In this document: piece by piece, positions 1-64,000 of the stretch
How the letters are laid out: each line of letters starts with the position of its first letter
How positions within the stretch are numbered: the stretch's first letter is position 1
Notes under the pieces: model-generated
Databases searched by the model: none
What the model was told of the DNA's origin: nothing
What the model saw: only the letters and a program-made list of their open reading frames with translations
Position numbers and translations under genes: made by a program
Assembly: GCA_017694845.1 (NCBI GenBank)
Contig: JADIMI010000007.1
Span: 1 to 64,000 of the forward strand
Length of the DNA stretch: 64,000 nucleotides
Direction: 5' to 3'
Source of the DNA: Candidatus Cryptobacteroides intestinavium
GTDB taxonomy: Bacteria; Bacteroidota; Bacteroidia; Bacteroidales; UBA932

Positions 1-49
1 ACCACCGAAACAAATTTCACAGCATTTACAATTCATAAAGGTCATAGCT

Positions 50-1162
50 ATGACAGACAGAAGGACATTCATAAAAAAGGCGGCTCTTGCAGCGGCATCA
101 GCCGTTGCCGTCCCGCAGATCGGGAAGGCAGCCGGCACAGGGATCACATCCGTGACAGATGAGACTGACAGACGCAGGCCGATGCGCGGGACGGCGAAGG
201 AAAGCACGCTGATAGTTCCCAAGGACAACGGACTCCGCATTACAGGGACCTTCCTGGATGAGATATCGCACGACATCCCTCACCAGAACTGGGGAGAGAA
301 AGAATGGGATGCCGATTTCGCCAATATGAAGGCTATCGGGATAGACACAGTGATAGTCATTCGCAGCGGATACAGGAAATTCATCACATACCCATCCCCG
401 TATCTTCTGAAGAAAGGCTGTTATATGCCATCGGTAGACCTTATAGACATGTTCTGCCGCCTGGCGCAGAAATACGGTATGAAATTCTATTTCGGGCTGT
501 ACGATTCCGGTATATACTGGGACACGAGAGACATGTCATACGAAGTGGAATACAACAGATTCGTTATAGACGAAGTATGGGAAATGTACGGGCGCAGATA
601 TGACAGCTTCGGAGGATGGTACATAAGCACGGAGATCAGCCGTAACACGAAAGGCGCCATAGATGCTTTCCACGCTATGGGAAAGCAGTGCAAGGATGTG
701 TCCGGAGGACTGCCTACATTCATCTCTCCGTGGATAGACGGAAAGAAAGCCGTAATGGGGACAGGCAAGCTTTCACGTGAGGATGCCGTGTCGGTAGCCG
801 AACACGAAAGGGAATGGAACGAGATATTTGACGGTATACATGACGTGGTGGATGCATGCGCCTTCCAGGACGGGCATATCGACTACGACGAGCTCGACGC
901 CTTCTTCACCGTCAACAAGAGACTCGCGGACAAGTACGGGATGCAGTGCTGGACCAATGCGGAATCATTCGACAGGGATATGCCTATACGGTTCCTCCCT
1001 ATCAAATTCGACAAGCTGAGGATGAAGCTGGAAGCCGCGAAAAGATGCGGATACGACAAGGCGATAACTTTCGAGTTCCCGCACTTTATGAGTCCGCAGT
1101 CCGTCTACGGGGCCGCAGGCAATCTATACAACAGGTACAGGGAATATTTCAATATTAAATAA
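50..1162 (+). CDS. DUF4434 domain protein with Tat signal
   Basis: A 370-residue exported protein. The N-terminus (DRRTFIKKAALAAASAVAVP) has the twin-arginine pattern and a hydrophobic stretch, so export by Tat is expected. The mature part, from about residue 60, matches my recollection of the DUF4434 family, TIM-barrel-like proteins related to glycoside hydrolases. Visible features are GTFLDEISHDIPHQNW near the start of the domain, a strand-like IGIDTVIVIRSGYR, and aromatic/acidic segments such as FGLYDSGIYWD and GGWYISTEI. The substrate is not evident. It is followed after 52 bp by a sugar porter and then a ROK regulator on the same strand, which suggests a role in processing an extracytoplasmic sugar imported by the neighbour. 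The family call is from memory of the motif pattern, not a search. Confidence 0.7.
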   Translation: MTDRRTFIKKAALAAASAVAVPQIGKAAGTGITSVTDETDRRRPMRGTAKESTLIVPKDNGLRITGTFLDEISHDIPHQNWGEKEWDADFANMKAIGIDTVIVIRSGYRKFITYPSPYLLKKGCYMPSVDLIDMFCRLAQKYGMKFYFGLYDSGIYWDTRDMSYEVEYNRFVIDEVWEMYGRRYDSFGGWYISTEISRNTKGAIDAFHAMGKQCKDVSGGLPTFISPWIDGKKAVMGTGKLSREDAVSVAEHEREWNEIFDGIHDVVDACAFQDGHIDYDELDAFFTVNKRLADKYGMQCWTNAESFDRDMPIRFLPIKFDKLRMKLEAAKRCGYDKAITFEFPHFMSPQSVYGAAGNLYNRYREYFNIK

Positions 1163-1214
1163 TACGGATTCCGCCAGCGGGAACTACGCGACAGAAACCC
1201 AATATTCAAAGGAT

Positions 1215-2618
1215 ATGGAAACATTCACCAAGAAGAGGAACAGCGGATACGTGCTCTTTATGGCAGTTGTGGCCGCCATTGGAGGTATTCTTTTCGGATA
1301 TGATACGGCTGTGATATCAGGCACCATCAGCAGTGTCTCCGGCCAGTTCAGCCTGGACACGATACAGCAGGGATGGTACGTCGGGTGCGCCCTTGTCGGC
1401 TCGATTATCGGAGTCCTTTTCGCAGGCACACTGAGCGACAGCATCGGGAGGAAGAAGACAATGCTCATTGCCGCCACCCTTTTCTGTCTGTCCGCAATAT
1501 TCTGTGCAGCAAGCGCCGGCTTCGTCCAGCTGGTATGCTTCAGGATCATAGGAGGAATGGGCATAGGCATTGTATCCATTGTCTCCCCTGTCTACATATC
1601 CGAAGTCTCGCCGGCAGACAGGAGGGGCACAATGGTGTCCCTGTACCAGCTGGCCGTGACAATAGGCTTCCTCGCCGCATACATAGTCAATTTCTGGATA
1701 CAGGATGCCGCACAGTCAGCCCAATACAGTTCCGGCTGGTGGAGACACGTAATGCAGGACGAGATGTGGAGAGGGATGCTGGGGTCCATGACAGTACCGG
1801 CCATAATGTACTTCATCGTCATATTCTTCATTCCCGAAAGCCCGAGATGGCTGATCGTCAAAGGAGAAGGAGGCAAGGCATCCGCGATTCTCACCCGTAT
1901 CTACTCAGACAGAGCCGCAGCCGAGACCCAGATGTCCGAGACAAAGGCATCGATAGAAGGCGAGACCGTCTCCGAATGGAAGGCCCTGCTGCAGCCGGGA
2001 ATCCTCAAGGCCGTCATAATAGGGTCTGCGATTGCGATTCTCGGACAGTTCATGGGAGTCAACGCCGTGCTCTACTACGGACCTGAAATATTCAGCGATG
2101 CGGGTCTGTCTAGCGGAGACTCGATGTTCTCGCAGGTACTGGTGGGTGCAGTCAATATGCTCACTACGGTCATAGCTGTCTTCATAATCGACAAGGTAGG
2201 ACGCAAGCAGCTGATCTACTGGGGAGTATCAGGTATGATACTGTCCCTGATAATGATCGGTCTGTACTTCCTCTGCGGAGAAGCCTGGGGACTCGGGAAC
2301 GGTTTCCTGCTGTCATTCTTCCTCTTCTATGTATTCTGCTGCGCCATCTCCATCAGTGCAGTCGTTTTCGTCCTGCTCTCCGAAATGTACCCGAACAGCG
2401 TCAGGGGACGCGCAATGTCTGTCGCCGGGCTTGCACTCTGGATAGGGACCTATCTCATCGGGCAGCTGACACCGTGGCTGCTTGAAAACCTGACTCCTGC
2501 AGGGACATTCTTCCTGTTCGCAGCCATGTGCGTGCCGTATATTCTGATAATGTGGAAGGCTGTTCCTGAAACGACAGGAAAAACATTGGAAGAAATTGAA
2601 GAGTATTGGAAAAAATAG
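1215..2618 (+). CDS. Sugar porter, MFS (XylE-like sugar:H+ symporter)
   Basis: A 467-residue inner-membrane transporter of the MFS sugar porter family. The sequence shows about twelve hydrophobic segments and the family signatures: GGILFGYDTAVISG in the first helix, a D-x-x-GRKK loop after helix 2, PESPRWL at the end of helix 6, and PETTGKTLEEIEEYW at the C-terminus, matching the usual PETKG motif. Length is typical for xylose/galactose/arabinose type symporters. The sugar cannot be told from sequence alone. It lies between a DUF4434 protein and a ROK repressor, so it is probably the importer of a small sugar operon regulated by that repressor. Confidence 0.9.
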   Translation: METFTKKRNSGYVLFMAVVAAIGGILFGYDTAVISGTISSVSGQFSLDTIQQGWYVGCALVGSIIGVLFAGTLSDSIGRKKTMLIAATLFCLSAIFCAASAGFVQLVCFRIIGGMGIGIVSIVSPVYISEVSPADRRGTMVSLYQLAVTIGFLAAYIVNFWIQDAAQSAQYSSGWWRHVMQDEMWRGMLGSMTVPAIMYFIVIFFIPESPRWLIVKGEGGKASAILTRIYSDRAAAETQMSETKASIEGETVSEWKALLQPGILKAVIIGSAIAILGQFMGVNAVLYYGPEIFSDAGLSSGDSMFSQVLVGAVNMLTTVIAVFIIDKVGRKQLIYWGVSGMILSLIMIGLYFLCGEAWGLGNGFLLSFFLFYVFCCAISISAVVFVLLSEMYPNSVRGRAMSVAGLALWIGTYLIGQLTPWLLENLTPAGTFFLFAAMCVPYILIMWKAVPETTGKTLEEIEEYWKK

Positions 2619-2620
2619 CA

Positions 2621-2628
2621 TAACTTTG
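2621..2628 (+). promoter_or_regulatory. Predicted -7 element TAACTTTG before the ROK gene
   Basis: TAACTTTG fits the Bacteroidota -7 consensus TAnnTTTG exactly. It begins 2 bp after the stop of the transporter gene and ends 6 nt before the ATG of the regulator. A transcript from it would be leaderless or nearly so. No well-spaced -33 TTTG is visible. Confidence 0.5.
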
Positions 2629-2634
2629 TCTGAT

Positions 2635-3834
2635 ATGAAAGATTTCCTGAACAATATCGATGGTAAGAACGGGCTGCTGAAAAAGAGGATACTCGGCCTC
2701 TGCATTACCGACGGAGACCTGAGCATCGCCGACATAAGCATCGAACTCGGAGCCAGCATCCCTACGGTCACAAAACTGCTCAACGAACTCATCGATGATG
2801 GATTCATTGAAGATCTCGGGAAACTGGGGACATCCGGAGGGCGGAAGCCGAATATATACGGACTCTGCGCATCCGCCGGCTATCTGATCGGGGTGGACAT
2901 ACGGAGACACCACATAAGCGTGGCAGTCACCGATTTCAAAGGCAACAGCATCGACTATCAGGAAGACATACCATTCGCGCTCGAAAGCAGCGAGGAGTCA
3001 TTCAGGAAAATGAGCGACCTGCTCATCTCCCACATCACTAAACTCGGCATCAGCAAGGACAAGGTACTTGCATACGGCATCAACCTGACAGGAAGGGTCA
3101 ACTGCAACACCGGATTCAGTTTCTCGTATTTCATCGGTGAAGAGAAACCGCTTGACGCCACACTCGAAGAGATGCTTGGCAACAGAGTGTTCATCGACAA
3201 TGACTCACGCGCTATGACCTACGGCGAATACATCTGCGGCGCAGGAAACGGCGAGAGGAACATGCTGTTCATCAACCTCAGCTGGGGACTCGGAATGGGG
3301 ATGATACTTGATGGCAAGCTGTCTTACGGAAAATCAGGGTTTTCCGGAGAAATCGGGCATTTCCCGTTCAGAGACAACGACATTATCTGCCGCTGCGGGA
3401 AAATAGGCTGTCTGGAGACAGTGGCATCCGGATCGGCGATACACAGGGTGTTCCTGGAAAAGCTGAAGGAGGGAAGGACATCCGTCTTGAGACCGAAATA
3501 CGAGAGAGGGGAAGAGATATCGCTCGACGAGATTATCGATGCAGTCAAGGACGAAGATGTACTTGCCATCGAGGCCATCGAGATAACAGGACGGGAACTC
3601 GGACGGGCGATAGCAGGCCTGATAAACATCTTCAATCCTGAACTCGTGGTGATCGGAGGCCGTCTCGCCGTTGCAAAGGACTACCTGATGCTTCCGATCA
3701 TGGGAGCCATAAACAAATACTCCCTGATCGTCGTCAGCAAGGACACCATATTGAAATTCTCGAAGCTCGGCACGAGAGGAGGCGCACTTGGCGCGTGTAT
3801 GCTGTCCAGGAGCAAGCTCCTCGGACTTGTCTGA
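2635..3834 (+). CDS. ROK family transcriptional regulator (NagC/XylR type)
   Basis: A cytoplasmic sugar-sensing repressor of about 399 residues. An N-terminal winged helix (LSIADISIELGASIPTVTKLLNELIDDGF) is followed by a ROK kinase-like domain with the acidic metal/sugar site IDNDSRAM and the zinc-binding cluster CRCGKIGCLE, so it retains ROK hallmarks. The ORF track starts at a TTG (2596) inside the transporter gene; I prefer the ATG at 2635, which lies 6 nt after a promoter-like TAACTTTG and just before the helix-turn-helix. It is the last gene of the three-gene sugar operon and is followed by a terminator hairpin. It probably controls this operon in response to the imported sugar; the effector is unknown. 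Confidence 0.88.
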   Translation: MKDFLNNIDGKNGLLKKRILGLCITDGDLSIADISIELGASIPTVTKLLNELIDDGFIEDLGKLGTSGGRKPNIYGLCASAGYLIGVDIRRHHISVAVTDFKGNSIDYQEDIPFALESSEESFRKMSDLLISHITKLGISKDKVLAYGINLTGRVNCNTGFSFSYFIGEEKPLDATLEEMLGNRVFIDNDSRAMTYGEYICGAGNGERNMLFINLSWGLGMGMILDGKLSYGKSGFSGEIGHFPFRDNDIICRCGKIGCLETVASGSAIHRVFLEKLKEGRTSVLRPKYERGEEISLDEIIDAVKDEDVLAIEAIEITGRELGRAIAGLINIFNPELVVIGGRLAVAKDYLMLPIMGAINKYSLIVVSKDTILKFSKLGTRGGALGACMLSRSKLLGLV

Positions 3835-3864
3835 CACCGACGGTCCTGCCTGTGATAAACGACA

Positions 3865-3896
3865 AAAGAAACCGGCCCATGGAGGTCGGTTTCTTT
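3865..3896 (+). terminator. Hairpin terminator after the ROK gene
   Basis: AAAGAAACCG pairs perfectly with CGGTTTCTTT, extended by three more pairs (one G-T) around a six-base loop. It begins 30 bp after the ROK stop, with a T-rich 3' arm. It likely ends the sugar operon. Confidence 0.7.
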
Positions 3897-4054
3897 CATT
3901 CCATAGAGCAAGGAAGAGCTGCCGGAAGGCCCTGACAGAGTCCCGCTTCGATCCATCCACCATACTGACGAGTTCATCATTGGCTCTCTCGTACTGCCGG
4001 AGCCGCTCACAAGGCCGCTGACGGATTGATGTCCCGTGCGCAGCTTCTGTGGAG

Positions 4055-4210
4055 GGACCGCGAACATCAACTTTGTGTAATCCGTTGAGACACAATACAA
4101 TGCAAAATAACCTTGTTCGTGGTCCCCTCAAAAAAGTGGGGACCTCGAACAATGATTTTTCATAATATCTTGGTATTCAGAAAGATACAAAAGTACCGTG
4201 TTCGCGGTCC
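4055..4210. repeat. BIME-like double palindrome, copy 1
   Basis: About 156 bp. It starts with GGACCGCGAAC and ends with GTTCGCGGTCC, and has an inner pair GTTCGTGGTCCCC / GGGGACCTCGAAC around a short A-rich loop. The left arm (ATCAACTTTGTGTAATCC..., about 60 bp) resembles the reverse complement of the right arm, so the whole element is an imperfect long inverted repeat made of two smaller palindromes. Two more copies are at 48080-48236 and 49442-49598. No transposase is associated. Confidence 0.85.
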
Positions 4211-4230
4211 GTTGTCCCGTTCTTCTCCTT

Positions 4231-4358
4231 CAGATTCCTCGCTGACGCTCGGAATGACATTCCTTGTCATCATAGAAGAAGTTCCTCCCTTGTCACCATA
4301 GACGCAGCCGGCTTTCTGTCGTCCTGAACGCAGCCGGAGGCGGAGTGAAGGATCTGGA
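4231..4358. repeat. REP-like hairpins (AGATTC...GGAATGACA family)
   Basis: A full hairpin unit, CAGATTCCTCGCTGACGCTC followed by GGAATGACA, lies at 4231-4259 with stem ATTCC/GGAAT. A second, inverted unit at about 4317-4358 (GTCCTGAACGC...GAGTGAAGGATCTGG) has a longer GC-rich loop. The same order, with gTCACCATA between the two, recurs near 49635-49730. Confidence 0.75.
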
Positions 4359-4404
4359 GCACCACACCGCTTCTCCACATTGACAGCCAGCGATGATTCC
4401 CAAA

Positions 4405-4540
4405 GGAGATATGCACCCTGATGATGCCGTAGAAAGCGTATATCGAGGGTCAGCCGCGCATATCTCGACATTTTTGTGGAGATATGCTCCCCGATGATGC
4501 CACTGGGAGCGTATATCACGGATCACCGGCGCATATCTCC
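4405..4540. repeat. Doublet of GGAGATATGC/GCATATCTCC palindromes
   Basis: Two 63-bp units (4405-4467 and 4478-4540), each bounded by GGAGATATGC and its reverse complement (last base mismatched in unit 1), and sharing an interior GATGATGCC...AGCGTATATC. They are direct repeats of each other separated by about 10 bp. I see no other copies in the window. Confidence 0.75.
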
Positions 4541-4611
4541 CATCCTCCATCGGCCTCTGCCAGGGAGGACGCGTTCTTCTCAGGTATTGGCAAATGGAGA
4601 AGGTCAAGGAG

Positions 4612-4801
4612 CAGATACCTTCGTGGAGAATTGTCGTTTTATGCGCAGAGGCGTCTACCGAGCCGCGTCTCTGCGCACGGACCCTTCAATATATGCTCTG
4701 TATGGCATCATCAATGCGCAGAGGCGTCAGTCCGGCAACGCCTCTGCGCACAGGCTCCATATCAAGGGATACAGTTTCGGACGATCTTCGGAACAGATTC
4801 C
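4612..4801. repeat. Duplicated segment with TGCGCAGAG palindromes, copy 1
   Basis: Contains two palindromes: 4642-4677 (TGCGCAGAGGCG...CGTCTCTGCGCA) and 4715-4750 (13-bp perfect stem TGCGCAGAGGCGT/ACGCCTCTGCGCA). Flanks GCAGATACCTTCGTGGAGAA and CAGGCTCCATATCAA recur at 48281-48396, where only one palindrome is present. Copy 1 therefore carries about 75 bp extra, an internal duplication or insertion. Confidence 0.75.
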
Positions 4802-4914
4802 TCGCTGCCGCTCGGAATGACACTAGGCAGAGGCTCGGAATGACAGGGAGGACAGTCTGTACCAGATTCTTCGCTGACGCTCAGAATGACAACGAGAGGG
4901 TGCACGGAATGACA
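4794..4914. repeat. Two REP-like hairpins with half-units
   Basis: Full units at 4794-4822 (stem ATTCC/GGAAT) and 4863-4891 (stem ATTCT/AGAAT). Each is followed by an extra truncated GGAATGACA half-unit. The pairs change together, which supports a selected hairpin. Confidence 0.75.
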
Positions 4915-5005
4915 GAATACTGCGCTCGGAAGGGCAGGTTGAAACTTCTTTTCCTGCAACTGGCGCAGGCTGGTCCGGTGATCCCAAATATCTTTCAATA
5001 AGCAA

Positions 5006-5042
5006 GGGGCTGTGTCAAAATGATAAATTTTGGCGCAGCCCC
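5006..5042. repeat. Strong 16-bp hairpin GGGGCTGTGTCAAAAT
   Basis: GGGGCTGTGTCAAAAT pairs with ATTTTGGCGCAGCCCC over 16 positions, two of them G-T, around a five-base loop. No T-run follows on the plus strand. On the minus strand TTGCTTATT follows, so it could terminate transcription from the DUF1080 gene, or be an insertion-sequence terminal repeat. The GGGGCTGTGTCAAAA string resembles ends of some Bacteroidales insertion sequences, from memory only. Confidence 0.5.
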
Positions 5043-5165
5043 TCAGGTGTATTAGAATTGATAAAATGCAAGGCATTGAGGGTGAGGGCGACAGGAGTTT
5101 ACTTCCGTAAATGACCTAACCCGAATCCCGATAACAACGCAGCAGTCTGCAATTATGGCACACCG
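5043..5165. repeat. Possible insertion-sequence or MITE remnant
   Basis: A non-coding stretch with nested short complementary arms around a central AGGAGTTTAC-TTCC-GTAAATGACCT hairpin: ATTG/CAAT, TGC/GCA, GGG/CCC and AGG/CCT in order. It abuts the 5006-5042 hairpin and has no ORF. It may be the terminal part of a lost element or a structured RNA; I cannot decide. Confidence 0.3.
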
Positions 5166-5211
5166 TCGTCGCGTATGACGATTCTATGAATCCATAATCT
5201 TGTCAGATATA

Positions 5212-8019
5212 TCATTTGGAAAGATCAAGGACACGGATATTGCGGAACCTGATACCTGGGCCGTGCCCGCAGAAACTGATATATCCTTTCTTGTTGAACA
5301 TTCCCGGATGATTCCTGTGGTCCACGGTGTATGGATTGTAGTCACTGCCGTCCGGAGCCACATTGTGTCCCTTGCAGGCCTCACGGAGATTCCCGTCAAG
5401 GATGACCTCGCCGTTGAGGGTGACTGTGATACGGTCGCCGACCACCTTTATCTCTTCATAGTTCCAGGTACCGACAGGCTTGTGGACAATACGTTTGGCA
5501 GGGATGATACCGTATGCCGAGCCATGCACCTGATATATGTTCAGATCCTTGTATATAGGGTCATCGTGGTCAAGTATCTGGCACTCACACATCCCCCAGT
5601 ATGCGGCATCCACATCCTTAGGCGTCCTTATCCCGACACCGTTGTTCACTCCGGGTCTTTCGAAGCAGAACTCGAAACGAAGGATGAAATCGCTGTACTC
5701 TTTCTCGGTGTACAGATTGCCTCCGCTCCCGTAATTTGCTGTGACATAGATGGTCCCGTTGATAAGCGAGTAATTCTTCAGATTGCCTGTCCACTTCGAC
5801 ATATCCGTACCGTCAAACAGCACTTCATATCCGGCTCTGGCCTCATCTTCAGGCAGGACGAACTTTGCAGCCGGAGGCTGAAGTCCGGAAAGGATCATAT
5901 TGATTTCATCGACCGCGTATCCATCATCAGCACCGTTTCTCGCCGCATAGACATTCCTGGCTTTCTCAAGGGCTGACTTCAGGGCATAGTAGTCTATCTC
6001 ATCCTCTGTCTTGACCGCAATGGTCTTCACCGCGAATGCTGCAGCATATTCTGTCCGGCTGTCATCAAGATATCCGGCAGACAGCTCGAACGCAGGCCGG
6101 ACAGGTATTCCTGCAAGGACATTCAGCGCCTTGTTCACCACAGCGGCAGACGGATCGAGGGACAACGCTGCATCAAGCCTTCCTGTCCTGGCCAGATCAT
6201 TTTCTCCTGATGCTGACACGAGATCGATAAAACGAGACACGGCAGCATCTTTTCTGGCGGCATCCTCTCCTGCTATACGGAAGAGCACATCAGAGGCGGC
6301 TATATTGTCGACTGCAAGCAAGGCATTGAAAGCAGCATCAGGATGAGCCGAATATTCTCTGTCCAGCATAGAGACAGCCTCGGAGGTCCCTGTAAATGCC
6401 ACTACCGGATAATACCGTGTAATATCATCAGCCCCTTCGGAAAGTCTTATGACAAGGCTGTACATCTCTGACGGCTGAAGATGCGAAACTGCAGCGCAGA
6501 GTGCCTTCTGAAGCATTCCTATATACTGCGCATCTGCTCCGGAGAGGAGATCCGCGACCGCTGCTGCATCAGAAGAGGTCACGACTCCAGGCAGGGCCGT
6601 ATACGCCGCTTTCCTGACAGCATTGTCATCTGAACCGAGAAGAGCGAATATTTCCGGAGAAAGTCCAGCCATACGACGTGCCGCAGCTATCTTCATAGCA
6701 TATATCTTCGAATCCGCATTTCCTTCGAGGGCTTCTCCCGTCTGCTGCTCGATATCGCCATCGAACGAGAGCAGCGCTCTGTATGCCGCCTGTGCATATA
6801 CTTCTTCATCTCCAAGACGCGAGACAAGCGTCATTGCGGCATCTTCGCCTCCCAGACGTCCGGCCGCCGCTATTGCAGCGAGTGCCTGATCTCCAGATCC
6901 GGAAGCGGCACATTGAAGCACGATGTCACGCAGTCCCTCTACCTCGTATGCCCCGGCCCAGTTAAGCACATCTGTCTGCGAACCTCCATCCAGCTTCGGG
7001 AACATCTTCGCTATCTTTGCGCACATTGCAGCATTATCTGCATATGAGGCTGCATAGTCAAGAGCTGTCATCCGGTATTCCCTGTCACTGTCCTTGAGGG
7101 CGGAGAGCAGAAGTTTCTCCACATCCGCACCTTTAGCCGTAACCATGACCGAAAGGGCTGCGCATCTGACATTCGTATCTCCGGACTTTATGTATTTCTT
7201 CGCACCTGCGACTGCCTTCTCGGGATCTGTCACGGCGAGCCTGCCGAGCAGGACCATATAGTCATCCACTGATATCTTCTCCAGTGTCTTCATCGATGCC
7301 TCTGTTCCACAGAGAGCGAGAGCGCGTGAATACGAAGCAAGATCCGGAGTGTCTGAAGCACTTGTAGCATCGGAATCCTCCTCCGCATTACCGCCGAGCT
7401 CCCCGATCCAGGCCAGCAGATACGGCTCGGCTGCCTCGAGACACATCCTGGCAGCTGCATACGCAAGCAGAGGATGCGAGACTCCGCCATCCTCGAAAAG
7501 CTGCATCACCGCAGTACCGCTTCCTTCGATCCCGGTCAGTGCGCCTATGGCAACTGATGCATATTCCGGCATCTTCGCATACCTGACAAATACCGGTATC
7601 TGTTCGTCTCCAGCTACAAGGGCAAGCCTGGAAAGGAGGAAGGACCTGCCTGTCGCATCGCTGCATTTCTCAATGGCGGCGGCAAGACCGTCGCATACCT
7701 TTCCGATGTATTCCGCACCATCTTCGGTTCCTACATAATTCACTACTCCGTTCAGTGCATATTCCACCTTGCTGTTGAGAGACCTGTCCTCGGAGACCAG
7801 CATTCCTGCCAGAATCCCGACAGACTCCGGAGCCGAGACAGCCAGATCACGGACCGGTTCCGCGAGATCCGCCTCAGTGGCCGCCGGAAGCAGAGCCAGC
7901 GCATCCTGCACTATTGTAGGGACCTGCCGCTGTCTGGCATCCTGGCCGTATACAGGCCCTGAAGACAAGATCCAGACGGAGAGCAGGGCTGCAAGCATTA
8001 TGTATATGTTCTTTTTCAT
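5212..8019 (-). CDS. Secreted HEAT-repeat protein with C-terminal DUF1080 domain
   Basis: A 935-residue exported protein. The signal peptide (KKNIYIMLAALLSVWILSS, ending near VYGQ) is cleavable. Residues about 30-700 are Ala/Leu/Asp-rich helical repeats, typical of HEAT/ARM arrays. The last 210 residues, from GYEVLFDGTDMSKWTGN, form a DUF1080 domain, a concanavalin-like fold now linked to 3-keto-disaccharide or 3-keto-glycoside hydrolysis. Family residues visible include the N-terminal LFDGTDMSKW and YIALQN-like GYISFCGHGPGIRFRNIR at the end. It lies downstream of a Gfo/Idh/MocA oxidoreductase on the same strand, the expected partner that forms or uses 3-keto sugars. The long HEAT array could bind protein or carbohydrate. 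The function call is by family; the substrate is unknown. Confidence 0.85.
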   Translation of the reverse strand: MKKNIYIMLAALLSVWILSSGPVYGQDARQRQVPTIVQDALALLPAATEADLAEPVRDLAVSAPESVGILAGMLVSEDRSLNSKVEYALNGVVNYVGTEDGAEYIGKVCDGLAAAIEKCSDATGRSFLLSRLALVAGDEQIPVFVRYAKMPEYASVAIGALTGIEGSGTAVMQLFEDGGVSHPLLAYAAARMCLEAAEPYLLAWIGELGGNAEEDSDATSASDTPDLASYSRALALCGTEASMKTLEKISVDDYMVLLGRLAVTDPEKAVAGAKKYIKSGDTNVRCAALSVMVTAKGADVEKLLLSALKDSDREYRMTALDYAASYADNAAMCAKIAKMFPKLDGGSQTDVLNWAGAYEVEGLRDIVLQCAASGSGDQALAAIAAAGRLGGEDAAMTLVSRLGDEEVYAQAAYRALLSFDGDIEQQTGEALEGNADSKIYAMKIAAARRMAGLSPEIFALLGSDDNAVRKAAYTALPGVVTSSDAAAVADLLSGADAQYIGMLQKALCAAVSHLQPSEMYSLVIRLSEGADDITRYYPVVAFTGTSEAVSMLDREYSAHPDAAFNALLAVDNIAASDVLFRIAGEDAARKDAAVSRFIDLVSASGENDLARTGRLDAALSLDPSAAVVNKALNVLAGIPVRPAFELSAGYLDDSRTEYAAAFAVKTIAVKTEDEIDYYALKSALEKARNVYAARNGADDGYAVDEINMILSGLQPPAAKFVLPEDEARAGYEVLFDGTDMSKWTGNLKNYSLINGTIYVTANYGSGGNLYTEKEYSDFILRFEFCFERPGVNNGVGIRTPKDVDAAYWGMCECQILDHDDPIYKDLNIYQVHGSAYGIIPAKRIVHKPVGTWNYEEIKVVGDRITVTLNGEVILDGNLREACKGHNVAPDGSDYNPYTVDHRNHPGMFNKKGYISFCGHGPGIRFRNIRVLDLSK

Positions 8020-8058
8020 CTTCGTGTTGTTTTTTTGTTCGGTTTATTATTGGTTTTT

Positions 8059-8130
8059 CAGATCCTTCGCTGCGCTCAGGATGACAAGGGATGTCTCAGG
8101 ATGACAAGGGACGTCTCAGGATGACAAGGG
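8059..8130 (-). repeat. REP-like hairpin with tandem half-units, 3' of the oxidoreductase gene
   Basis: A full unit CAGATCCTTCGCTGCGCTCAGGATGACA (stem ATCCT/AGGAT) followed by 20-bp repeats ending TCTCAGGATGACAAGGGA. In the sense of the upstream gene (minus strand) it starts 16 nt after the stop codon and reads TGTCATCCTGAG...GAAGGATCTG. It may stabilise or terminate the mRNA between the two genes. Confidence 0.8.
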
Positions 8131-8146
8131 ACGCCTGTTCTGACAG

Positions 8147-9445
8147 TTACAGGCTCCAGGTCCCGCGCATCGGCTGGTCGACAAGACGGTTAGCCTCCTC
8201 GTCTCCGATGAAAAGCTGAGTCACAGGATCGAACCGGAGTGTCCTGCCGAGACGCAGGGCGCACACTCCCATATTGACTATCGTCGAACTGTGGTAGCCA
8301 TTGTCCTCATTGAGTGCGAAATGCTTGCGGCTCCTTACGCAATCTATGAAATCAGTGTTCTGTGGAGCCGGATCCGGCATCTCCGAAATCAGTTCCATTA
8401 CATCAGGTATCGTACACTCGAAGCCTTTGTACACCTTGCCTTTCGGACCCTCGATGTACGGGACTTTCCCTTTGCTCTCGAATCCTTCCCCCTCGAGGAT
8501 GATCCGGCATCCGTCTTCGTATGTATAGGTGATGCTCCGCCATATCCCCACTGCATCCGGATGCTGCTGCGGCGCGTCCACCTCCACCTTTACCGGGAAG
8601 GTATCATCCTTTCCGAGGATATACTGCACAGGGTCGATGTAATGCTGTCCCATATCGGCCAGCCCGCCGCCGTCATAGTCCCAGTACCCGCGGAAGGTCT
8701 GGTGCACACGGTGAGGGTTGTACGGCTTGTACGGTGCCGGGCCGAGCCACATATCATAGTCAAGGGCGGCCGGAACCGGCTGAGGCACGAGATTTTCCCT
8801 CCCAGTCCAGAAGAACTTCCACGTAAACCCTGTCGCACCGGAGATCCTCACTGTCAACGGCCAGCCGAGCAGTCCGCTGTCGACCAGCTTCTTCAGAGGC
8901 TCCACCGTCGTCCCAAGGCCATAGAACGTGTCCTGGAAGCGGAACCACGTGTTCAGGCGGAAGATCCTCCCGTTGCGTCTCACCGCCTCTCGCACACGCC
9001 TGCCTTCTCCTATCGTTCGCGTCATTGGCTTCTCGCAGAATATGTCCTTGCCAGCATTCGCTGCCTCGACGGCCATCAGACCGTGCCAGTGAGGCGGTGT
9101 CGCAATATGGACTATGTCGACGTTCGGGTCATGGATCAGGTCACGGTAGTCCTTGTACGTCTGCAGGGTCTGTCCGAACTTCTGCTTCCCCAGCTCGACG
9201 GCTCCCTTCAGATGGTCGGAGTCGACATCACAGATCGCCACAAGACGGCATCTCTCATCGCTCGAGAAATGATGGCCGGACTTTCCGATCCCTCCGACTC
9301 CGATTACACCCTTGGTCAGCTGGTCGCTCGGTGCGACATACCGCCTGTCTCCGTTCATCGCTCCGAGGACGTGCCTCGGCAATATTGTGAACAAGGCCGC
9401 TCCTGCTCCGGCCTTCTTCAGAAAACTTCTTCTGCTCTTGTCCAT
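8147..9445 (-). CDS. Gfo/Idh/MocA family oxidoreductase with Tat signal
   Basis: A 432-residue NAD(P)-dependent sugar oxidoreductase that is exported. The N-terminus DKSRRSFLKKAGAGAALFTIL is a Tat signal. The nucleotide-binding region reads GVIGVGGIGKSGHH, and the family EKP motif is present in GKDIFCEKPMTR. The C-terminal half has the large beta-sheet substrate domain (WDYDGGGLADMGQHYIDPVQ). Tat export of this family in Bacteroidales is common and implies the cofactor is carried in tightly bound form. Followed by the DUF1080 protein after a REP array, which suggests the two act on the same 3-keto-glycoside in the periplasm. A TATATTTG promoter element lies 21 bp upstream. Confidence 0.92.
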   Translation of the reverse strand: MDKSRRSFLKKAGAGAALFTILPRHVLGAMNGDRRYVAPSDQLTKGVIGVGGIGKSGHHFSSDERCRLVAICDVDSDHLKGAVELGKQKFGQTLQTYKDYRDLIHDPNVDIVHIATPPHWHGLMAVEAANAGKDIFCEKPMTRTIGEGRRVREAVRRNGRIFRLNTWFRFQDTFYGLGTTVEPLKKLVDSGLLGWPLTVRISGATGFTWKFFWTGRENLVPQPVPAALDYDMWLGPAPYKPYNPHRVHQTFRGYWDYDGGGLADMGQHYIDPVQYILGKDDTFPVKVEVDAPQQHPDAVGIWRSITYTYEDGCRIILEGEGFESKGKVPYIEGPKGKVYKGFECTIPDVMELISEMPDPAPQNTDFIDCVRSRKHFALNEDNGYHSSTIVNMGVCALRLGRTLRFDPVTQLFIGDEEANRLVDQPMRGTWSL

Positions 9446-9466
9446 ATCATTAAATATTAATTTCTA

Positions 9467-9474
9467 CAAATATA
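9467..9474 (-). promoter_or_regulatory. Predicted -7 element TATATTTG for the oxidoreductase gene
   Basis: On the minus strand TATATTTG matches TAnnTTTG and ends 21 nt before the ATG. The surrounding 70 bp is AT-rich and non-coding. No clear -33 box. Confidence 0.5.
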
Positions 9475-9516
9475 CGTAAAGTTATCATATTAAGAAGCTT
9501 GATTCAAGACACTTCC

Positions 9517-11706
9517 CTACTCTTTCACACAGCGGACATTCCAGCCGGCGCCGAGATACGCATTGAAAGAAGTCGTGGTCCCGTAATCTGTCCGGTACGG
9601 TACATTTTCAGATACATTGGCAATGGAAATGAAAGCTGTTCCATTATCGATAGAACTGATCAGGCTGCCTCCGAATGCGGCCTGTCTCTGTCCGCTGTCA
9701 GGAACATATATATCCATCGATGCGCTGTAATATCCGTGCCAGCCGGAGACATCATTGAGATCAGAGAAGCTCCAGGCAGCACGCGGCATCACCTTCCAGC
9801 CGGGAGGACAAGGGTCATAGACAGTCTTGACATTGTCACTCGCCTCTCCCTGTGGATCCTTGTCCGGATTACCCCACAGATATTTCCAGACCCTGGCATT
9901 CTCTGTTCCGGAAAGATCACTGCGCGTCCAGTTATAGTCATCCTTTGCGATGTCGCTTCCCGACCAGCACATCCATCGGTACGGATACCTGACAGACTCC
10001 TCGACAGCCTGGTCTACAGTGAATGTATTTCCGAGCGCTGAAGACAGCTGATGACAGTTGGCTGCTGCATCGGTACCGAAAATCAGGTCAGAGAAACCCA
10101 ATGTCTGCTTGTCCGCAGCCTGTCTTAAAGCCTCGACCGGAGTATGCGTCGGGAGTCCCCAGCTTCTGTCTCCTCCCGTAACGCCCGATACCGCAACATA
10201 TTCAGCTGCCGCAGGGAACGGGTCCTTGCGTCCCCACTGGTAGTAGTTGCCTATCGCCCAGGCTTCCTCCGGTGTTCCCCGAACTTCGGGTCCGGCGGAG
10301 GCACCGAGGTTACGGTCCATCATTACATAGCCGTTGGCGGCAGGCCTGGATGCGGAGTCTGCATTATAGCAATTGCCTGCCGCCCAGATGTTCCAGCTCC
10401 ATAGAATCGTGCCTTCCGAATCGTATGCCGCAAGGAGTGCATTTCCTGTCACGTATTCCGCCGGAGTGGTGAAGCTGGCCATACCTGTCTCCGGATCGTA
10501 GCTGACGCTTCCGATGACCACAGGACTTTCATTGATATAACCATCCGCTGTCTTCGGGGTATTGTACCATACCAGACCGACGGACGCAGGCGCGATCTCG
10601 AGATCCGGTGCCGTATAGCTGCGTGTTATCTGCGTGCCATCTGACTCCGACCAGGTGAACGACCGCTCAATACCGTTCCCCTTGACCGTCGCATCAAAGG
10701 TATATGTCGTCGCAGGATAGGAAACTATGTAGGTGTTGGCAGTGCCATCCGCACTCAGGTCTACAGTCGCCGCATCATCCGGATTCACTTCCAGACCGGC
10801 ATAAGTCATATAATATGTATCGCCTGCAAGAAAACCTCCCTCAGGGGCGGCCTTGCCTTCTGCGACAGTATATTCGTTGCCGTTTATGACAGCCTTGACG
10901 GTGAAAGTCTTGCCGGCATGACCCGGAGTAATGAACATCTGCCATATGGAAACGGAGCAGGGCTGTATCATCTGACTTCCGGAAAGCGTGATGCCGCTGG
11001 TGGAAGTACCGGCTGCCGGTATGACTGTCCCGGTCCTGAGATCGACTGTGGAACCCTCTCCAAGAGAGACTGTCTCCGTATCATCATCGCAGCTGAATAT
11101 GAGTTCATCCACAATCGCAGGGCGGTCGGTGGAGAGACGGATTTCAAGTATCGAAAACAGGTGGGAGAATTTCAGATCTATCATCTGTGACTCATATTCC
11201 TCACCGGTAAACTGTATATCTTCCGCCTTTGCATACATAAAATCGAGGGCCGCAAATTCTCCCTGAGGACGGGCCGGATCGAATTTCTGTTCTGCAGGAA
11301 GAGTGACAGGGACAGCTCCGGCATCTGCGATATTCCCTTCAGTGTACGGATAGTAGGCATAGAAACTGTGACTGCCCGGTGCCTTACTGATAATCATATC
11401 CGAGGATATGGCAGTAAAAACGGCATTCTGCCCTGCCGCTGTATTCTGATAGCCATAGTTGGCTGCGACGGACACACCATCCGCCACACAGAATACACCG
11501 ATCCTGTCTTTATCGGCCCACTGCACCGTGACGGACTCTTCGGTGTCCTCATACGAGGTCCGGGTTCCTGCAAGGCGCTCCACGGAACCGGAGAATCTGA
11601 CTGCATCCTCCGGCATTGCAGGCGCTGTATATTCTGTTATTTCTTCCTTTGCACACGCTGTCGCAAAAAGAACGGACAGTGCGGCAAGATACGATGTATA
11701 TTTCAT
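9517..11706 (-). CDS. Fimbrillin-like lipoprotein with FISUMP domain (paralogue 1)
   Basis: About 729 residues. I start at the ATG giving KYTSYLAALSVLFATAC, a lipoprotein signal with the lipid Cys at TAC; the ORF track adds four residues. Residues about 35-270 resemble the Mfa-like/fimbrillin-like fold (FSGSVERL, SFYAYYPYTEG, FMYAKAEDIQF, LKFSHLFSILEIRL). A middle beta-rich module begins at VDLSADGTANTYIV, and the C-terminal half is FISUMP-like (DRNLGASAGPE, GNYYQWGRKDPFP, YDPCPPGWKVMP) ending at NVRCVKE. Such proteins are surface or fimbria-associated in Bacteroidales. It is the last of three tandem paralogues; its middle and C-terminal modules are strikingly close to those of the 14245-17088 protein. 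It lacks the DxF-K-W tail of the other two. Export and surface location are inferred. Confidence 0.82.
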   Translation of the reverse strand: MKYTSYLAALSVLFATACAKEEITEYTAPAMPEDAVRFSGSVERLAGTRTSYEDTEESVTVQWADKDRIGVFCVADGVSVAANYGYQNTAAGQNAVFTAISSDMIISKAPGSHSFYAYYPYTEGNIADAGAVPVTLPAEQKFDPARPQGEFAALDFMYAKAEDIQFTGEEYESQMIDLKFSHLFSILEIRLSTDRPAIVDELIFSCDDDTETVSLGEGSTVDLRTGTVIPAAGTSTSGITLSGSQMIQPCSVSIWQMFITPGHAGKTFTVKAVINGNEYTVAEGKAAPEGGFLAGDTYYMTYAGLEVNPDDAATVDLSADGTANTYIVSYPATTYTFDATVKGNGIERSFTWSESDGTQITRSYTAPDLEIAPASVGLVWYNTPKTADGYINESPVVIGSVSYDPETGMASFTTPAEYVTGNALLAAYDSEGTILWSWNIWAAGNCYNADSASRPAANGYVMMDRNLGASAGPEVRGTPEEAWAIGNYYQWGRKDPFPAAAEYVAVSGVTGGDRSWGLPTHTPVEALRQAADKQTLGFSDLIFGTDAAANCHQLSSALGNTFTVDQAVEESVRYPYRWMCWSGSDIAKDDYNWTRSDLSGTENARVWKYLWGNPDKDPQGEASDNVKTVYDPCPPGWKVMPRAAWSFSDLNDVSGWHGYYSASMDIYVPDSGQRQAAFGGSLISSIDNGTAFISIANVSENVPYRTDYGTTTSFNAYLGAGWNVRCVKE

Positions 11707-11740
11707 TTTGTATTGCATTATGTTGTCTTTTCTTGGTTTT

Positions 11741-11812
11741 CAGATTCTTCGCTTCGCTCAGAATGACAATCAGCTTCGCTCAGAATGACAATCAGCTTCG
11801 CTCAGAATGACA
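11741..11812 (-). repeat. REP-like array immediately 3' of paralogue 2
   Basis: One full hairpin CAGATTCTTCGCTTCGCTCAGAATGACA (stem ATTCT/AGAAT), then two repeats of about 22 bp, AGCTTCGCTCAGAATGACAATC. The array ends exactly at the stop codon of the minus-strand gene. Confidence 0.85.
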
Positions 11813-14146
11813 TTACCACTCCTTCTTGTCGAAGTTGTCAAGCTGTCCGTCAGGCAGTGCCTGGCCGACAGGAATCTTCATACAGCGCACGGCACAGCCT
11901 CTTGCAGTGTTTTCAGAATACGTTCTGCTTTCGACAGTAATATCAGGAATGACCACCTGATTTCCCGAGAAATAATTCCATTCTGCATTGAACCGGCCTA
12001 TGGCAGCATCGTAGGATCCATCAAACCAATAGCTTCCTCCGACATAACCGTTGCAGGAACCGATGTAACTGGTCGGCGATCCGTTGGTGTTGTGCCACCA
12101 CTCTCCTCCGGTGAACGGTATATAGAACCGGCCATCTATCAGGGCTCCCCTGCCTTCAGGCGACACTTCCGCCACTTCCTCGGATTCATTGTCCGTAAGG
12201 ACGTTCCATGCAGCCTTGCTCATCACTTTATATCCAGGAGGACAAGGGTCGTAGATCGTTTTGACACCGATCGGGTCACTATGGTCCGGATTACCCCATG
12301 CCGCCTTCGCTCCCGGCAGATACTGCCCGTCCTTATTCAGCCAGAGATGCGGGTTCTCCGTACCTGTATACAGGACATCCTCCGCTGTCAGGGAACCTGC
12401 GGAGATGCACAGAGATGCATCGTTGGCAAAGATATTGCCTTCCGTCACCCTGCCGTACGCCTCATACGGACCGACACGGAGTGATTCTATCGGTGTAAAG
12501 CCTGGGGCGAACCACAGACCTGTCATTACATTGGTAATCGCGCTCGTATAGTCAGGAAGTCCAGGGAACGGATCCTTTCTTCCCCATTGGTATACATTTC
12601 CGGTCGTCGATGCCAGAGTGACATAATTGACTCCGCTTCCTGTCCCTGCATCCGATGGGTCTATAAGCGCTCCCAGATCCCTGGTCATAAACGTATAGTC
12701 CCCTTTGGTGAACTGGCTGGATGCATCTGCAGGATCATATCCATCCGTAATCACCAGGTTCCAGCTCCACAGCACCTTGCTGGTGATCTGACGTGTCACC
12801 GGATCTACATCCACCGTCCCGTAATCTACATCATCTTCAAATGCAGCCACCAGGATATTTCCCGGATTCAATGTTTCAGGAGTCTTGAAATAGATATACC
12901 CGTCCGGAGCCAGTACAAGCGTCGACAGATCAATCGGAGAGTCAGTATGGGACCACGGTCCATATTGTGTCTGAAGTCTTGTATACCAGAGCACCAGTGC
13001 GCTCTTCGGTGCAATGGCGATGTCCTCTTCGGTATATGGCAGTCCTTCGAGATCAGGGACGGCACCGTTACCCTTGACATCCGCACGGAAGCGGTAGATT
13101 GTATTAGGAGCCGTGACGTAGTAGCAGTTGGCAGTGGCATCGGCGCTCAGGTCAGTCACCGGCTCGGCATCTTCAGGTGCAATATAAAGGCCATCGACAG
13201 TCACCACGTATGTCCTGCCTCCGACAAGACCTCCTTCAGGGACCACAAGCGGCTGGTCCATCTTATATTCATTGCCGTTGACCTCGGCTATGATATCGAA
13301 AGACCTGCCTGCATGCCCCGGGGATATGAGCATCTGATATGATACGTACTGTCCTATCATAGAACTGAGGCTGCCTTCAAGACGGATCTCGTTCGTGGCA
13401 TTGGCCGCAGTGATGGTCCTTGTAGTGAGGTCTACAGTGGAACCTTCTCCGAAAGAGACCGCCTCACCCTGTTCAGTGCAGCGGAAGACAAGCGCATCCA
13501 TCTTCACAAACTCCGTAGTACGGATATTCACCTGAAGCACAGGGAAAAGATGATGGAAATCAAGAGCGACCGGCTGATCTTCCCCCACTTCTGCCCGGGT
13601 CTGGTCCTGAGCCTCCGCATACATAAAGTCGATATCGGAGAAATAGTCTATAGGCGCAGATGAGAGCCATTGCTGGACTGCAGGCAGCTCTACCGGCACA
13701 GCCCTCGGATCCGCATCGCTGCCCGAGGACGTCTTCTTATATGGATAATAGGCATAAAAATCATGCGGAGTGGACTCATCGCTCCAGTATGCCACTTCCT
13801 CCGGAAGAAGATATTCTGAAAAGTCAGCTGTCCTGGAACTGCCGACGGTCCTGTTGCGGTATCCATAGTTGGCTGCAGTGAGTACGGGATTGTCACTTCC
13901 TTCACCGACCTCACAGAAAAGGCCGATCATATCCCCCGTAGACCACTGTACCGATATTCTGTCCGCCTGGTCTTCATATACGGTTCGGGTGGACGGGTCG
14001 TCTGTCCGTTCATCAGTCTCCACAGTGCCCGAGAAACAGATCCCGTCTATGTCAAGAGACTGCTGCAGTTCTTCCTGCAGTTCTTCCCTGGTGCATCCGG
14101 CCGACAGAAGCACGGCCAGTATGGTTATATATGGAATATATTTCAT
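11813..14146 (-). CDS. Fimbrillin-like lipoprotein with FISUMP domain (paralogue 2)
   Basis: A 777-residue lipoprotein. Signal KYIPYITILAVLLSAGC has a good lipobox (LSAGC). The N-terminal half is Mfa-like (ICFSGTVETDERTDD, ISVQWSTGDMIGLF, DFYAYYPYKKT, DFMYAEAQDQTR), then the shared module DLSADATANCYYVTAP, then a FISUMP-like C-terminus (MTRDLGALIDPSD, VYQWGRKDPFPG, YDPCPPGYKVMSKAAW). It is more diverged than the other two paralogues. The protein ends QLDNFDKKEW, a tail resembling that of paralogue 3. A run of ELQEELQQ after the lipid Cys is a likely flexible or coiled stretch. It is bordered on both sides by REP-like arrays. Probably exported to the surface as part of a fimbria-like or substrate-binding assembly; no direct evidence of partner. 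Confidence 0.82.
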   Translation of the reverse strand: MKYIPYITILAVLLSAGCTREELQEELQQSLDIDGICFSGTVETDERTDDPSTRTVYEDQADRISVQWSTGDMIGLFCEVGEGSDNPVLTAANYGYRNRTVGSSRTADFSEYLLPEEVAYWSDESTPHDFYAYYPYKKTSSGSDADPRAVPVELPAVQQWLSSAPIDYFSDIDFMYAEAQDQTRAEVGEDQPVALDFHHLFPVLQVNIRTTEFVKMDALVFRCTEQGEAVSFGEGSTVDLTTRTITAANATNEIRLEGSLSSMIGQYVSYQMLISPGHAGRSFDIIAEVNGNEYKMDQPLVVPEGGLVGGRTYVVTVDGLYIAPEDAEPVTDLSADATANCYYVTAPNTIYRFRADVKGNGAVPDLEGLPYTEEDIAIAPKSALVLWYTRLQTQYGPWSHTDSPIDLSTLVLAPDGYIYFKTPETLNPGNILVAAFEDDVDYGTVDVDPVTRQITSKVLWSWNLVITDGYDPADASSQFTKGDYTFMTRDLGALIDPSDAGTGSGVNYVTLASTTGNVYQWGRKDPFPGLPDYTSAITNVMTGLWFAPGFTPIESLRVGPYEAYGRVTEGNIFANDASLCISAGSLTAEDVLYTGTENPHLWLNKDGQYLPGAKAAWGNPDHSDPIGVKTIYDPCPPGYKVMSKAAWNVLTDNESEEVAEVSPEGRGALIDGRFYIPFTGGEWWHNTNGSPTSYIGSCNGYVGGSYWFDGSYDAAIGRFNAEWNYFSGNQVVIPDITVESRTYSENTARGCAVRCMKIPVGQALPDGQLDNFDKKEW

Positions 14147-14168
14147 TGTCTTGTGTTTTTTTCTTTAT

Positions 14169-14240
14169 CAGATTCTTCGCTTCGCTCAGAATGACAGTAT
14201 GATTCGTTCAGAATGACAGTATGATTCGCTCAGAATGACA
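14169..14240 (-). repeat. REP-like array immediately 3' of paralogue 3
   Basis: A full hairpin CAGATTCTTCGCTTCGCTCAGAATGACA plus two tandem units GATTCGYTCAGAATGACAGTAT. It ends about 4 bp from the stop codon of the upstream minus-strand gene, in the same sense orientation as the other 3'-end copies. Confidence 0.85.
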
Positions 14241-14244
14241 GTAA

Positions 14245-17088
14245 TCAGTTCCAGTCCTCCTTCTCGAAATCATCCACATTCCCTCCTGGATTTGACGAAT
14301 TCTGGACATACATTGCCTTCTGGAGCGCCTCTACGAAGACCGGTCCCATCACCGTCTCGAAACAGCCGGCATTAGGATGGACATCATCATTCCTGTATTC
14401 CTGCTTCAATGCCCCGTTCTCATCCACGAGGACAGAATAATAGTCGACATAGACGAATCCGTTCTCCTCGCAGTATGCCTTTATAAGTTCATTGAGATGT
14501 CTGATGCGAGGTATTACCGGATTTTCTTCATTCCAGGCATCATCCAGCCAGCCTATCCGGCCTGCAGGAGGCGTGGAGCCTATCATCACCTTTATTCCCC
14601 AGGAAGCTGCCTGTTCAGCCATTGTCCTGATGTTTTCGAAGATTTCCTCCTCTATAGGGATATCAGGCTCATTGTCATTATTGGCCATATCGTTGATACC
14701 TCCCATAATATGTACGACCTTAGGATCATTGGCTATGGCCTGGGAGAAGAACCGGGTGACAAAATTCGCGGTCGTAGTTCCATCCGCACCGAATGCGATG
14801 CAGTTATGGTCAGGGAAGAATGTCGGAACATAGCTGTTCCACGTCCTCGTAATGGAGTCTCCGATAAGTACACAGGCCGGACCTGAATGAGACAGCGAAA
14901 GGCTTCCGGTATCATCCTTGACGCAACGTACATTATAGCCTGCACCAAGATATGAATTGGCTGTCGATGCTCCCCACTGGTTCGCCTGCCACTGGTTATC
15001 TGACGTCACGTTGGCTGTCTCAAGGAACATTGTCCCTCCGGTAAGCGCCTGAATGAGGCTTCCTCCGAAACTTGCCTGCCTCTGACCGGTACAAGGGAAA
15101 TAGAATCCTGTCTTTTCACTGTAATAGCCGTTGTCCAGCGTCGTAAGGTTCGCCGCTGCAAAGACGTATGCTTCACGGGGCATCACTTTCCAGCCAGGAG
15201 GGCAAGGGTCATAGATTGTCTTGAGATTGTCCGCTTCCTCCGAACCGTATTCAGGATCCACGGCCGGGCAGCCCCACAGATAGCGCCATACCTTGGCATT
15301 GCCGGTTCCGGAAAGGCTTCCGCTGCGGGTCCAGTTATAGTTGTCGTTGGTACAGTTGCTTTCGGATGCAGACATCCATCTGTAAGGATATCTTATGGAT
15401 GCTTCCACCGCCTGGTCGACTGTATAGCTGTTTCCCAAAGCTCCCGAGAGCTGATAACAGTTGGCCGCTGCATCCGTACCGAAAATCAGGTCATTGAAGC
15501 CGAGTGTCTGCCGGTCCGCACTCTGCCGGTATTCTTCGACCGGTGTATGCGCAGGAAGTCCCCAGCTGCCCGTAGTTGAGCCGAGACTTGATTTCACCCC
15601 GCTGTTTGCCACATATTCAGCCGCTGCCGGGAACGGATCCTTGCGCCCCCACTGATAGTAATTGCCGACAGCGAGCACGGCCTGCTCCGCCGGAGAGTGC
15701 ATGACCTCCGGACCGGCAGCGGCTCCGAGATTCCTGTCCATCATAATATACCGTCCGGCACGGCCTGCCGATGCATCAGGATCATAGTTCTCCGCCGCCC
15801 AGATATTCCAGCTCCAGAGTATTTCCCCTCTGTCATCATATGCAGCCAGAAGCACATTGCCCGGCACGAACGGATCCGGAGTAGTGAAGAACACCATACC
15901 GAGTTCATATTTCAGTGATTCCAGCACTATAGGACATCTGTCCGCATAGCCATCGGCTGTCTTCGGAGTATTGTACCATACCACCCTTACATCCGCAGGA
16001 TTGATATCAAGATCCGAATATGAACGGGTTATCTCAGTGCCATCGCTCTCTGTCCAGGTGAAAGTCCTCGGCACCCCGTTCCCCTTGACCGTAGCACTGA
16101 ATCTGTACTGTGCCCCGGCCTTCGACACTATATATGTGTTGGCTGTTCCATCTGCACACAGATCCTCTGAATTCTCATAGCCATCCGAGCCCTTGTACTC
16201 GAAATCGACCGGATACGTTGTCAGTGTACCGGCATTGATACCGCCATCAGGAACGGCAAGGTCACCGAGAGAGACAGACTTGTCAGTGCCGTATTCCATA
16301 TCCAGAGAGAGGACAAGCCCCCTGGCAAGGGGATTTACTGCAAAATAGACGGTCACCGGTTCCCCGTAGATACTGACAGGTTCCGTAAAGTCATACTCGA
16401 TCTTATTTGACGGACTCACCGAAGAATCCCATGTGACAGTGCCGTCGACAAGATTGAGCACGCCCCCTTCAGATGCCAGACCGACACCCTGGTCTGCAGT
16501 GAGTGTAAGTTTCCTGGCAGATGGAACAGGGACATTGGACGTGATGTCCAGCCTTATGATCGCCGCTACGCTCGAGAAGTCAAGAGGGATATCCCGGACA
16601 GCCGGATCCACTTCCATTGATGATGCATACAGATTGAGATTCTCTTTCACGGAAGCCGTCTCTCCCGGTCTGCCTCCCTGTCTGGAAGAAACGGCGACAG
16701 GAATGGAGGTATAGTCATCGACAGAAGCCCTGTACGGATAGTAGGCGTAGATATCCCGCACTCCTGCGTCGGTCCCGTCCCATTCAATACCCTTGTCTCT
16801 GGATGGGCTGATAAATCTCACGCTTCCGGCCTCGTTGGAATAGGCCGCATAATAGACATTGCTCTGCTCGACCCGGCCATCAGCTACAGTGAACAGTCCA
16901 ATACGGTCCACATCTGCTTCCCACAGCAGGTTGAAGGCCTCTTCCGACGAACCTGAAGCCGTAAAGGTCGCAGTCCCTGTGAAAGCGACAGCATCCGGAT
17001 TGTACTCAGGTCCTTTCAGTTCTTCTTTCCGGCAGGCGAAAAGAGCCGCTGCCGCAAGCAGAAATGTCAAGAGTCTCGATGCTTTCAT
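14245..17088 (-). CDS. Fimbrillin-like/FISUMP lipoprotein fused to an SGNH hydrolase (paralogue 3)
   Basis: About 947 residues. I move the start from 17133 to the ATG at 17088, giving the lipoprotein signal KASRLLTFLLAAAALFAC. Order: Mfa-like domain (about 30-300), shared module at SEDLCADGTANTYIVS, FISUMP-like domain (DRNLGAAAGPEV, YYQWGRKDPFP, YDPCPPGWKVMP, NVRCVKDD), then from about residue 739 an SGNH/GDSL hydrolase. All four blocks are visible: CVLIGDSITR (Ser), the Gly block FGADG, GGIND (Asn) and DDVHPN (Asp, His). The fold resembles acetyl-esterase or PAF-acetylhydrolase-like enzymes. The protein ends VDDFEKEDWN, a tail shared with paralogue 2. The enzyme probably deacylates a polymer at the cell surface; the adhesin-like part would place it. 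The substrate is unknown. I regard the fusion as real because no stop or frame change intervenes. Confidence 0.85.
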   Translation of the reverse strand: MKASRLLTFLLAAAALFACRKEELKGPEYNPDAVAFTGTATFTASGSSEEAFNLLWEADVDRIGLFTVADGRVEQSNVYYAAYSNEAGSVRFISPSRDKGIEWDGTDAGVRDIYAYYPYRASVDDYTSIPVAVSSRQGGRPGETASVKENLNLYASSMEVDPAVRDIPLDFSSVAAIIRLDITSNVPVPSARKLTLTADQGVGLASEGGVLNLVDGTVTWDSSVSPSNKIEYDFTEPVSIYGEPVTVYFAVNPLARGLVLSLDMEYGTDKSVSLGDLAVPDGGINAGTLTTYPVDFEYKGSDGYENSEDLCADGTANTYIVSKAGAQYRFSATVKGNGVPRTFTWTESDGTEITRSYSDLDINPADVRVVWYNTPKTADGYADRCPIVLESLKYELGMVFFTTPDPFVPGNVLLAAYDDRGEILWSWNIWAAENYDPDASAGRAGRYIMMDRNLGAAAGPEVMHSPAEQAVLAVGNYYQWGRKDPFPAAAEYVANSGVKSSLGSTTGSWGLPAHTPVEEYRQSADRQTLGFNDLIFGTDAAANCYQLSGALGNSYTVDQAVEASIRYPYRWMSASESNCTNDNYNWTRSGSLSGTGNAKVWRYLWGCPAVDPEYGSEEADNLKTIYDPCPPGWKVMPREAYVFAAANLTTLDNGYYSEKTGFYFPCTGQRQASFGGSLIQALTGGTMFLETANVTSDNQWQANQWGASTANSYLGAGYNVRCVKDDTGSLSLSHSGPACVLIGDSITRTWNSYVPTFFPDHNCIAFGADGTTTANFVTRFFSQAIANDPKVVHIMGGINDMANNDNEPDIPIEEEIFENIRTMAEQAASWGIKVMIGSTPPAGRIGWLDDAWNEENPVIPRIRHLNELIKAYCEENGFVYVDYYSVLVDENGALKQEYRNDDVHPNAGCFETVMGPVFVEALQKAMYVQNSSNPGGNVDDFEKEDWN

Positions 17089-17254
17089 AAATGTATCAGT
17101 TATTAGTGTTAAATCAATTATGCAGTTGAACAAATTTCTTAATTATTACTATGTATGGAGGATAAAATAATACATAAAAAGGCCAATTTCATTTTATCAC
17201 GGTCCATATTTCAATCATTTCATCGCCTTAGCCGCCATTATGAGGACAACGGCA
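17089..17254. other. AT-rich intergenic region, likely promoter of the FISUMP genes
   Basis: 166 bp between the PorV-like gene and paralogue 3, both on the minus strand. It is AT-rich and non-coding. I find no exact TAnnTTTG; the nearest is TACATTTA directly at the start codon. It probably holds the promoter of the FISUMP genes and the end of the SusCD operon. Confidence 0.35.
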
Positions 17255-18223
17255 TCACAGCAGCAGTCCCACAGTAAGGCAGAGCGTGTTCCCGAGAGGC
17301 CCCTGCCCCTCAAAACGCCATGCCGCATCACAGCGGACCGGTCCGGCGATGAATCCGCAGCCGACAGCAGCCCGGTTTCCTCCGGTGACAGGAGGTCCGA
17401 GATGATATCCTGCCCTGAGGATCCCGTGTTTCAGGAAGACATACTCAGCTCCGGCCGCAGCCTCGAACGCCGATGCAGAGAAACGGTATTCCAGATCGGC
17501 CGCCAGATTCAGAACATGGTCAGATGAAAACGGCAGTCTGATGTACCCTCCGGCTCCGGCACGCACAGGCAGTCTTGAAGAAGAGCCTGAGGACGCGACA
17601 ATATCCGGCCCCAGACCGGCAGCCTTCACACCGACACCCCACCTGGCCCCATCCAGAAATCCGGCAGAATGACGGTAGACTCCCGCCGCATCGAATGACA
17701 CTCCCCTCATCGGACCCTCACCGATGCCGAGATCAGACTGCATATACATAACCGTCAGAGCTACCGAGAAATGCTCTCCGAAACCTCTGGCATAACCTGC
17801 CTCTATCGCGAAGTCATACGGATGTGCAGTCCCGACATGGTATCCCCACTCATCCGTCAGCACTATATCCTCACCGGAAATGCAGCGTACTCCTGCAAGA
17901 ATTCCGTTCCGGCCATCAATATTCCAGTATCCGCTTGCCGCATAAAGGACTTCCGACATATCAAAGTCAGTATTCCACGGGCCTGCAGCCAGATCCAGTC
18001 CGGCCTTATGCTCACCTGCAAGAACCGCCGCGGCATTGTGCCTGACAGCGGACGGATTGTCCGGAAGTATTCCGCCCGCCCCGGCCATACCTGCAGTACG
18101 AGCATCCGCATCCAGCAGCACGAACGGCATGGCCTGGCCTCCGGACTGAGCATATACGGGCTGGGCTGCCGCAACTATGATGCTTGCAATGAATATTGTT
18201 ATCGAGTTCCTCATCTTTGTCAA
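17255..18223 (-). CDS. PorV/PorQ family outer-membrane protein
   Basis: A 322-residue outer-membrane barrel protein. The signal peptide (MRNSITIFIASIIVAAAQPVYAQ; an alternative start is 9 nt downstream) is followed by the family's typical first strand region, DADARTAGMAGAGG...PSAVRHNAAA. The rest alternates as amphipathic strands ending in VGLLL. PorV carries type IX secretion cargo from the translocon to the attachment complex; PorQ is a homologue. The length is nearer PorQ and shorter than P. gingivalis PorV. It begins 2 bp after the stop of a subtilisin-like protease that has a T9SS sorting domain, so it may be a dedicated export partner for that protease. The name within the family is not certain. 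Confidence 0.75.
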   Translation of the reverse strand: MTKMRNSITIFIASIIVAAAQPVYAQSGGQAMPFVLLDADARTAGMAGAGGILPDNPSAVRHNAAAVLAGEHKAGLDLAAGPWNTDFDMSEVLYAASGYWNIDGRNGILAGVRCISGEDIVLTDEWGYHVGTAHPYDFAIEAGYARGFGEHFSVALTVMYMQSDLGIGEGPMRGVSFDAAGVYRHSAGFLDGARWGVGVKAAGLGPDIVASSGSSSRLPVRAGAGGYIRLPFSSDHVLNLAADLEYRFSASAFEAAAGAEYVFLKHGILRAGYHLGPPVTGGNRAAVGCGFIAGPVRCDAAWRFEGQGPLGNTLCLTVGLLL

Positions 18224-18225
18224 CC

Positions 18226-20613
18226 TTATCGCTTGATTATCCGCGCCGATACAACCGACCCGAAATAATCCACTTCACAGACATAGCGTCCCGGTGCAAG
18301 GGATCCGACATCCAGCGCCCCCGTCGGGGAATCAGACAGGCACGCACCGGAATCCTTTCCCGACCACCCGACACTGACCGTTCCGGAAAGCACCAGACCT
18401 CCCGATACATCATATATTCTCACCGGGAAGTCTCCATCGGCTCCCGGAATCCTTATATTAAGCATATCGGTACACGGATTCGGATACACATCGATATCCG
18501 CTCCGGCGGCTCCGACAATAATCCGGACCGGAATTCCCGCTGTCATACCATCGAGATCGGCTGCTATGACCGTGACAGTCACACTCCCTGTCCCGAGAGG
18601 AATCAGCCTGAGCACAGAGCCATCTGTCACGCGGCCCTCTACAATATCTCCATCCGGGAAGGAGGCGAAATAAGAAAGCCTGTCATCCGGCATATCGGCA
18701 TCTGTAAAACAGTCATCGAGAGGCACAGACACACCATCCTTGTCTCCGGCAGCGAGATAAATGTCAGATATCTCCCGCACAGCTTCAGGTGCAGTGTCTG
18801 AAGTCTTTGCCTGGAAGACATACGGAGCGGATGCCATCCCTCCGGGGCTGAGCCCGACTATGGCGATACAATACTCTGTATCAGTGTCAAGCCCATCCAT
18901 ATGACAGGAAACTGTCCGGCCGTCTTCACTTAACGTCACTTCCGGATCATATCTGACTGCCGAGGCGGGAATCTCATCCGCAGAGGATGCAGAAAAAGGA
19001 GTCCCGGAGACATATACGCCATACGAGACAAGAGGATCCCCCTTGTAGTCCATCGGAGCCTTCCACTGCATCTCTATCCTGCATCTGCGCCCGGTCGCTG
19101 TCACATCAGTGACCGGATCAGGCACGGCATCCCTGAAGAATATATATCCGGCATCTATCAGGCCGTTGCCGAGCTGTCCTGCATACTGAGGATTCATAGT
19201 TTCAGTAAGTTCCCTGCGGCCCGACTCAAGAAGGAGGGAGACAAGATCATCGTTTGTGAACCCGGGACCGCCGAACTCAGACACTGCAAGAGCCGCAATC
19301 CCCGAGACCTGCGGACAGGCCATGGACGTCCCGGAAGCGAATCCGTATTTCCCGCCCGGAAATGTACTGTAGACGCCAAGACGGCTGTCTCCGATTTCTC
19401 CGCCGGGCGCAGCGATATCGATCCAGTCCCCGTAATTGGAGCTGTAGGCCTTTCTGAAATCAGGGCCCAATGAGGCGACTGCTATCACAGGTCCGTACGC
19501 CGCCGGATATTTCGGAGTGTCGGTCCCATCATTCCCGGCAGCGAATATCACCACTCCTCCTTTCATAGGGCCTGTCTGTCTGCCGTTTTCGTCACAGCCG
19601 GCATTCCTTATGAAATAGTCGATTGCATCCTTGCCGGACTGAGACAGGTCGGTCGCTCCCGTATATGACCAGCTGTTCTGGCTGATCACCGCCCCGTGGT
19701 CAGCGGACCATGTCATTATATCAAATATGTCGGCATACCCTTCGTCATCGAAGACCTGGCAGCTCATCAGCTTCACTCCGCTTCCATCGCTTCCATCCCC
19801 TCCGGCTATGCCGCATACACCGATTCCGTTGTTGCTGACCGCCGCCACAATGCCGGCGACATGGGTCCCGTGGTCGCTCGGAGTGATATCATAACTGTGC
19901 CTGTTGAAATTATATCCGCAATGTCCTTCACCATCATCCCACATATTGGGAGCAAGATCCGGGTGGGTATAGTCTATACCTCCATCACATATCGCGACTA
20001 TCACATCGTCCCTCCCAGTCCCGACGGTCCAGGCCGGATATACATTTATATCCGCTCCTGCCGCAGAATAAGGAAGGCTTCCTTCATTGTGCATGAACCA
20101 TTGGTTGAAATGCAGAGGATCGTCAAAAGGGGGCACCGACATATCGAGAGGCATATACGTATGTGCCTCTGAAATGACAGCGGCTGTCTGTACCATACGG
20201 TAGACAGGCTCCACACAGACCACATTCTCCGGATTTCCGAATCTGGATATCGCTTCAGCGACCGTAATGTCTTCACTGAAACGGACGTCATACCATCTGT
20301 GCAGCCCGGCCCTGCGACGTCTCTCCATGAAGCGGCCGCCATCAGAGAACACACGGGAAATAGACACTGCACCTGCCCGTACCGCCGCCCTGTCGAACTC
20401 CTCGCTCCCAGACCCTCCGCTGCGGGTGAAGACTTTCGTATCCAGTGCAGGGGATGTCTCGCTCACCTTGACCCGGAAGACTCCGGGGACATACGCCTCT
20501 TCGGCAGAGACTGTCCCCGGGATATCCGGCACTTCCTGCATTTCGGACAGCCTGTCTGAACAGGCTGCCGAAAGCAGTACTGAAACGATATACGGAAGAA
20601 GTTGTCTTTTCAT
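18226..20613 (-). CDS. Subtilisin-like (S8) protease with T9SS sorting domain and lipoprotein signal
   Basis: About 795 residues. I use the ATG at 20613 (KRQLLPYIVSVLLSAAC), which gives a lipobox LSAAC; the ORF track starts six codons earlier. A propeptide-like region (about 30-170) precedes the peptidase domain. The catalytic triad is seen as VIVAICDGGIDYTHPDL (Asp), HGTHVAGIVAAV (His) and FASGTSMACPQVSG (Ser). A fibronectin III-like module follows (PDPVTDVTATGRR...). The last 90 residues are a type A T9SS sorting domain: DVYPNPCTDMLNIRI, VRIYDVSGGLV, LAPGRYVCEV, RIIKR. A lipoprotein signal combined with this sorting domain is unusual, since T9SS cargo normally uses a type I signal. Gene order after DUF4302 and before PorV-like indicates co-transcription with the SusCD genes. 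Probably degrades proteins outside the cell. Confidence 0.9.
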   Translation of the reverse strand: MKRQLLPYIVSVLLSAACSDRLSEMQEVPDIPGTVSAEEAYVPGVFRVKVSETSPALDTKVFTRSGGSGSEEFDRAAVRAGAVSISRVFSDGGRFMERRRRAGLHRWYDVRFSEDITVAEAISRFGNPENVVCVEPVYRMVQTAAVISEAHTYMPLDMSVPPFDDPLHFNQWFMHNEGSLPYSAAGADINVYPAWTVGTGRDDVIVAICDGGIDYTHPDLAPNMWDDGEGHCGYNFNRHSYDITPSDHGTHVAGIVAAVSNNGIGVCGIAGGDGSDGSGVKLMSCQVFDDEGYADIFDIMTWSADHGAVISQNSWSYTGATDLSQSGKDAIDYFIRNAGCDENGRQTGPMKGGVVIFAAGNDGTDTPKYPAAYGPVIAVASLGPDFRKAYSSNYGDWIDIAAPGGEIGDSRLGVYSTFPGGKYGFASGTSMACPQVSGIAALAVSEFGGPGFTNDDLVSLLLESGRRELTETMNPQYAGQLGNGLIDAGYIFFRDAVPDPVTDVTATGRRCRIEMQWKAPMDYKGDPLVSYGVYVSGTPFSASSADEIPASAVRYDPEVTLSEDGRTVSCHMDGLDTDTEYCIAIVGLSPGGMASAPYVFQAKTSDTAPEAVREISDIYLAAGDKDGVSVPLDDCFTDADMPDDRLSYFASFPDGDIVEGRVTDGSVLRLIPLGTGSVTVTVIAADLDGMTAGIPVRIIVGAAGADIDVYPNPCTDMLNIRIPGADGDFPVRIYDVSGGLVLSGTVSVGWSGKDSGACLSDSPTGALDVGSLAPGRYVCEVDYFGSVVSARIIKR

Positions 20614-20630
20614 TGACAGGGACGTCTGCA

Positions 20631-21590
20631 TTACTGTTCAAGACGGATTTCAAGCAGAGAGTCGGTGCAGACAAAACAGTCAGATGCAGGGACCGCTCCT
20701 TTTCTCCATTCGAATGTCTGGATAGTCTGGTCACGGAGGCCTTCAAGCCCGCCCTTGAAAGTATAAGGTTCATAGAGACGCATAGTGCCGTCATGGTAGC
20801 AGATGAAAGACAGCACATCATTGACGTTGATATCCTCATATACAGGCTCACCTGTCTGTTCATCGAACATTGGCTCTCCGAGGCTGTCCGTACGCTGCTG
20901 CTGATAGGTATAGGAAACAGTCCACAGCTTGCTCTGGTAGCAGCGTTCGAAACTGTTCTCATCGTATGCAGCGGACCGGGTGACAGTGCCATACTGCCTG
21001 CCGTTGACCATCAGTTTCAGGGATGTCGGAGTCACGGACTTCTGACTCTCCCTGACCGCATCCACATATTCCTCCGGAGTGTAGCCATCAGGCAGCGGGT
21101 ACAGAATGATATCATTCTCTGTCTTGATACCGCGCATAGTGATCCTGCCGTCATGGGACATATCCATAAAGGTGAACTCGTAGTCTCCCTTATAACCCTG
21201 GAAACCTCCGTTGCCTCCCGGGAAGGTGAAATAGTGCAGGTAGTCGTTGTAATTCGTGAACTTGAGCATCGGACCGGTCGAATACTCCACTGTGTACGGA
21301 GTCTCGACATAGGTGTCTTCCGCAAAAGTCTCTCCTTCGAACCAGGCGCGGACAGTATGCCCTTCATTGAACTGGAGGACATACATCCAGCCTCCGTATT
21401 CGAGTTCTTCACTCGGGAAATACTCCATCACCCATGTCCTGCCATCAAGCAGGGCCTGGTCATATACGGCCACTCCCTTGGCAATGCGCTCATCCGCTGA
21501 GTCTTCAAAGACATAGAAATCATCTTCACATCCGGCCGCAGTAAACAGAGCGGCGGCAAGCAGTCCTGATATTTTGATCTTTCTGTTCAT
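20631..21590 (-). CDS. DUF4302 family lipoprotein
   Basis: A 319-residue lipoprotein; signal NRKIKISGLLAAALFTAAGC with lipobox TAAGC. The body matches the DUF4302 pattern as I know it: an opening segment RTWVMEYFPSEELEYGGWMY, then repeated aromatic beta-strands and GYKGDYEFTFMDMSHDGRI. DUF4302 proteins sit in SusC/SusD clusters together with the zinc metallohydrolase lipoprotein family, as here. No enzymatic motif is visible, and function is unknown; a surface substrate-binding role is plausible. 21 bp separate it from the upstream gene. Confidence 0.75.
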   Translation of the reverse strand: MNRKIKISGLLAAALFTAAGCEDDFYVFEDSADERIAKGVAVYDQALLDGRTWVMEYFPSEELEYGGWMYVLQFNEGHTVRAWFEGETFAEDTYVETPYTVEYSTGPMLKFTNYNDYLHYFTFPGGNGGFQGYKGDYEFTFMDMSHDGRITMRGIKTENDIILYPLPDGYTPEEYVDAVRESQKSVTPTSLKLMVNGRQYGTVTRSAAYDENSFERCYQSKLWTVSYTYQQQRTDSLGEPMFDEQTGEPVYEDINVNDVLSFICYHDGTMRLYEPYTFKGGLEGLRDQTIQTFEWRKGAVPASDCFVCTDSLLEIRLEQ

Positions 21591-21611
21591 TTCTCTATCC
21601 TTTTACAGATT

Positions 21612-22499
21612 CTAGTCATCCAGGTCATCCCAGTCTATACGGTCGATGCTGGCTACCCGGCCGGTATATATGTCATGCCACTTATAGACATCTATTCTGA
21701 ATTCATCCCTGAGCCAGGAGACAAGGATGTCCCTTTTCTTCTCAAGGAAAGGACGTCCTGTGTCGCCCGCCTGGGAAAGGGTGCTCTCCCACCAGTCGGC
21801 ATCGTTGCCGACAAGGGCAGCAACCATCACTGCAATGTCCTCGGCAGGCGAGGAACGTGCATAGTTGCTCAGGAAACCGTTCTGGAGATAGTCATTCGGG
21901 GCACTCGTGTACTGGTCCCCTATATAGCCATCCTTGGTCACAAGGTCATAGTCCACAGGCACAGCTATATTGCCATCGAGTATATGCGCGAACTCATGGA
22001 CAATGGTCCCCACATACTGTTCGCAGCTAGCCTGATCCTCGCAGTTGAAGAAGTTGACCCCGAGCAGATTGATCTGCAGGCCGTTCTCCGCGGATGCCAG
22101 CACTACGGTACCGGTACTTTCTATTTCGTGGCAGCCGACAAGGAAAAGCTGACGGGGGAAATAGGTCTTTGCGAGCAGGAGAGGATCATCCTCTGCAGAC
22201 ATCAGCTCCGCCATCCCGTCCAGTATGACATATTTGATCAGCTTGGCAAGCTGTATGGACTTGTCGACTGGAGGAGGAGAGACCCAGTAATTGAAATGAG
22301 TCTCCCTGTCGGGCATCCTGTACTCGAAGTTGATATTGTACGGATCGACATAATGGCGGTCAAGCCAGAGGTCGAACTCGCTTTTGACTGCCCCTTCATA
22401 GCTGTCAAAGATACTGCTGCTGTCCGGCTCATCCTTGAAGCACGAAGTAAGCATCAGCGCGGCCATCGCCACAAGAAGATATGTAATCGTATTTTTCAT
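21612..22499 (-). CDS. Substrate import-associated zinc metallohydrolase lipoprotein
   Basis: A 295-residue lipoprotein (signal KNTITYLLVAMAALMLTSC). The zinc site is VGTIVHEFAHILDG, an HExxH motif, and a third ligand is likely further on. The family is named for its regular place beside SusC/SusD, consistent with its position 22 bp after SusD here. It probably acts on peptides or another imported substrate at the outer membrane. The bond cleaved is not established for the family to my knowledge. Confidence 0.85.
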   Translation of the reverse strand: MKNTITYLLVAMAALMLTSCFKDEPDSSSIFDSYEGAVKSEFDLWLDRHYVDPYNINFEYRMPDRETHFNYWVSPPPVDKSIQLAKLIKYVILDGMAELMSAEDDPLLLAKTYFPRQLFLVGCHEIESTGTVVLASAENGLQINLLGVNFFNCEDQASCEQYVGTIVHEFAHILDGNIAVPVDYDLVTKDGYIGDQYTSAPNDYLQNGFLSNYARSSPAEDIAVMVAALVGNDADWWESTLSQAGDTGRPFLEKKRDILVSWLRDEFRIDVYKWHDIYTGRVASIDRIDWDDLDD

Positions 22500-22521
22500 A
22501 ATCGGATTATGTTATTCTGTA

Positions 22522-24186
22522 TTACTGACGGAAAGGATGATCAGGCTGGTCGGCGTTGCGCGGATTGCGGGTAAGTCCTGCCGAAATCACCTCGTACGGG
22601 AGCTGAATGGCACGGCGCAGGTCTGTATGTTCGAGGGTCTCCGCCACACGGTAGCCTTCTGTGTCCTCATCCACATAGTTAATGAGATCGAACCTGTCGA
22701 CATCTATCCCGTAACGTTTTACATCCTGCCAGCGGAGTCCATCCGCAAGGGTCTCGATACGGCGGCAGTAGAGCAGACACTGTATCATATTCTCCTGTTC
22801 ACCCGGATCGACCGTGAAGCCGTGCGGATGCAGGGCCTTGCGGGAAGTGGGATGCTCCGCTGTATATTCCGGTATATAGGCCTCTGATTCAGGATCGCCA
22901 TAGACTTCATTGATACGCTCCCTTGTCAGATGCACTATCCCGTTCTCGCCGACCTTGAACATAGAGCAGCTCCATGTGTCCATATCCTTCACTGCATCAT
23001 CATACCTCCTGAGGTGGATATAGGCTTCTGCACGGCAGAGCAGGGTCTCGTTGGTGGTGAAGGCCACCATTGTAGAACGGCCGTAACCGACTCCTGTTAT
23101 CTGGTCCAGAGTCTGCCACTGGTCAGGCCATTTAGGCATATATATCTTCTGTATATTGTCATTGATATACGGCTGGTAGAGATATGTCCTGTCAAGGGAT
23201 TTCTGCCCCCAGAGGTCATACGGGCCCCCCATAGGGCGAGGCGCCCTGTAGGTCTCCTGCTTGGAGAGACGGTAGGTGTGGGTAAACCTGGCGCCCGATT
23301 CGCTCCAGGCATTGAAAAACTTGCCGTTGGTGGAGAAGAGAGGGATGAGAAGAAGGTTGAACTCGTGGGAAGGGTCGATATAATCGAACGCCTGTCTCCC
23401 CCATTCAGCCTTGGCTGCATCCGGCCAGTCTCTCAGCACTATGGACGGTTCGCTGCCGAGCACTGCATCGGCATGCTCTATGACCTTGTCCCATTTCATA
23501 TAATAGAGATAGAACCTTGCCGCGAACGCATTGGCCGCATCTCGGTTGAAATGGTATTTAGGCACCGTATAGACATTGTCATCGATAAGAGGAAGTCCCT
23601 CCTCTATGTCTGCTGCGATATACCGGTACACATCCTCGAGACTGCCTCTCTCGTAATGCGGATTGAGAGTCTTTTCCGGAGCCAGCATATACGGGATGCC
23701 CATATACATGGAAGCCTTCTCCGGGTGATAAGGGAGGCAGTACAGCATTGAAAGACAGAAATGGCAGTACGCACGGCATATCAGGGCTTCTCCTTTGGCA
23801 GGAAGAAGTTCCTCCGGCGTCCCGAGGTTCTCGATCGCCTCGAGCGCCGTATTGGCATTGGAGATGGCGTTGTAGTACTGCTGCCAGGTGTTCTGGTTGC
23901 TCTCGTTCTCAGCATCGATCATATCGTTCCAGTAGGCATTCTGGAGCAGCAGACGGGAGAAGTTCGGATCATCCTCGCCCTGATCGTCCACATTGTCAGA
24001 GGATATCTCGCACATCCGGACATATGTCCTGTCCGGATAGGCAGACACCAGAAGCTTGTATATCTTCTCCGATGTGTCCAGCTCGGCACGGTTGTCCGGC
24101 AGCTCATCCAGGAATTCAGAGCATCCGGCAAGGATGCACAGAGCTGCAAAGACAGATGTAAATTTCAATATGTTTCTTGTATTCAT
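22522..24186 (-). CDS. SusD/RagB family substrate-binding lipoprotein
   Basis: A 554-residue surface lipoprotein; signal ends LAALCILAGC-like (CILAGCSEF). TPR-like helices at the N-terminus (EFLDELPDNRAELDTSEKIYKLL, then the WQQYYNAISNANTALEAIENL segment) and the C-terminal DGLRWQDVKRYGIDVDRF region are characteristic of SusD/RagB. It would close over its SusC partner and capture the substrate at the cell surface. Start codon lies 4 bp after the SusC stop, so the pair is translationally coupled. With a protease and metallohydrolase in the operon, a peptide substrate (as for RagAB) is as likely as a glycan. Confidence 0.93.
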   Translation of the reverse strand: MNTRNILKFTSVFAALCILAGCSEFLDELPDNRAELDTSEKIYKLLVSAYPDRTYVRMCEISSDNVDDQGEDDPNFSRLLLQNAYWNDMIDAENESNQNTWQQYYNAISNANTALEAIENLGTPEELLPAKGEALICRAYCHFCLSMLYCLPYHPEKASMYMGIPYMLAPEKTLNPHYERGSLEDVYRYIAADIEEGLPLIDDNVYTVPKYHFNRDAANAFAARFYLYYMKWDKVIEHADAVLGSEPSIVLRDWPDAAKAEWGRQAFDYIDPSHEFNLLLIPLFSTNGKFFNAWSESGARFTHTYRLSKQETYRAPRPMGGPYDLWGQKSLDRTYLYQPYINDNIQKIYMPKWPDQWQTLDQITGVGYGRSTMVAFTTNETLLCRAEAYIHLRRYDDAVKDMDTWSCSMFKVGENGIVHLTRERINEVYGDPESEAYIPEYTAEHPTSRKALHPHGFTVDPGEQENMIQCLLYCRRIETLADGLRWQDVKRYGIDVDRFDLINYVDEDTEGYRVAETLEHTDLRRAIQLPYEVISAGLTRNPRNADQPDHPFRQ

Positions 24187-24190
24187 ATCT

Positions 24191-27100
24191 TTAGATACCT
24201 ATTCTGAGGGTTAGGGTAAACTGTTTCGGCATAGGGGTGGCCACTCCGCCTGAATTGAAGAATTCAGGATCCTGTCCCTGGAGACGTCTGTCCGAATAGA
24301 TCAGGAACGGGTTGGTAGCCTGGAATTTCAGCGACAGCGCATTGAGTCTGATCCTGTCCAGTATCCTTTTCGGGAAATCATAGGTCAGGGACATCTCCTT
24401 CATTCTGATGAAGTCTCCCTTCGCCACCCTCACATCCGAATAGTTGTATGCGCTGTAAGCCATCGCGAGATTGGATGTCTCGTTGTTATACCTCGAGCTG
24501 ACAATTGTCGGCACATCGGTATATTTTTCATCTCCGGGATTGATGTAGCGGTTGGCAAATTCACGTGGAGTTGCCGTAAGATCCGAATAGACATTCGAGA
24601 AGATCGGATCAAGACGGACTACATTTCCGAATGAATATGTAATGAAAATATTGAGGGTAAATCCTTTATACTTGAAGATATTACCGAAGCTCCCGGTTAT
24701 GGTCGGGTCCGCAGGACCTTCATAGACAAGGCGGTCGGTGGTAATGTCCTGGAACGCCACGCCTGTGGTGGTCACCTTGCCATCGGACGGGTTGATGAAT
24801 GTAGGTATGCCCATCTCGTCCAGCCCGACATAATCCACGGAAAAAATCGAGCCGCGAGGCTTGCCCTCGACGGAATAACCGGTTCCGGTTATGAAATCGA
24901 TGACCCGGGTAGTCGTCTTGAGCCTGGTCACAGTATTGTCCATCCATGCGAAAATGAGGTTGCTGTCCCATGTGAAATCCTTCGTCTTGACATTGACAGT
25001 ATGAAGCGAAAGTTCCACTCCGTGCGATTTCATCTCCGCCACGTTGCCCATCTTGTTGATCACACCTCCGAGTCCCATCGTAATGGTGTTGCCTATGAGG
25101 TCAAAGTTATTGCGCTTATAGGCATCGGCTGAAATGGAAATCCTGTTGTTGAACAGCCCGAGATCGAGGCCGACATTGAATTCGTGTTTCTTTTCGTAGG
25201 TGAGCTCGGAATTCTCAGGAGAAGAGACGGCAAGGCCGGACTCGGTATATTCTGTATCTCCCCTCCAGGGATTGGTCGGATAGATTGTCACGAGAGAGTT
25301 GCTCACGCTCGATGGTCCGCGGTCGGCTGTCAGGGAATAGGAAAGCCTGAGGCCGAGAGTCGAGATTGTCGGGGAAACCTTCTCGAAGAAAGGCTCCTGG
25401 TCGATCGACCATCTTCCCGCTATATTCCAAGTCGGGAGCCAGCGGGCAGTCCGTGACCGGCCCAGACGGTTGGAGCCCTCATAACGGAGAGTGCCATTGA
25501 TCGTATAACGGTAGTCGTACGTATAGGATGCCGTACCTGCAAACGCCACATTGCGCTCGCGCGTATTGGTAAGGCTGTAGTACTGGGTGCCATCCTCCAG
25601 CTGTTTCTTGAACAGATCCAGGATATAATACGGGGTCTCCCCCATTGCATACTGCATGCCCCAGCCGGTAAAGGATGAAGAAGAGCGGTCAAGACCGTTG
25701 ACTTCCATCATGCCGTATGCATTGACGATATGCCTGTCCTTGAATGTGTTGTTATAGGTCGCGGATGCACGGAAATCCCAGCTGAGCGCCCTGTAGTCGT
25801 TTCTGCGGTAGATACCGCCTTCAGGGAGGATAGAATATTTCTCGCCCTGCACATCCGGATTGTCATAGAGATAAGGGTTCATACCCTGTATGGTGGAATT
25901 CGGCATAGAACGGTAGGCCTCCGCCTGGTTGGAGCCTTCCTTGATATGGTGCTCCGTGGATGATGACGAATACTTCACCGCTCCGAGGGCCGACACCACC
26001 AGCTTCGGGGTGATGTTCCATTTGAGCTCCGCCTGGAACTTGGAATCGAACACGTTCAGGTCCATATAGTTCTTGGACAGCTCATCCTTGATGTTGAACG
26101 GAGTGTAGTTCCTGGTATAGAACTCGTCCGGATCAAGCGTACGTGATGTGCGCAGGGCGTACGAGTACGGGTTGATGTCAAAATCCCTGGAAACGGTGCC
26201 GAATACCGGGTCAAGCTCGGAAGAAAGTGATCCCGGTGCAGTCTGCTTACGGTAGGAGGCATTGCCTATGAGATTGAGAGTAAGCTTGTCCTTCAGCAGG
26301 TTCTGTGTGGCGTTCAGGAGCATGGTATAACGGTTGACCTTGCTCTGAAGCGTCCAGCCGGGATCTACCAGGGCGCCGAGAGATGCATAATAGGAACCCT
26401 TCTCGGAACCTGATGTGATGCTCACCGAATGACTGTGCTGGACACTTGGCTGGAAAAGTTCCTTGAACCAGTCGGTATTGCGCATTTCCGCCTGACGCAG
26501 ATACTCCATCATTCCTTCCTTGGTATTTATGACACCGTAGCCGGTCTCGGGATCGTAGGTGTTTATGAGCTGGGACATCTTTCCATATACACCGCTCTCT
26601 GCACCTACCACCTTATCCGCATAGTTGAGCCAGCCCTTGTCGTACATCTCCTGATATACCGACATCTGTTCCTGGGAATTCATTATGTTGAACTGGGAGT
26701 AACTCGGCACCATACGCATAGTATATTCACCCGTATATGACACGCGGGTAACTCCCGGACGGCCTTTCTTCGTCGTCACCACAATCACTCCGGCCATCGC
26801 CCTTGCCCCGTAGATGGATGTCGCGGAACCATCCTTCAGGATCTGGAAGCTCTCGATGTCATCCGGATTGAGCCCTGAAATAGCCGAACTTATGAGAGTG
26901 GTGGCATCGCCTGATGACAGAGAGTTGGCATCCACATCCACCACATCCTCCATTATCACGCCATCGACCACCCATATAGGCTTCGAGTCACCATAGATGG
27001 AAGATGCGCCACGGATCCTGATCTTGGGTGCAGCACCGAAGGTTCCGGATACATTCTGCACTGACACTCCGGCGGAACGGCCTTCAAGACTGCGGGCGAT

Positions 27101-27508
27101 CTCGCCCACGCCATCCAGTTTTATGTCCTCCGCCTGAAGCTGGTCTGTCGCTCCGGTGAAGACACGTCTGTCCACCCTCTGCATACCGGTCACCACTACC
27201 GAGGCAAGCTCCTCTGAATCCGGGACCATCGCGAAATCTATACGGTCTGCCGCAGCTCTTTTCTCTATCGGCACATAACCGAGGAAATATGCCCGCAAAA
27301 CAGCGTTCTCCGGGACATTCTTCAATGTGTAGTTACCATCGATGTCCACTGCCGTACCATCATCAGTGCCGACAATCTGGATGACGGCTCCCACCATCGG
27401 CGCCCCTGTCTCATCCACCACTTTTCCAGTGACGGTCCTGGTCTGCTGGGCAAAGGCGTGGCCCGCCGTCCAGAGACAGAGCAGAAAGAAAACGATAAAT
27501 CTTTTCAT
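24191..27508 (-). CDS. SusC/RagA family TonB-dependent transporter
   Basis: A 1105-residue outer-membrane transporter. It has a signal peptide (ending AFAQQ), an N-terminal carboxypeptidase-regulatory-like domain (VTGKVVDETGAPMVGAVIQI), the plug domain (SVVVTGMQRVDRRVFTGA, RIRGASSIYGDSKPIWVVDG, YGARAMAGVIVVTTKKG) and a 22-strand-type barrel ending in FTLTLRIGI. Length is normal for the family. No anti-sigma/STN extension is visible at the N-terminus, which fits control by the nearby hybrid two-component protein. It imports the substrate captured by SusD using TonB energy. Confidence 0.95.
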   Translation of the reverse strand: MKRFIVFFLLCLWTAGHAFAQQTRTVTGKVVDETGAPMVGAVIQIVGTDDGTAVDIDGNYTLKNVPENAVLRAYFLGYVPIEKRAAADRIDFAMVPDSEELASVVVTGMQRVDRRVFTGATDQLQAEDIKLDGVGEIARSLEGRSAGVSVQNVSGTFGAAPKIRIRGASSIYGDSKPIWVVDGVIMEDVVDVDANSLSSGDATTLISSAISGLNPDDIESFQILKDGSATSIYGARAMAGVIVVTTKKGRPGVTRVSYTGEYTMRMVPSYSQFNIMNSQEQMSVYQEMYDKGWLNYADKVVGAESGVYGKMSQLINTYDPETGYGVINTKEGMMEYLRQAEMRNTDWFKELFQPSVQHSHSVSITSGSEKGSYYASLGALVDPGWTLQSKVNRYTMLLNATQNLLKDKLTLNLIGNASYRKQTAPGSLSSELDPVFGTVSRDFDINPYSYALRTSRTLDPDEFYTRNYTPFNIKDELSKNYMDLNVFDSKFQAELKWNITPKLVVSALGAVKYSSSSTEHHIKEGSNQAEAYRSMPNSTIQGMNPYLYDNPDVQGEKYSILPEGGIYRRNDYRALSWDFRASATYNNTFKDRHIVNAYGMMEVNGLDRSSSSFTGWGMQYAMGETPYYILDLFKKQLEDGTQYYSLTNTRERNVAFAGTASYTYDYRYTINGTLRYEGSNRLGRSRTARWLPTWNIAGRWSIDQEPFFEKVSPTISTLGLRLSYSLTADRGPSSVSNSLVTIYPTNPWRGDTEYTESGLAVSSPENSELTYEKKHEFNVGLDLGLFNNRISISADAYKRNNFDLIGNTITMGLGGVINKMGNVAEMKSHGVELSLHTVNVKTKDFTWDSNLIFAWMDNTVTRLKTTTRVIDFITGTGYSVEGKPRGSIFSVDYVGLDEMGIPTFINPSDGKVTTTGVAFQDITTDRLVYEGPADPTITGSFGNIFKYKGFTLNIFITYSFGNVVRLDPIFSNVYSDLTATPREFANRYINPGDEKYTDVPTIVSSRYNNETSNLAMAYSAYNYSDVRVAKGDFIRMKEMSLTYDFPKRILDRIRLNALSLKFQATNPFLIYSDRRLQGQDPEFFNSGGVATPMPKQFTLTLRIGI

Positions 27509-27532
27509 TTATATTGGTCAGTTAGCCAGTTA

Positions 27533-28717
27533 TTAATTATCAGTTCCGTCGGTTCCGGTATCCTCACCTGCCGCAGGATCAGTTTCCGGATAGCCCTTGG
27601 ATATTTCGAACACATCTGTCGAGACAAGGTTTTCCTTGAAATCGAAATAGCCGGATGCACCCCGCCATATGACGAAAGAGACAGCGACACTTCCACGGCC
27701 GAGACCGCTGTCCGCAAACGAAAGGGAGATGGTCTCCGTCTCATCATCGAGAACAGGTTCTGCCGCCCATGCAATATTGTCGTTTTCGGTACTGAATATG
27801 TAAGTCCCGACATTGTTTATGGTTCCGTTGAAATGCAGATTATAATATTCTGAATCGAGTACACCCATCTTCTGGGCCGTCCGGATGAACACCCTCCCGT
27901 TCTCGTACCCGTGTTCATCAGCGACATAGTCAGCTATGAGAGGGAGATCTTCGACTTTGTCGATTCCGTTGAGATACAGTCTGTATGTCTCGCCGTATAT
28001 ATCCTCCTCAAGAGTCACGGATGTTATGTCATTGTTAGAGAACCTGTCAACCTTCCATTCTCCGAGCATGATCCTGTACGAGCTCATCCGAGGCAGGTCA
28101 AGGCTGATGACCACTTCTTCAGCCCCCGGGAGAGACTCTCCTTCAGCGGGTTCAGGGACAAGACGCAACTCCCCTTGCCTGGAATATACACCGGGGAGCG
28201 GAGACCTGAATGTCAGAACCCTGCCATCTGAACTTTTTTCGACGCTGAAGACATTCTCATCATTCCTGTCCCACATAATATCGTATTCGCAGGCCGAGAT
28301 GACCTCGACGGAGATCTCGGTAACCTCTTCCGAGAAAGTAAGTTCATTCGGTGTAACGAGCAGCCCTGTGAACCGGCTCTGGGTGATTTCAAACGATTCG
28401 GAAGGGACTCCCTCCACAGATACGGTGATGGTGGCAGTACGGGACTGGTCGGAACGGTTGGTATCCACATTGTAAGCCACCGTACTGTTGTCGAAGACAA
28501 CCACACGGCACCATTGCGGTGCACTGGATTCCGCCGTCACTTCCGGACTTCCGGTAGTGCGGACCTCGACACTTCCCAGTCCTGCCTGATAAGTGAACTC
28601 GGTCCTGGACGGCTCACCGAGAGAGAACGACACGGCCTCCTCGAGCGCATCGTTCCGGCAGCCGGAAAGACAGAAAATACCTGCAGCCAGGCAAAAAACC
28701 AAAAATTGATTTTTCAT
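27533..28717 (-). CDS. BACON-domain lipoprotein, first gene of the SusCD operon
   Basis: About 394 residues. The ORF track start (28786) reads through the promoter region; the ATG at 28717 gives a good lipoprotein signal, KNQFLVFCLAAGIFCLSGC. Residues about 30-110 look like a BACON domain (GLGSVEVRTTGSPEVT... ARTATITVS...ESFEITQSR), followed by a second Ig-like segment (LLVTPNELTFSEEV). The C-terminal half is beta-rich with no enzyme motif. BACON domains are often binding or spacer modules on surface glycan- or mucin-binding proteins. As first gene of the operon it is likely a cell-surface binding protein for the same substrate. Confidence 0.8.
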   Translation of the reverse strand: MKNQFLVFCLAAGIFCLSGCRNDALEEAVSFSLGEPSRTEFTYQAGLGSVEVRTTGSPEVTAESSAPQWCRVVVFDNSTVAYNVDTNRSDQSRTATITVSVEGVPSESFEITQSRFTGLLVTPNELTFSEEVTEISVEVISACEYDIMWDRNDENVFSVEKSSDGRVLTFRSPLPGVYSRQGELRLVPEPAEGESLPGAEEVVISLDLPRMSSYRIMLGEWKVDRFSNNDITSVTLEEDIYGETYRLYLNGIDKVEDLPLIADYVADEHGYENGRVFIRTAQKMGVLDSEYYNLHFNGTINNVGTYIFSTENDNIAWAAEPVLDDETETISLSFADSGLGRGSVAVSFVIWRGASGYFDFKENLVSTDVFEISKGYPETDPAAGEDTGTDGTDN

Positions 28718-28788
28718 AAACATTGTTATTAGTGTGTTATTGTTAAATGGTCCTGCGCAACACCGGACATCTGGATAGTCCGGCATTA

Positions 28789-28796
28789 CAAATGTA
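28789..28796 (-). promoter_or_regulatory. Predicted -7 element TACATTTG of the SusCD operon
   Basis: On the minus strand TACATTTG matches TAnnTTTG, 71 nt before the BACON start, inside the only gap (148 bp) between the hybrid regulator and the operon. No good -33 box is seen, consistent with an activated promoter. Confidence 0.5.
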
Positions 28797-28865
28797 GACG
28801 GGAAATCCGCGCGATACGGCTAAAATTGTGCATATTTAGGATAAAATCCGTTCCGGTGCACAGAA

Positions 28866-31800
28866 TCAGGACTTACCGGTCCCGCTTTCAAGCCTTCTTA
28901 CAAACTCTGTAGGAAGGACATTGAATTCCTGGGAGAAGCATTTTGCAAAATAAGATGATGAACTGAACCCGGTAATATATCCGACCTCGGTGATGGAATA
29001 TTTTCCCTCCACCAGAAGCCGCATTGCCTCCTTGAGCCTGACATACTTCATAAAATCATTCGGGGTCATTCCCGATACGGACTTGAGTTTCTTGAATGCT
29101 GATGTCCGGCTCATTCCGAGTTCCCTTGCCAGCAGATCCACTGACAGTTCAGGGTCGCTGATGTGAGCCAGGACTATTTCGCTGCACTTCTCGATGAATT
29201 CCTCATCCAGCCGGTTATGGGTCAGGACACGGATACCGGAGCTGTTATGGTCATACAGTCTGCGGAACTCCTCATGTCTGTGCAGCAGTCCGGAGATCTG
29301 CGACTTCAGGTAGTCAGGGGAGAAAGGCTTCTCGATATAGGCATCAGCTCCGCATTCGATACCCTCGAGTCTCGACTTTTCCCCGGAACGGGCTGTAAGG
29401 AGTATAACCGGTATGTGGCTTGTCTCCATACTGCCCCTTATCCTCCGGCAGAGTTCTATTCCATCGATATCTTCCATCATTATGTCACTGACGATAAGGT
29501 CAGGCATATTTCCTTTGAGAAGATCGAGCGCCTGCTTCCCTCCGGAAGCGCGGATGACCGAATATTCACTGCCGAGCACTTTCGCAAGAAAGCCCAGCAG
29601 CTCCTCTTCATCATCCACTACCATTATACTGTACCTGCGGGTCCGGGTATCCTCTATATGACTCTGCTGGTCGGGAGCAGCCATCATTGCAGAAGAATCA
29701 GGAACATAGACAGAGAAAAGCGCACCATGGCGGCCATCCCTGCGGTCAGATACGGTAATAGAGCCGTTCAGAAGCCCGATAAGAGTTCTGCACAGGTTGA
29801 GACCGATCCCGATTCCCTTGCCTGTCCTGTTGCCGTTAGCCTGATAGAACGCCCTGAATATCTTCTCCTGCTCCTCTTCCGGAATTCCAGGGCCATCATC
29901 CTCCACTTCCAGCAGCGCTCCGCCATCACAGGCAGACAGACGGACATGGACCTCGGATGCAGCGAACCTTACCGCATTGGACAGCAGATTGCTAATGATC
30001 TTGGTCAGGGCCTCCGTATCGGAAACCACGGACACGCCAGCTTCCGGAATATCACATGTCAGCACGACATTCTTCTCCCCGGCAGCAGCCTTGAACAATG
30101 CGATCTGTCCTTCTGCCAGCGTACCGAGATTGCACACATCATAATGCAGCCTGAAATTGGCGGTATCCACTTTCTGGAAATCAAGAAGCTGCCTGACGAG
30201 AGAGGAAAGGCGCTGGCTGTTCTGCCTGATGAGCGAAAGGTACTGAATTTCATCAGAAGTCATATTGCCTGACTTCATCAGTTCTTCGACAGGGCCGGTT
30301 ATCAGGCTGAGCGGCGTCCTGATCTCGTGCGCTATATTCGTGAAGAATGCGACTCTCTGTTCATAGAAGGCCTTTTCATTTTCCCTCCTCGACAATGCGA
30401 TCTTTCTCTGCGCCCTCCTTTCATACTGACGTTTCAGCAGCCAGACACCTGTCAGGGCGGCGACCAGGAAGAGAAGGCCGTAGATAGACAAGGCGGTACG
30501 AGACAGCAGCACAGGAGGCCGTATCTCAAGGGCTATGTCAGTCTCGGCAGGATCTTTCCAGAGATCATCATCGCATACCTGTATCCTGAGGCGGTAACGG
30601 CCTGCAGGAAGGTTGCTGTAATGGGCGGATGCGTCCTTGTTGTCGGTCTCGAGCCATCTGGAATCAAAACCTTCAAGCATATAGCGATAGCAATAATTCT
30701 CGGGAGACAGATAAGTCGGAGATACGAACCTGAATTCTATCGAGTTGCGGCTCTGTCTGAGGGAAATGCTCCGGGTACGCTCGATCGGGAGAGACAGAGG
30801 GGTCCCGGTCTCGTCACTGGCCGGAGGGAACATCTGCACCCCGTTTATAGAGAACGACTTGACAATAGGGGAATATACAATATGGTCATCCGTTGCGTAC
30901 CGTGGAGGAGTGAACATACATACCCCATCCGTCTTCACAAACACCATGTCGCCATCGGACGACATTATGCAGGAATTGCTGTTGAACCTGTCATCCCGCA
31001 CTCCTCCGGGGTAGGAATAATGCTTGAGCGCCCCATCGGCAGGATAGAATGCGGAAACAGCCTTGCTTGTAGAGATCCAGAGACAGTCTCCGTCCGGGAA
31101 GATCTGCTTTATGAAACGTAACTTGATGGAAGAATAGCTGATGAAGCTGTCACTACCGGCATCATATCTGCACAGTCCTGCTCCATCTGTCCCTATCCAC
31201 AGTCTGTTGTCCCTGTCTATGGCAATGGAGCTGATGGAGTTATGGCTCAATGAAGAAGGATCATTCCTGTCGTGTGTATATGTATCCAGACTGCCTGAAC
31301 GGACATCATAGGCATAAAGTCCGTTGCCTGTCGTGGCTATCCAGAGCTTTCCCCGATGGTCTTCCGTCATATCTGAAATCCTCTGTATCGGGAGCTCCTC
31401 CACAAACCTGTCGTTTCTTCTGTCATAATAATACAGGCCGACCGATGTCCCTGCCCATATACGGCCGTTTGCACTTCTGTACAGTACAAACACCCTGGAA
31501 TTAGGCACTGCAGGGTCTGAAAGATACGACTGTGTCCTGCCCGTGTCAAGATCCACCTTCATTATCCCCTGTCTGAAAGTGGCTATCCACAGAGTACGGT
31601 GATCCATAAGCATAGACAGGACCGCCGTCCTTATTCCATACGATCTCACATATGGCGTGAGCGTACGGCTGTGCTCATCGAACAGCAGAATACCGTTGTT
31701 CCATGTCCCGAGAAGATAGCGGCCATCATCTATCTCGCATATCGAGCTCATTGTCGAATTCGTATGCCCGTCATCCTCCTTCTGAAACGAATAGCACACA

Positions 31801-32921
31801 AAATTGCTGCGCACGGGACGGAACTCTACTCCATCATACATAGACCCGAACCAGTAATTTCCCTCCCTGTCGCAGAGGAAAGAATATACCATCGCACAGT
31901 CCGTCTTGTAGAACGGACTGCCGATGACATCGGCCGGCCCTATACCTTCCTCTGTAATATTGTACAGCCTCGCCCCTGCGTGGGAACACACGAGCAGTCT
32001 CCCGGGACTGATCTCTTCAAGATAATGTATTCTCTGCAGGTACTGTCCATCATCGGGATCGATGAAATTGGTGAACGTACCGGAAGCCCTCTCAAGCCGG
32101 TCAAGACCGGAACTTACAGTCCCGATCCAGATATTGCCGTATGAATCCTCCGTAATCGCATCGATCGAATTGTCAGAGATGCTCCCGGGACCTTTCCGGT
32201 AATGGGTAAAATGCCCTGTATGCTTGGAATACGCATCAAGGCCCTCGCTATATGTACCGACCCACACTGTTCCATCGCTGCTTTCATACAGAGTGGATAT
32301 ATAATCCTGCGCTATCGAGGTACTGACAGACGGATCGTGCCGGTAGACAGTCAGCAGCTCCGTATCCGGATTCCAGCGGAAAAGCCCCCTGTTGACAGTG
32401 GCGATCCATATCTCGCCGTCCCTGTCCTCTATAATCTCTATAGTCTGTCCCGCGATGCCCGTTCCGTCCGGAGTCACAGCATCAAAATGAGAGAAAAGTC
32501 CCGTGTCAGGGTCATAGACATCGACCCCGTTGTCAAGCGATATCCATATCTGCCCCCGGCTGTCCAGCATCAGACGACGTATATTGTTGCTGGAAATGCT
32601 ACCGGACGGACGCATCTCATCATGAGTATATGACATGAATTCATTGCCGTCGAAACGGCAAAGTCCGTTGTCGGTACCGAACCAGATAAACCCGAGAGAA
32701 TCCTGGACTATACCGTATATGCTGTTTGACAGCAGTCCATCTTCCACTGTATAGCTGCTCATATCACGGTAGGCAGTGACCTTCTCCGCGGCCGCAGGCA
32801 AAGATACCGCTATGGACAGTATCAGCACCGCATACAGAAAATATGTCTTTCCCGGATATTTTATTGAATATGACCGGTATCGTCGTTCCGGAAACTCGCG
32901 ACAGCTGTCAGTATAGTGCAT
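28866..32921 (-). CDS. Hybrid two-component system regulator (HTCS)
   Basis: A 1351-residue inner-membrane one-protein signalling system. Order: N-terminal signal anchor (about 25-45), two seven-bladed propellers of repeated blades such as GFIWFGTDNGLCRF (about 50-680), a Y_Y_Y domain (about 720-780), a membrane helix (LSIYGLLFLVAALTGVWLL), a HisKA segment with the phospho-His in NIAHEIRTPLSL, an HATPase domain, a receiver domain (VVDDEEELL..., phospho-Asp in DLIVSDIMME), and a C-terminal AraC helix-turn-helix (ITEVGYITGFSSSSYFAKCF). All catalytic residues appear intact. It starts 9 bp after the stop of the DUF1080/PHP-like gene and lies just upstream of the BACON-SusC-SusD operon, which it most likely activates upon sensing a degradation product in the periplasm. 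Confidence 0.95.
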   Translation of the reverse strand: MHYTDSCREFPERRYRSYSIKYPGKTYFLYAVLILSIAVSLPAAAEKVTAYRDMSSYTVEDGLLSNSIYGIVQDSLGFIWFGTDNGLCRFDGNEFMSYTHDEMRPSGSISSNNIRRLMLDSRGQIWISLDNGVDVYDPDTGLFSHFDAVTPDGTGIAGQTIEIIEDRDGEIWIATVNRGLFRWNPDTELLTVYRHDPSVSTSIAQDYISTLYESSDGTVWVGTYSEGLDAYSKHTGHFTHYRKGPGSISDNSIDAITEDSYGNIWIGTVSSGLDRLERASGTFTNFIDPDDGQYLQRIHYLEEISPGRLLVCSHAGARLYNITEEGIGPADVIGSPFYKTDCAMVYSFLCDREGNYWFGSMYDGVEFRPVRSNFVCYSFQKEDDGHTNSTMSSICEIDDGRYLLGTWNNGILLFDEHSRTLTPYVRSYGIRTAVLSMLMDHRTLWIATFRQGIMKVDLDTGRTQSYLSDPAVPNSRVFVLYRSANGRIWAGTSVGLYYYDRRNDRFVEELPIQRISDMTEDHRGKLWIATTGNGLYAYDVRSGSLDTYTHDRNDPSSLSHNSISSIAIDRDNRLWIGTDGAGLCRYDAGSDSFISYSSIKLRFIKQIFPDGDCLWISTSKAVSAFYPADGALKHYSYPGGVRDDRFNSNSCIMSSDGDMVFVKTDGVCMFTPPRYATDDHIVYSPIVKSFSINGVQMFPPASDETGTPLSLPIERTRSISLRQSRNSIEFRFVSPTYLSPENYCYRYMLEGFDSRWLETDNKDASAHYSNLPAGRYRLRIQVCDDDLWKDPAETDIALEIRPPVLLSRTALSIYGLLFLVAALTGVWLLKRQYERRAQRKIALSRRENEKAFYEQRVAFFTNIAHEIRTPLSLITGPVEELMKSGNMTSDEIQYLSLIRQNSQRLSSLVRQLLDFQKVDTANFRLHYDVCNLGTLAEGQIALFKAAAGEKNVVLTCDIPEAGVSVVSDTEALTKIISNLLSNAVRFAASEVHVRLSACDGGALLEVEDDGPGIPEEEQEKIFRAFYQANGNRTGKGIGIGLNLCRTLIGLLNGSITVSDRRDGRHGALFSVYVPDSSAMMAAPDQQSHIEDTRTRRYSIMVVDDEEELLGFLAKVLGSEYSVIRASGGKQALDLLKGNMPDLIVSDIMMEDIDGIELCRRIRGSMETSHIPVILLTARSGEKSRLEGIECGADAYIEKPFSPDYLKSQISGLLHRHEEFRRLYDHNSSGIRVLTHNRLDEEFIEKCSEIVLAHISDPELSVDLLARELGMSRTSAFKKLKSVSGMTPNDFMKYVRLKEAMRLLVEGKYSITEVGYITGFSSSSYFAKCFSQEFNVLPTEFVRRLESGTGKS

Positions 32922-32930
32922 ATATTGGCA

Positions 32931-34388
32931 TCAGAAACGGTTATAGATGATGACCGGACGGTCGCGGCGTACACTCATTGAAGGGAACCAGAGATCCTCC
33001 GGAGTGAGTCCGCATTTCTCTATGGCTTCGATACAGTATTCCAGCCTTCCGAAATCGGCATCCACATTGTTGGTGCCGAAGGTAAAGCGGATCCCGCGCT
33101 CCTTCGCCTTGCGGATAATATCGAATGAAGGTATCCTGTATCTTGCATTGATCTCCAGCGCTATGCCGTACTTTTCAAGCACATCCAGCACCATATCCAC
33201 CCTCTCATCTGTCCAGTAGCTGTCATAGTCAGGGGACATGTCATCAGGGATATAGGTCGGGTTCGCAAAGATATCCGCAGGCTCGTTGGTGAGTATCTTC
33301 ACTGTCTGGTCCACAAGATGATCCATATACCGCTCTTTCGTAATGCCGTCATAATGCACCTCCTCCGGCCTGTATATCCTTGACAGACGCCCCTTATGGT
33401 CGACTATGGTCATCGCATCTGTAAAGAGGTAGTCGAATACTCCCAGCGCCTCGGGGGAAAAGGTCATCGTCCATCTGCGTCCTTCGCCCTGCACCCCTCT
33501 GAGGAAAGGCATATCCTTCACTTCATCATAATATTCATAGACCTCATCATCATCGGCCAGCATACGGCCGACCCCGCCTTCACCGGCATTCGGAGCCACA
33601 CCGTAATTGATGCCGTAGTTCATTGACATTGCGTGGGCCATCTCCTTTGTCAGGCCGCCCTTGAGATGGACATGGTAGTCGATCACAGGGAAATTCTTCT
33701 GCTGCAGCCTGATCACCGGATCGTTCTGCTCATCCGGCACAGGCATAGTGTCACAAGGATTCACTGCGTCATTTCCAAGCCTCGTGACCATCAGGTCGCT
33801 GAATATCATCTTCCCGGACACGCCCTTTATGGCAATCCCTCCATGTCCCAGCAGACGGTTCCGGTAAGGCTCTGTACGATATGGTTGTTCCGGCTCCGTA
33901 TAGCAGACCACTTCGGTGCTGTCAATGGTGACAGTGATATTCTTTCCCCTTACGGCGATCTCGAATGCAAACCATTCAGTGTCATCTACAAGGGATCTGT
34001 AAAGATTACGCACTGCAGCAAGGCTTCCTGTCTTCCTGGTCCCATCGACCGGACCGTTATGGAATATCACTTCATAGCCACGCAGGCCATCTGCAGTCCC
34101 GGCCCCGCCGGCTTTGCAGGAACCGGCTCTTGCATCGGTATGGAAGAACAAGGATGCCTCCGCACCTTTTTCCATACAGGCCTCCCCGGTCAGTATGAAA
34201 TTCCTGTAGTCGCCATCCGCGAACCAGTCTGTTCCTCCGGCGACCGTTATCTCTGTGCCCTCTGTCACTTTGCCATCTGAAGACGTGAACCTGTCAAGCG
34301 GTTCCGGCTCCCCCGTCCTGCCGCAGGCACCGAGTGCCAGCAGAACAATACCGCACAGTACAGCACGGCCCGTAAATATCTTTTCCAT
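32931..34388 (-). CDS. Lipoprotein with DUF1080-like and PHP-like metallohydrolase domains
   Basis: About 485 residues. The ORF track start at 34430 translates repeat DNA; I use the ATG at 34388, giving EKIFTGRAVLCGIVLLALGAC, a lipoprotein signal. Residues about 20-215 form a concanavalin-like beta-sandwich resembling DUF1080 (FTSSDGKVTEGTEITVAGG, YEVIFHNGPVDGTRKTGSL, GHGGIAIKGVSGKMIFSDL). From about 230 comes a metal-dependent hydrolase of the PHP/amidohydrolase type: FPVIDYHVHLKGGL (HxH), then FANPTYIPDD, EINARYRIP and FTFGTNNVDADFGRLEYC. The combination suggests a carbohydrate-active or ester/phosphoester-acting enzyme at the outer membrane or periplasmic face. It precedes the HTCS gene by 9 bp and is probably cotranscribed with it. 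The reaction is not known. Confidence 0.72.
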   Translation of the reverse strand: MEKIFTGRAVLCGIVLLALGACGRTGEPEPLDRFTSSDGKVTEGTEITVAGGTDWFADGDYRNFILTGEACMEKGAEASLFFHTDARAGSCKAGGAGTADGLRGYEVIFHNGPVDGTRKTGSLAAVRNLYRSLVDDTEWFAFEIAVRGKNITVTIDSTEVVCYTEPEQPYRTEPYRNRLLGHGGIAIKGVSGKMIFSDLMVTRLGNDAVNPCDTMPVPDEQNDPVIRLQQKNFPVIDYHVHLKGGLTKEMAHAMSMNYGINYGVAPNAGEGGVGRMLADDDEVYEYYDEVKDMPFLRGVQGEGRRWTMTFSPEALGVFDYLFTDAMTIVDHKGRLSRIYRPEEVHYDGITKERYMDHLVDQTVKILTNEPADIFANPTYIPDDMSPDYDSYWTDERVDMVLDVLEKYGIALEINARYRIPSFDIIRKAKERGIRFTFGTNNVDADFGRLEYCIEAIEKCGLTPEDLWFPSMSVRRDRPVIIYNRF

Positions 34389-34415
34389 ATCAGCCTTGAT
34401 TTTTCCCGGTATCAG

Positions 34416-34611
34416 TTCATCCTGAACCATTCCTGGTTGTCATCCTGAACCATTTTGGTTGTCATCCTGAATCGTTTCCAGTTGTCATCCTGAGCGCAGC
34501 GAAGGATCTGCATCCCTGTTCCCAGATTCTTCACTTCGTTCAGAATGACAGGACGATGCTCAGAATGACAGGACGATGCTCAGAATGACAGGACGTCGCT
34601 CAGAATGACAG
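34416..34611 (-). repeat. Complex REP-like array 3' of glnS
   Basis: A 196-bp array. It has three half-units GTCATCCTGAAYCATTNNNGGTT with small AACCA/TGGTT stems, one full inverted unit TGTCATCCTGAGCGCAGCGAAGGATCTG, one full unit CAGATTCTTCACTTCGTTCAGAATGACA, then three 20-bp tandem units GGACGATGCTCAGAATGACA. In CAGATTCTTCACTTCGTTC the inner stem is AC/GT in place of GC/GC, a compensatory double change. It lies about 14 bp after the glnS stop. Confidence 0.85.
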
Positions 34612-34625
34612 TACAGAATGATCCT

Positions 34626-36302
34626 CTATTGTCCTACCTTATAGGAATCCTTCAGAGAAGTGGTCTTGTTGAATATCTGGTTGTCAGCCGTGCTGTCCGG
34701 ATCCCTGTAGAAATATCCGACCCTCTCGAACTGCACTGCAATCCCGCTCCTGTCCTCCAGAAGGGCAGGCTCTGCATACCCTCTGTCAACGACGAGAGAC
34801 TCCGGATTGAGGAATTCCTTATAGTCTGTCCCTTCAGGAATGCCGTTCATATCCGGCTCCGTGAACAGCTTGTCATACAGGCGAAGCTCCACCGGTTTCG
34901 CATACTCCTCGGCGACCCAGTGGATCGTACCCTTGACAGAACGCCATTCCCCGCCTCCTGGCCTTGTCGCAGGGTCATAGGTACACTTAAGCTCGACGAT
35001 ATTGCCATCAGCATCTTTCACCACTTCGTTACACTTTACGATATAGGTGTATTTCAGACGCACCTCTCCGTCAGGCTTGAGACGGAAGAACTTCTTCGGA
35101 GGCTCCTCCATAAAGTCGTTTCGGCTGATATACAGGCTGCCTGTGAAAGGAACCTTGCGTGAAGGACCTTCCGGAGCTGCAGGATTGAGAGGGGCATCGA
35201 ACCACTCCACCTTTCCCGGCTCCCAGTTGGTTATAGTCAGTTTCACAGGATCCTGGACCACCATATAACGGTTGGCCCTTTCATTGAGATCCTGGCGCAC
35301 GCACCACTCCATAAGCTGGAGGTCGATCAGCTGCTCCCTCTTCGCCACACCGACCTTCTCGGCAAACATTCTTATGGACTCAGGAGTATATCCCCTGCGC
35401 CTGATTCCGCAGATTGTCGGCATACGGGGATCATCCCATCCGCTGACATAGCCGTTCTTCACCAGTTCCAGAAGCTTGCGCTTGCTCATCACGGTATACG
35501 TCAGATTCAGACGGGCGAACTCGTACTGATGTGACGGGAAGATACCGAGCTTCTCTATGAACCAGTCATACAGAGGCCTGTGCACATCGAACTCGAGCGT
35601 ACATATGGAATGTGTGATATGTTCTATGGAGTCGCTCTGCCCGTGCGTATAGTCATACATAGGATAGATGCACCATTTGTCGCCTGTCCTGTGGTGGCTC
35701 GCATGGATGATCCTGTACATTATCGGATCCCGGAAAAGCATATTCGGATGGGCCATATCGATCTTGGCCCTGAGCACCTTCTCTCCATCGGCGTACACGC
35801 CATCCCTCATCTCCCTGAACAGACGGAGATTCTCCTCGACGCTGCGGTTTCTCCACGGACTCTCCTTCCCCGGAGTCTGGACAGTGCCGCGCCCTTCCCT
35901 GATCTGCTCCTGGGTCTGGTCATCGACATACGCCAGCCCCTTCCTGATCAGATCCTCGGCCCATTCGTAGAGCTGGTCGAAATAGTCCGAGGCATACCTC
36001 TCGTTCTCCCACTGGAAACCGAGCCAGCGGATATCCTCCTTTATTGAATCCACATACTCCGTGTCCTCCTTGACCGGATTGGTGTCATCAAAACGGAGAT
36101 TGGTCCTGCCGCCGTATTTCTGCGCCAGACCGAAATTGAGGCATATGCTCTTGGCGTGGCCGATATGCAGATAGCCGTTCGGCTCCGGCGGGAAACGGGT
36201 CATTATGCTCTCGTACTTCCCCGAGGCAAGGTCCGCCTCTATGATCTCTTCAAGAAAATTCAGGTTGCGGGTCTCGCCGCCCTCTTTGATAACTTCTTCC
36301 AT
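34626..36302 (-). CDS. glnS: Glutamine--tRNA ligase
   Basis: A 558-residue class I aminoacyl-tRNA synthetase charging tRNA-Gln. The HIGH motif is in PPEPNGYLHIGHAKSI, the KMSKS-like motif in VMSKRKLLELV, and the GlnRS-specific RFDDTNPVKEDTEYVDSI segment is intact. Two anticodon-binding beta-barrels make up the C-terminal third. The GlnRS reading is preferred over GluRS because of the RFPPEPNGYLHIGHAK opening. A TATATTTG element lies 86 bp upstream. A REP-like array follows the stop codon. Confidence 0.96.
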   Translation of the reverse strand: MEEVIKEGGETRNLNFLEEIIEADLASGKYESIMTRFPPEPNGYLHIGHAKSICLNFGLAQKYGGRTNLRFDDTNPVKEDTEYVDSIKEDIRWLGFQWENERYASDYFDQLYEWAEDLIRKGLAYVDDQTQEQIREGRGTVQTPGKESPWRNRSVEENLRLFREMRDGVYADGEKVLRAKIDMAHPNMLFRDPIMYRIIHASHHRTGDKWCIYPMYDYTHGQSDSIEHITHSICTLEFDVHRPLYDWFIEKLGIFPSHQYEFARLNLTYTVMSKRKLLELVKNGYVSGWDDPRMPTICGIRRRGYTPESIRMFAEKVGVAKREQLIDLQLMEWCVRQDLNERANRYMVVQDPVKLTITNWEPGKVEWFDAPLNPAAPEGPSRKVPFTGSLYISRNDFMEEPPKKFFRLKPDGEVRLKYTYIVKCNEVVKDADGNIVELKCTYDPATRPGGGEWRSVKGTIHWVAEEYAKPVELRLYDKLFTEPDMNGIPEGTDYKEFLNPESLVVDRGYAEPALLEDRSGIAVQFERVGYFYRDPDSTADNQIFNKTTSLKDSYKVGQ

Positions 36303-36387
36303 ATTCTATTCTGACAATCTTTTCATCTGACAAACAGTAACCCTGTAGCCGGACGGCTCGCATAATGCCCTTCCTCCGGCCAACCTG

Positions 36388-36395
36388 CAAATATA
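36388..36395 (-). promoter_or_regulatory. Predicted -7 element TATATTTG for glnS
   Basis: Minus-strand TATATTTG, matching TAnnTTTG, 85 nt upstream of the glnS ATG, in the 195-bp divergent gap between glnS and yicC. Confidence 0.45.
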
Positions 36396-36446
36396 GGAAT
36401 TTTTACACACTTGTCATCAATGATTGCGGATAAGCATAATTTTAAG

Positions 36447-36454
36447 TAATTTTG
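36447..36454 (+). promoter_or_regulatory. Predicted promoter of yicC (TTG-N20-TAATTTTG)
   Basis: TAATTTTG matches TAnnTTTG, with a TTG at 36424-36426 twenty bases upstream, fitting the -33/-7 spacing. The leader of about 40 nt contains a small AGGTG/CACCT stem. Confidence 0.5.
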
Positions 36455-36497
36455 CAGCCGGAGGTGAGACACACCTGATAAACTGTACATTAAATAC

Positions 36498-37379
36498 ATG
36501 ATCAAGTCAATGACAGGATACGGCAAGGCCGAGACGGCACTGGAATCCGGCAGGCTCTGCGTCGAGATACGCTCCCTCAACGGCAAGACAGCCGACGTAA
36601 GCATCAAGTCACAGCTCCTCCCGAAAGACAGGGAGATGGAAGTCCGCAGACTGATCGCGTCAGAACTTCAGAGAGGGAACATAGACCTGTTCCTGACATA
36701 CGAGCCCTCTGAAGGGCAGGGCAGCAGGTCGATAAACGAGGATATCCTCAAAGGATACTGCCGGCAGCTGCGCAAGGCCGCAGAAGACCTTGGAATATCT
36801 TCCGGCAATTCCGACATTTTCCTTCTCACCGCCGCCACAAGGTTCCCGGATGTAGTCAACGTACAGACTCCTGACATCATCAATGATGAGAACTGGCCGG
36901 CAGTGGATGCCTGTATAAGGGAGGCGATAGCAAGGCTCAATGAATTCAGAGCCACGGAAGGGGCTATACTGTACAAAGATGTCACAGGGAAAGTCGCCTC
37001 GATACTGGATTATGTGGATGAAGTCGAATCTGTCGAAGGGGAAAGGACCGCCGCAATAAGGGAGAAGATCATCTCGAGGTTCAATGAGCTTTCCATCCAG
37101 CCTGACCAGAGCCGTCTCGAAGAAGAGATGGTCTATTATATAGAGAAATTCGACATCAACGAAGAGAAGACGAGGCTCCGTCAGCACTGCCGCTACTTTA
37201 TGGAGACGATCGACAGCGAGCCTTATCCCGGGAAGAAACTCGGCTTCATCGCCCAGGAGATGGGCCGCGAGATCAATACGACAGGCTCCAAGGCCAACCA
37301 TACAGGCATACAGAAGATAGTTGTAAAGATGAAGGATGACCTTGAGAAGATCAAGGAGCAGAGCCTCAACATACTGTAA
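36498..37379 (+). CDS. yicC: YicC/YloC family endoribonuclease
   Basis: A 293-residue cytoplasmic protein. The N-terminus IKSMTGYGKAE is diagnostic of YicC/YloC, as is the C-terminus, NTTGSKANHTGIQKIVVKMKDDLEKIKEQ-type sequence seen here in short form (SKANHTGIQ, EKIKEQSLNIL). Family members are small-RNA/mRNA-acting endoribonucleases in other bacteria. Length is normal. It is a single gene with its own promoter, convergent with the DHA2 transporter gene 15 bp downstream. Confidence 0.92.
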   Translation: MIKSMTGYGKAETALESGRLCVEIRSLNGKTADVSIKSQLLPKDREMEVRRLIASELQRGNIDLFLTYEPSEGQGSRSINEDILKGYCRQLRKAAEDLGISSGNSDIFLLTAATRFPDVVNVQTPDIINDENWPAVDACIREAIARLNEFRATEGAILYKDVTGKVASILDYVDEVESVEGERTAAIREKIISRFNELSIQPDQSRLEEEMVYYIEKFDINEEKTRLRQHCRYFMETIDSEPYPGKKLGFIAQEMGREINTTGSKANHTGIQKIVVKMKDDLEKIKEQSLNIL

Positions 37380-37393
37380 ATCCGGCAGACCGG

Positions 37394-38785
37394 TCAGACA
37401 TCATTCTTTCTTATTCCTACCCTGCAGAGGGACAGCACAGCACCGAAAAGGGTGATTATAGCTGCAAGCAGCATTGCATCATGCGCCGCCCTGTCATCGG
37501 ACAGGTTGAACATCATTGCCACCAGAGCTGCCCCTGTAGTCTGCCCGATAAGACGGGCTGATGCAAGCATCCCGCTTGCGCTTCCGGTCCTGTGAGGAGG
37601 AGCGGAAGAAAGAAGTATATGGTTGTTCGGCGACTGGAAAAGGCCGAATCCCGTACCGAAAAGCATCATTCTCCACACGATACTGAAATGCGAAATGTCA
37701 TCCGGGATGAAGGCGAACGAAAATGCGGACAGGCTCATAAGGGTGATCCCTATGCCCCCGAGTATTCCCGGGTGGATTCTCCCGATCAGCATTCCTGCGA
37801 CAGGCGCTACAAAAGCGATAGCTATCGGAGATGCCGTCATAAGAAGGCCGGTCCCCACGGCATCGTAACCGAAACTGTGCATCAGCATAAACGGAAGCGA
37901 GACCATTATCAGCTGCTGGGCAGTGAACGATATTATGCTTGTCCCTACAGACATTGAAAATATCGGGATCCGCAACAGATCGAATGGGAGCATGGGATAT
38001 TCCCTGCCGAGCTGATATCTTACATATACTGTCCCCACTACAAAGAACACAAGCACGGCTATGGCTATCTTATGCCAGTCAAGTCCGTGAGAATAAGCTT
38101 CGAGACACCCTATCATAAGGCCGAACGTGGCTGCATTGAGTATGGTGTCCAGCCAGTTGAACCTCCTTCCCGCGACCCTTGTCGGATTGTCAGGCAGAAA
38201 CCTGCGCCCCATGAACCAGGTCACGATACCTACCGGGACGTTTATTGCGAAAAGCCATTCCCAGGTGGTGAAGGAAAGAATGGCCGCAGCGAGCGAAGGT
38301 CCAGTCACAGAGGCGATCGCGACGACAGTCGCATTGAGCCCCACCCCTTTTCCCAGATGTCTTTTCGGATAGATGATACGGATAAGGGAAGTGTTGACAC
38401 TCATTATCATGGCCGCACCTATCCCCTGCAGCACACGGGAAGCGACAAGAATGTGGAACGACCACGACAGTGCACAGGCAAGTGAACCTACGGTGAATCC
38501 TGCTACGCCTATAAGATAAACCTTCCTGTACCCTATCAGTTCCCCGAGTGTCGAGAACGGCAGAAGCAGCATCATTATCACGAGCTGGAATGCATTCACT
38601 ATCCAGATGGAATCCGATGGGGAAATGCCCAGTTCGAGAGCGATAGTCGGCAGAGCCACATTACAGATGGTCCCATCCAGCACTGAAAGGAAAAGTCCGC
38701 AGAAGGTCGTGACCACCGCATAGTAGATCTGCGGCCGGTGCAGGCCGTCCCATTTCAGATTTCCCGTGAGCTTCTCTTCTGTCAT
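37394..38785 (-). CDS. MFS transporter, DHA2 (EmrB/QacA) family
   Basis: A 463-residue inner-membrane efflux transporter with about 14 hydrophobic segments. Signatures include SVLDGTICNVALPTIALELG in helix 1, the motif-C-like ASVTGPSLAAAI region, and LQGIGAAMIMSVN. Family members export drugs or other hydrophobic compounds by proton antiport; the substrate here is unknown. Start codon is 22 bp downstream of the metallophosphatase stop, so it is the last gene of the holA-led operon. Confidence 0.88.
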   Translation of the reverse strand: MTEEKLTGNLKWDGLHRPQIYYAVVTTFCGLFLSVLDGTICNVALPTIALELGISPSDSIWIVNAFQLVIMMLLLPFSTLGELIGYRKVYLIGVAGFTVGSLACALSWSFHILVASRVLQGIGAAMIMSVNTSLIRIIYPKRHLGKGVGLNATVVAIASVTGPSLAAAILSFTTWEWLFAINVPVGIVTWFMGRRFLPDNPTRVAGRRFNWLDTILNAATFGLMIGCLEAYSHGLDWHKIAIAVLVFFVVGTVYVRYQLGREYPMLPFDLLRIPIFSMSVGTSIISFTAQQLIMVSLPFMLMHSFGYDAVGTGLLMTASPIAIAFVAPVAGMLIGRIHPGILGGIGITLMSLSAFSFAFIPDDISHFSIVWRMMLFGTGFGLFQSPNNHILLSSAPPHRTGSASGMLASARLIGQTTGAALVAMMFNLSDDRAAHDAMLLAAIITLFGAVLSLCRVGIRKNDV

Positions 38786-38807
38786 CCTTCAGAACTTCTG
38801 AAGCCCG

Positions 38808-39656
38808 CTATTCGATCTCCAGCTTACCGACATAAAGCCCCCAGCAGCCATCAGTGACTATCATCACCTCATCACCGTCTGCATCCTCCACATAGACAGG
38901 CTCTTCAAGAAAAGTATGGGAGTGGCCTCCGATTATCATATCGACATTGTGCGATGCCTCCGCAAGATGTATGTCCGTAAAATCAGACTTCTCTATGCCG
39001 AGATGCGAAAGGACGATCACCATATCGCAGCCCTTCTTCTTCAGAAGTTCCGAATACCGGTTTGTCACAGCTACGGGATCAATGTACCTCAACTTCCCGG
39101 CTATACTCCTGTCCACCACCTTCGTGACATCCACCAGCAGGCCGATTATCCCTATCTTCCTCCCCGCCTTGCGTACAATGGTATATGGTCTCACATACTT
39201 TTCCAGCTCGCTTCCGGAAAAATCATAGTTTGCACATACGACTCTGAATCTTGCTTTCTTAAGACGTCTCGCGAGGTCTTCCGGCCCGTTGTCGAACTCG
39301 TGGTTCCCGAGAGCCGTGACATCATATCCCATCTCGTTGAGAAGCTCCACCTCGAGATCTCCTTTAAGTATCGTGAAATAGGAAGAGCCCTGGCTGAAAT
39401 CCCCCGCATCCACGAGAAGGAGATTCCTCCTCCCTACGGCGGACCTGACACTGTCGATGTATGCGGCCCTCTCTATCACCCCGCCAAGGCCTGCCTCCGG
39501 CCCTGCCTTGACCGGATCGATATGGCTGTGGGTATCATTCGTGTGCAGAATGACCAGTTCCTGCGCGCCGGCACTGACTGCCCCGGCCAGCAGAAAGGCG
39601 GCGCAGAGAAGCGCCACCATTGATATTGTCTTGTCTACTTTGAATCCTGTCAGCAT
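38808..39656 (-). CDS. Periplasmic metallophosphatase, 5'-nucleotidase N-terminal domain
   Basis: About 282 residues. I use the ATG at 39656; an extra 18 residues in the ORF track precede a clear signal peptide (TISMVALLCAAFLLAGAVSAGAQ). All metal motifs of the calcineurin-like fold are present: LHTNDTHSHID, DAGDFSQGS, LGNHEFDNG, VLSHLG and GGHSHTF. It lacks the C-terminal nucleotide-binding domain, which is encoded by the gene just upstream. The two proteins probably combine to hydrolyse nucleotides or UDP-sugars in the periplasm. Confidence 0.88.
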   Translation of the reverse strand: MLTGFKVDKTISMVALLCAAFLLAGAVSAGAQELVILHTNDTHSHIDPVKAGPEAGLGGVIERAAYIDSVRSAVGRRNLLLVDAGDFSQGSSYFTILKGDLEVELLNEMGYDVTALGNHEFDNGPEDLARRLKKARFRVVCANYDFSGSELEKYVRPYTIVRKAGRKIGIIGLLVDVTKVVDRSIAGKLRYIDPVAVTNRYSELLKKKGCDMVIVLSHLGIEKSDFTDIHLAEASHNVDMIIGGHSHTFLEEPVYVEDADGDEVMIVTDGCWGLYVGKLEIE

Positions 39657-39731
39657 TGCATTATATCTGTTCAATATGAGACATCTGTTCCAGAACGTGA
39701 TCCCGGGCATATTCCGCCCGTCATCGCGGCA

Positions 39732-40571
39732 TCAGTCAAGTATCACCACCCGGCCATCCTTCTGCGCGGAGATCTGTCTTCCTGCAGCCGTATCCTCCTC
39801 GATGATATCCATCATTGCATTGTATATGTCGACCGGAATGTCCACCATCTCTACCGCGTTCCTCCCGACATAGAGGCCATCCCCTCCATCCAGCAGGAAA
39901 GTTATCGTGGCGACACCGTACAGGGCGCTGTCATCAAGAGGCTTCCCGCCTATCTCCACAGAAACCGTCTTTCCATCCCGGGCCACCACCCGTACACCAC
40001 CCAGGACCTGGAAGCCATCCTCCGCCATCCAGTCGATGATATGGCGGATGTCGGAACCTCTTAGGACAAGATACACCAGATCATTCCTGAACGGGAACAT
40101 CGACCGGATATCGTCCGCCGTGACATCACCGCAGGGCATGTCCACCCTGATCCCTCCGAAATTGCCTATGCTCATATCGACCTTGCGGCCGACAGCCTTT
40201 TCCGTAGCCCTCATCAGATTGTCTGCGAACCAGTTGGACAGGGCGCTCTCGGGATATTCAACGGTCATTGTCTCCGGAGAATACGCTATGACCCGCTTCA
40301 CCGGAGCCATGGCGGCCTGGGCATCAATGACAGTCCTGGCCACCCGGACTACGGACCCGCCCTTGAACACCCTCCCCGAAGGGGCGGTATATTCCATACC
40401 TTTCACAATGCCGAGCGCCTTGTCGATATCTGTCGCAGCCGGGACGGTGACTCCTGTACGGGAGCCATCCATTACAGTCCTCGACCATCGTATGTCATCA
40501 TTGTCATATGCCTGCAGTACCGCCGAGAATGAAACGGCGGCCGCAAGCAGAATAAGCCTTGTTCTATTCAT
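39732..40571 (-). CDS. 5'-nucleotidase C-terminal domain protein
   Basis: About 279 residues, start moved to the ATG at 40571, giving a signal peptide (NRTRLILLAAAVSFSAVLQA). The body is the 5'-nucleotidase substrate-specificity domain: SALSNWFADNLMRAT, DMSIGNFGGIR, FPFRNDLVYLVLRGSDI and GGVRVV. The catalytic metal domain is absent and is encoded by the next gene, so one conventional enzyme is split in two with the C-terminal part transcribed first. Such a split is, to my memory, frequent in Bacteroidales. Confidence 0.87.
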   Translation of the reverse strand: MNRTRLILLAAAVSFSAVLQAYDNDDIRWSRTVMDGSRTGVTVPAATDIDKALGIVKGMEYTAPSGRVFKGGSVVRVARTVIDAQAAMAPVKRVIAYSPETMTVEYPESALSNWFADNLMRATEKAVGRKVDMSIGNFGGIRVDMPCGDVTADDIRSMFPFRNDLVYLVLRGSDIRHIIDWMAEDGFQVLGGVRVVARDGKTVSVEIGGKPLDDSALYGVATITFLLDGGDGLYVGRNAVEMVDIPVDIYNAMMDIIEEDTAAGRQISAQKDGRVVILD

Positions 40572-40599
40572 TGCCGACAAATTCATATCAAACATCACA

Positions 40600-41955
40600 T
40601 TATCTCTGTCTCAACCATTTCCACAGGTCGGAGAAAGTCGTCTTCTTTCCGGATACGAGAAGCCCCACCCTGTAGATCCTCGCAGAGATATATGCCAGTG
40701 CGACAAAAGTGAGGAGAAGAAGGACTATGGACAGGGCAAGCTCCCACCCAGGGACTCCGAACGGAAGCCTCGCCAGCATCACTATCGGGGATGTAAACGG
40801 AATGATGGACCCCCAGAAGGCCAGCTGGCTGTCAGGAGCCTCGAATGCATAGAACGCTATGAAGAAGGCCAGCAGCAGAGGGACAGTGACCGGGAGCTGC
40901 AGCTGGGTGCTGTCCCCTTCATTGTCCACCGCAGATCCTATCGCCGCGAACAGGGATGCATACAGAAGATACCCGAGAAGGAAATAGACTACGAAAGAGA
41001 AAATCAGCTGTCCGTAGTTCAGGTCCTTCAGGGTCTCGATCACCGCTGCCATCTCGGAACTGCTGCCTGAAACCATAGTGTCCACCATCGACATATCCAT
41101 TCCGGACATCTGTGTCAGCTGCTCCATCTGGGCCGGATCAGCCCCGGCGAGACTGTCAAACCCGACCGTCGCATTCACCCCGGCAATTATCACAACGGCA
41201 AGCACTATCCAGAGGAAGAACTGGGTCAGGGCGACACAGGCCACTCCTATGATCTTCCCGAACATCAGTTCCGATGCCTTGACAGATGAGACGAGCACTT
41301 CGGCCACCTTGCTGGACTTCTCCTCTATCACGCTGGTCATCACCATACCGGAGAACATTGCGATAAACATATATATAATAAGGGTAAGCGCGATGGACAC
41401 GAACATATAGACCTCGGAAGAGGTTATCTGCTCCTGCCCGTCCTCCCCGAGGGTATATGTCGAGACCTGGACATCTGCCTTCACATCCTCCATGATCTGC
41501 CTGAGATTCTGTATTTCGTACCCTGAAAGCCTGTAATCCTCGACCGCGGCGGCAGCCATCCCGGCAATGCTCTCCTTGATCTCCACAGACACCGGCTTTA
41601 TCGAATACAGGTCCACAGTCACCGTCTTTCTCACCGTATCCAGAGGGGACACGTACATTACCGCATCCGCCCCTTCCCCATCAAGGCCTTTCTTCAAGGC
41701 TTCAAGATCCTGTCCTGAACAGTCCCTGAAAGAGACAGCATCGCTCCCGGCGAGATGGGACATCACTATACCGGATTCATCCAGCACCTCCACCACCTTT
41801 CCTGTCTCCTTGCTCAGGAACATTATCAGGGCCGGCAGGGTGCAGAGCAGGGCGAACAGCACCGGCACAATAAACGTTATGACAAGGAATGACTTCTTCC
41901 TCACCCTTGTCGCATATTCCCGCGATATTATTATTCCTATGTTACGGATATTCAT
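40600..41955 (-). CDS. ABC transporter permease (NatB-like, ABC-2 type)
   Basis: A 451-residue inner-membrane protein. An N-terminal helix (KKSFLVITFIVPVLFALLCTLPALIMFL), a large periplasmic loop (about 45-190), then five further helices (LTLIIYMFIAMFSGMVMTSVIEEKSSKVAEVL is the family signature). The NatA-like ATPase gene lies 49 bp upstream. The pair is probably an exporter; NatAB extrudes sodium, but members act on various substrates. Confidence 0.88.
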   Translation of the reverse strand: MNIRNIGIIISREYATRVRKKSFLVITFIVPVLFALLCTLPALIMFLSKETGKVVEVLDESGIVMSHLAGSDAVSFRDCSGQDLEALKKGLDGEGADAVMYVSPLDTVRKTVTVDLYSIKPVSVEIKESIAGMAAAAVEDYRLSGYEIQNLRQIMEDVKADVQVSTYTLGEDGQEQITSSEVYMFVSIALTLIIYMFIAMFSGMVMTSVIEEKSSKVAEVLVSSVKASELMFGKIIGVACVALTQFFLWIVLAVVIIAGVNATVGFDSLAGADPAQMEQLTQMSGMDMSMVDTMVSGSSSEMAAVIETLKDLNYGQLIFSFVVYFLLGYLLYASLFAAIGSAVDNEGDSTQLQLPVTVPLLLAFFIAFYAFEAPDSQLAFWGSIIPFTSPIVMLARLPFGVPGWELALSIVLLLLTFVALAYISARIYRVGLLVSGKKTTFSDLWKWLRQR

Positions 41956-42004
41956 ATTCTTCCTCCTGATTTACATTTTACCCGGAACCCGCGCCGCCAC
42001 GGAG

Positions 42005-42931
42005 CTACCGGCTTACATATTCCCCTTCGGTGACCAGCTTGATGAATATATCGTTCATCCTCGGCACCAGCTCCTTGAACGAATTGACCACAGCCCCGTC
42101 ATCCAGAATCCTCCTCAGCACAGCTGTCGTATCCGTCTCCCCGACGAGGGAAAGCACTGCCGTATGCCGCGAACTGTCACCAGTATCGGACAGCACATCG
42201 AAAAGCCCGGGGACAGAATCCACCGGACGGGATGCCGTATATACAAGCTCCACATTGTTATTCCCATACATATGCCTTATGTCATCCACTCCGCCGGCTA
42301 TTACAAGCCTGGACAGATTGATCAGGGCGATCTCGTCGCACAGTTCCTCCACAGACTCCATATTGTGGGTGGACAGAACGATTGTAGCCCCCTCATCCTT
42401 CATACGCAGTATCTCGTTCCTTATCAGCTGGGCATTCACAGGGTCAAATCCAGAGAAAGGTTCATCGAGTATGAGCAGGGAAGGCCTGTGCGCCACTGTC
42501 GTTATGAACTGGACTTTCTGCGCCATCCCTTTTGACAGTTCCTCCACCTTCCTGTTCCACCAGCTCTGTATCCCGAACTTCACGAACCACTTTTTCAGCT
42601 CCGCCATCGCATCCCTTGAAGACATTCCCTTCAGTCTGGCGAAATACATCGCCTGCTCCCCCACCTTCATCTTGCGGTAAAGGCCCCTCTCCTCCGGAAG
42701 ATAGCCGATACGCTCGACATCAGACTGGGTTATCGGCCGTCCGTTGAAGAGCACCTCGCCGGAATCCTGCATTATTATCCTGTTAATTATACGAATAAGA
42801 GTCGTCTTGCCCGCACCGTTCGGCCCGAGCAGTCCGAAAACCTTAGCTTCAGGAATATCGATGGACACACGGTCCAGAGCGGTCTTCTCACCGAAACTTC
42901 TGCTGACTTCCTTGCATTGGATCAGTCCCAT
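42005..42931 (-). CDS. ABC transporter ATP-binding protein (NatA-like)
   Basis: A 308-residue ATPase. Walker A GPNGAGKTT, Q-loop near YLPEERGLYRKMKV, an ABC signature-like LSKGMAQKVQF, Walker B LLILDEPFSGFD and the His switch STHNME are all intact. The C-terminal 70 residues (after VELVYTASR) form the DUF4162-like extension common in this subfamily. It partners with the following permease and lies 22 bp after holA. Confidence 0.93.
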   Translation of the reverse strand: MGLIQCKEVSRSFGEKTALDRVSIDIPEAKVFGLLGPNGAGKTTLIRIINRIIMQDSGEVLFNGRPITQSDVERIGYLPEERGLYRKMKVGEQAMYFARLKGMSSRDAMAELKKWFVKFGIQSWWNRKVEELSKGMAQKVQFITTVAHRPSLLILDEPFSGFDPVNAQLIRNEILRMKDEGATIVLSTHNMESVEELCDEIALINLSRLVIAGGVDDIRHMYGNNNVELVYTASRPVDSVPGLFDVLSDTGDSSRHTAVLSLVGETDTTAVLRRILDDGAVVNSFKELVPRMNDIFIKLVTEGEYVSR

Positions 42932-42953
42932 ATTTTACTTATCTAATCAGTTG

Positions 42954-43994
42954 TCAATTCAATATCCTTGTCACAAGCTCCACGAACATCTGGTCCGGAG
43001 CAGCCTCCCCCGCATTTCCCCCCTTTCCCTTGAAATCATACTCCTTCAACAAGGCGATAACGCCCATACATCTTTTAAGCGGGTAATTCACGACAGCCGC
43101 GTCATATTCCTTATAGAAATAGGGATTGACTCCGGGGAGCGCCCTGGCCTTGTCCGCAGAAGAAGGACGGGGCACGGACATTATCAGTGCCTGGTACTTC
43201 AGTATCCTGTAGAAATGAGTGAACAGGGCACTTACAGCCATCGGCATTGCAAACTTCGGAGAGGCGGCATAATATGCGGCCACCTTGAGCGCCCTCGGTG
43301 CATTCATATATGACAGCTCCTTCGTAAGCTCGAATATGCTGTACTGCCTGCTGATGCCCACATTCTTCTCTATGTCCCCCGCGGTGACCGATGTCACGCC
43401 CTCCGGAAGGTTCCTGAGCATCTTGTCGGTCTCGATGGCGATCTTGGACAGATCCGTACCTGCATATTCAGCGAGAAGCGCCGCTGCATCCGGGTCGATC
43501 TTCAACCCCCTGGACGCATAGAACGACACTATCCATTTCGGCATCTCGTAATCCCTGACCGCGGCGGAATCCACCACCGTCCCTATCTTCTGCACCGTCC
43601 TGTACAGCGCCTTCCTCCTGTCCACGGAATCACCGTGGATACATAGCACCAGCACCGTAGACTCCAGCGGATGCTCGCAGTATATCGCAAGATCCTCTAT
43701 CTTCCTGAGGTTCTGGGCCTCCTTGACCACGACCAGCTGGCGTTCGGCGAACATAGGGTACCTCCTGGCGGCCGTGATGACATCTTCCACGCTCACATCA
43801 GCACCGTAGCAGATGGTCTGGTTGAAATCACGTTCACTTTCATCCAGAGCATTGTCAATGACCGCATTGCACACCATATCAGGATAGTACGGTTCATCCC
43901 CCATCAGCAGATACACAGGGCTGAAGATGCCTCTGCGGACATCCTCCAGTATCCTGCGGCACTGCGCATCTGTATCAGCATAACCTTTAGCCAT
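42954..43994 (-). CDS. holA: DNA polymerase III subunit delta
   Basis: A 346-residue clamp-loader subunit. The ORF track gives 488 residues, but the first 142 lie antisense to the neighbouring HsdR_N gene and look like noise. The ATG at 43994 gives AKGYADTDAQCRRILEDV..., followed by the family's PVYLLMGDEPYYPD opening. The start is 6 nt after a minus-strand TATCTTTG. The protein belongs to the delta (HolA) family and opens the sliding clamp. It leads a six-gene minus-strand operon with NatA/NatB-like, split 5'-nucleotidase and DHA2 MFS genes. Confidence 0.9.
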   Translation of the reverse strand: MAKGYADTDAQCRRILEDVRRGIFSPVYLLMGDEPYYPDMVCNAVIDNALDESERDFNQTICYGADVSVEDVITAARRYPMFAERQLVVVKEAQNLRKIEDLAIYCEHPLESTVLVLCIHGDSVDRRKALYRTVQKIGTVVDSAAVRDYEMPKWIVSFYASRGLKIDPDAAALLAEYAGTDLSKIAIETDKMLRNLPEGVTSVTAGDIEKNVGISRQYSIFELTKELSYMNAPRALKVAAYYAASPKFAMPMAVSALFTHFYRILKYQALIMSVPRPSSADKARALPGVNPYFYKEYDAAVVNYPLKRCMGVIALLKEYDFKGKGGNAGEAAPDQMFVELVTRILN

Positions 43995-44000
43995 AGCCTG

Positions 44001-44008
44001 CAAAGATA
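44001..44008 (-). promoter_or_regulatory. Predicted -7 element TATCTTTG for holA
   Basis: Minus-strand TATCTTTG ends 6 nt before the holA ATG. With the usual start-point distance the mRNA would begin at or within about 3 nt of the ATG. Confidence 0.6.
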
Positions 44009-44029
44009 ACAAATTTCGAATTATTTCCC

Positions 44030-44037
44030 TATCTTTG
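44030..44037 (+). promoter_or_regulatory. Predicted -7 element TATCTTTG for the HsdR_N-cca operon
   Basis: Plus-strand TATCTTTG ends 5 nt before the ATG at 44043. Together with the holA element it makes a 48-bp divergent control region holding two promoters. Confidence 0.6.
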
Positions 44038-44042
44038 CGGAG

Positions 44043-44462
44043 ATGGACAGAAATACCATATGGGATCCGCTGAGGAAGAAAGACGTGGCGCTCACTCCTG
44101 AGGAAAATGTACGCCAATGGTTTATCAGATATCTCAATACCGGTATGCAGGTGCCGCTCCATCTGATGATGAGCGAAAGTTTCCTCAGGCTCGGAGACAA
44201 GCAGTTCCGCGCCGACATAGTCATATACGACAGGCAGGCGCATCCCCTTGCCATCGTCGAGTGCAAGAGGCCGGATGTCACTCTCGACAGCGATGTGATA
44301 GCACAGGCTGTGAGATACAATATGGTACTGGATGTCAAATACATAATCATAACGAACGGGAAACATACCCATATCTGCGGAAAGAAGCCGGATGGAGACG
44401 GATATATGTTTCTGGACCACGCTCCTCTGTATGAAGAGATGCTGGGTCTGACAAAGGAATGA
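44043..44462 (+). CDS. HsdR_N domain protein (type I restriction N-terminal nuclease-like)
   Basis: A 139-residue protein consisting of one domain like the N-terminal part of type I restriction HsdR (HSDR_N_2). It carries a PD-(D/E)xK-like core: RLGDKQFRADIVIYDRQ (Asp), LAIVECKRPDV (ExK). No helicase domain, HsdM or HsdS is nearby, so it is not part of a restriction system here. It is the first gene of the cca operon and is divergent from holA. I would call it a stand-alone nuclease-fold protein of unknown role. Confidence 0.83.
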   Translation: MDRNTIWDPLRKKDVALTPEENVRQWFIRYLNTGMQVPLHLMMSESFLRLGDKQFRADIVIYDRQAHPLAIVECKRPDVTLDSDVIAQAVRYNMVLDVKYIIITNGKHTHICGKKPDGDGYMFLDHAPLYEEMLGLTKE

Positions 44463-44469
44463 TCAAGTG

Positions 44470-46047
44470 ATGGTAATCGAAGGTTTTCTGGAACATCCCA
44501 TATTCAGGATAGTGGCCGACACTGCAAGGGAAAACGGTGTAAGGGCGTTTGTCATAGGCGGATATGTGAGGGACTGCTTCCTCGGGCGGCCGAGCAAGGA
44601 CATAGACATAGTGGTGGAGGGAAGCGGCATAGACCTCGCCCAGAAAGTCGGGGAGAAGGTCCGCAGCACTGTCTCCGTATTCAAGAACTTCGGAACCGCA
44701 ATGCTCAGATACCGCGGGGTGGAGATTGAGTTTGTCGGAGCGAGGAAGGAATCGTACAGGCGTGACTCGCGCAAGCCCATAGTGGAGGACGGCACACTTG
44801 AGGACGACCAGAAAAGGAGGGACTTCACGATCAACGCTATGGCTTTCAGTCTTCAGGAAGAGGACTATGGAGAGCTGGTGGATCCGTTCGGAGGCATCCG
44901 CGACCTCGACCGCGGTATCATCCGCACACCACTCGACCCGGACACGACCTACAGCGATGATCCGCTGAGGATGATCAGGGCCATAAGGTTCGCCACAAGG
45001 CTGAGCACGCCGGAAAGGGCATTCACCATAGTCCCGGAATCCCTCGAATCCATAAAGAGGAACCGTGACAGGATCGGCATCCTCTCAATGGAAAGGATCG
45101 TGGAGGAACTCAACAAGATACTGGTGTGCGACCATCCTTCCATCGGGTTCAGGCTTCTGGATGACACCGGACTCCTGGAGCATATCCTGCCCCAGCTGAC
45201 AAATCTCAAAGGGGTCGAGACCGTGGATGGGAAAGGGCACAAGGAGAACTTCTCCCACACACTGGAGGTGGTGGACAACGTGGCGGCCTTCGAGAACGGG
45301 GCGATAGCCGAAGGCAGGCTGAAGGACCATTTCTTCGAAGATGGAGCGGAGACAGAGAGGACAAGGACAGAACCATACCTCTGGCTGAGATGGGCCGCCC
45401 TGCTTCACGACATAGGCAAGCCGGCCACAAAAAGATATGATCCGCAGGCAGGCTGGACATTCCACGGACACGAGGTCGTCGGAGCCAGGATGATCCCGAA
45501 ACTTTTCCAGAGGCTCAGGATGCCTCTCAACGAAAAGATGAAGTATGTGCAGAAGCTCGTAAGCCTTCATCTGCGCCCGATTGCACTTGTAACTGACGAA
45601 GTGACCGATTCTGCAGTACGGAGGCTGCTGTTCGATGCAGGGAACGACATAGATGACCTTATGCTGCTGTGCAATGCCGACATCACATCCAAGAATCCGA
45701 GGAAGGTCGAGAGACTGCGCAGGAATTTCGAGGCAGTCCGCAGAAAAATGGAGGAAGTGGAGGAGAAGGATGCCATCCGGAACTGGAAGAACCCGATAAC
45801 AGGCGAATACATAATGGAAACCTTCGGAATAGCGCCGTGCAAGGAGATCGGGATTCTCAAGGAGGCGGTGAAGAACGCCATACTGGACGGCCTTATCGAC
45901 AACAGCTTCGACGCCGCCGACACCTATATGCGTGCCCAGGCAGAAGCGATCGGGCTCCATCCCGTCACTGCCTCTTATCATCCTGAACCTGTCAGCACAG
46001 GCCAGGCGAAGGATCCGGCACAGAACGACAATGAAATACATCGATGA
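44470..46047 (+). CDS. cca: CCA tRNA nucleotidyltransferase with HD domain
   Basis: About 525 residues. The ORF track starts at a GTG (44467); the adjoining ATG at 44470 is used. The nucleotidyltransferase core shows AFVIGGYVRDCFLGRPSKDID (GG and DxD), the RRDFTINAMA motif B and the RNA-binding DPLRMIRAIRFA helix; an HD domain follows (WAALLHDIGKP, FHGHEVVGA). The enzyme adds or repairs the 3' CCA of tRNAs, needed here because the tRNA-Leu gene in this window does not encode CCA. It begins 7 nt after the previous stop and overlaps the next gene by 17 nt. The last 20 residues are Pro/Ser-rich. Confidence 0.95.
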   Translation: MVIEGFLEHPIFRIVADTARENGVRAFVIGGYVRDCFLGRPSKDIDIVVEGSGIDLAQKVGEKVRSTVSVFKNFGTAMLRYRGVEIEFVGARKESYRRDSRKPIVEDGTLEDDQKRRDFTINAMAFSLQEEDYGELVDPFGGIRDLDRGIIRTPLDPDTTYSDDPLRMIRAIRFATRLSTPERAFTIVPESLESIKRNRDRIGILSMERIVEELNKILVCDHPSIGFRLLDDTGLLEHILPQLTNLKGVETVDGKGHKENFSHTLEVVDNVAAFENGAIAEGRLKDHFFEDGAETERTRTEPYLWLRWAALLHDIGKPATKRYDPQAGWTFHGHEVVGARMIPKLFQRLRMPLNEKMKYVQKLVSLHLRPIALVTDEVTDSAVRRLLFDAGNDIDDLMLLCNADITSKNPRKVERLRRNFEAVRRKMEEVEEKDAIRNWKNPITGEYIMETFGIAPCKEIGILKEAVKNAILDGLIDNSFDAADTYMRAQAEAIGLHPVTASYHPEPVSTGQAKDPAQNDNEIHR

Positions 46048-47041
46048 CTACATAACCTACATCTCCGCCATCAGACGGTACTCCGGAAGGACCTGCAGCA
46101 TATACCGGGAATCCCTGGAAATGTTCTCATCCTTCCTCCGCGGGGATGATACGGCCTGTACTGCTGCATCAGACGGCGGCATCTCCGATGAGCTCATTCC
46201 GGAAAGCCTCACCCCATCCATTATCCGCAGCTACGAAGTCTACCTCCTCGAGACCAGGGGAATGCACCCCAGGACTGTCAATCTGCATCTATCTGTACTC
46301 AGCGGGTTCTGCAGATTCCTGCTCAGGAACGGCATCATAAAATCCAATCCCGCAAAAGCCGTCACAAGGCCCAGAACCGAGAGACGGCTGCCTGATTTCT
46401 ACAGGAAAGAGGCAATGGACCGGTATCTGAACGAGACCCGGTATTATGCAGGAGAGGAATCTCTCTATATCTCCCCTGACCGGAAACAGACAAGAAATCT
46501 TTACGAGAAAAGGCTGGCCAGAGCCATAATCTCCACACTGTATGTCACAGGCATACGCCGCAGCGAACTCATATCCCTGAAAGTACGTGACATCGACTTC
46601 AGCCGCCGGACAATGAACGTCACCGGCAAAGGCGACAAAATGAGAGAAATTCCGCTTATACCTTCATTATTAAAAGAAATTTCATTATATTTACGCTCGG
46701 TTGGGATGATGGTAAGTGATGACCGGACACCTGAAGCTCCCCTTTTCGTCACATTTAGAGGCAGGGCACTGTATCCTGAATATGTGGACAGGACGGTCAG
46801 GCGCGAGCTGTCCGGGATTAGCGGCATCACAGGGAGGAAATCCCCGCACGTCCTGAGACACACCATTGCGACAGAACTGCTGGACAGAGGGGCAGACCTC
46901 AATGCCATAAAGGAACTGCTCGGGCATTCTTCGCTTGCAGCGACACAGGTGTACACTCACAATTCCATCGGCCGGCTGAAGAAAATTTATGAATCAGCCC
47001 ATCCAAGGGCAAGAAAAAACGGAGGTAAAAATGGAGATTAG
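46031..47041 (+). CDS. Tyrosine recombinase XerC/XerD
   Basis: About 336 residues; start moved to the ATG at 46031 (KYIDDYITYISAIRRYSGRT), overlapping cca by 17 nt. An N-terminal SAM-like core-binding domain is followed by the catalytic domain with Arg in TGIRRSELIS, Lys in GKGDKMREIPL, HxxR in HVLRHTIATELLDRG, His/Gly in LLGHSSLAATQVYTH and the nucleophile Tyr in QVYTH. It probably resolves chromosome dimers; the position next to hpf is common in Bacteroidales. The choice between XerC and XerD is not possible from sequence alone. Confidence 0.9.
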   Translation: MKYIDDYITYISAIRRYSGRTCSIYRESLEMFSSFLRGDDTACTAASDGGISDELIPESLTPSIIRSYEVYLLETRGMHPRTVNLHLSVLSGFCRFLLRNGIIKSNPAKAVTRPRTERRLPDFYRKEAMDRYLNETRYYAGEESLYISPDRKQTRNLYEKRLARAIISTLYVTGIRRSELISLKVRDIDFSRRTMNVTGKGDKMREIPLIPSLLKEISLYLRSVGMMVSDDRTPEAPLFVTFRGRALYPEYVDRTVRRELSGISGITGRKSPHVLRHTIATELLDRGADLNAIKELLGHSSLAATQVYTHNSIGRLKKIYESAHPRARKNGGKNGD

Positions 47042-47321
47042 AGTACAGTCGATCAAGTTCGATGCAGACCAGAGGCTACTGGATTTCGTGGAGAAGAAAG
47101 TATCTAAATTACCAAAGTTCTATGACGGGGTCACTGCTGTTGAAGTGACGATGTCCCTCCTTGCCGACCACGACAACAAGAACGTCAAGGTCCACGTCCG
47201 CATTCCGGGCAATGACATCGTGATCGAAAGGAACGCCAGAAAGTTCGAGGATGCACTTGTTGACTGCGTAGACATCCTTAAAGACAAACTAGTAAGAGCA
47301 AAGGAGAAAAAAGCGATCTGA
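47031..47321 (+). CDS. hpf: Ribosome hibernation promoting factor (HPF/YfiA)
   Basis: A 96-residue ribosome-binding protein; the ATG at 47031 (EIRVQSIKFDADQRLLDFV) is preferred over the ORF track start, which lies within xer. Short form, lacking the long HPF C-terminal domain. The core, HxSIK-like start and KFEDALVDCVDILKDKLVRAKEKK end, are typical. It would occupy the ribosomal decoding centre in stationary phase. It overlaps the recombinase by 11 nt. Confidence 0.9.
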   Translation: MEIRVQSIKFDADQRLLDFVEKKVSKLPKFYDGVTAVEVTMSLLADHDNKNVKVHVRIPGNDIVIERNARKFEDALVDCVDILKDKLVRAKEKKAI

Positions 47322-47324
47322 TAT

Positions 47325-48020
47325 ATGAAGAACGGCCGCAAAGGACTGGAGATACTGTATGAAGACGACAGCATCATTGTCATAGACAAGCCAGGCGGCC
47401 TGCTGACAATGTCCACTGGAAAGGCGGAAGAGACCACCGCCTATTCAATCCTTACAGATTATGTACGTTCCGGCAGAGGTTCCGGAGACAGGAGGGCAAG
47501 AGACAGAAGGCGGATTTTCATAGTGCACCGGCTCGACAGGGACACGTCAGGAGTGATAGTCTTCGCAAAAGACCCTGAAACTAAATATGCGCTCCAGGAT
47601 GATTGGAATCAGATCGTCCTGGAGCGTAAATATGTGGCGGTGCTGGAAGGGACGCCCCGGCTATCCGAAGGGACCATCGCAAGTTATCTCAAGGACAATC
47701 CTAAATCGATGAAAGTCAGCTCAAGCAGGACCGACAACGGAGGCAGGTTTTCCGTCACTCACTTCCGCGTCATCCGGCCCGGGGATTATTCACTGGTGGA
47801 ATTCGAGCTGGAGACAGGAAGAAAGAACCAGATACGGGTACACGCCGCAGACATTGGCCATCCTGTTGCGGGAGACAGGAAATACGGAGCCAGGACAAAT
47901 CCCCTGCACCGTCTTGCACTGCATGCAAGAACCATATCATTCAGGCATCCGCATACCGGAAAGATACTCACATTCGACACCGGCATACCCGGCCGGTTCC
48001 TGACTCTGACACAGAGATGA
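47325..48020 (+). CDS. RluA family pseudouridine synthase
   Basis: A 231-residue RNA-modifying enzyme. The catalytic Asp lies in IVHRLDRDTSGVIVFAK. VIDKPGGLLTMST and GRKNQIRVHAADIGHPVAGDRKYGA are further family motifs. No S4 domain is present, placing it among RluA/C/D-type or TruC-like enzymes; the target uridine is not predictable. It starts 3 bp after hpf and ends the operon. Confidence 0.92.
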   Translation: MKNGRKGLEILYEDDSIIVIDKPGGLLTMSTGKAEETTAYSILTDYVRSGRGSGDRRARDRRRIFIVHRLDRDTSGVIVFAKDPETKYALQDDWNQIVLERKYVAVLEGTPRLSEGTIASYLKDNPKSMKVSSSRTDNGGRFSVTHFRVIRPGDYSLVEFELETGRKNQIRVHAADIGHPVAGDRKYGARTNPLHRLALHARTISFRHPHTGKILTFDTGIPGRFLTLTQR

Positions 48021-48079
48021 CCTCCCGTCCGGAGACCGATACGACAGGCTTTGTTGCCCCGTGCGCAGAGACGCTATAC

Positions 48080-48236
48080 GGACCGCGAACATCAACTTTT
48101 TGTAATCCCACTGAGACACAATGCAATGCAAAATAACCTTGTTCGCGGTCCCCTCAAAAAAGTGGGGACCACGAACAATCGACTTTTATAATAATCTGTA
48201 TTTCAATAAGATACAAATTTGACTTGTTCGTGGTCC
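48080..48236. repeat. BIME-like double palindrome, copy 2
   Basis: About 157 bp. Outer pair GGACCGCGAAC/GTTCGCGGTCC (first palindrome) and GGACCACGAAC/GTTCGTGGTCC (second palindrome). In the second pair both arms have changed together, G to A and C to T, which supports pairing within each palindrome. Confidence 0.85.
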
Positions 48237-48256
48237 GTAGTCTTGTCCTTCTTCTC

Positions 48257-48396
48257 CAGATTCTTCGCCGCGCTCAGGGTGCAGATACCTTCGTGGAGAA
48301 TTGTCGTTTTATGCGCAGAGACGTCAGTCCGGCAGCGTCTCTGCGCACAGGCTCCATATCAACGGCTGCAGTTTCGGACGGCCTCCGGAACAGATT
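48257..48396. repeat. REP hairpin plus duplicated TGCGCAGAG segment, copy 2
   Basis: A REP-like hairpin (CAGATTCTTCGCCGCGCTC, 48257-48284) followed by GCAGATACCTTCGTGGAGAA and one palindrome at 48312-48347 (TGCGCAGAGACG/CGTCTCTGCGCA), then CAGGCTCCATATCAA. Order and flanks match 4612-4801. Relative to that copy the stem has a compensatory A/T in place of G/C. The segment ends at the stop codon of the TRIC gene. Confidence 0.75.
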
Positions 48397-49007
48397 TATC
48401 TGTCTATGGGCTTCAAGGATGGGAGACTGATCCCGAAATGGACAGAGAGCACCCGGATCAGGAATACAGACACCGCTGCAATCACCTGCGTCAGCAGATG
48501 CCCGCACCCGAACCACAGGCAGAGATAATATACCACCCCTCCCATAGCGCAGGCCATTGCATAGATATCCTTCCTGAAGATCAGCGGGACCTCGTTTATG
48601 AATATGTCCCTGAACATTCCGCCTGCCGCACCTGTAATGGCACCCATTATGATATTCACCCACACGGGAAATCCGGCTGCGATGCTGCGCTCCACCCCGA
48701 CAACCGTAAACAGGGCTATCCCGACGGCATCGAATATGAAGAACGTGTTGTCCAGCCTCACGACGTATTTCTTGAATATTATCACAAAGACAAGAGCCAG
48801 TCCCGTGATTATCACGTATGAAGGCTGCTCCATCCAGAACGGTGTGACATCAAGCAGCAGATCCCTCAGCGTTCCGCCACCGATAGCTGTCACAAACCCG
48901 ACGACATACGCTCCGAAAATATCGAAATTCTTCGCCGCCGCCAGCCTTATCCCGCTTATTGCAAACGCGAATGTACCTATGTAATCTATAACCGTAACAA
49001 AATCCAT
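48396..49007 (-). CDS. TRIC (trimeric intracellular cation) channel family protein
   Basis: About 203 residues, inner membrane, with seven predicted helices in two repeats. The ORF track start runs through the promoter; the ATG at 49007 (DFVTVIDYIGTFAFAISGIR) is used. The family signature GTFAFAISGIRLA and the repeat glycines GAYVVGFVTAIGGGTLRDLLLD and NIIMGAITGAAGGMFRDIF are clear. Bacterial members (UPF0126/YicG) conduct cations. A minus-strand TATATTTG lies 29 nt upstream. Confidence 0.9.
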   Translation of the reverse strand: MDFVTVIDYIGTFAFAISGIRLAAAKNFDIFGAYVVGFVTAIGGGTLRDLLLDVTPFWMEQPSYVIITGLALVFVIIFKKYVVRLDNTFFIFDAVGIALFTVVGVERSIAAGFPVWVNIIMGAITGAAGGMFRDIFINEVPLIFRKDIYAMACAMGGVVYYLCLWFGCGHLLTQVIAAVSVFLIRVLSVHFGISLPSLKPIDR

Positions 49008-49035
49008 ATCAGACCATACCTCTATTTTCGGCCCG

Positions 49036-49043
49036 CAAATATA
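49036..49043 (-). promoter_or_regulatory. Predicted -7 element TATATTTG for the TRIC gene
   Basis: Minus-strand TATATTTG, matching TAnnTTTG, 28 nt upstream of the ATG. The longer ORF start would be translated from it, which supports the shorter start. Confidence 0.5.
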
Positions 49044-49212
49044 GTCATTTGTGCACAACATCGGACAATTACCACAACACAGTCGAAAACAGGATGTGCA
49101 AACTATGACATTTTACCGAACAATGCAGCGCCGAATTGCCGAACGATTGAATGCCAAATTGCCGAATTTTTGAAAAATGTTACTACCCTTAGTCCATACA
49201 AAACAGATCAGG

Positions 49213-49350
49213 ATGTTACAAACACAGGATAATGGGTGGGATGCCGTGCGTTATACTGTTGACCATCGCCGGAAGATGGGCCAGTTCATTCTGACAGGAT
49301 CCGCTGTCCCTGACAAGAATGCGGAAAAAGAAATGGAACATCCCGGATGA
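49213..49350 (+). pseudogene. Fragment of an AAA ATPase/DUF4143 family gene
   Basis: A 45-codon reading frame ends with TGA. Its sequence QDNGWDAVRYTVDHRRKMGQ and the following FILTGSAVPDK match the internal segment of the AAA_14/DUF4143 ATPase family as I recall it, the sensor region just after Walker B. The Walker A part and the whole DUF4143 half are missing. It sits alone in an 830-bp gap beside a repeat copy, so it is a decayed remnant. Confidence 0.7.
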
Positions 49351-49441
49351 TTTTTAGTGAAAGCACGTAGAGAAACAAAGAAGACTACACTTTCTACAAA
49401 ATCTTTCCTAATCCATACTAATATAGAATCACCGGGACAAC

Positions 49442-49598
49442 GGACCGCGAACATCAGCTTTTTGTAATTCATTGAGATACAATACAATGCAAAATAACCT
49501 TGTTCGCGGTCCCCACAAAAAAGCAGGGACCGCGAACAACGATTTTTTCATAATATCCTGGCATTCAAAAAGATACAAAAATGTCGTGTTCGCGGTCC
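49442..49598. repeat. BIME-like double palindrome, copy 3
   Basis: About 157 bp. All four boundary motifs are the consensus GGACCGCGAAC or GTTCGCGGTCC, making it the least changed copy. Interior ATCAGCTTTTTGTAAT and AAGATACAAAAATG match the other copies. Confidence 0.85.
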
Positions 49599-49634
49599 GC
49601 AGGGCAGTCGATGGTGATGGATAGAGGCAATTAT

Positions 49635-49730
49635 CAGATTCTTCGCTTCGCTCAGAATGACAATGCTTTGCTCAGAATGACATTCCTGTCACCATAAACT
49701 CAGCCGCAGACGGAGTGAAGGATCTGAAAG
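49635..49730. repeat. REP-like hairpin, half-unit and inverted unit
   Basis: Full unit CAGATTCTTCGCTTCGCTCAGAATGACA, then a short half-unit (CTTTGCTCAGAATGACA), then GTCACCATAAACTCAGCCG and an inverted GAGTGAAGGATCTGAA. The 4231-4358 region has the same layout. Confidence 0.75.
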
Positions 49731-49754
49731 AGGACAGCCTATCGATTTAATCAC

Positions 49755-49762
49755 TATCTTTG
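49755..49762 (+). promoter_or_regulatory. Predicted -7 element TATCTTTG for the AsmA gene
   Basis: TATCTTTG matches TAnnTTTG and lies 75 nt upstream of the ATG at 49838. No clear -33 box. Confidence 0.45.
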
Positions 49763-49837
49763 TTCTGATATACAGATCCTGGCTCTATGGGCTATACCGC
49801 CAGAGCAGGACCTGTATGACCGATAACTGATTGTGCT

Positions 49838-52800
49838 ATGGACAAGAACAAGGCATCAAGAATCGGCAGGACACTGCTGAAAGTCATCATCGGGGCTGTC
49901 GGGATAGTGGCAGTGCTGATGGTCACCGTGCAGGTGGCTCTTTCCCCTGCCCTGCTGACAAGGATAGTGAACGGCATTGCAGATGACTATATAGACGGGG
50001 ATCTTGATTTCGGAAAGGTATCAGTGTCTGTAGTGAAGAGTTTTCCGAATCTGAACGTGACTCTCGACAGTGTCGTACTGACCTATCCCGCAGAAAGGTT
50101 CGCCGAATATGAGACAGGCAGCGCCAAGGCCAGGCTTCTGAAAATGGGAAAGGCGGAGACGGGCGACACTCTTGCCGCATTCAGACGCTTTTCCGCATCC
50201 ATCGACATAGGAGCCCTGGTCACGGGAAACATCCATATACCTGACATCGAGCTCACCGGGCCGAGAATATTCGCGAAAAGCTACAATGATTCAACTGCCA
50301 ACTGGCAGATACTCAAATCCGAGACCACTGCCGCCCCATCAACTGACGACGCAGACGGCACAGAATCATCCGGAACAACGGTATCCTCCCTCCCGGGAAT
50401 CACCCTCGAGCGGATAAGCCTTGACGGCAGACCGTTCATTGTTCTGTGCAGCGCAAAGGACACATTGTTCGCCGCATTGAACATCAAGGAGATGAAATTC
50501 AGAGGCAGACTGTCCACCAGACAGCCGCAGCGCAACCGGATAGGTTTTACCGTAGACAGTATGTTTATCGGAGGAAGGCTTTCCGGAGACACTCTGGCTT
50601 TCGCCCTGCAGAGATTCAGGCTGAGAGAGCACAGAGGGGATTTCGCCCTGAATGTAAAGGCCGGTGCAGCCCTGGCCACACGGTCTTTCGGCAGAATATT
50701 CATTCCCGTCGATATAGAATCCAGGGTCAATTTCATCCGTGATTCCCTGCCGGGAATATCCATCAGCAGGCTCAGGGCAGACATAGCATGCCTGCCTGTA
50801 GACATAAAGGGAGATGCCAGATTCACTCCCGACAGCATCCGCATCAAGGCAGATGCATCCATAGACCAGTGCAAGGTAAATGACATCCTGAGATTCTGGG
50901 GAAGGCAGCTCATACCGGCTGCCGCAAAGCTCAGGACAGATGCCACCATATCGTTGAATGCATCCATCAATGGCTGGTACAATGTGGATGGGAGCAGACT
51001 CCCTGCCATTGATGTCAGATTGGACATCCCGGAGAGTCCAATCAGCCACAGCGGTATAAGACTGGACAGCAGAATAGCGGCAGACATCCGGGCGAAAGGA
51101 GGAGGAGATGCCCCGGTTGACTTGGACATCAACGATTTCCATCTCGATGGCAAAGCGCTCAAGCTTGCGCTGAAAGGCTCCGCCAGGGACCTTCTCGGGA
51201 ATGACCCGCTGTTCGAGATAGATGGAGGGCTGGACATATCGCTGGACACTCTGGGACAGTTCATCAGAAAAAGCACCGGACTGTCCGTTTCCGGCGAGCT
51301 GGCTTCCAATGCCAGGGGAAAGATACGGATGTCCCAGATCAGCCCATACACATTCGCCGATGCGGATCTGACCGGTTTCATCAGAAGCGGCAGACTGAAC
51401 ATAAATTCAGAAAAGGACAGCATCGATGTACATATCGACAGTCTCGATATCGTGGTCGCCACTACAGGCAACAGATTCGACAGAAGTATCGAGGAAGGCA
51501 CAAGAGTGATAGCTGTCGCCGCCAGACTGGACAGCACTTCGATCAGATACAAGGATGCACTCTCGGCATCCGGAAGCGCACTGTCCATTGCAGCGCAGAA
51601 TGATGCCGCGGTTCTGGATGCTTCCGACTCATCATCATACTATCCGTTCAGCGGGAAAGTCAGCATAGGCAGGCTCTCCTTGACAGACAGAGATTCCACC
51701 CGTATTACGATCAGAGACTCCGACAATACGTTCAAGGTATCACCGTCAAAGGCGGACAGGGAGATACCGGTGCTTTCCCTCAAGAGCGACAGCAGGGCAA
51801 TCCGTCTCAGGTCTGCCTTCGACAGGGCCTCGGTAAGGGAACTCGGCATCAATATCGTCGCCACCAAGAGCGATGCCAGGCGGAAGAGAATGGCCAAGGC
51901 ATTTGTAGACTCACTGGCACGACGGTTTCCCGATGTCCCGAGGGATTCTCTGTTCAGCCATCTCAGGAAGATCAGAGGTGCAACCGCTCTTCCGGACTGG
52001 CTGACTGAAGAAGACTTCCGGAAGAACGACCTCAACTTCAAGCTGGGGGATTCCATGTCCAAATATTTCAGAGAATGGGATTTCTACGGAGGTCTCGAAT
52101 TCAGGAGGGCATCTATAATGACTCCGGCCTTCCCGCTCAGGACTAGCCTGAATGACTTTGACGGCTACATCACCAATAACGAGCTCACTCTGAACGGGTT
52201 CACACTGCGCAGCGGAAGATCGGAAATAACGGCAGACGGAAAACTTACCGGACTGAGAGGCGCCCTGCTGAACAACAGGCCGGTGAAACTGGATCTGGGC
52301 ATAACATCCAGCAGACTCAATTTAAACGAACTTCTCGGGGCATACTCCAGAGGACAGTCATTCAATGCTGCATCAGACAGCCTGTCTGTAGCGGCAGAAA
52401 CAATGGATGACGAGACATACGAAGAGATCGTAGCGGCAGATTCGCTGTCATCGGACTCCGTCCTTCAGACATCCCTGATAGTGATACCGGCAAACCTCAT
52501 CGCAGATATCTCCCTGAAGGCCAGCAATGTAACCTTTTCAAAAATGGAGATGAGCAGCCTTTCTGCCGAACTTAACGTAAAGGAAAGATGCGCCCAGCTG
52601 ACAGACATCAAGGCAGTGACAAATGTAGGCGACCTGGCTTTCGACGGGTTCTATTCCACACGCACCAAGAGCGACATCACTGCGGGATTCAGCCTCAATC
52701 TGAATGACATCACTGCAGAGAAAATCATAGAGATGATGCCGGCTGTCGACTCCATTATGCCTATGCTCAAGTCTTTCTACGGACAGCTGGACTGCGAGCT

Positions 52801-53524
52801 TGCCGCCACTGCACAGATCGATACGGCAATGAACATTATGATGCCATCCCTCAACGGTGTGCTCCGGATAAAAGGCAAGGATCTGGCGCTTGTAGAGAGC
52901 GAAGACTTGTACAAGATCGCGAAGATACTTAAGTTCAAGGACATACATAACATAAAAATAGATGATATGTCTGTAGAGGGGCTTATCGGGGACAGCAGGG
53001 TGGAAATTTTCCCGTTCGTGCTCAATGTCGACAGATACTCGCTCGCCCTCAGCGGAATACAGAGCCTTGACCAGTCTTTCCGATATCATATCTCGATACT
53101 CAGATCACCTCTGCTGATAAGGTTCGGAGTGGACCTGTGGGGACCGGACTTCGACAATATGAAATTCAAGATCGGACGGGCGAAATACAAGGATGCCAAT
53201 GTACCTGTATTCTCGTCAGTCATAGATGAGACCCGCCTTAACCTGCTCGAGTCCATAAGGAACATTTTCTCGAAAGGGGTTGATGCCGCTGTCAGAGAAA
53301 ATGAAAGGCAGGAGGCCGTCACCGAATACAAGGAAGATATAGGATACCGCAACGCTGCCGAGACCGATATCGAAGAACTTTCATCAGAAGAATCGGCAGA
53401 ACTGGAATCCGCTGATGACAGTCAGCCCTCCAGTCATCCTGAGCACAGCGAAGGATCTGATACAGACAACCCATCCAGTCATCCTGAGCACAGCGAAGGA
53501 TCTGATACAACAGTGAAGAATTAA
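49838..53524 (+). CDS. AsmA family envelope protein
   Basis: A 1228-residue protein anchored by one N-terminal helix (LLKVIIGAVGIVAVLMVTVQVAL), with the remainder in the periplasm. N-terminal AsmA-like segment (LDFGKVSVSVVKSFPNLNVTLDSVVL) and a long beta-rich middle, closing with an AsmA C-terminal-like segment (SLNGVLRIKGKDLALVESEDLYKIAKIL, then ALSGIQSLDQSFRYHISI). AsmA-like proteins are thought to bridge the envelope and move phospholipids to the outer membrane. The last 30 residues are two copies of SSHPEHSEGSDT, encoded by REP-like DNA in frame. prmA follows after 12 bp. Family certain by overall pattern, exact role unknown. Confidence 0.85.
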   Translation: MDKNKASRIGRTLLKVIIGAVGIVAVLMVTVQVALSPALLTRIVNGIADDYIDGDLDFGKVSVSVVKSFPNLNVTLDSVVLTYPAERFAEYETGSAKARLLKMGKAETGDTLAAFRRFSASIDIGALVTGNIHIPDIELTGPRIFAKSYNDSTANWQILKSETTAAPSTDDADGTESSGTTVSSLPGITLERISLDGRPFIVLCSAKDTLFAALNIKEMKFRGRLSTRQPQRNRIGFTVDSMFIGGRLSGDTLAFALQRFRLREHRGDFALNVKAGAALATRSFGRIFIPVDIESRVNFIRDSLPGISISRLRADIACLPVDIKGDARFTPDSIRIKADASIDQCKVNDILRFWGRQLIPAAAKLRTDATISLNASINGWYNVDGSRLPAIDVRLDIPESPISHSGIRLDSRIAADIRAKGGGDAPVDLDINDFHLDGKALKLALKGSARDLLGNDPLFEIDGGLDISLDTLGQFIRKSTGLSVSGELASNARGKIRMSQISPYTFADADLTGFIRSGRLNINSEKDSIDVHIDSLDIVVATTGNRFDRSIEEGTRVIAVAARLDSTSIRYKDALSASGSALSIAAQNDAAVLDASDSSSYYPFSGKVSIGRLSLTDRDSTRITIRDSDNTFKVSPSKADREIPVLSLKSDSRAIRLRSAFDRASVRELGINIVATKSDARRKRMAKAFVDSLARRFPDVPRDSLFSHLRKIRGATALPDWLTEEDFRKNDLNFKLGDSMSKYFREWDFYGGLEFRRASIMTPAFPLRTSLNDFDGYITNNELTLNGFTLRSGRSEITADGKLTGLRGALLNNRPVKLDLGITSSRLNLNELLGAYSRGQSFNAASDSLSVAAETMDDETYEEIVAADSLSSDSVLQTSLIVIPANLIADISLKASNVTFSKMEMSSLSAELNVKERCAQLTDIKAVTNVGDLAFDGFYSTRTKSDITAGFSLNLNDITAEKIIEMMPAVDSIMPMLKSFYGQLDCELAATAQIDTAMNIMMPSLNGVLRIKGKDLALVESEDLYKIAKILKFKDIHNIKIDDMSVEGLIGDSRVEIFPFVLNVDRYSLALSGIQSLDQSFRYHISILRSPLLIRFGVDLWGPDFDNMKFKIGRAKYKDANVPVFSSVIDETRLNLLESIRNIFSKGVDAAVRENERQEAVTEYKEDIGYRNAAETDIEELSSEESAELESADDSQPSSHPEHSEGSDTDNPSSHPEHSEGSDTTVKN
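53431..53512 (+). repeat. REP-like units inside the AsmA coding sequence
   Basis: Two units CAGTCATCCTGAGCACAGCG followed by AAGGATCTGATAC, 45 bp apart, exactly 15 codons. Both keep the hairpin (ATCCT/AGGAT stem) and read in the same sense relative to the gene as the 3'-end copies elsewhere. They add the peptide SSHPEHSEGSDT twice. Confidence 0.9.
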
Positions 53525-53536
53525 AACAACCCGATT

Positions 53537-54391
53537 ATGAACAGCTATGAATACATAGAAGTCTCTCTGAAGATCGACCCGTACACAGAAGAGAATGCAG
53601 AGATAATGATGGCAGAACTGGCGGAACTTCCGTTCGAGTCGTTCACGGAAGCCGACCCGTACCTGAAATGCTACATTCCGAAGGAAAAGTACGACCCGAG
53701 AAATCTGAAACTTTTCCTGAGCGGGCTGGACTATGACTTCGACATTGACTTCAATGCCACGCTTATGCCATCTGTGAACTGGAACTCCGTATGGGAAAGC
53801 CAGTTCTCCCCTATCGTCGTGGATGGACTGTGCACCATCAAGGCCACATTCCATAAAGGGCTCAAGCGCACAAGATTCAACATCACCATAGATCCGAAGA
53901 TGGCTTTCGGCACGGGACACCATCAGACAACCTATATGATGTGCCGCGCCCTGCTCAGGCACGAGGCTGACATAAAAGGCAAGATCGTGATGGATATGGG
54001 ATGCGGCACAGCCATACTGGCCATTCTTGCTGCGAAAATGGGAGCCGGACACACATACGGCATCGACATTGATGCCGTAGCTGCAGCCTCGGCATTCGAC
54101 AATGCCCGCAAGAACAGGGTCTCCCGCCACGTGGAGACATACTGCGGAGATGCATCCCTGCTCCAGAGGGGCAAGTACGACATCCTGCTCGCGAACATCA
54201 ACAGGAACATTCTTCTTGAAGACATTCCGACATACGCCGTCAGCCTGAAGAAAGACGGACTGCTGTTTGTAAGCGGCTTCTATACGGAAGACTTTCCAAT
54301 GATATGTTCATCCGCCCGGAGAGCCGGCCTGGAATATATGGAACAGGATGCGATAGACAACTGGTGCTGTGCCGGATTCAGGAAGGTCTGA
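53537..54391 (+). CDS. prmA: Ribosomal protein L11 methyltransferase
   Basis: A 284-residue SAM-dependent enzyme that methylates ribosomal protein L11. The N-terminal substrate-recognition domain ends near residue 100; then FGTGHHQTTYMM precedes SAM motif I VMDMGCGTAILAILAAKMGA and motif II YGIDIDAVA. The catalytic-loop LLANINRNIL (NxN(x) motif) is intact. Start 12 bp after the AsmA stop. Confidence 0.92.
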   Translation: MNSYEYIEVSLKIDPYTEENAEIMMAELAELPFESFTEADPYLKCYIPKEKYDPRNLKLFLSGLDYDFDIDFNATLMPSVNWNSVWESQFSPIVVDGLCTIKATFHKGLKRTRFNITIDPKMAFGTGHHQTTYMMCRALLRHEADIKGKIVMDMGCGTAILAILAAKMGAGHTYGIDIDAVAAASAFDNARKNRVSRHVETYCGDASLLQRGKYDILLANINRNILLEDIPTYAVSLKKDGLLFVSGFYTEDFPMICSSARRAGLEYMEQDAIDNWCCAGFRKV

Positions 54392-54458
54392 GCATCAAAG
54401 GGACCATGAAGGACTCTCTAAAGGACCGACAAATCATTGCTATTTAGAAATTAGTTTC

Positions 54459-54466
54459 TATCTTTG
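54459..54466 (+). promoter_or_regulatory. Predicted promoter of tRNA-Leu (TTG-N19-TATCTTTG)
   Basis: TATCTTTG has a TTG at 54437-54439 nineteen bases upstream, matching the -33/-7 layout, and lies 16 nt before the tRNA 5' end. Confidence 0.6.
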
Positions 54467-54482
54467 CAATCCTTATATGGAG

Positions 54483-54564
54483 GCGGGCGTGTTGTAATTG
54501 GTAGCCAAGCCAGACTTAGGATCTGGTGCCGCAAGGCGTATGGGTTCGAGTCCCTTCGCCCGCA
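54483..54564 (+). tRNA. tRNA-Leu (anticodon UAG)
   Basis: Acceptor stem GCGGGCG/CGCCCGC with discriminator A. Anticodon stem CCAGA/TCTGG around CTTAGGA, giving TAG, which reads CUA/CUN Leu codons. An extended variable arm TGCCGCAAGGCGTA is typical for class II tRNA-Leu; TTCGAGTC is the T-loop. Length 82 nt. CCA is not encoded. Confidence 0.95.
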
Positions 54565-54639
54565 CAGATGGACAGAGGCGGAAAGACCTGCCTCTGTCTT
54601 TGTTTTATAGCGGTATCCGAATGACAATGAATATATAGG

Positions 54640-55992
54640 ATGAAAGTTCTGTGGGTGACAAACAATCCCTGTTCAAGCATCGAACGGAATGGAGGAAGGA
54701 CAATAACAGGCGGCTGGCTCTCATCTCTTGAGAAGGCCGTCAGGAATGACATTGAACTCGAGATAGCCTTTCTGTCATCCGGACAGGTACAGGAAGATTT
54801 TGCATATAACGGCGTGGAATACCATTCCATTGCACCGTTCCGTTCAGGCAGCTACATTATCTTCCGGCTCAGACGGCTGCTTATGCCGTGGTCAGTATAT
54901 GACAGGCTGATACTTGACAGACTTGAATGCATCATAGAGAAAAGCAGACCGGATATAATCCACATACACGGCACAGAAAAATGTTTCGGACTGATATACG
55001 GAAAGATGAGAGGGAAAGACGGCTGTATAGAAGCCGGAGGAAAGAAGATTCCGGTAGTCATTTCCATACAGGGCGTAATGGAGCTGTGCCTGGAAAAATA
55101 CTTCAGCGGAATATCTATGAATGATGTCCTTATGCTTGAAAGCATAGGCTGCAGGCTAAGGAAACAGTCTGCCATTATGATGTACAGGCAGCTGAAGCAT
55201 CAGGCCCGCAACGAGGCCCTGATGCTGAAGTCTGCCAGATTCATCCTCGGCAGGACGGATATGGACAGGGAGTTTTCCGGGAGGATGAATCCGGAGAGAC
55301 TGTATTTCACTGTCAATGAGATAATGAGAGAGCCGTTCTACCATACATATGATGATATGTCCGGCAGCAAAGAGATCCGGGACAGAGACCGCCGGGAAGG
55401 ATGTGGACAGCATATAAAGATAGTCAGCACTATATCGGACGGCATATACAAAGGCTACGAACTGCTGCTGAAAACAGCCTGTACGCTGAAGGGAAGGAAA
55501 GTCAGATACAGCTGGACAGTCATAGGCCTTTCTTATGGCAGCGAGATGGTGTCGATAGCAGAGAAATCCACAGGACTGGCCTCTGCAGACCTTGACATAC
55601 AGCTTGCAGGACGTATGGATGCCAGTGAAATGGTCAGAGAGATGTCAAGTGCAGACATCTACTGCCAGGTCAGCCATATAGAGAACAGTCCGAACAGTCT
55701 GTGCGAAGCGATGCTTCTCGGACTGCCATCCGTGGCCACGGATGTCGGGGGGACATCCTCCATTGTCGACAACGGCGTGACAGGTCTTCTTGTCCCGGAC
55801 ACCGATCCGGACGCATATGCCGATGCCATTATACGCCTCGCATCTGACAGCGAGGCTGCAGATATGGCAGGGAAGGCCGCGAGAAAAGCCGCCGCTGAAA
55901 GACACGATCCTGTCACGGTCAGAAAGCAACTGATACATACATATGAAGAAATCATAGAGACCTGCATACAGGATTCCGGACAGCCGGCATAA
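54640..55992 (+). CDS. Group 1 (GT4-like) glycosyltransferase
   Basis: A 450-residue GT-B glycosyltransferase. N-terminal Rossmann-like segment (KVLWVTNNPCSSIERNGGRT...) and C-terminal donor site (SHIENSPNSLCEAMLLGLPSVATDVGGTSSIV, with the expected E-x7-E type spacing). Acceptor and sugar are unknown. It is the first gene after the tRNA and is followed by an acyltransferase, a typical pair of capsule or exopolysaccharide genes. Confidence 0.88.
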   Translation: MKVLWVTNNPCSSIERNGGRTITGGWLSSLEKAVRNDIELEIAFLSSGQVQEDFAYNGVEYHSIAPFRSGSYIIFRLRRLLMPWSVYDRLILDRLECIIEKSRPDIIHIHGTEKCFGLIYGKMRGKDGCIEAGGKKIPVVISIQGVMELCLEKYFSGISMNDVLMLESIGCRLRKQSAIMMYRQLKHQARNEALMLKSARFILGRTDMDREFSGRMNPERLYFTVNEIMREPFYHTYDDMSGSKEIRDRDRREGCGQHIKIVSTISDGIYKGYELLLKTACTLKGRKVRYSWTVIGLSYGSEMVSIAEKSTGLASADLDIQLAGRMDASEMVREMSSADIYCQVSHIENSPNSLCEAMLLGLPSVATDVGGTSSIVDNGVTGLLVPDTDPDAYADAIIRLASDSEAADMAGKAARKAAAERHDPVTVRKQLIHTYEEIIETCIQDSGQPA

Positions 55993-55996
55993 CGGT

Positions 55997-56620
55997 ATGC
56001 ATATATTGGTAACAGGAACAGTTATGGTACTGCAGAAGATATACAGATACGCATGGGCAGCCAGGATCTGGCTGGATGGACTGATATTCAAGGCAATCCT
56101 CAGATTGTACGGAGCACGTTCCGGATCAGCGAGGGTTACAGGCCTGCCGCATATAACAATCCGCAGAGGAGCCGTTGTCAGCATAGGAGACGGATTCAGG
56201 ATCAACAGCTGCTTCTACGGCAACGCACTGAGCACAGGGAAATGTGCGGTATGGGTCGGAGAGAATGCCAGACTCGATATCGGAAGGAATGTCGGAATCA
56301 GCAGCAGCTATATAGTCGCAGCTGACTCTGTAACTATCGGGGACAATGTGAAGATCGGGGGGAACTGCTATATTATCGACACTGACTTTCACAGCATTGA
56401 CCCTGAGAAAAGGAAATATCCCGACCAGGACAGAAACGATACACGGACAGCCCCTGTAACAATACGTGATAATGCGTTCATCGGAGCCGCCAGCATCATT
56501 CTGAAAGGGGTCACCATCGGGAAGGGAGCTGTCATAGGGGCAGGCTCCGTCGTGACAAGAGATGTGCCGGATGGCCAGCTGTGGGCAGGCAACCCGGCAC
56601 GGTTCATCAGAGAGCTTTAG
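55997..56620 (+). CDS. Hexapeptide-repeat acyltransferase
   Basis: A 207-residue left-handed beta-helix acyltransferase. Hexapeptide turns run from about residue 65 (IRRGAVVSIGDGFRIN) to 195 (VTIGKGAVIGAGSVVTRDVPDGQLWAGNPAR); the catalytic His is likely in DTDFHSID. Probably O-acetylates a sugar, using acetyl-CoA. It starts 4 bp after the glycosyltransferase; an alternative start is the ATG at 56024. Its end overlaps the sulfatase gene tail to tail by 14 bp. Confidence 0.88.
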   Translation: MHILVTGTVMVLQKIYRYAWAARIWLDGLIFKAILRLYGARSGSARVTGLPHITIRRGAVVSIGDGFRINSCFYGNALSTGKCAVWVGENARLDIGRNVGISSSYIVAADSVTIGDNVKIGGNCYIIDTDFHSIDPEKRKYPDQDRNDTRTAPVTIRDNAFIGAASIILKGVTIGKGAVIGAGSVVTRDVPDGQLWAGNPARFIREL

Positions 56621-58142
56621 ACCCGGCTGTCTCCTTTTCAAGGATTTTTCTCAGCTCCTCAGCCTTTGAAGGGAATTCCTCTATACAATTGTCTTTCTCA
56701 TATTTTGACGACGATACGTTGTACAATTGTTCCTTACGGCTGTTTCCAAGTTCCATCTTCGTATAGAACTCTATTGCAGGGGCATCGGAAGGTGAAATAT
56801 ACTTCCAGCCTTCAGAATCCAGCACCGACAACGTGGAATTGACATTCTGTTCTATGACATAGTCTCTCCCCGTACCATCCTTTCCGACAAGGACATCCAG
56901 CGCATTCCTGCTGTCTGGCGCCGCACCTTCCGGAATTTCGGCGCCGGCAAGAGATGCAAGCGATGCAAAAATATCTATATGGGAGAAAAGGGCATCGGAA
57001 ACGACTCCGTCGAACATATCTCCCCAATGCACTATCATCGGCACTCGCGTCCCGGCCTCGAAGGCGCTGTATTTGCCTCCTCTGAAATCACCCCACGGTC
57101 TGTGGTCGCCCAGAAGTTCCCAGGCCTGGTCCTGATATCCGTCATCCACTACCGGCCCGTTGTCGCTGCTAAGGATCACCAGCGTATTGTCATCCAGTCC
57201 CAGTTCGTCTATGACAGCCATCACCCGGCCCACGGTTTCGTCAAAAGAGAGCAGGGCATCCCCTCTCGGCCCCATACCGCTCCTGCCGGCAAATCTCTCA
57301 TGCGGCACACGCGGCACATGTATATCATTTGTTCCCAGATACAGGAAGAACGGTTCATCCTTATGCCTGGAAATAAACTCAATAGCCTTGACGGTAATGC
57401 TGTCCGCTATGTCCTCGTCCCTCCATAACGCGGATCCGCCTCCTTTCATATACCCGATCCTCGGTATGCCGTTGACAATGGCCTGGTCGTGGCCCTGTGA
57501 AGGATGTATTCTCAGAAGTTCAGGATGGTCTTTAGCAAGAGGCTCTCCTTCAAACGGTTCCTTATAGCTGACATAGATAGGGTCTGAAGGATCGAGGCCG
57601 ACGACCTTGCCGTTCTCGATAAAGACGCAAGGCACCCTGTCGCCTGTCGCCGCCATTATATATGAATAATCGAAACCTATATCTGCCAGAGCTGGCGTCA
57701 CCGTACCGTTCCAGTCCTGGGTCCCGGTCCTGTCCCCGAGCCCGAGATGCCATTTGCCGACAGCGCCTGTAGCATAGCCGGCATCCCTGAACATATCGGC
57801 TATAGTGTACTGTTCGGGCCTTATGATCATCCCTGCATCTCCCGTAGCTATTCCTGTCCCTTCCTTCCTCCACGGATACTGACCTGTCAGAAGGCCGTAA
57901 CGGGATGGGGTGCTGACAGAAGATGTCGTATGGGAGTTGGTGAATCTGATACCGTTCTCGGCCAGAGAATCCACATTTGGCGTACTGACAGCGGCAGTAC
58001 CGTTGCAGCTCAGGTCTCCGTATCCGATATCATCCGCATAGATGATTATGACATTCGGTCTGCGCGGCTGGTCTCCCGAACATCCCGCCAGCATTGCCGC
58101 CGTCCCGGCAAGCGGAAGAGCGGCCAGTCTTATCTTCTTCAT
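56607..58142 (-). CDS. Sulfatase (serine-type), lipoprotein
   Basis: A 511-residue sulfatase. Signal KKIRLAALPLAGTAAMLAGC has lipobox LAGC. Metal-binding NVIIIYADDIGYGDL opens the alkaline-phosphatase-like core; the formylglycine site is SVSTPSRYGLLTG, with Ser in place of Cys (S-x-P-S-R), so maturation should need an anaerobic radical SAM enzyme, not in this window. Another site is SSDNGPVV. Substrate is not identifiable. No SusC/D is adjacent. Promoter elements lie just upstream within short tandem repeats. Confidence 0.93.
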   Translation of the reverse strand: MKKIRLAALPLAGTAAMLAGCSGDQPRRPNVIIIYADDIGYGDLSCNGTAAVSTPNVDSLAENGIRFTNSHTTSSVSTPSRYGLLTGQYPWRKEGTGIATGDAGMIIRPEQYTIADMFRDAGYATGAVGKWHLGLGDRTGTQDWNGTVTPALADIGFDYSYIMAATGDRVPCVFIENGKVVGLDPSDPIYVSYKEPFEGEPLAKDHPELLRIHPSQGHDQAIVNGIPRIGYMKGGGSALWRDEDIADSITVKAIEFISRHKDEPFFLYLGTNDIHVPRVPHERFAGRSGMGPRGDALLSFDETVGRVMAVIDELGLDDNTLVILSSDNGPVVDDGYQDQAWELLGDHRPWGDFRGGKYSAFEAGTRVPMIVHWGDMFDGVVSDALFSHIDIFASLASLAGAEIPEGAAPDSRNALDVLVGKDGTGRDYVIEQNVNSTLSVLDSEGWKYISPSDAPAIEFYTKMELGNSRKEQLYNVSSSKYEKDNCIEEFPSKAEELRKILEKETAGSKAL

Positions 58143-58197
58143 AGTTCCAGTGTTATCTGCATTATAGCCCTTCCCTCCCGGACGGAAGGAAGGCAGA

Positions 58198-58229
58198 CAA
58201 ATTTACCTATTTTCATCCAATATGCAAAA
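58198..58229 (-). promoter_or_regulatory. Predicted promoter of the sulfatase gene
   Basis: Minus-strand TTTTG (58225-58229), 19-nt spacer, TAAATTTG (58198-58205), an exact -33/-7 layout, leaving a 55-nt leader. The TTTTG belongs to the first copy of a CAAAAGGAAT tandem repeat. Confidence 0.65.
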
Positions 58230-58257
58230 GGAATGCAAAAGGAATTGCAAAAGGAAT
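58222..58257. repeat. Short tandem repeat ATGCAAAAGGAAT x3
   Basis: Three adjacent copies of about 12-13 bp, (A/T)TGCAAAAGGAAT, in the divergent gap between sulfatase and the TIGR02757 gene. Could be an operator array or slippage product. Confidence 0.7.
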
Positions 58258-58291
58258 CACAATCCGCACGGCATTATTCAAAGATACTGAT

Positions 58292-58299
58292 TATCTTTG
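58292..58299 (+). promoter_or_regulatory. Predicted -7 element TATCTTTG for the TIGR02757 gene
   Basis: TATCTTTG ends 6 nt before the ATG at 58306. The ORF track's TTG start lies within the element, so ATG is the better start. Confidence 0.6.
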
Positions 58300-58305
58300 C
58301 AGGAT

Positions 58306-59007
58306 ATGGATGAGTTGACACGAGAAAGGCTCATTGGCTGGGCCGAAGAATATAACGATCCGAAATATTTCGAGGAGGATCCGATAATCTTTCCGAGAAG
58401 ATTCGCCGAGCAGTTCCGCTCCGGGAAATGCAGCATTGCGGATGTGGAGATAGCGGCAGTCATAGCCGCACATCTCGCCTGGGGACGGAGATGCATGATT
58501 GTCCGTGACTGCGGGAGAGCGTTTGATGAAATGGGCTGGAAGCCATACGACTATGTCATGCGAGGAGAGTACAGGGACGAGGATTCCAGCCTGCACCGCA
58601 CTGTGAAATGGAGCGAGTTCGCACGGATATGCTCGAACCTGAAAGAGGTGTACAGCGCACGCGGAAGTATCGAAGGGATGAGCAACACAGAGATAAGGTG
58701 CCGCATCTACGGCAGGAAGGAGGACCCGAAGGCTCCTGACAAGAAGATAAACATGATGAGACGCTGGCTGGTGAGGAATGATGGGAAGGTCGACCTGGGT
58801 CTATGGAAGGACAGTTCTCCTGCAGACCTGACAATCCCGCTGGATGTGCATGTCTACGGACAGGCGACCGCACTCGGGCTGACGGAAAGGAAGAGCAAGG
58901 ATATTGTAACGGCAAGGGAGATAACCGCAGCATTCAATGACATCTTCCCTGGTGACCCTTGCAAAGGGGACTTCGCTCTGTTCGGATACGGGGTGACGCA
59001 TCATTGA
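58306..59007 (+). CDS. TIGR02757 (DUF2400) family protein
   Basis: About 233 residues, start at 58306. The sequence (DPIIFPRRFA, AHLAWGRRCMIVRDC, KRLNMMLRWMVR-like segment seen as KINMMRRWLVRND, IPLDVHVYGQATALGLTERK) matches the TIGR02757 family as I recall it, conserved in Bacteroidota and related lineages. The C-terminal half resembles the helix-hairpin-helix DNA glycosylase fold, suggesting a DNA-repair function, unproven. It starts the operon with the zeta-like, tldD and tldE genes. Confidence 0.85.
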   Translation: MDELTRERLIGWAEEYNDPKYFEEDPIIFPRRFAEQFRSGKCSIADVEIAAVIAAHLAWGRRCMIVRDCGRAFDEMGWKPYDYVMRGEYRDEDSSLHRTVKWSEFARICSNLKEVYSARGSIEGMSNTEIRCRIYGRKEDPKAPDKKINMMRRWLVRNDGKVDLGLWKDSSPADLTIPLDVHVYGQATALGLTERKSKDIVTAREITAAFNDIFPGDPCKGDFALFGYGVTHH

Positions 59008-59057
59008 CGGTGCATTCCTGCAAAGAGAATACAGACTGATTCAAGAAGCCATTATAT

Positions 59058-59648
59058 ATGCCACGACTTTACATAGTGTCCGGCTGCAACGGAGCCGGCA
59101 AGACCACAGCTTCATACACCCTGCTTCCAGAGATGCTGGAATGCAGGCAGTTCGTGAATTCCGATGAATTCGCGAAAGGGCTCTCCCCGTTCAATCCTGA
59201 AGGTGCATCCATTCAGGCAAGCAGGTTTATGCTGATGAGGATACGGTATCTTCTGCAGAGGAAAGAAGACTTCGGGATAGAGACTACCCTGGCCACCAGG
59301 TCGCTTCTGAATACTGTACGTGCGGCCCAGGCGGAAGGCTATTATGTGACAGTCCTGTATTTCTGGCTGAATTCTCCGGATCTGGCCGTAAAGCGGGTGA
59401 AGGCAAGGGTCGCGGCAGGCGGTCACAATATACCGGAAGAGACTGTACGGAGACGTTACAGGGTGGGCATCAACTACTTCTTCAATGACTATGCACCTAT
59501 ATGCGACCGCTGGATACTTGCAGACAATTCCCAGGTCCCGTTCAAGGTTGTGGCGGAAGGGGGGAAGGCCCGACCTCTGATAATCAAGGACAGCGATACA
59601 TTTGAAAAGATAAAGGGTCTGGTTTCAGACCGCAATGAGCAGATATGA
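59058..59648 (+). CDS. Zeta-toxin-like P-loop kinase
   Basis: A 196-residue cytoplasmic ATPase with Walker A SGCNGAGKTTASY, the Asp/Glu segment NSDEFAKGL and IETTLATR, and an Arg-rich KRVKARVAAGGHNIPEETVRRRY, as in zeta toxin family kinases. Zeta toxins phosphorylate UDP-GlcNAc; others are non-toxic kinases. No epsilon-like antitoxin is visible; the gene is embedded between housekeeping-type genes and overlaps tldD by 4 nt (ATGA), so a chromosomal role is likely. Confidence 0.82.
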   Translation: MPRLYIVSGCNGAGKTTASYTLLPEMLECRQFVNSDEFAKGLSPFNPEGASIQASRFMLMRIRYLLQRKEDFGIETTLATRSLLNTVRAAQAEGYYVTVLYFWLNSPDLAVKRVKARVAAGGHNIPEETVRRRYRVGINYFFNDYAPICDRWILADNSQVPFKVVAEGGKARPLIIKDSDTFEKIKGLVSDRNEQI

Positions 59649-61114
59649 ACCAGCAGCCTTTCTTCGACATATTCAGGACCGGGAAGCAGGAAATGGAGAA
59701 AGTCATTGCCGCAGGCCTTTCAGCAGGCGGAGACTGGTGTGACCTGTATTTTGAATATTCTGTCTACAATGACCTGATGCTCAGGGATGGTGAAGTGAAT
59801 TCCGGAGGATATCATGAAGATTTCGGTGTAGGGATCAGAGTGCTCGATGGAGAGAGGACAGGATATGCATATTCTGAAAGCACGGAACTGAAGGATATGA
59901 TCGCTGCGGCGAAGGCCGCATCAGCGATTTCTGCAGACAGGGTGAAATCCGTCACCAATATAAGCCCGGACATATCCGGCAAAGAAGATTCGAGGCGTGG
60001 CAGGGCGGCAGGAGGAAGAGTACCGTCAGACCGGTCCCTGGACCTGTATCCCGTATCCGAGACGTGGGACAAGACGGACCACAGCAGGTTCCTTCCCGTG
60101 CTCGAAAGAATCGACTCTGCTGTCCGGAGCAAGGACAGCAGAATCGTCAAGGTAATTATCCGCCTGTCCGACTATCAGAGCTATATAATGATGTACAACT
60201 CTCTCGGGGAGCTGACGGTGGACAGCCGTCCGATGTGCAGTATGACTGTCTCTGCGATCTTCTCCTATAAAGGCAAGACCGAGAACAGCACGGCATCATG
60301 GAGTCACCGCTGCGGTGCAGACATGGTCTCCGACGACCTGGCGGACAGACTCGCAGAAGAAGTAGTGGCCGGGATAGATGCAAAATTCGATGCCCGCAGG
60401 CCGAAAGGAGGAGAAATGCCGATAGTGATGGCGGCAGGGGCTTCCGGCATCCTGCTGCACGAAGCGATGGGACACGCCTTCGAGGCTGACTTCAACAGGA
60501 AGGGACAGTCCATATTCTCCGGCAGGACAGGGCGGAAGATATGCGGAAGCGGGATCAGCATCGTAGATGACGGCACCATACCGGGAAACCGCGGCGCAGG
60601 CAACTATGATGACGAAGGAGTTCCCGGGCAGAAGACATATATGGTCAGGAACGGTATACTTGAATCCTATCTGCACGACAGGATCAGTGCATCCTTCTAC
60701 GGAGTCTCCCCTACCGGAAACGGTCGGAGAGAGTCATTCAGATTCAACCCGATACCCCGTATGCGTGCTACATATATGGAGGCAGGGGATGCCGCTCCTG
60801 AAGATATCATTGCATCGGTACGGCACGGTCTTTATGTTACGGAATTCTCCAACGGGCAGGTCAGGATAGGCGAAGGGGACTTCACTTTCTATGTCAGAAG
60901 CGGATTTCTCATTGAGGACGGGAGACTGACTGCACCGGTCAAGGACATCAATGTCATTGGCAACGGGCCGGAAGCGCTGGCGAAGATTACCGCCGTAGGA
61001 AACGACCTGAAGATCGACAACGGGACCTGGACCTGCGGCAAGGAGCAGAACGTGCCTGTCTCCCTCGGCATACCGACAGTCCTGGTCAGCTCCCTGACAG
61101 CAGGAGGTGAATGA
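59645..61114 (+). CDS. tldD: TldD metalloprotease subunit
   Basis: A 489-residue component of the TldD/TldE peptidase. The zinc site is LLHEAMGHAFEADF, an HExxxH motif; GYAYSEST and NTYMEAG-type motifs seen as ATYMEAGD are also present. Cytoplasmic; removes leader or unfolded peptides with TldE. The internal 115-125 stretch (RRGRAAGGRVPSDRS) is an insertion not typical of the family. Coupled to the zeta-like gene by ATGA. Confidence 0.93.
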   Translation: MNQQPFFDIFRTGKQEMEKVIAAGLSAGGDWCDLYFEYSVYNDLMLRDGEVNSGGYHEDFGVGIRVLDGERTGYAYSESTELKDMIAAAKAASAISADRVKSVTNISPDISGKEDSRRGRAAGGRVPSDRSLDLYPVSETWDKTDHSRFLPVLERIDSAVRSKDSRIVKVIIRLSDYQSYIMMYNSLGELTVDSRPMCSMTVSAIFSYKGKTENSTASWSHRCGADMVSDDLADRLAEEVVAGIDAKFDARRPKGGEMPIVMAAGASGILLHEAMGHAFEADFNRKGQSIFSGRTGRKICGSGISIVDDGTIPGNRGAGNYDDEGVPGQKTYMVRNGILESYLHDRISASFYGVSPTGNGRRESFRFNPIPRMRATYMEAGDAAPEDIIASVRHGLYVTEFSNGQVRIGEGDFTFYVRSGFLIEDGRLTAPVKDINVIGNGPEALAKITAVGNDLKIDNGTWTCGKEQNVPVSLGIPTVLVSSLTAGGE

Positions 61115-61160
61115 CAGCACCGGCCGGGATGAAAAAGCAAACGCACTACATTGCAGTACA

Positions 61161-62588
61161 ATGAACAATACAATATTACAGAACGGGCAGATATCACGGA
61201 ACGGCTTCCAGGGAATCAGCGAAGAGGAGATCGCTGCGGCAGGACACTGTCTGGAGTCCGCCCTCGCCGGAGGAGCGGCTCAGGCAAGAGTCACTGTCAG
61301 CAAGAACATACTGGACTCCATACAGCTTCTGAACGGTGAAATCGACAAGGTCAGCAGAAATGCAGACAGGGCCCTCTCCATCCATCTGTTCGTAGATGGC
61401 AGATACGGGACCTACTCGACGAACAGGTTCTCCTTTGACAGCATTGACGAATTCATCCTCAAGGCGATCAGCCGTACCAGAATGCTTACTCCTGATAAAT
61501 GCAGGCATCTTCCTTCTCCTGAACTTTATGCAAGGAATGCAGTGTCGGGGAGAGAACTCGGCCTGTACGACAGACATTACGAGTGCATCTCTCCGGAAGA
61601 CAGGGTGAAGGCAGCGATGGCCGGAACGGTCTACGGGTCAGACAGGATCAGCAGCCGGCACACTCTGATCTCCGAGGAATGCGAATACTCGGATTCCGTC
61701 GACGACTGCTATATAATAGATTCACAGGGATTTACGGGCAGGCATACCGAGACATCGTTCTCCTTCTGGTCAGAAATCACCATACAGGATCGTAACGGTG
61801 ACAGATACAGCGGATACTGGTGGAGCTCCGCTCCTGCATATGACAGGCTTATGATATATGGTTGTTCGGAAACGGCCCTGTCGAGAGCCGAAGCCCAGGT
61901 CGGAGCCACAGGCCACAGCGGAGGGAAGTTCACGATGGTCGTCGACAGCACATGTAGTTCAAGGCTTGCCGCCCCCCTGCTGAACGCACTGTACGGCTCG
62001 GCCATACAGCAGAGGAACTCGTTCCTCGACGGGACGCTCAACAGAAAGATATTCCCGGATGAACTGACCGTGAGGGATATGGCCTGGAGCAAAGGAGAGA
62101 CAGGATCGAGGCTGTTCGATCCGGAAGGTATAGCGACAAGAGAAACCGACATTATCCGCAACGGGACTGTCGAAATGTATTTCATCAATACATATTTCTC
62201 CGACAAGCTCGGAATGCCTGCCACTGTAAACGGACCGTCGAGACCAGTCATTCTCCCGTTCAACCGATACACCGCCGGAAACGGTTTGGATTATAAAGAA
62301 AATGGCATAAATTTGCAGGCTATTCTCGAATCGGCCGGAAACGGGATCCTGGTGACAGGCTTCAACGGAGGCAACTGCAACAGCACAACGGGGAATTTCT
62401 CATACGGGATCGAGGGTTTCGCCTTCAGGGACGGGAAGATCACGCACCCGGTCAGGGAAATGCTTATAACTGGAAATATGGTATCCCTGTGGCAGTCCAT
62501 AATGGCAGCAGGATCCGATGCCAGGGAAGGAGCCAGATGGCAGATTCCGTCACTTGCATTCGGGGACGTGGATTTTACAGGAGAATGA
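61161..62588 (+). CDS. tldE: TldE/PmbA metalloprotease partner
   Basis: About 475 residues. The ORF track start (61107) overlaps tldD; ATG at 61161 (NNTILQNGQISRNGFQGIS) leaves 46 bp after tldD and is used, though a further start is possible. TldE pairs with TldD and lacks the HExxxH. Family features: VDSTCSSRLAAPLLNALYGS, and the C-terminus VTGFNGGNCNSTTGNFSYGI and SLAFGDVDF. Together with TldD it forms a cytoplasmic peptidase chamber. Confidence 0.9.
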   Translation: MNNTILQNGQISRNGFQGISEEEIAAAGHCLESALAGGAAQARVTVSKNILDSIQLLNGEIDKVSRNADRALSIHLFVDGRYGTYSTNRFSFDSIDEFILKAISRTRMLTPDKCRHLPSPELYARNAVSGRELGLYDRHYECISPEDRVKAAMAGTVYGSDRISSRHTLISEECEYSDSVDDCYIIDSQGFTGRHTETSFSFWSEITIQDRNGDRYSGYWWSSAPAYDRLMIYGCSETALSRAEAQVGATGHSGGKFTMVVDSTCSSRLAAPLLNALYGSAIQQRNSFLDGTLNRKIFPDELTVRDMAWSKGETGSRLFDPEGIATRETDIIRNGTVEMYFINTYFSDKLGMPATVNGPSRPVILPFNRYTAGNGLDYKENGINLQAILESAGNGILVTGFNGGNCNSTTGNFSYGIEGFAFRDGKITHPVREMLITGNMVSLWQSIMAAGSDAREGARWQIPSLAFGDVDFTGE

Positions 62589-62624
62589 CAGCCGCCAGCT
62601 GGTGACGGCACAAAGATCAATACT

Positions 62625-63263
62625 ATGAAAATAGGACAGAACAAAGTTGTCGAGCTCACATACGAGCTTGAAGTAGACGGACAGATCGTGGACAGATGTC
62701 CGGAAGAAAGGCCGCTTGACTATATACACGGCACAAGGACGCTGCTGGAGAAATTCGAGCAGAATATCGAAGGTCTGGAACCCGGAGAAAGTTTCAGCTT
62801 TACGCTTACACCTGAGGAAGGATACGGGGAAGTCGACCCGGACAGGATAATCGACCTTCCAAAGGCAGCATTTGAAGTGAACGGTGAAATCAGGGAGGAC
62901 CTGATGGTAGTAGGCAACCGTATTCCACTGATCAACAAGGCAGGAGGTGTAGTGCCCGGAATTATTCTGGAGGTGAATGAAAATTCAGTGAAAATCGATC
63001 TGAATTCCCAGATGGCCGGGAAAACCCTGAACTTTTCAGGAAAAGTGCTCACTGTCAGGGATGCTACCGACAAGGAGCTGACAGAGGGACTGCACGGAGA
63101 ATATGTCAAGAGCAACTGTGGCTGCCACGGCGGCTGCGGCGGACACGGAGAAGGCCACTGCCACAACGGGGAGGGTGAAGGCCACTGCCACAACGGGGAG
63201 GGTGAAGGACACTGCCACGGCGAAGGACACGAAGGCGGATGCTGCTGCGGGCATAAGGAGTAG
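62625..63263 (+). CDS. slyD: SlyD-like FKBP-type peptidyl-prolyl isomerase
   Basis: A 212-residue FKBP with an inserted-in-flap domain: KVVELTYELEVDGQIVD, PLDYIHGTRTLLEKFEQNIEGL, FTLTPEEGYG. The last 45 residues are His/Cys/Gly-rich (GCHGGCGG, two EGHCHNGEG repeats, GCCCGHKE), a metal-binding tail as in SlyD used for nickel handling and hydrogenase assembly. Gene symbol by similarity; metal in vivo is unknown. Starts 36 bp after tldE. Confidence 0.88.
   Translation: MKIGQNKVVELTYELEVDGQIVDRCPEERPLDYIHGTRTLLEKFEQNIEGLEPGESFSFTLTPEEGYGEVDPDRIIDLPKAAFEVNGEIREDLMVVGNRIPLINKAGGVVPGIILEVNENSVKIDLNSQMAGKTLNFSGKVLTVRDATDKELTEGLHGEYVKSNCGCHGGCGGHGEGHCHNGEGEGHCHNGEGEGHCHGEGHEGGCCCGHKE
63150..63230 (+). 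repeat. 27-bp tandem repeat coding the metal-binding tail
   Basis: GAAGGCCACTGCCACAACGGGGAGGGT occurs twice in perfect succession and a diverged third copy follows, all in frame (nine-residue units EGHCHNGEG). Confidence 0.85.
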
Positions 63264-63266
63264 TCT

Positions 63267-64000
63267 ATGTGGCTGCTGCTTGCATTTGTCTCGGCTGCAC
63301 TGCTCGGCCTATATGATACATCGAAGAAAGCAGCACTGGAGAACAATGCCGTTCTTCCGGTGCTGCTTCTCAATACATTGTTCTCTACACTGATCTTTTC
63401 CCCTTTCATTATAGACTCCATTGCAGGAAGCGGATGGTTTGCCGGGACCATCTTTGACAGCAGTCCGTTCGCGGGACATCCTGAGACGTCAGGGGGAGCA
63501 GCCGGGATGACAGGATACATAGACACCCACCCTCTGCTGAAAGCACATCTGATGGTCATACTCAAGTCCTGTATCGTACTCACATCCTGGATTTTCGGAT
63601 ATTTCGGGCTCAAGCATCTTCCCATCACCATAGTCGGTCCCATCAACGCCACCAGGCCGATTCTTGTGCTTGTCGGTGCGATGATACTGTTCGGAGAGAG
63701 GCTCAACGGCTGGCAATGGGCAGGCGTCATACTTGCCATAATATCGCTTTTCCTGCTCAGCCGGTCAAGCAGGAAGGAGAATGTGGATTTCACGCACAAC
63801 AGATGGATCTGGTTCATAGCCATAGCGACCATCACCGGGGCGATGAGCGGGCTGTATGACAAATATATAATGCGGCAGCTCGGCCCTATGTTCGTCCAGG
63901 GCTGGTACAATTTCTACCAGTTCATTATGATGGGCGCCGTGATACTCATTCTGTGGCTCCCTAAACGGAAGGTTACGACACCTTTCCACTGGAGCTGGGC
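63267..64000 (+). CDS. EamA/DMT family transporter, 3' truncated by window end
   Basis: Open from the ATG at 63267 (4 bp after slyD) to the window edge, at least 244 residues, not in the ORF track. It starts WLLLAFVSAALLGLYDTSKKAALENNAV and shows repeated helices, a LPITIVGPINATRPILVLVGAMILFGERLNGWQ segment typical of EamA proteins, then WAGVILAIISLFLLS. Inner-membrane metabolite or drug exporter; the substrate is unknown. Confidence 0.82.
   Translation, partial: MWLLLAFVSAALLGLYDTSKKAALENNAVLPVLLLNTLFSTLIFSPFIIDSIAGSGWFAGTIFDSSPFAGHPETSGGAAGMTGYIDTHPLLKAHLMVILKSCIVLTSWIFGYFGLKHLPITIVGPINATRPILVLVGAMILFGERLNGWQWAGVILAIISLFLLSRSSRKENVDFTHNRWIWFIAIATITGAMSGLYDKYIMRQLGPMFVQGWYNFYQFIMMGAVILILWLPKRKVTTPFHWSW

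Follow-up and report, generated by a model that had tools for sequence, protein, structure and literature searches.

The window, a stretch of 64,000 nucleotides, carries on its minus strand a gene (14245..17088) for a lipoprotein in which a Mfa/fimbrillin-like domain, a FISUMP-like domain and an SGNH hydrolase are fused. The sequence-only reading had placed the Mfa-like and SGNH domains in a single open frame, and this is confirmed: the frame runs uninterrupted for 947 codons from its ATG start. In order from the N-terminus, the protein comprises a signal peptide and lipobox (residues 1-19, ..LFA|C19; 17032..17088), a surface lipoprotein export motif, R-K-E-E (residues 20-23; 17020..17031), the Mfa-like domain (residues 28-296; 16201..17007), a predicted beta-rich domain (residues 301-435; 15784..16188), the FISUMP-like domain (residues 436-727; 14908..15783), the SGNH/GDSL hydrolase domain (residues 739-928; 14305..14874), and an acidic C-terminal tail, GGNVDDFEKEDWN (14248..14304). 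Two paralogues that lack the SGNH domain lie beside it on the same strand, one (11813..14146) with the tail DNFDKKEW and the other (9517..11718) without a tail.

Also on the minus strand, a set of six genes leads into this array in the order SusC-like TonB-dependent transporter (24191..27508), SusD-like lipoprotein (22522..24186), Peptidase_Mx1 zinc metallopeptidase-like lipoprotein (21612..22499), DUF4302 lipoprotein (20631..21590), S8 subtilase with a weak T9SS-type C-terminal domain (18226..20631) and PorV/PorQ-family outer-membrane protein (17255..18223; NF033709, 169 bits). The first four were assigned by Pfam and the subtilase by profile searches, and all six are conserved neighbours. 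Upstream of them lie a BACON lipoprotein and a hybrid two-component regulator (HTCS; 28866..32921, minus strand). With its adjacent SusC/SusD pair and dedicated HTCS, the locus is Sus-like, and like other such loci it includes surface lipoproteins. However, two peptidases, a PorV-like protein and an adhesin-like array stand in place of the usual glycoside hydrolase set: among the genes scanned around the cluster, no classical glycoside hydrolase was matched, but only 3-keto-disaccharide hydrolase domains and SGNH. One of the former belongs to a HEAT/3-keto-disaccharide hydrolase protein that adjoins a Gfo/Idh/MocA oxidoreductase (5212-9445), a pair that is kept beside the array in relatives, while a second such hydrolase protein is encoded upstream of the HTCS (32931-34430). 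The genome has two PorV-family genes, one in the 17255-20631 region and one at about 8926-9408 of a further contig (G000:C30; L154, L155). Each comes directly after a gene whose subtilase-like product bears a C-terminal domain of the T9SS type, which makes a recurring protease/PorV pair.

The complete six-gene set also flanks the fusion in L084-L086, L090 and L098, and part of it does so in L093-L096 and L101; the arrays reach up to 7-8 tandem paralogues. In some loci the set lies upstream on the same strand, and in others downstream on the opposite strand. Because the set is found beside the fusion on either strand, the link between them evidently survives rearrangement, and this persistence is the best evidence that the fused protein works with the SusC-PorV system.

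Full-length relatives of the fused protein were found at at least 16 further loci, with identities of 35-72%. When 400 genomes of the genus were searched, seven further species proved to have the fused protein at full length, three with 72% identity over residues 1-947 and the rest with 39-50%; several of these genomes hold two fused copies. Fused homologues were also present in Alistipes and other Rikenellaceae records of an organism-labelled collection, including one of 54% identity from a record titled as an isolate, Alistipes sp. An66 (L090). Only 8 of the 400 genus genomes carry a full-length copy, and a sample of 295 genomes from across the order gave no fused copy outside the genus at E <= 1e-30, so that the distribution of the family is patchy. 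A frameshift or a chimeric assembly could be excluded without recourse to reads, since the fused frame recurs, C-terminal tail included, in other species and records. Although the source assembly is fragmented into 89 contigs, an artefact that joined two genes can be dismissed given the identical junction and tail at at least 16 other loci, the isolate record among them, and the fused frame is real.

The SGNH domain was assigned by Pfam, by fold and by homologue alignments. Its match to Lipase_GDSL_2 (PF13472; residues 742-907, 75.5 bits, E 9.6e-21) is well over the cut-off of 32.9, and the predicted structure, with pLDDT mostly 85-97 (AlphaFold2), resembles BDI_0976 (3p94) with a TM-score of 0.86 by target length and an rmsd of 2.0 Å (Foldseek). 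The sequence-only reading had called the hydrolase complete on the basis of the motifs GDSIT, GGIND and DDVHP; all three are present, together with a fourth, GADGTT. They correspond to blocks I, III, V and II, respectively, and supply the active-site residues Ser745 (GDSIT; codon 14854-14856), Gly770 (GADGTT; 14779-14781), Asn799 (GGIND; 14692-14694), and Asp901 and His904 (DDVHP; 14386-14388 and 14377-14379), all encoded on the minus strand. These five residues are unchanged in 11 of 11 and in 16 of 16 aligned fused relatives, and are retained down to an SGNH identity of 36%. Comparison of the window protein with its orthologue L084 gives identities of 68% for the Mfa domain, 70% for the middle region and 83% for the SGNH domain, which is thus the most constrained part. 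It is very improbable that the domain is a binding module devoid of catalysis: six fused relatives do have GNS rather than GDS in block I, but the Ser, Gly, Asn, Asp and His are constant across all fused copies.

The closest solved relatives of this domain are the Bacteroidales SGNH acylhydrolases BDI_0976, BACUNI_03406 (4iyj), BT0569 (4hf7) and BF3764 (4ppy), with profile E-values of 1e-48 to 1e-53 and model TM-scores of 0.79-0.86; a search for a reported activity of these four proteins found none. They resemble the window protein in the SGNH domain, whereas their chains are single-domain, about 200 residues long, and lack the Mfa, FISUMP-like and tail regions. Profile relatives with known activity are sialate O-acetylesterases, such as that of Phocaeicola/Bacteroides vulgatus (6njc, 7pzg), and acetyl-xylan esterases, such as Axe2 (3w7v). 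The fold and catalytic blocks are common to these and the window SGNH domain, but they are free enzymes whose profile similarity is distant (E about 1e-11 to 1e-12), and their substrates are not transferable. Elsewhere in the genus (L030-L045, L078-L083), numerous other proteins carry a related SGNH domain, fused at the N- or the C-terminal side; the partners include Laminin_G-like (L031), beta-helix (L035) and fn3-like (L042) domains, several large hydrolase-like frames, or a second SGNH domain; the SGNH domain is promiscuous.

At the opposite end of the protein, the Mfa_like_1 profile (PF13149) matches residues 56-231 with 38.6 bits against a cut-off of 27, so that both the Mfa and the SGNH matches exceed the curated Pfam thresholds. 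Structure prediction agrees with both assignments. The whole-protein model (AlphaFold2, 34 homologues) has a mean pLDDT of 83.8, rising to approximately 90 in the N-terminal domain, whose fold resembles those of the Bacteroides adhesin/pilin-like proteins BF1858 (3t2l), BACOVA_04980 (3ufi) and BACUNI_00621 (4k4k) (Foldseek). Relative to these fimbrillin-like/type V pilin-like proteins, the window protein adds about 650 residues of other domains, the enzyme included. The beta-rich domain that follows is predicted in the AlphaFold2 models with pLDDT of about 83-98.

The naming of the middle domain is less secure. The sequence-only reading had termed it FISUMP-like, yet the window protein itself falls far below the cut-offs of both FISUMP profiles, with no match to TIGR02145 and E = 6.5 for PF09603. 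Relatives do match weakly (8 of 34 for TIGR02145 and 9 of 34 for PF09603, with best E-values of 3.6e-5 and 6e-4), and through them the label is weakly supported. The domain has invariant motifs, and two of its cysteines, C629 and C722, are invariant. Modelled separately, the middle region reached a pLDDT of 84.3 and a pTM of 0.90, and comparison of this model with the PDB gave no match at E <= 0.001. A C-type-lectin fold for this domain is accordingly not supported.

The description of the protein as a lipoprotein stands, with a signal peptide and a lipobox cysteine, Cys19, that is conserved in all 34 relatives. The optimal surface-export motif of lipoproteins has been defined in Capnocytophaga as C-x-K-(D/E)2-X (PMC5080379), and the mature N-terminus, C19-R-K-E-E, fits C-x-K-(D/E)2; the strict motif, with Lys or Arg allowed, is kept in 9 of the 34 relatives. 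These features support the proposed surface display, and the fused lipoprotein probably resides at the cell surface. No Por_Secre_tail match indicative of a T9SS sorting domain was obtained for it in profile searches; such a domain was seen only on the neighbouring S8 subtilase.

The two paralogues had been taken to imply that the esterase was inserted between the FISUMP domain and the C-terminal tail. Domain searches bear out that both lack SGNH, and the enzyme is positioned as described, after the VRCVK that closes the FISUMP-like domain and before the C-terminal tail. However, a middle-domain tree rooted on 15 outgroup proteins assigns the paralogues different histories. A single clade (support 99/98) takes in all 18 fused proteins, together with the unfused 9517-11718 protein and a relative, L089_10137, both deeply nested. 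A constraint tree that kept the fused proteins together to the exclusion of these two was rejected (AU p = 0.018). The 9517-11718 gene has therefore lost its SGNH domain and tail secondarily, and the inference of an insertion from the two paralogues is not supported in that form. The 11813-14146 protein belongs to the sister clade, in which no sampled member has SGNH. In a set of 64 SGNH sequences, those from the FISUMP fusions cluster together (support 78/77, 80% of bootstrap trees), which is consistent with one acquisition of the enzyme. The fusion arose once, and loss followed.

The N-terminal module has a different history. The Mfa domains of 9517-11718 and of a second fused type group with those of the sister-clade paralogues, two fused proteins begin with BACON repeats, and two from Alistipes/Rikenellaceae have an N-terminus without a Pfam match; in all, two kinds of Mfa domain, BACON and an unassigned type are represented. 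Since N-terminal types and groupings differ in this manner, the FISUMP-like and SGNH domains are the stable unit onto which the N-terminal module is swapped. A relative of 9517-11718 (L100:11681-14359) carries, after VRCVKE and a PEPEPEPE linker, a C-terminal module of approximately 130 residues for which no Pfam match was found. The window also holds an interspersed repeat, GTCATTCTGAGCGAA, in 13 copies where 0.19 would be expected (11753-11811, 14181-14239, 34484-34609, 49647-49681, 4876 and 8071), with three copies in tandem at 22-base spacing in the gaps beside the 11813-14146 gene. The repeat might promote recombination, or the swapping of domains, within the array. In a search for a diversity-generating retroelement, the sole reverse transcriptase found in the genome was located on another contig (G000:C42:18567-19235; L152).

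In all 16 fused proteins of the 34-row set the chain extends 17-27 residues beyond the SGNH domain and carries the C-terminal tail, which in the window protein ends DDFEKEDWN. Its pattern is approximately G-[NQ]-[IVL]-D-D-[FL]-[DE]-K-x-x-W, with variants. A comparable tail occurs in 7 of 18 unfused relatives and is missing from the remaining 11, and when the whole genome was searched at the DNA level, the motif turned up in only two copies, both in the window array. An origin of the tail from the SGNH donor was rejected, as no SGNH protein examined outside the FISUMP fusions ends in this way. The pattern of a tail on all array genes but the last holds in the window's array and in those of its nearest relatives, but was dropped as a general rule because it fails in L088, L093, L095 and G335. 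The tail is predicted to be disordered (pLDDT < 50 at residues 929-947) and is conserved in fused relatives, and this combination suggests that it may be a docking peptide.

Together, these observations favor, with a probability of roughly 0.6, a surface-exposed, lipid-anchored esterase that serves the adjacent SusCD/peptidase locus by acting on an O-acylated glycan or glycoprotein; the enzyme is probably a surface deacetylase. The lipid anchor would tether the protein at the cell surface, the pilin-like Mfa domain and the beta-rich domain would form a stalk, and the FISUMP-like domain may present or recognize the target. The terminal SGNH domain would then deacylate the O-acylated glycan or glycoprotein, most likely by removing acetyl, and the product would become open to the peptidases and SusCD for processing and import. 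The N-terminal module would be exchanged through recombination within the array, with single copies such as 9517-11718 arising without the enzyme by loss. A glycan target is not compelled, given that no classical glycoside hydrolase was matched and that the two flanking enzymes are peptidases.

Other roles for the protein have to be weighed against this one. Many SGNH enzymes tailor envelope glycans, and a tethered esterase could be directed not at food but at the surface polymers of the bacterium itself, such as its capsule, its LPS or the glycans of its glycoproteins. Such a role seems quite unlikely, as the linkage is to SusCD, an HTCS regulator and peptidases and not to envelope biosynthesis genes, and the distribution within the genus is patchy.

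Type V pilins polymerize by strand exchange triggered by a protease (PMC7616799). The Mfa domain might polymerize into a type V-like fibre bearing FISUMP-SGNH along its length or at its tip, with the S8 peptidase in the role that Rgp has for FimA and the acidic tail as a subunit-docking element. The Mfa_like_1 match and pilin-like fold fit this arrangement, as do the tandem arrays beside a secreted-type protease and a PorV-like protein, and the conserved, disordered tail that every fused protein and many of the array members carry, confined in the genome to two sites. Yet the lipobox and export motif are retained, as in anchored lipoproteins, large additional domains lie C-terminal to the pilin-like domain, 11 of the 18 unfused relatives have no tail, and no fimbrial operon partners were identified, so that fibre assembly is unlikely. 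A further possibility, equally tentative, is a positional surface array of tandem pilin-like lipoproteins in which the fixed boundary after VRCVK accepts functional heads (SGNH at at least 16 loci, another module in L100) and the disordered, W-ending tail docks onto a complex of SusCD, the PorV-like protein and peptidase, which would create an enzyme-bearing complex with interchangeable parts.

Each of the individual domains is already known, but searches of open-access papers turned up no description of the Mfa/FISUMP-like/SGNH/tail architecture. If the tethered esterase is the correct reading, the pilin-like adhesin scaffolds of gut Bacteroidales would function beyond attachment, as enzyme tethers in a nutrient-uptake locus. 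The analysis also brings to light a conserved C-terminal tail and a boundary for module swapping, and the set of orthologues, which includes the isolate record Alistipes sp. An66, offers a route to the substrate of a large, uncharacterized SGNH subfamily.

Follow-up and report, generated by a model that had tools for sequence, protein, structure and literature searches.

Mirolase of T. forsythia is a subtilisin-type enzyme exported by means of a signal peptidase I (SPI) signal. T. forsythia possesses a type IX secretion system (T9SS; PMC4175972), apparently unlike the genome considered here, that of Candidatus Cryptobacteroides intestinavium (GCA_017694845.1), from which the first 64,000 nucleotides of contig JADIMI010000007.1, hereafter the window, were analysed. 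Within the T9SS some C-terminal domains (CTDs) are not cleaved off; that of PorZ stays docked on PorQ and that of PorU on PorV, both partners being PorV-type barrels (PMC10202324). In solved complexes an almost invariant lysine near the C-terminus of the CTD touches PorV, although its partner atoms differ (PMC10994853). A barrel related to FadL and PorV also holds a surface lipoprotein in the BAM complex of Bacteroides, where BamG binds BamH via extracellular loops, and where a PorV-like shuttle role for BamG was judged unlikely by the authors (PMC12578637). We found no description of a CTD-bearing lipoprotein paired with PorV without a T9SS in the open-access literature that we searched.

The window encodes an S8 subtilase in which a lipobox is followed by an S8_N prodomain, a catalytic domain, an fn3-like region and a type A-like CTD (Table 1). 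The S8 family profile matches at 140 bits, S8_N is also matched (Pfam), and the catalytic Asp, His and Ser motifs (DGG, HGTHVAG and GTSMACP) are all intact. The N-terminus reads MKRQLLPYIVSVLLSAAC followed by SDRLSEMQE and, as read from the sequence, satisfies the PROSITE-type pattern; its lipobox, LLSAAC, is assigned by consensus pattern and conservation. When the protease was used as a query, the search returned one true ortholog, 71% identical, at a locus on the MAG contig CALUPT010000007.1 (L209), along with weak CTD-only matches. This ortholog backs the start at 20613, in that MKRQLLPYIVLVLLSAAC is shared and the residues ahead of it diverge. The original prediction had allowed that an upstream start might remove the lipobox, but a start at the other in-frame ATG, at 20631, would lengthen the protein by six residues and leave the lipobox in place. 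The ortholog retains both MKRQLLPYIVLVLLSAAC and the terminal IIKR, and because lipobox and CTD are conserved there and throughout the genus, their union in one reading frame, as first reported for this gene, is real and not a product of chance.

Table 1. Positions of the protease, its parts and its neighbours in the window.
Feature	Position	Strand	Basis
PorV-family outer-membrane barrel, short-loop form, 319 aa	17255..18214	-	NF033709, PF19572; signal peptide ...VYAQ
S8 subtilase lipoprotein, 795 aa	18226..20613	-	ATG 20613, stop 18226; family profiles and motifs
T9SS type A-like CTD, near-terminal Lys (IIKR)	18229..18489	-	profile matches, 7-strand model, Foldseek
Lipoprotein signal peptide MKRQLLPYIVSVLLSAAC	20560..20613	-	+1 Cys is residue 18; conserved in L209 and genus
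DUF4302 lipoprotein	20631..21590	-	PF14135, 130 bits; lipobox TAAGC; same direction
Zinc metallopeptidase lipoprotein (Peptidase_Mx1 / TIGR04549)	21612..22499	-	217.8 and 225.3 bits
SusD-family lipoprotein	22522..24186	-	PF14322, PF07980
SusC-type TonB-dependent transporter	24191..27508	-	1105-aa ORF; named by SusD adjacency and an equal-length syntenic SusC-like ORF in L209

The C-terminus of the protease (DIDVYPNPCTDMLNIRI...PGRYVCEVDYFGSVVSARIIKR, ending ARIIKR) gives profile scores that are marginal when this protein is taken singly, PF18962 (Por_Secre_tail) falling slightly short of its cut-off of 27 in hmmscan (24.1 bits) and slightly exceeding it in the genome search (28.5 bits), and TIGR04183 matching at 18.1 bits (cut-off 23). 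When the terminal 97 residues were modelled with AlphaFold from a two-sequence input, the model had seven strands and a mean pLDDT of 75.6. Its best PDB match by Foldseek is the CTD of mirolase (8qb1, E 2e-4); the translocon-bound CTD of NucA (8glk) ranks fourth (E 1.5e-3), and two of the top five matches are DUF3244 structures. Judged by this model, the fold is genuine despite the marginal scores. Across the genus the near-terminal lysine is retained in 63 of 65 CTDs, the other two, both from this genome, having arginine, and the persistence of this lysine and of the CTD motifs in divergent proteins suggests that the domain is under constraint.

That T9SS cargo normally carries an SPI signal, a premise of the original prediction, agrees with our controls: in 20 loci from SprA-positive families, which were the best-scoring matches and include one duplicated gene, none of the 18 complete proteins has a strict lipobox and most have SPI sites of the ...AQ type. 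The genus behaves otherwise. At its fully fetched loci there are 62 CTD proteins with complete starts, to all of which one start-choice rule was applied; 55 have a strict lipobox and all 62 have a cysteine after A, G or S ([AGS]C). The same is true of every one of the 18 complete CTD proteins from SprA-less genomes outside the genus (15 strict), so that a cysteine in this setting, at the end of a hydrophobic stretch, recurs in three further SprA-less genera. It had been suggested that the cysteine might not be lipidated; this is unlikely, and the protease is predicted to be lipidated there, though an SPI site ahead of the cysteine, another possibility raised with the original prediction, retains some probability. 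Residues after the cysteine are also biased across the genus, with K/R at +3 in 55% of proteins and D/E at +4 and +5 in 53% and 47% (background 10% for K/R and 18% for D/E). The resulting consensus, [TSA], then K/R, E, E (C-x-[KR]-E-E), resembles the optimal surface-lipoprotein export signal of Capnocytophaga canimorsus, C-X-K-(D/E)2-X (PMC5080379). The window protease itself, with CSDRLSE, is only a partial match to that signal, which counts against the reading that we favour.

T9SS genes were searched for family by family. SprA was undetected in the window genome, an assembly that is 89% complete, and in all 25 genomes of the genus tested (itself included), several of them at least 95% complete, as against its presence in 16 of 16 genomes from other families of the order. 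It was found in 277 of 295 genomes across the order, and in that order-wide sample it is also missing from the genomes of family f1 (the window genome, one further member of g1, and genera g18 and g19). PorU gave no match in the window genome and, over the 25 genomes, a single weak partial match below cut-off, in G002, where it overlaps the CTD gene; GldN was found in none of the 25, the window genome included. GldL and GldM are nevertheless still encoded in the window genome (L049:7356-9209, minus strand, on contig G000:C52), a point against our preferred reading. They adjoin an OmpA-like gene and are flanked by neither GldK nor GldN; GldL is missing from the other 24 genomes. Contamination was considered as their source and rejected, the tetranucleotide profile of the contig agreeing with that of the window (0.955). 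The GldKLMN core appears incomplete, with GldL and GldM present and GldN absent, and among the attributes of a type A cargo the window offers the CTD, while the SPI signal is replaced by a lipobox, assigned by pattern and conservation, and SprA and PorU are undetected. Separately, an order-mate of family f15 (G038) has SprA, GldL, GldN and one CTD match, PorU not being found there, and possibly possesses a reduced T9SS.

Since the genome lacks a detectable T9SS translocon or sortase, the protease is not ordinary T9SS cargo; no route for such cargo is apparent in this genome, and the original framing of the protein as cargo in need of unusual processing fits poorly. It might be objected that a T9SS is present and was missed in an incomplete assembly, the protease being an unusual lipidated cargo after all. 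The level of completeness, and a GldL and GldM that score above their equivalog cut-offs, could be cited in support, but we consider this very unlikely, given three undetected components in this genome, the absence of SprA from all 25 genus genomes, and a GldLM pair with neither GldK nor GldN at its side. The number of potential cargoes is also at odds with it: there are three CTD genes here, and 0-3 per genome among the 25 (0-4 among 200 genus genomes), whereas 14 of the 16 genomes from other families of the order have at least 26 and up to more than 100.

The original prediction overlooked the gene directly downstream, which encodes a PorV-family barrel and whose ATG lies 11 bases past the protease stop. 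We regard this gene as the key to the case, for in its context the conflict between lipoprotein signal and T9SS domain largely dissolves. The barrel belongs to the PorV/PorQ family by NF033709 (169 bits, cut-off 90) and matches PF19572 at 53.5 bits, but falls below the cut-off of the T9SS PorV equivalog NF033710 (113 bits against 250). Its only match among solved structures is PorV of F. johnsoniae (6h3i_F); a two-sequence structure prediction of the barrel reached a pLDDT of 27.5 and was left out of the evidence. In aligned sequences the PorVs of the genus are without one segment of about 68 residues of the translocon PorV (F. johnsoniae 254-321), which, from the order of strands, would correspond to an extracellular loop.

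In the window genome a PorV-family gene comes after each of the three CTD genes. Among the 150 genus CTD matches listed, 101 are followed on the same strand by a PorV-family match at a distance of 66-329 bp (median 103); for the remainder, the matches listed place PorV some 2 kb upstream or include none. The association is not universal, and three observations run against our reading: at least one CTD match occurs in 113 of 200 genus genomes and about 40% of those sampled have none, some genomes have PorV-family matches without CTD matches, and at several CTD loci the next gene is something other than PorV. Among the control genomes, Bacteroides ihuae differed from the 13 others in giving sub-cut-off matches to CTD and PorV family alike, and may carry the same pair.

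The two partners also diverge together. In a mirror-tree comparison of 45 protease-PorV pairs, CTD distances track PorV distances (r 0.57; partial correlation 0.48, with a permutation p of 0.0005, once the fn3 region and the catalytic domain are accounted for) and those of the catalytic domain do not (partial -0.12). Linkage could yield such a correlation, because the CTD end of the gene abuts PorV. There are, however, six loci at which PorV lies by the N-terminus of the protease instead, one of them divergently oriented, and when these are pooled the CTD still correlates with PorV at 0.41, against 0.03 for the catalytic domain. Linkage therefore does not explain the pooled signal; taken singly, four of these loci track (0.44-0.55) and two do not (r 0.05 and 0.11), the latter counting against our reading.

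This co-divergence, together with the pairing of the genes, bears on the notion that CTD and PorV are functionless relics. Loss of a T9SS in the lineage could leave remnants of this kind, and the profile scores of genus CTDs are indeed below those of T9SS-positive families. Yet the motifs and lysine are kept in divergent proteins, the CTD and PorV of the L209 locus are both intact at 68% and 65% identity to those of the window, and a lipobox-type cysteine is found in all complete copies examined, unlike the controls; we find it highly improbable that such a pair is without function.

The genes upstream of the protease suggest a nutrient-uptake setting. The order at L209 matches that of the window (SusC-like, SusD-like, Mx1-like, DUF4302-like, protease, PorV, fimbrillin/GDSL-like), the identities of the neighbours being similarities to window genes read from translations. 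The last of these corresponds in the window to a lipoprotein with fimbrillin-like and GDSL lipase domains (14245-17133, minus strand), downstream of PorV and in the same direction. Of 47 long genus loci, 32 include a SusC homolog within the stretch fetched, a raw count that takes no account of background. It could be argued from such surroundings that the barrel conducts a small hydrophobic ligand in the manner of FadL and is near the protease merely by virtue of the nutrient cluster, and that the CTD is simply a stable beta-sandwich. The profile of the PorV partner does give weak matches to the FadL-type channels TbuX and TodX, but its best structural relative is PorV, and it is the CTD and not the catalytic domain that co-diverges with it; we therefore hold this explanation to be rather improbable.

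The arrangement of lipoprotein-CTD gene and PorV recurs in other SprA-less genomes. In another genus of the same family (G325) a PorV gene lies beside two lipobox S8-CTD genes, and in family f106 (G305) such a gene is followed within 12 bp by PorV. Two genomes of family f113 (G312 and G412) have several lipobox S8-CTD genes and no PorV in the fetched stretches, which is against our reading; in one of them (G412:C8, about 1,227,700-1,256,200; L230 and L231) ten S8-CTD genes form a tandem array, nine with complete lipoprotein-type starts. These genomes are relevant to the proposal that PorV is itself the exporter, a short-loop barrel that brings the lipoprotein to the surface via its CTD by a minimal, translocon-free route. 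CTD and PorV do co-diverge and usually adjoin, and every complete CTD protein examined in SprA-less genomes is a predicted lipoprotein, as this proposal would have it. However, in translocon structures PorV takes cargo out through SprA and forms no pore itself (PMC10994853), the f113 genomes have CTD lipoproteins without a PorV in the stretches fetched, and the post-cysteine residues of the genus already resemble a surface-export signal; we consider an exporting PorV unlikely.

Our contention is that the window protein is a surface lipoprotein protease of family S8, situated next to a SusCD importer and docked through an uncleaved CTD on a PorV barrel of its own, and we would put the probability of this at about 0.6. 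It draws on the observed union of lipobox and CTD, the undetected SprA, PorU and GldN, the pairing and co-divergence with PorV, and the loss of one PorV segment; surface exposure, physical docking and a function in peptide uptake are what we infer from these sequences. In the mechanism that we propose, the protease would be exported by Sec, lipidated, cleaved by signal peptidase II at Cys18, carried by Lol transport, and flipped across the outer membrane to its external side along the surface-lipoprotein route of Bacteroidota. Its uncleaved CTD would then dock on the cognate barrel, so that two attachment points would keep the enzyme next to the SusCD/zinc-peptidase importer encoded in the same cluster, to which it could supply peptides. 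This suggests that a tag-and-grip pair, CTD and PorV, survived the loss of the secretion apparatus and today positions lipoproteins on the cell surface. A broader proposition, that several SprA-less lineages of Bacteroidales keep a reduced, stand-alone CTD/PorV module that brings lipoprotein proteases to the surface or fixes them there with no need of a translocon, motor ring or sortase, PorV being active in delivery, is speculative and in our opinion doubtful.

If our main contention is correct, a T9SS CTD annotation does not equate to type IX secretion; in SprA-less genomes it would mark lipoproteins of the cell surface, frequently accompanied by a barrel of their own, and the annotation of CTD proteins in such genomes would change. 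The contact between CTD and PorV would also be separated from the translocon, offering a simple two-protein system for the grip of PorV on a CTD, and it would follow that a secretion machine can vanish while its carrier step stays and is reused.

Among known systems, the KLIKK proteases, e.g., mirolase (PMC4404884, 8qb1), are likewise T9SS-CTD proteases, and no solved structure matches the CTD described here better than that of mirolase. The PorZ-PorQ and PorU-PorV pairs belong to the T9SS attachment complex, while in the present genome no T9SS was detected and it is a lipoprotein protease that would occupy the barrel. The BamG-BamH complex (PMC12578637) is not known to include a CTD-bearing S8 protease. 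PorV of the T9SS translocon (F. johnsoniae, 6h3i and 8gl6-8gln; P. gingivalis PorV) is of the same barrel family and is the best solved relative, and the likeness extends to a type A-like CTD as the presumed ligand and to the retained lysine near its end. The differences are that SprA and PorU are undetected here and that about 68 residues are missing from the aligned genus PorVs; moreover, the partner of the barrel is predicted to be lipidated, and as a rule a barrel has a single CTD gene as its counterpart.
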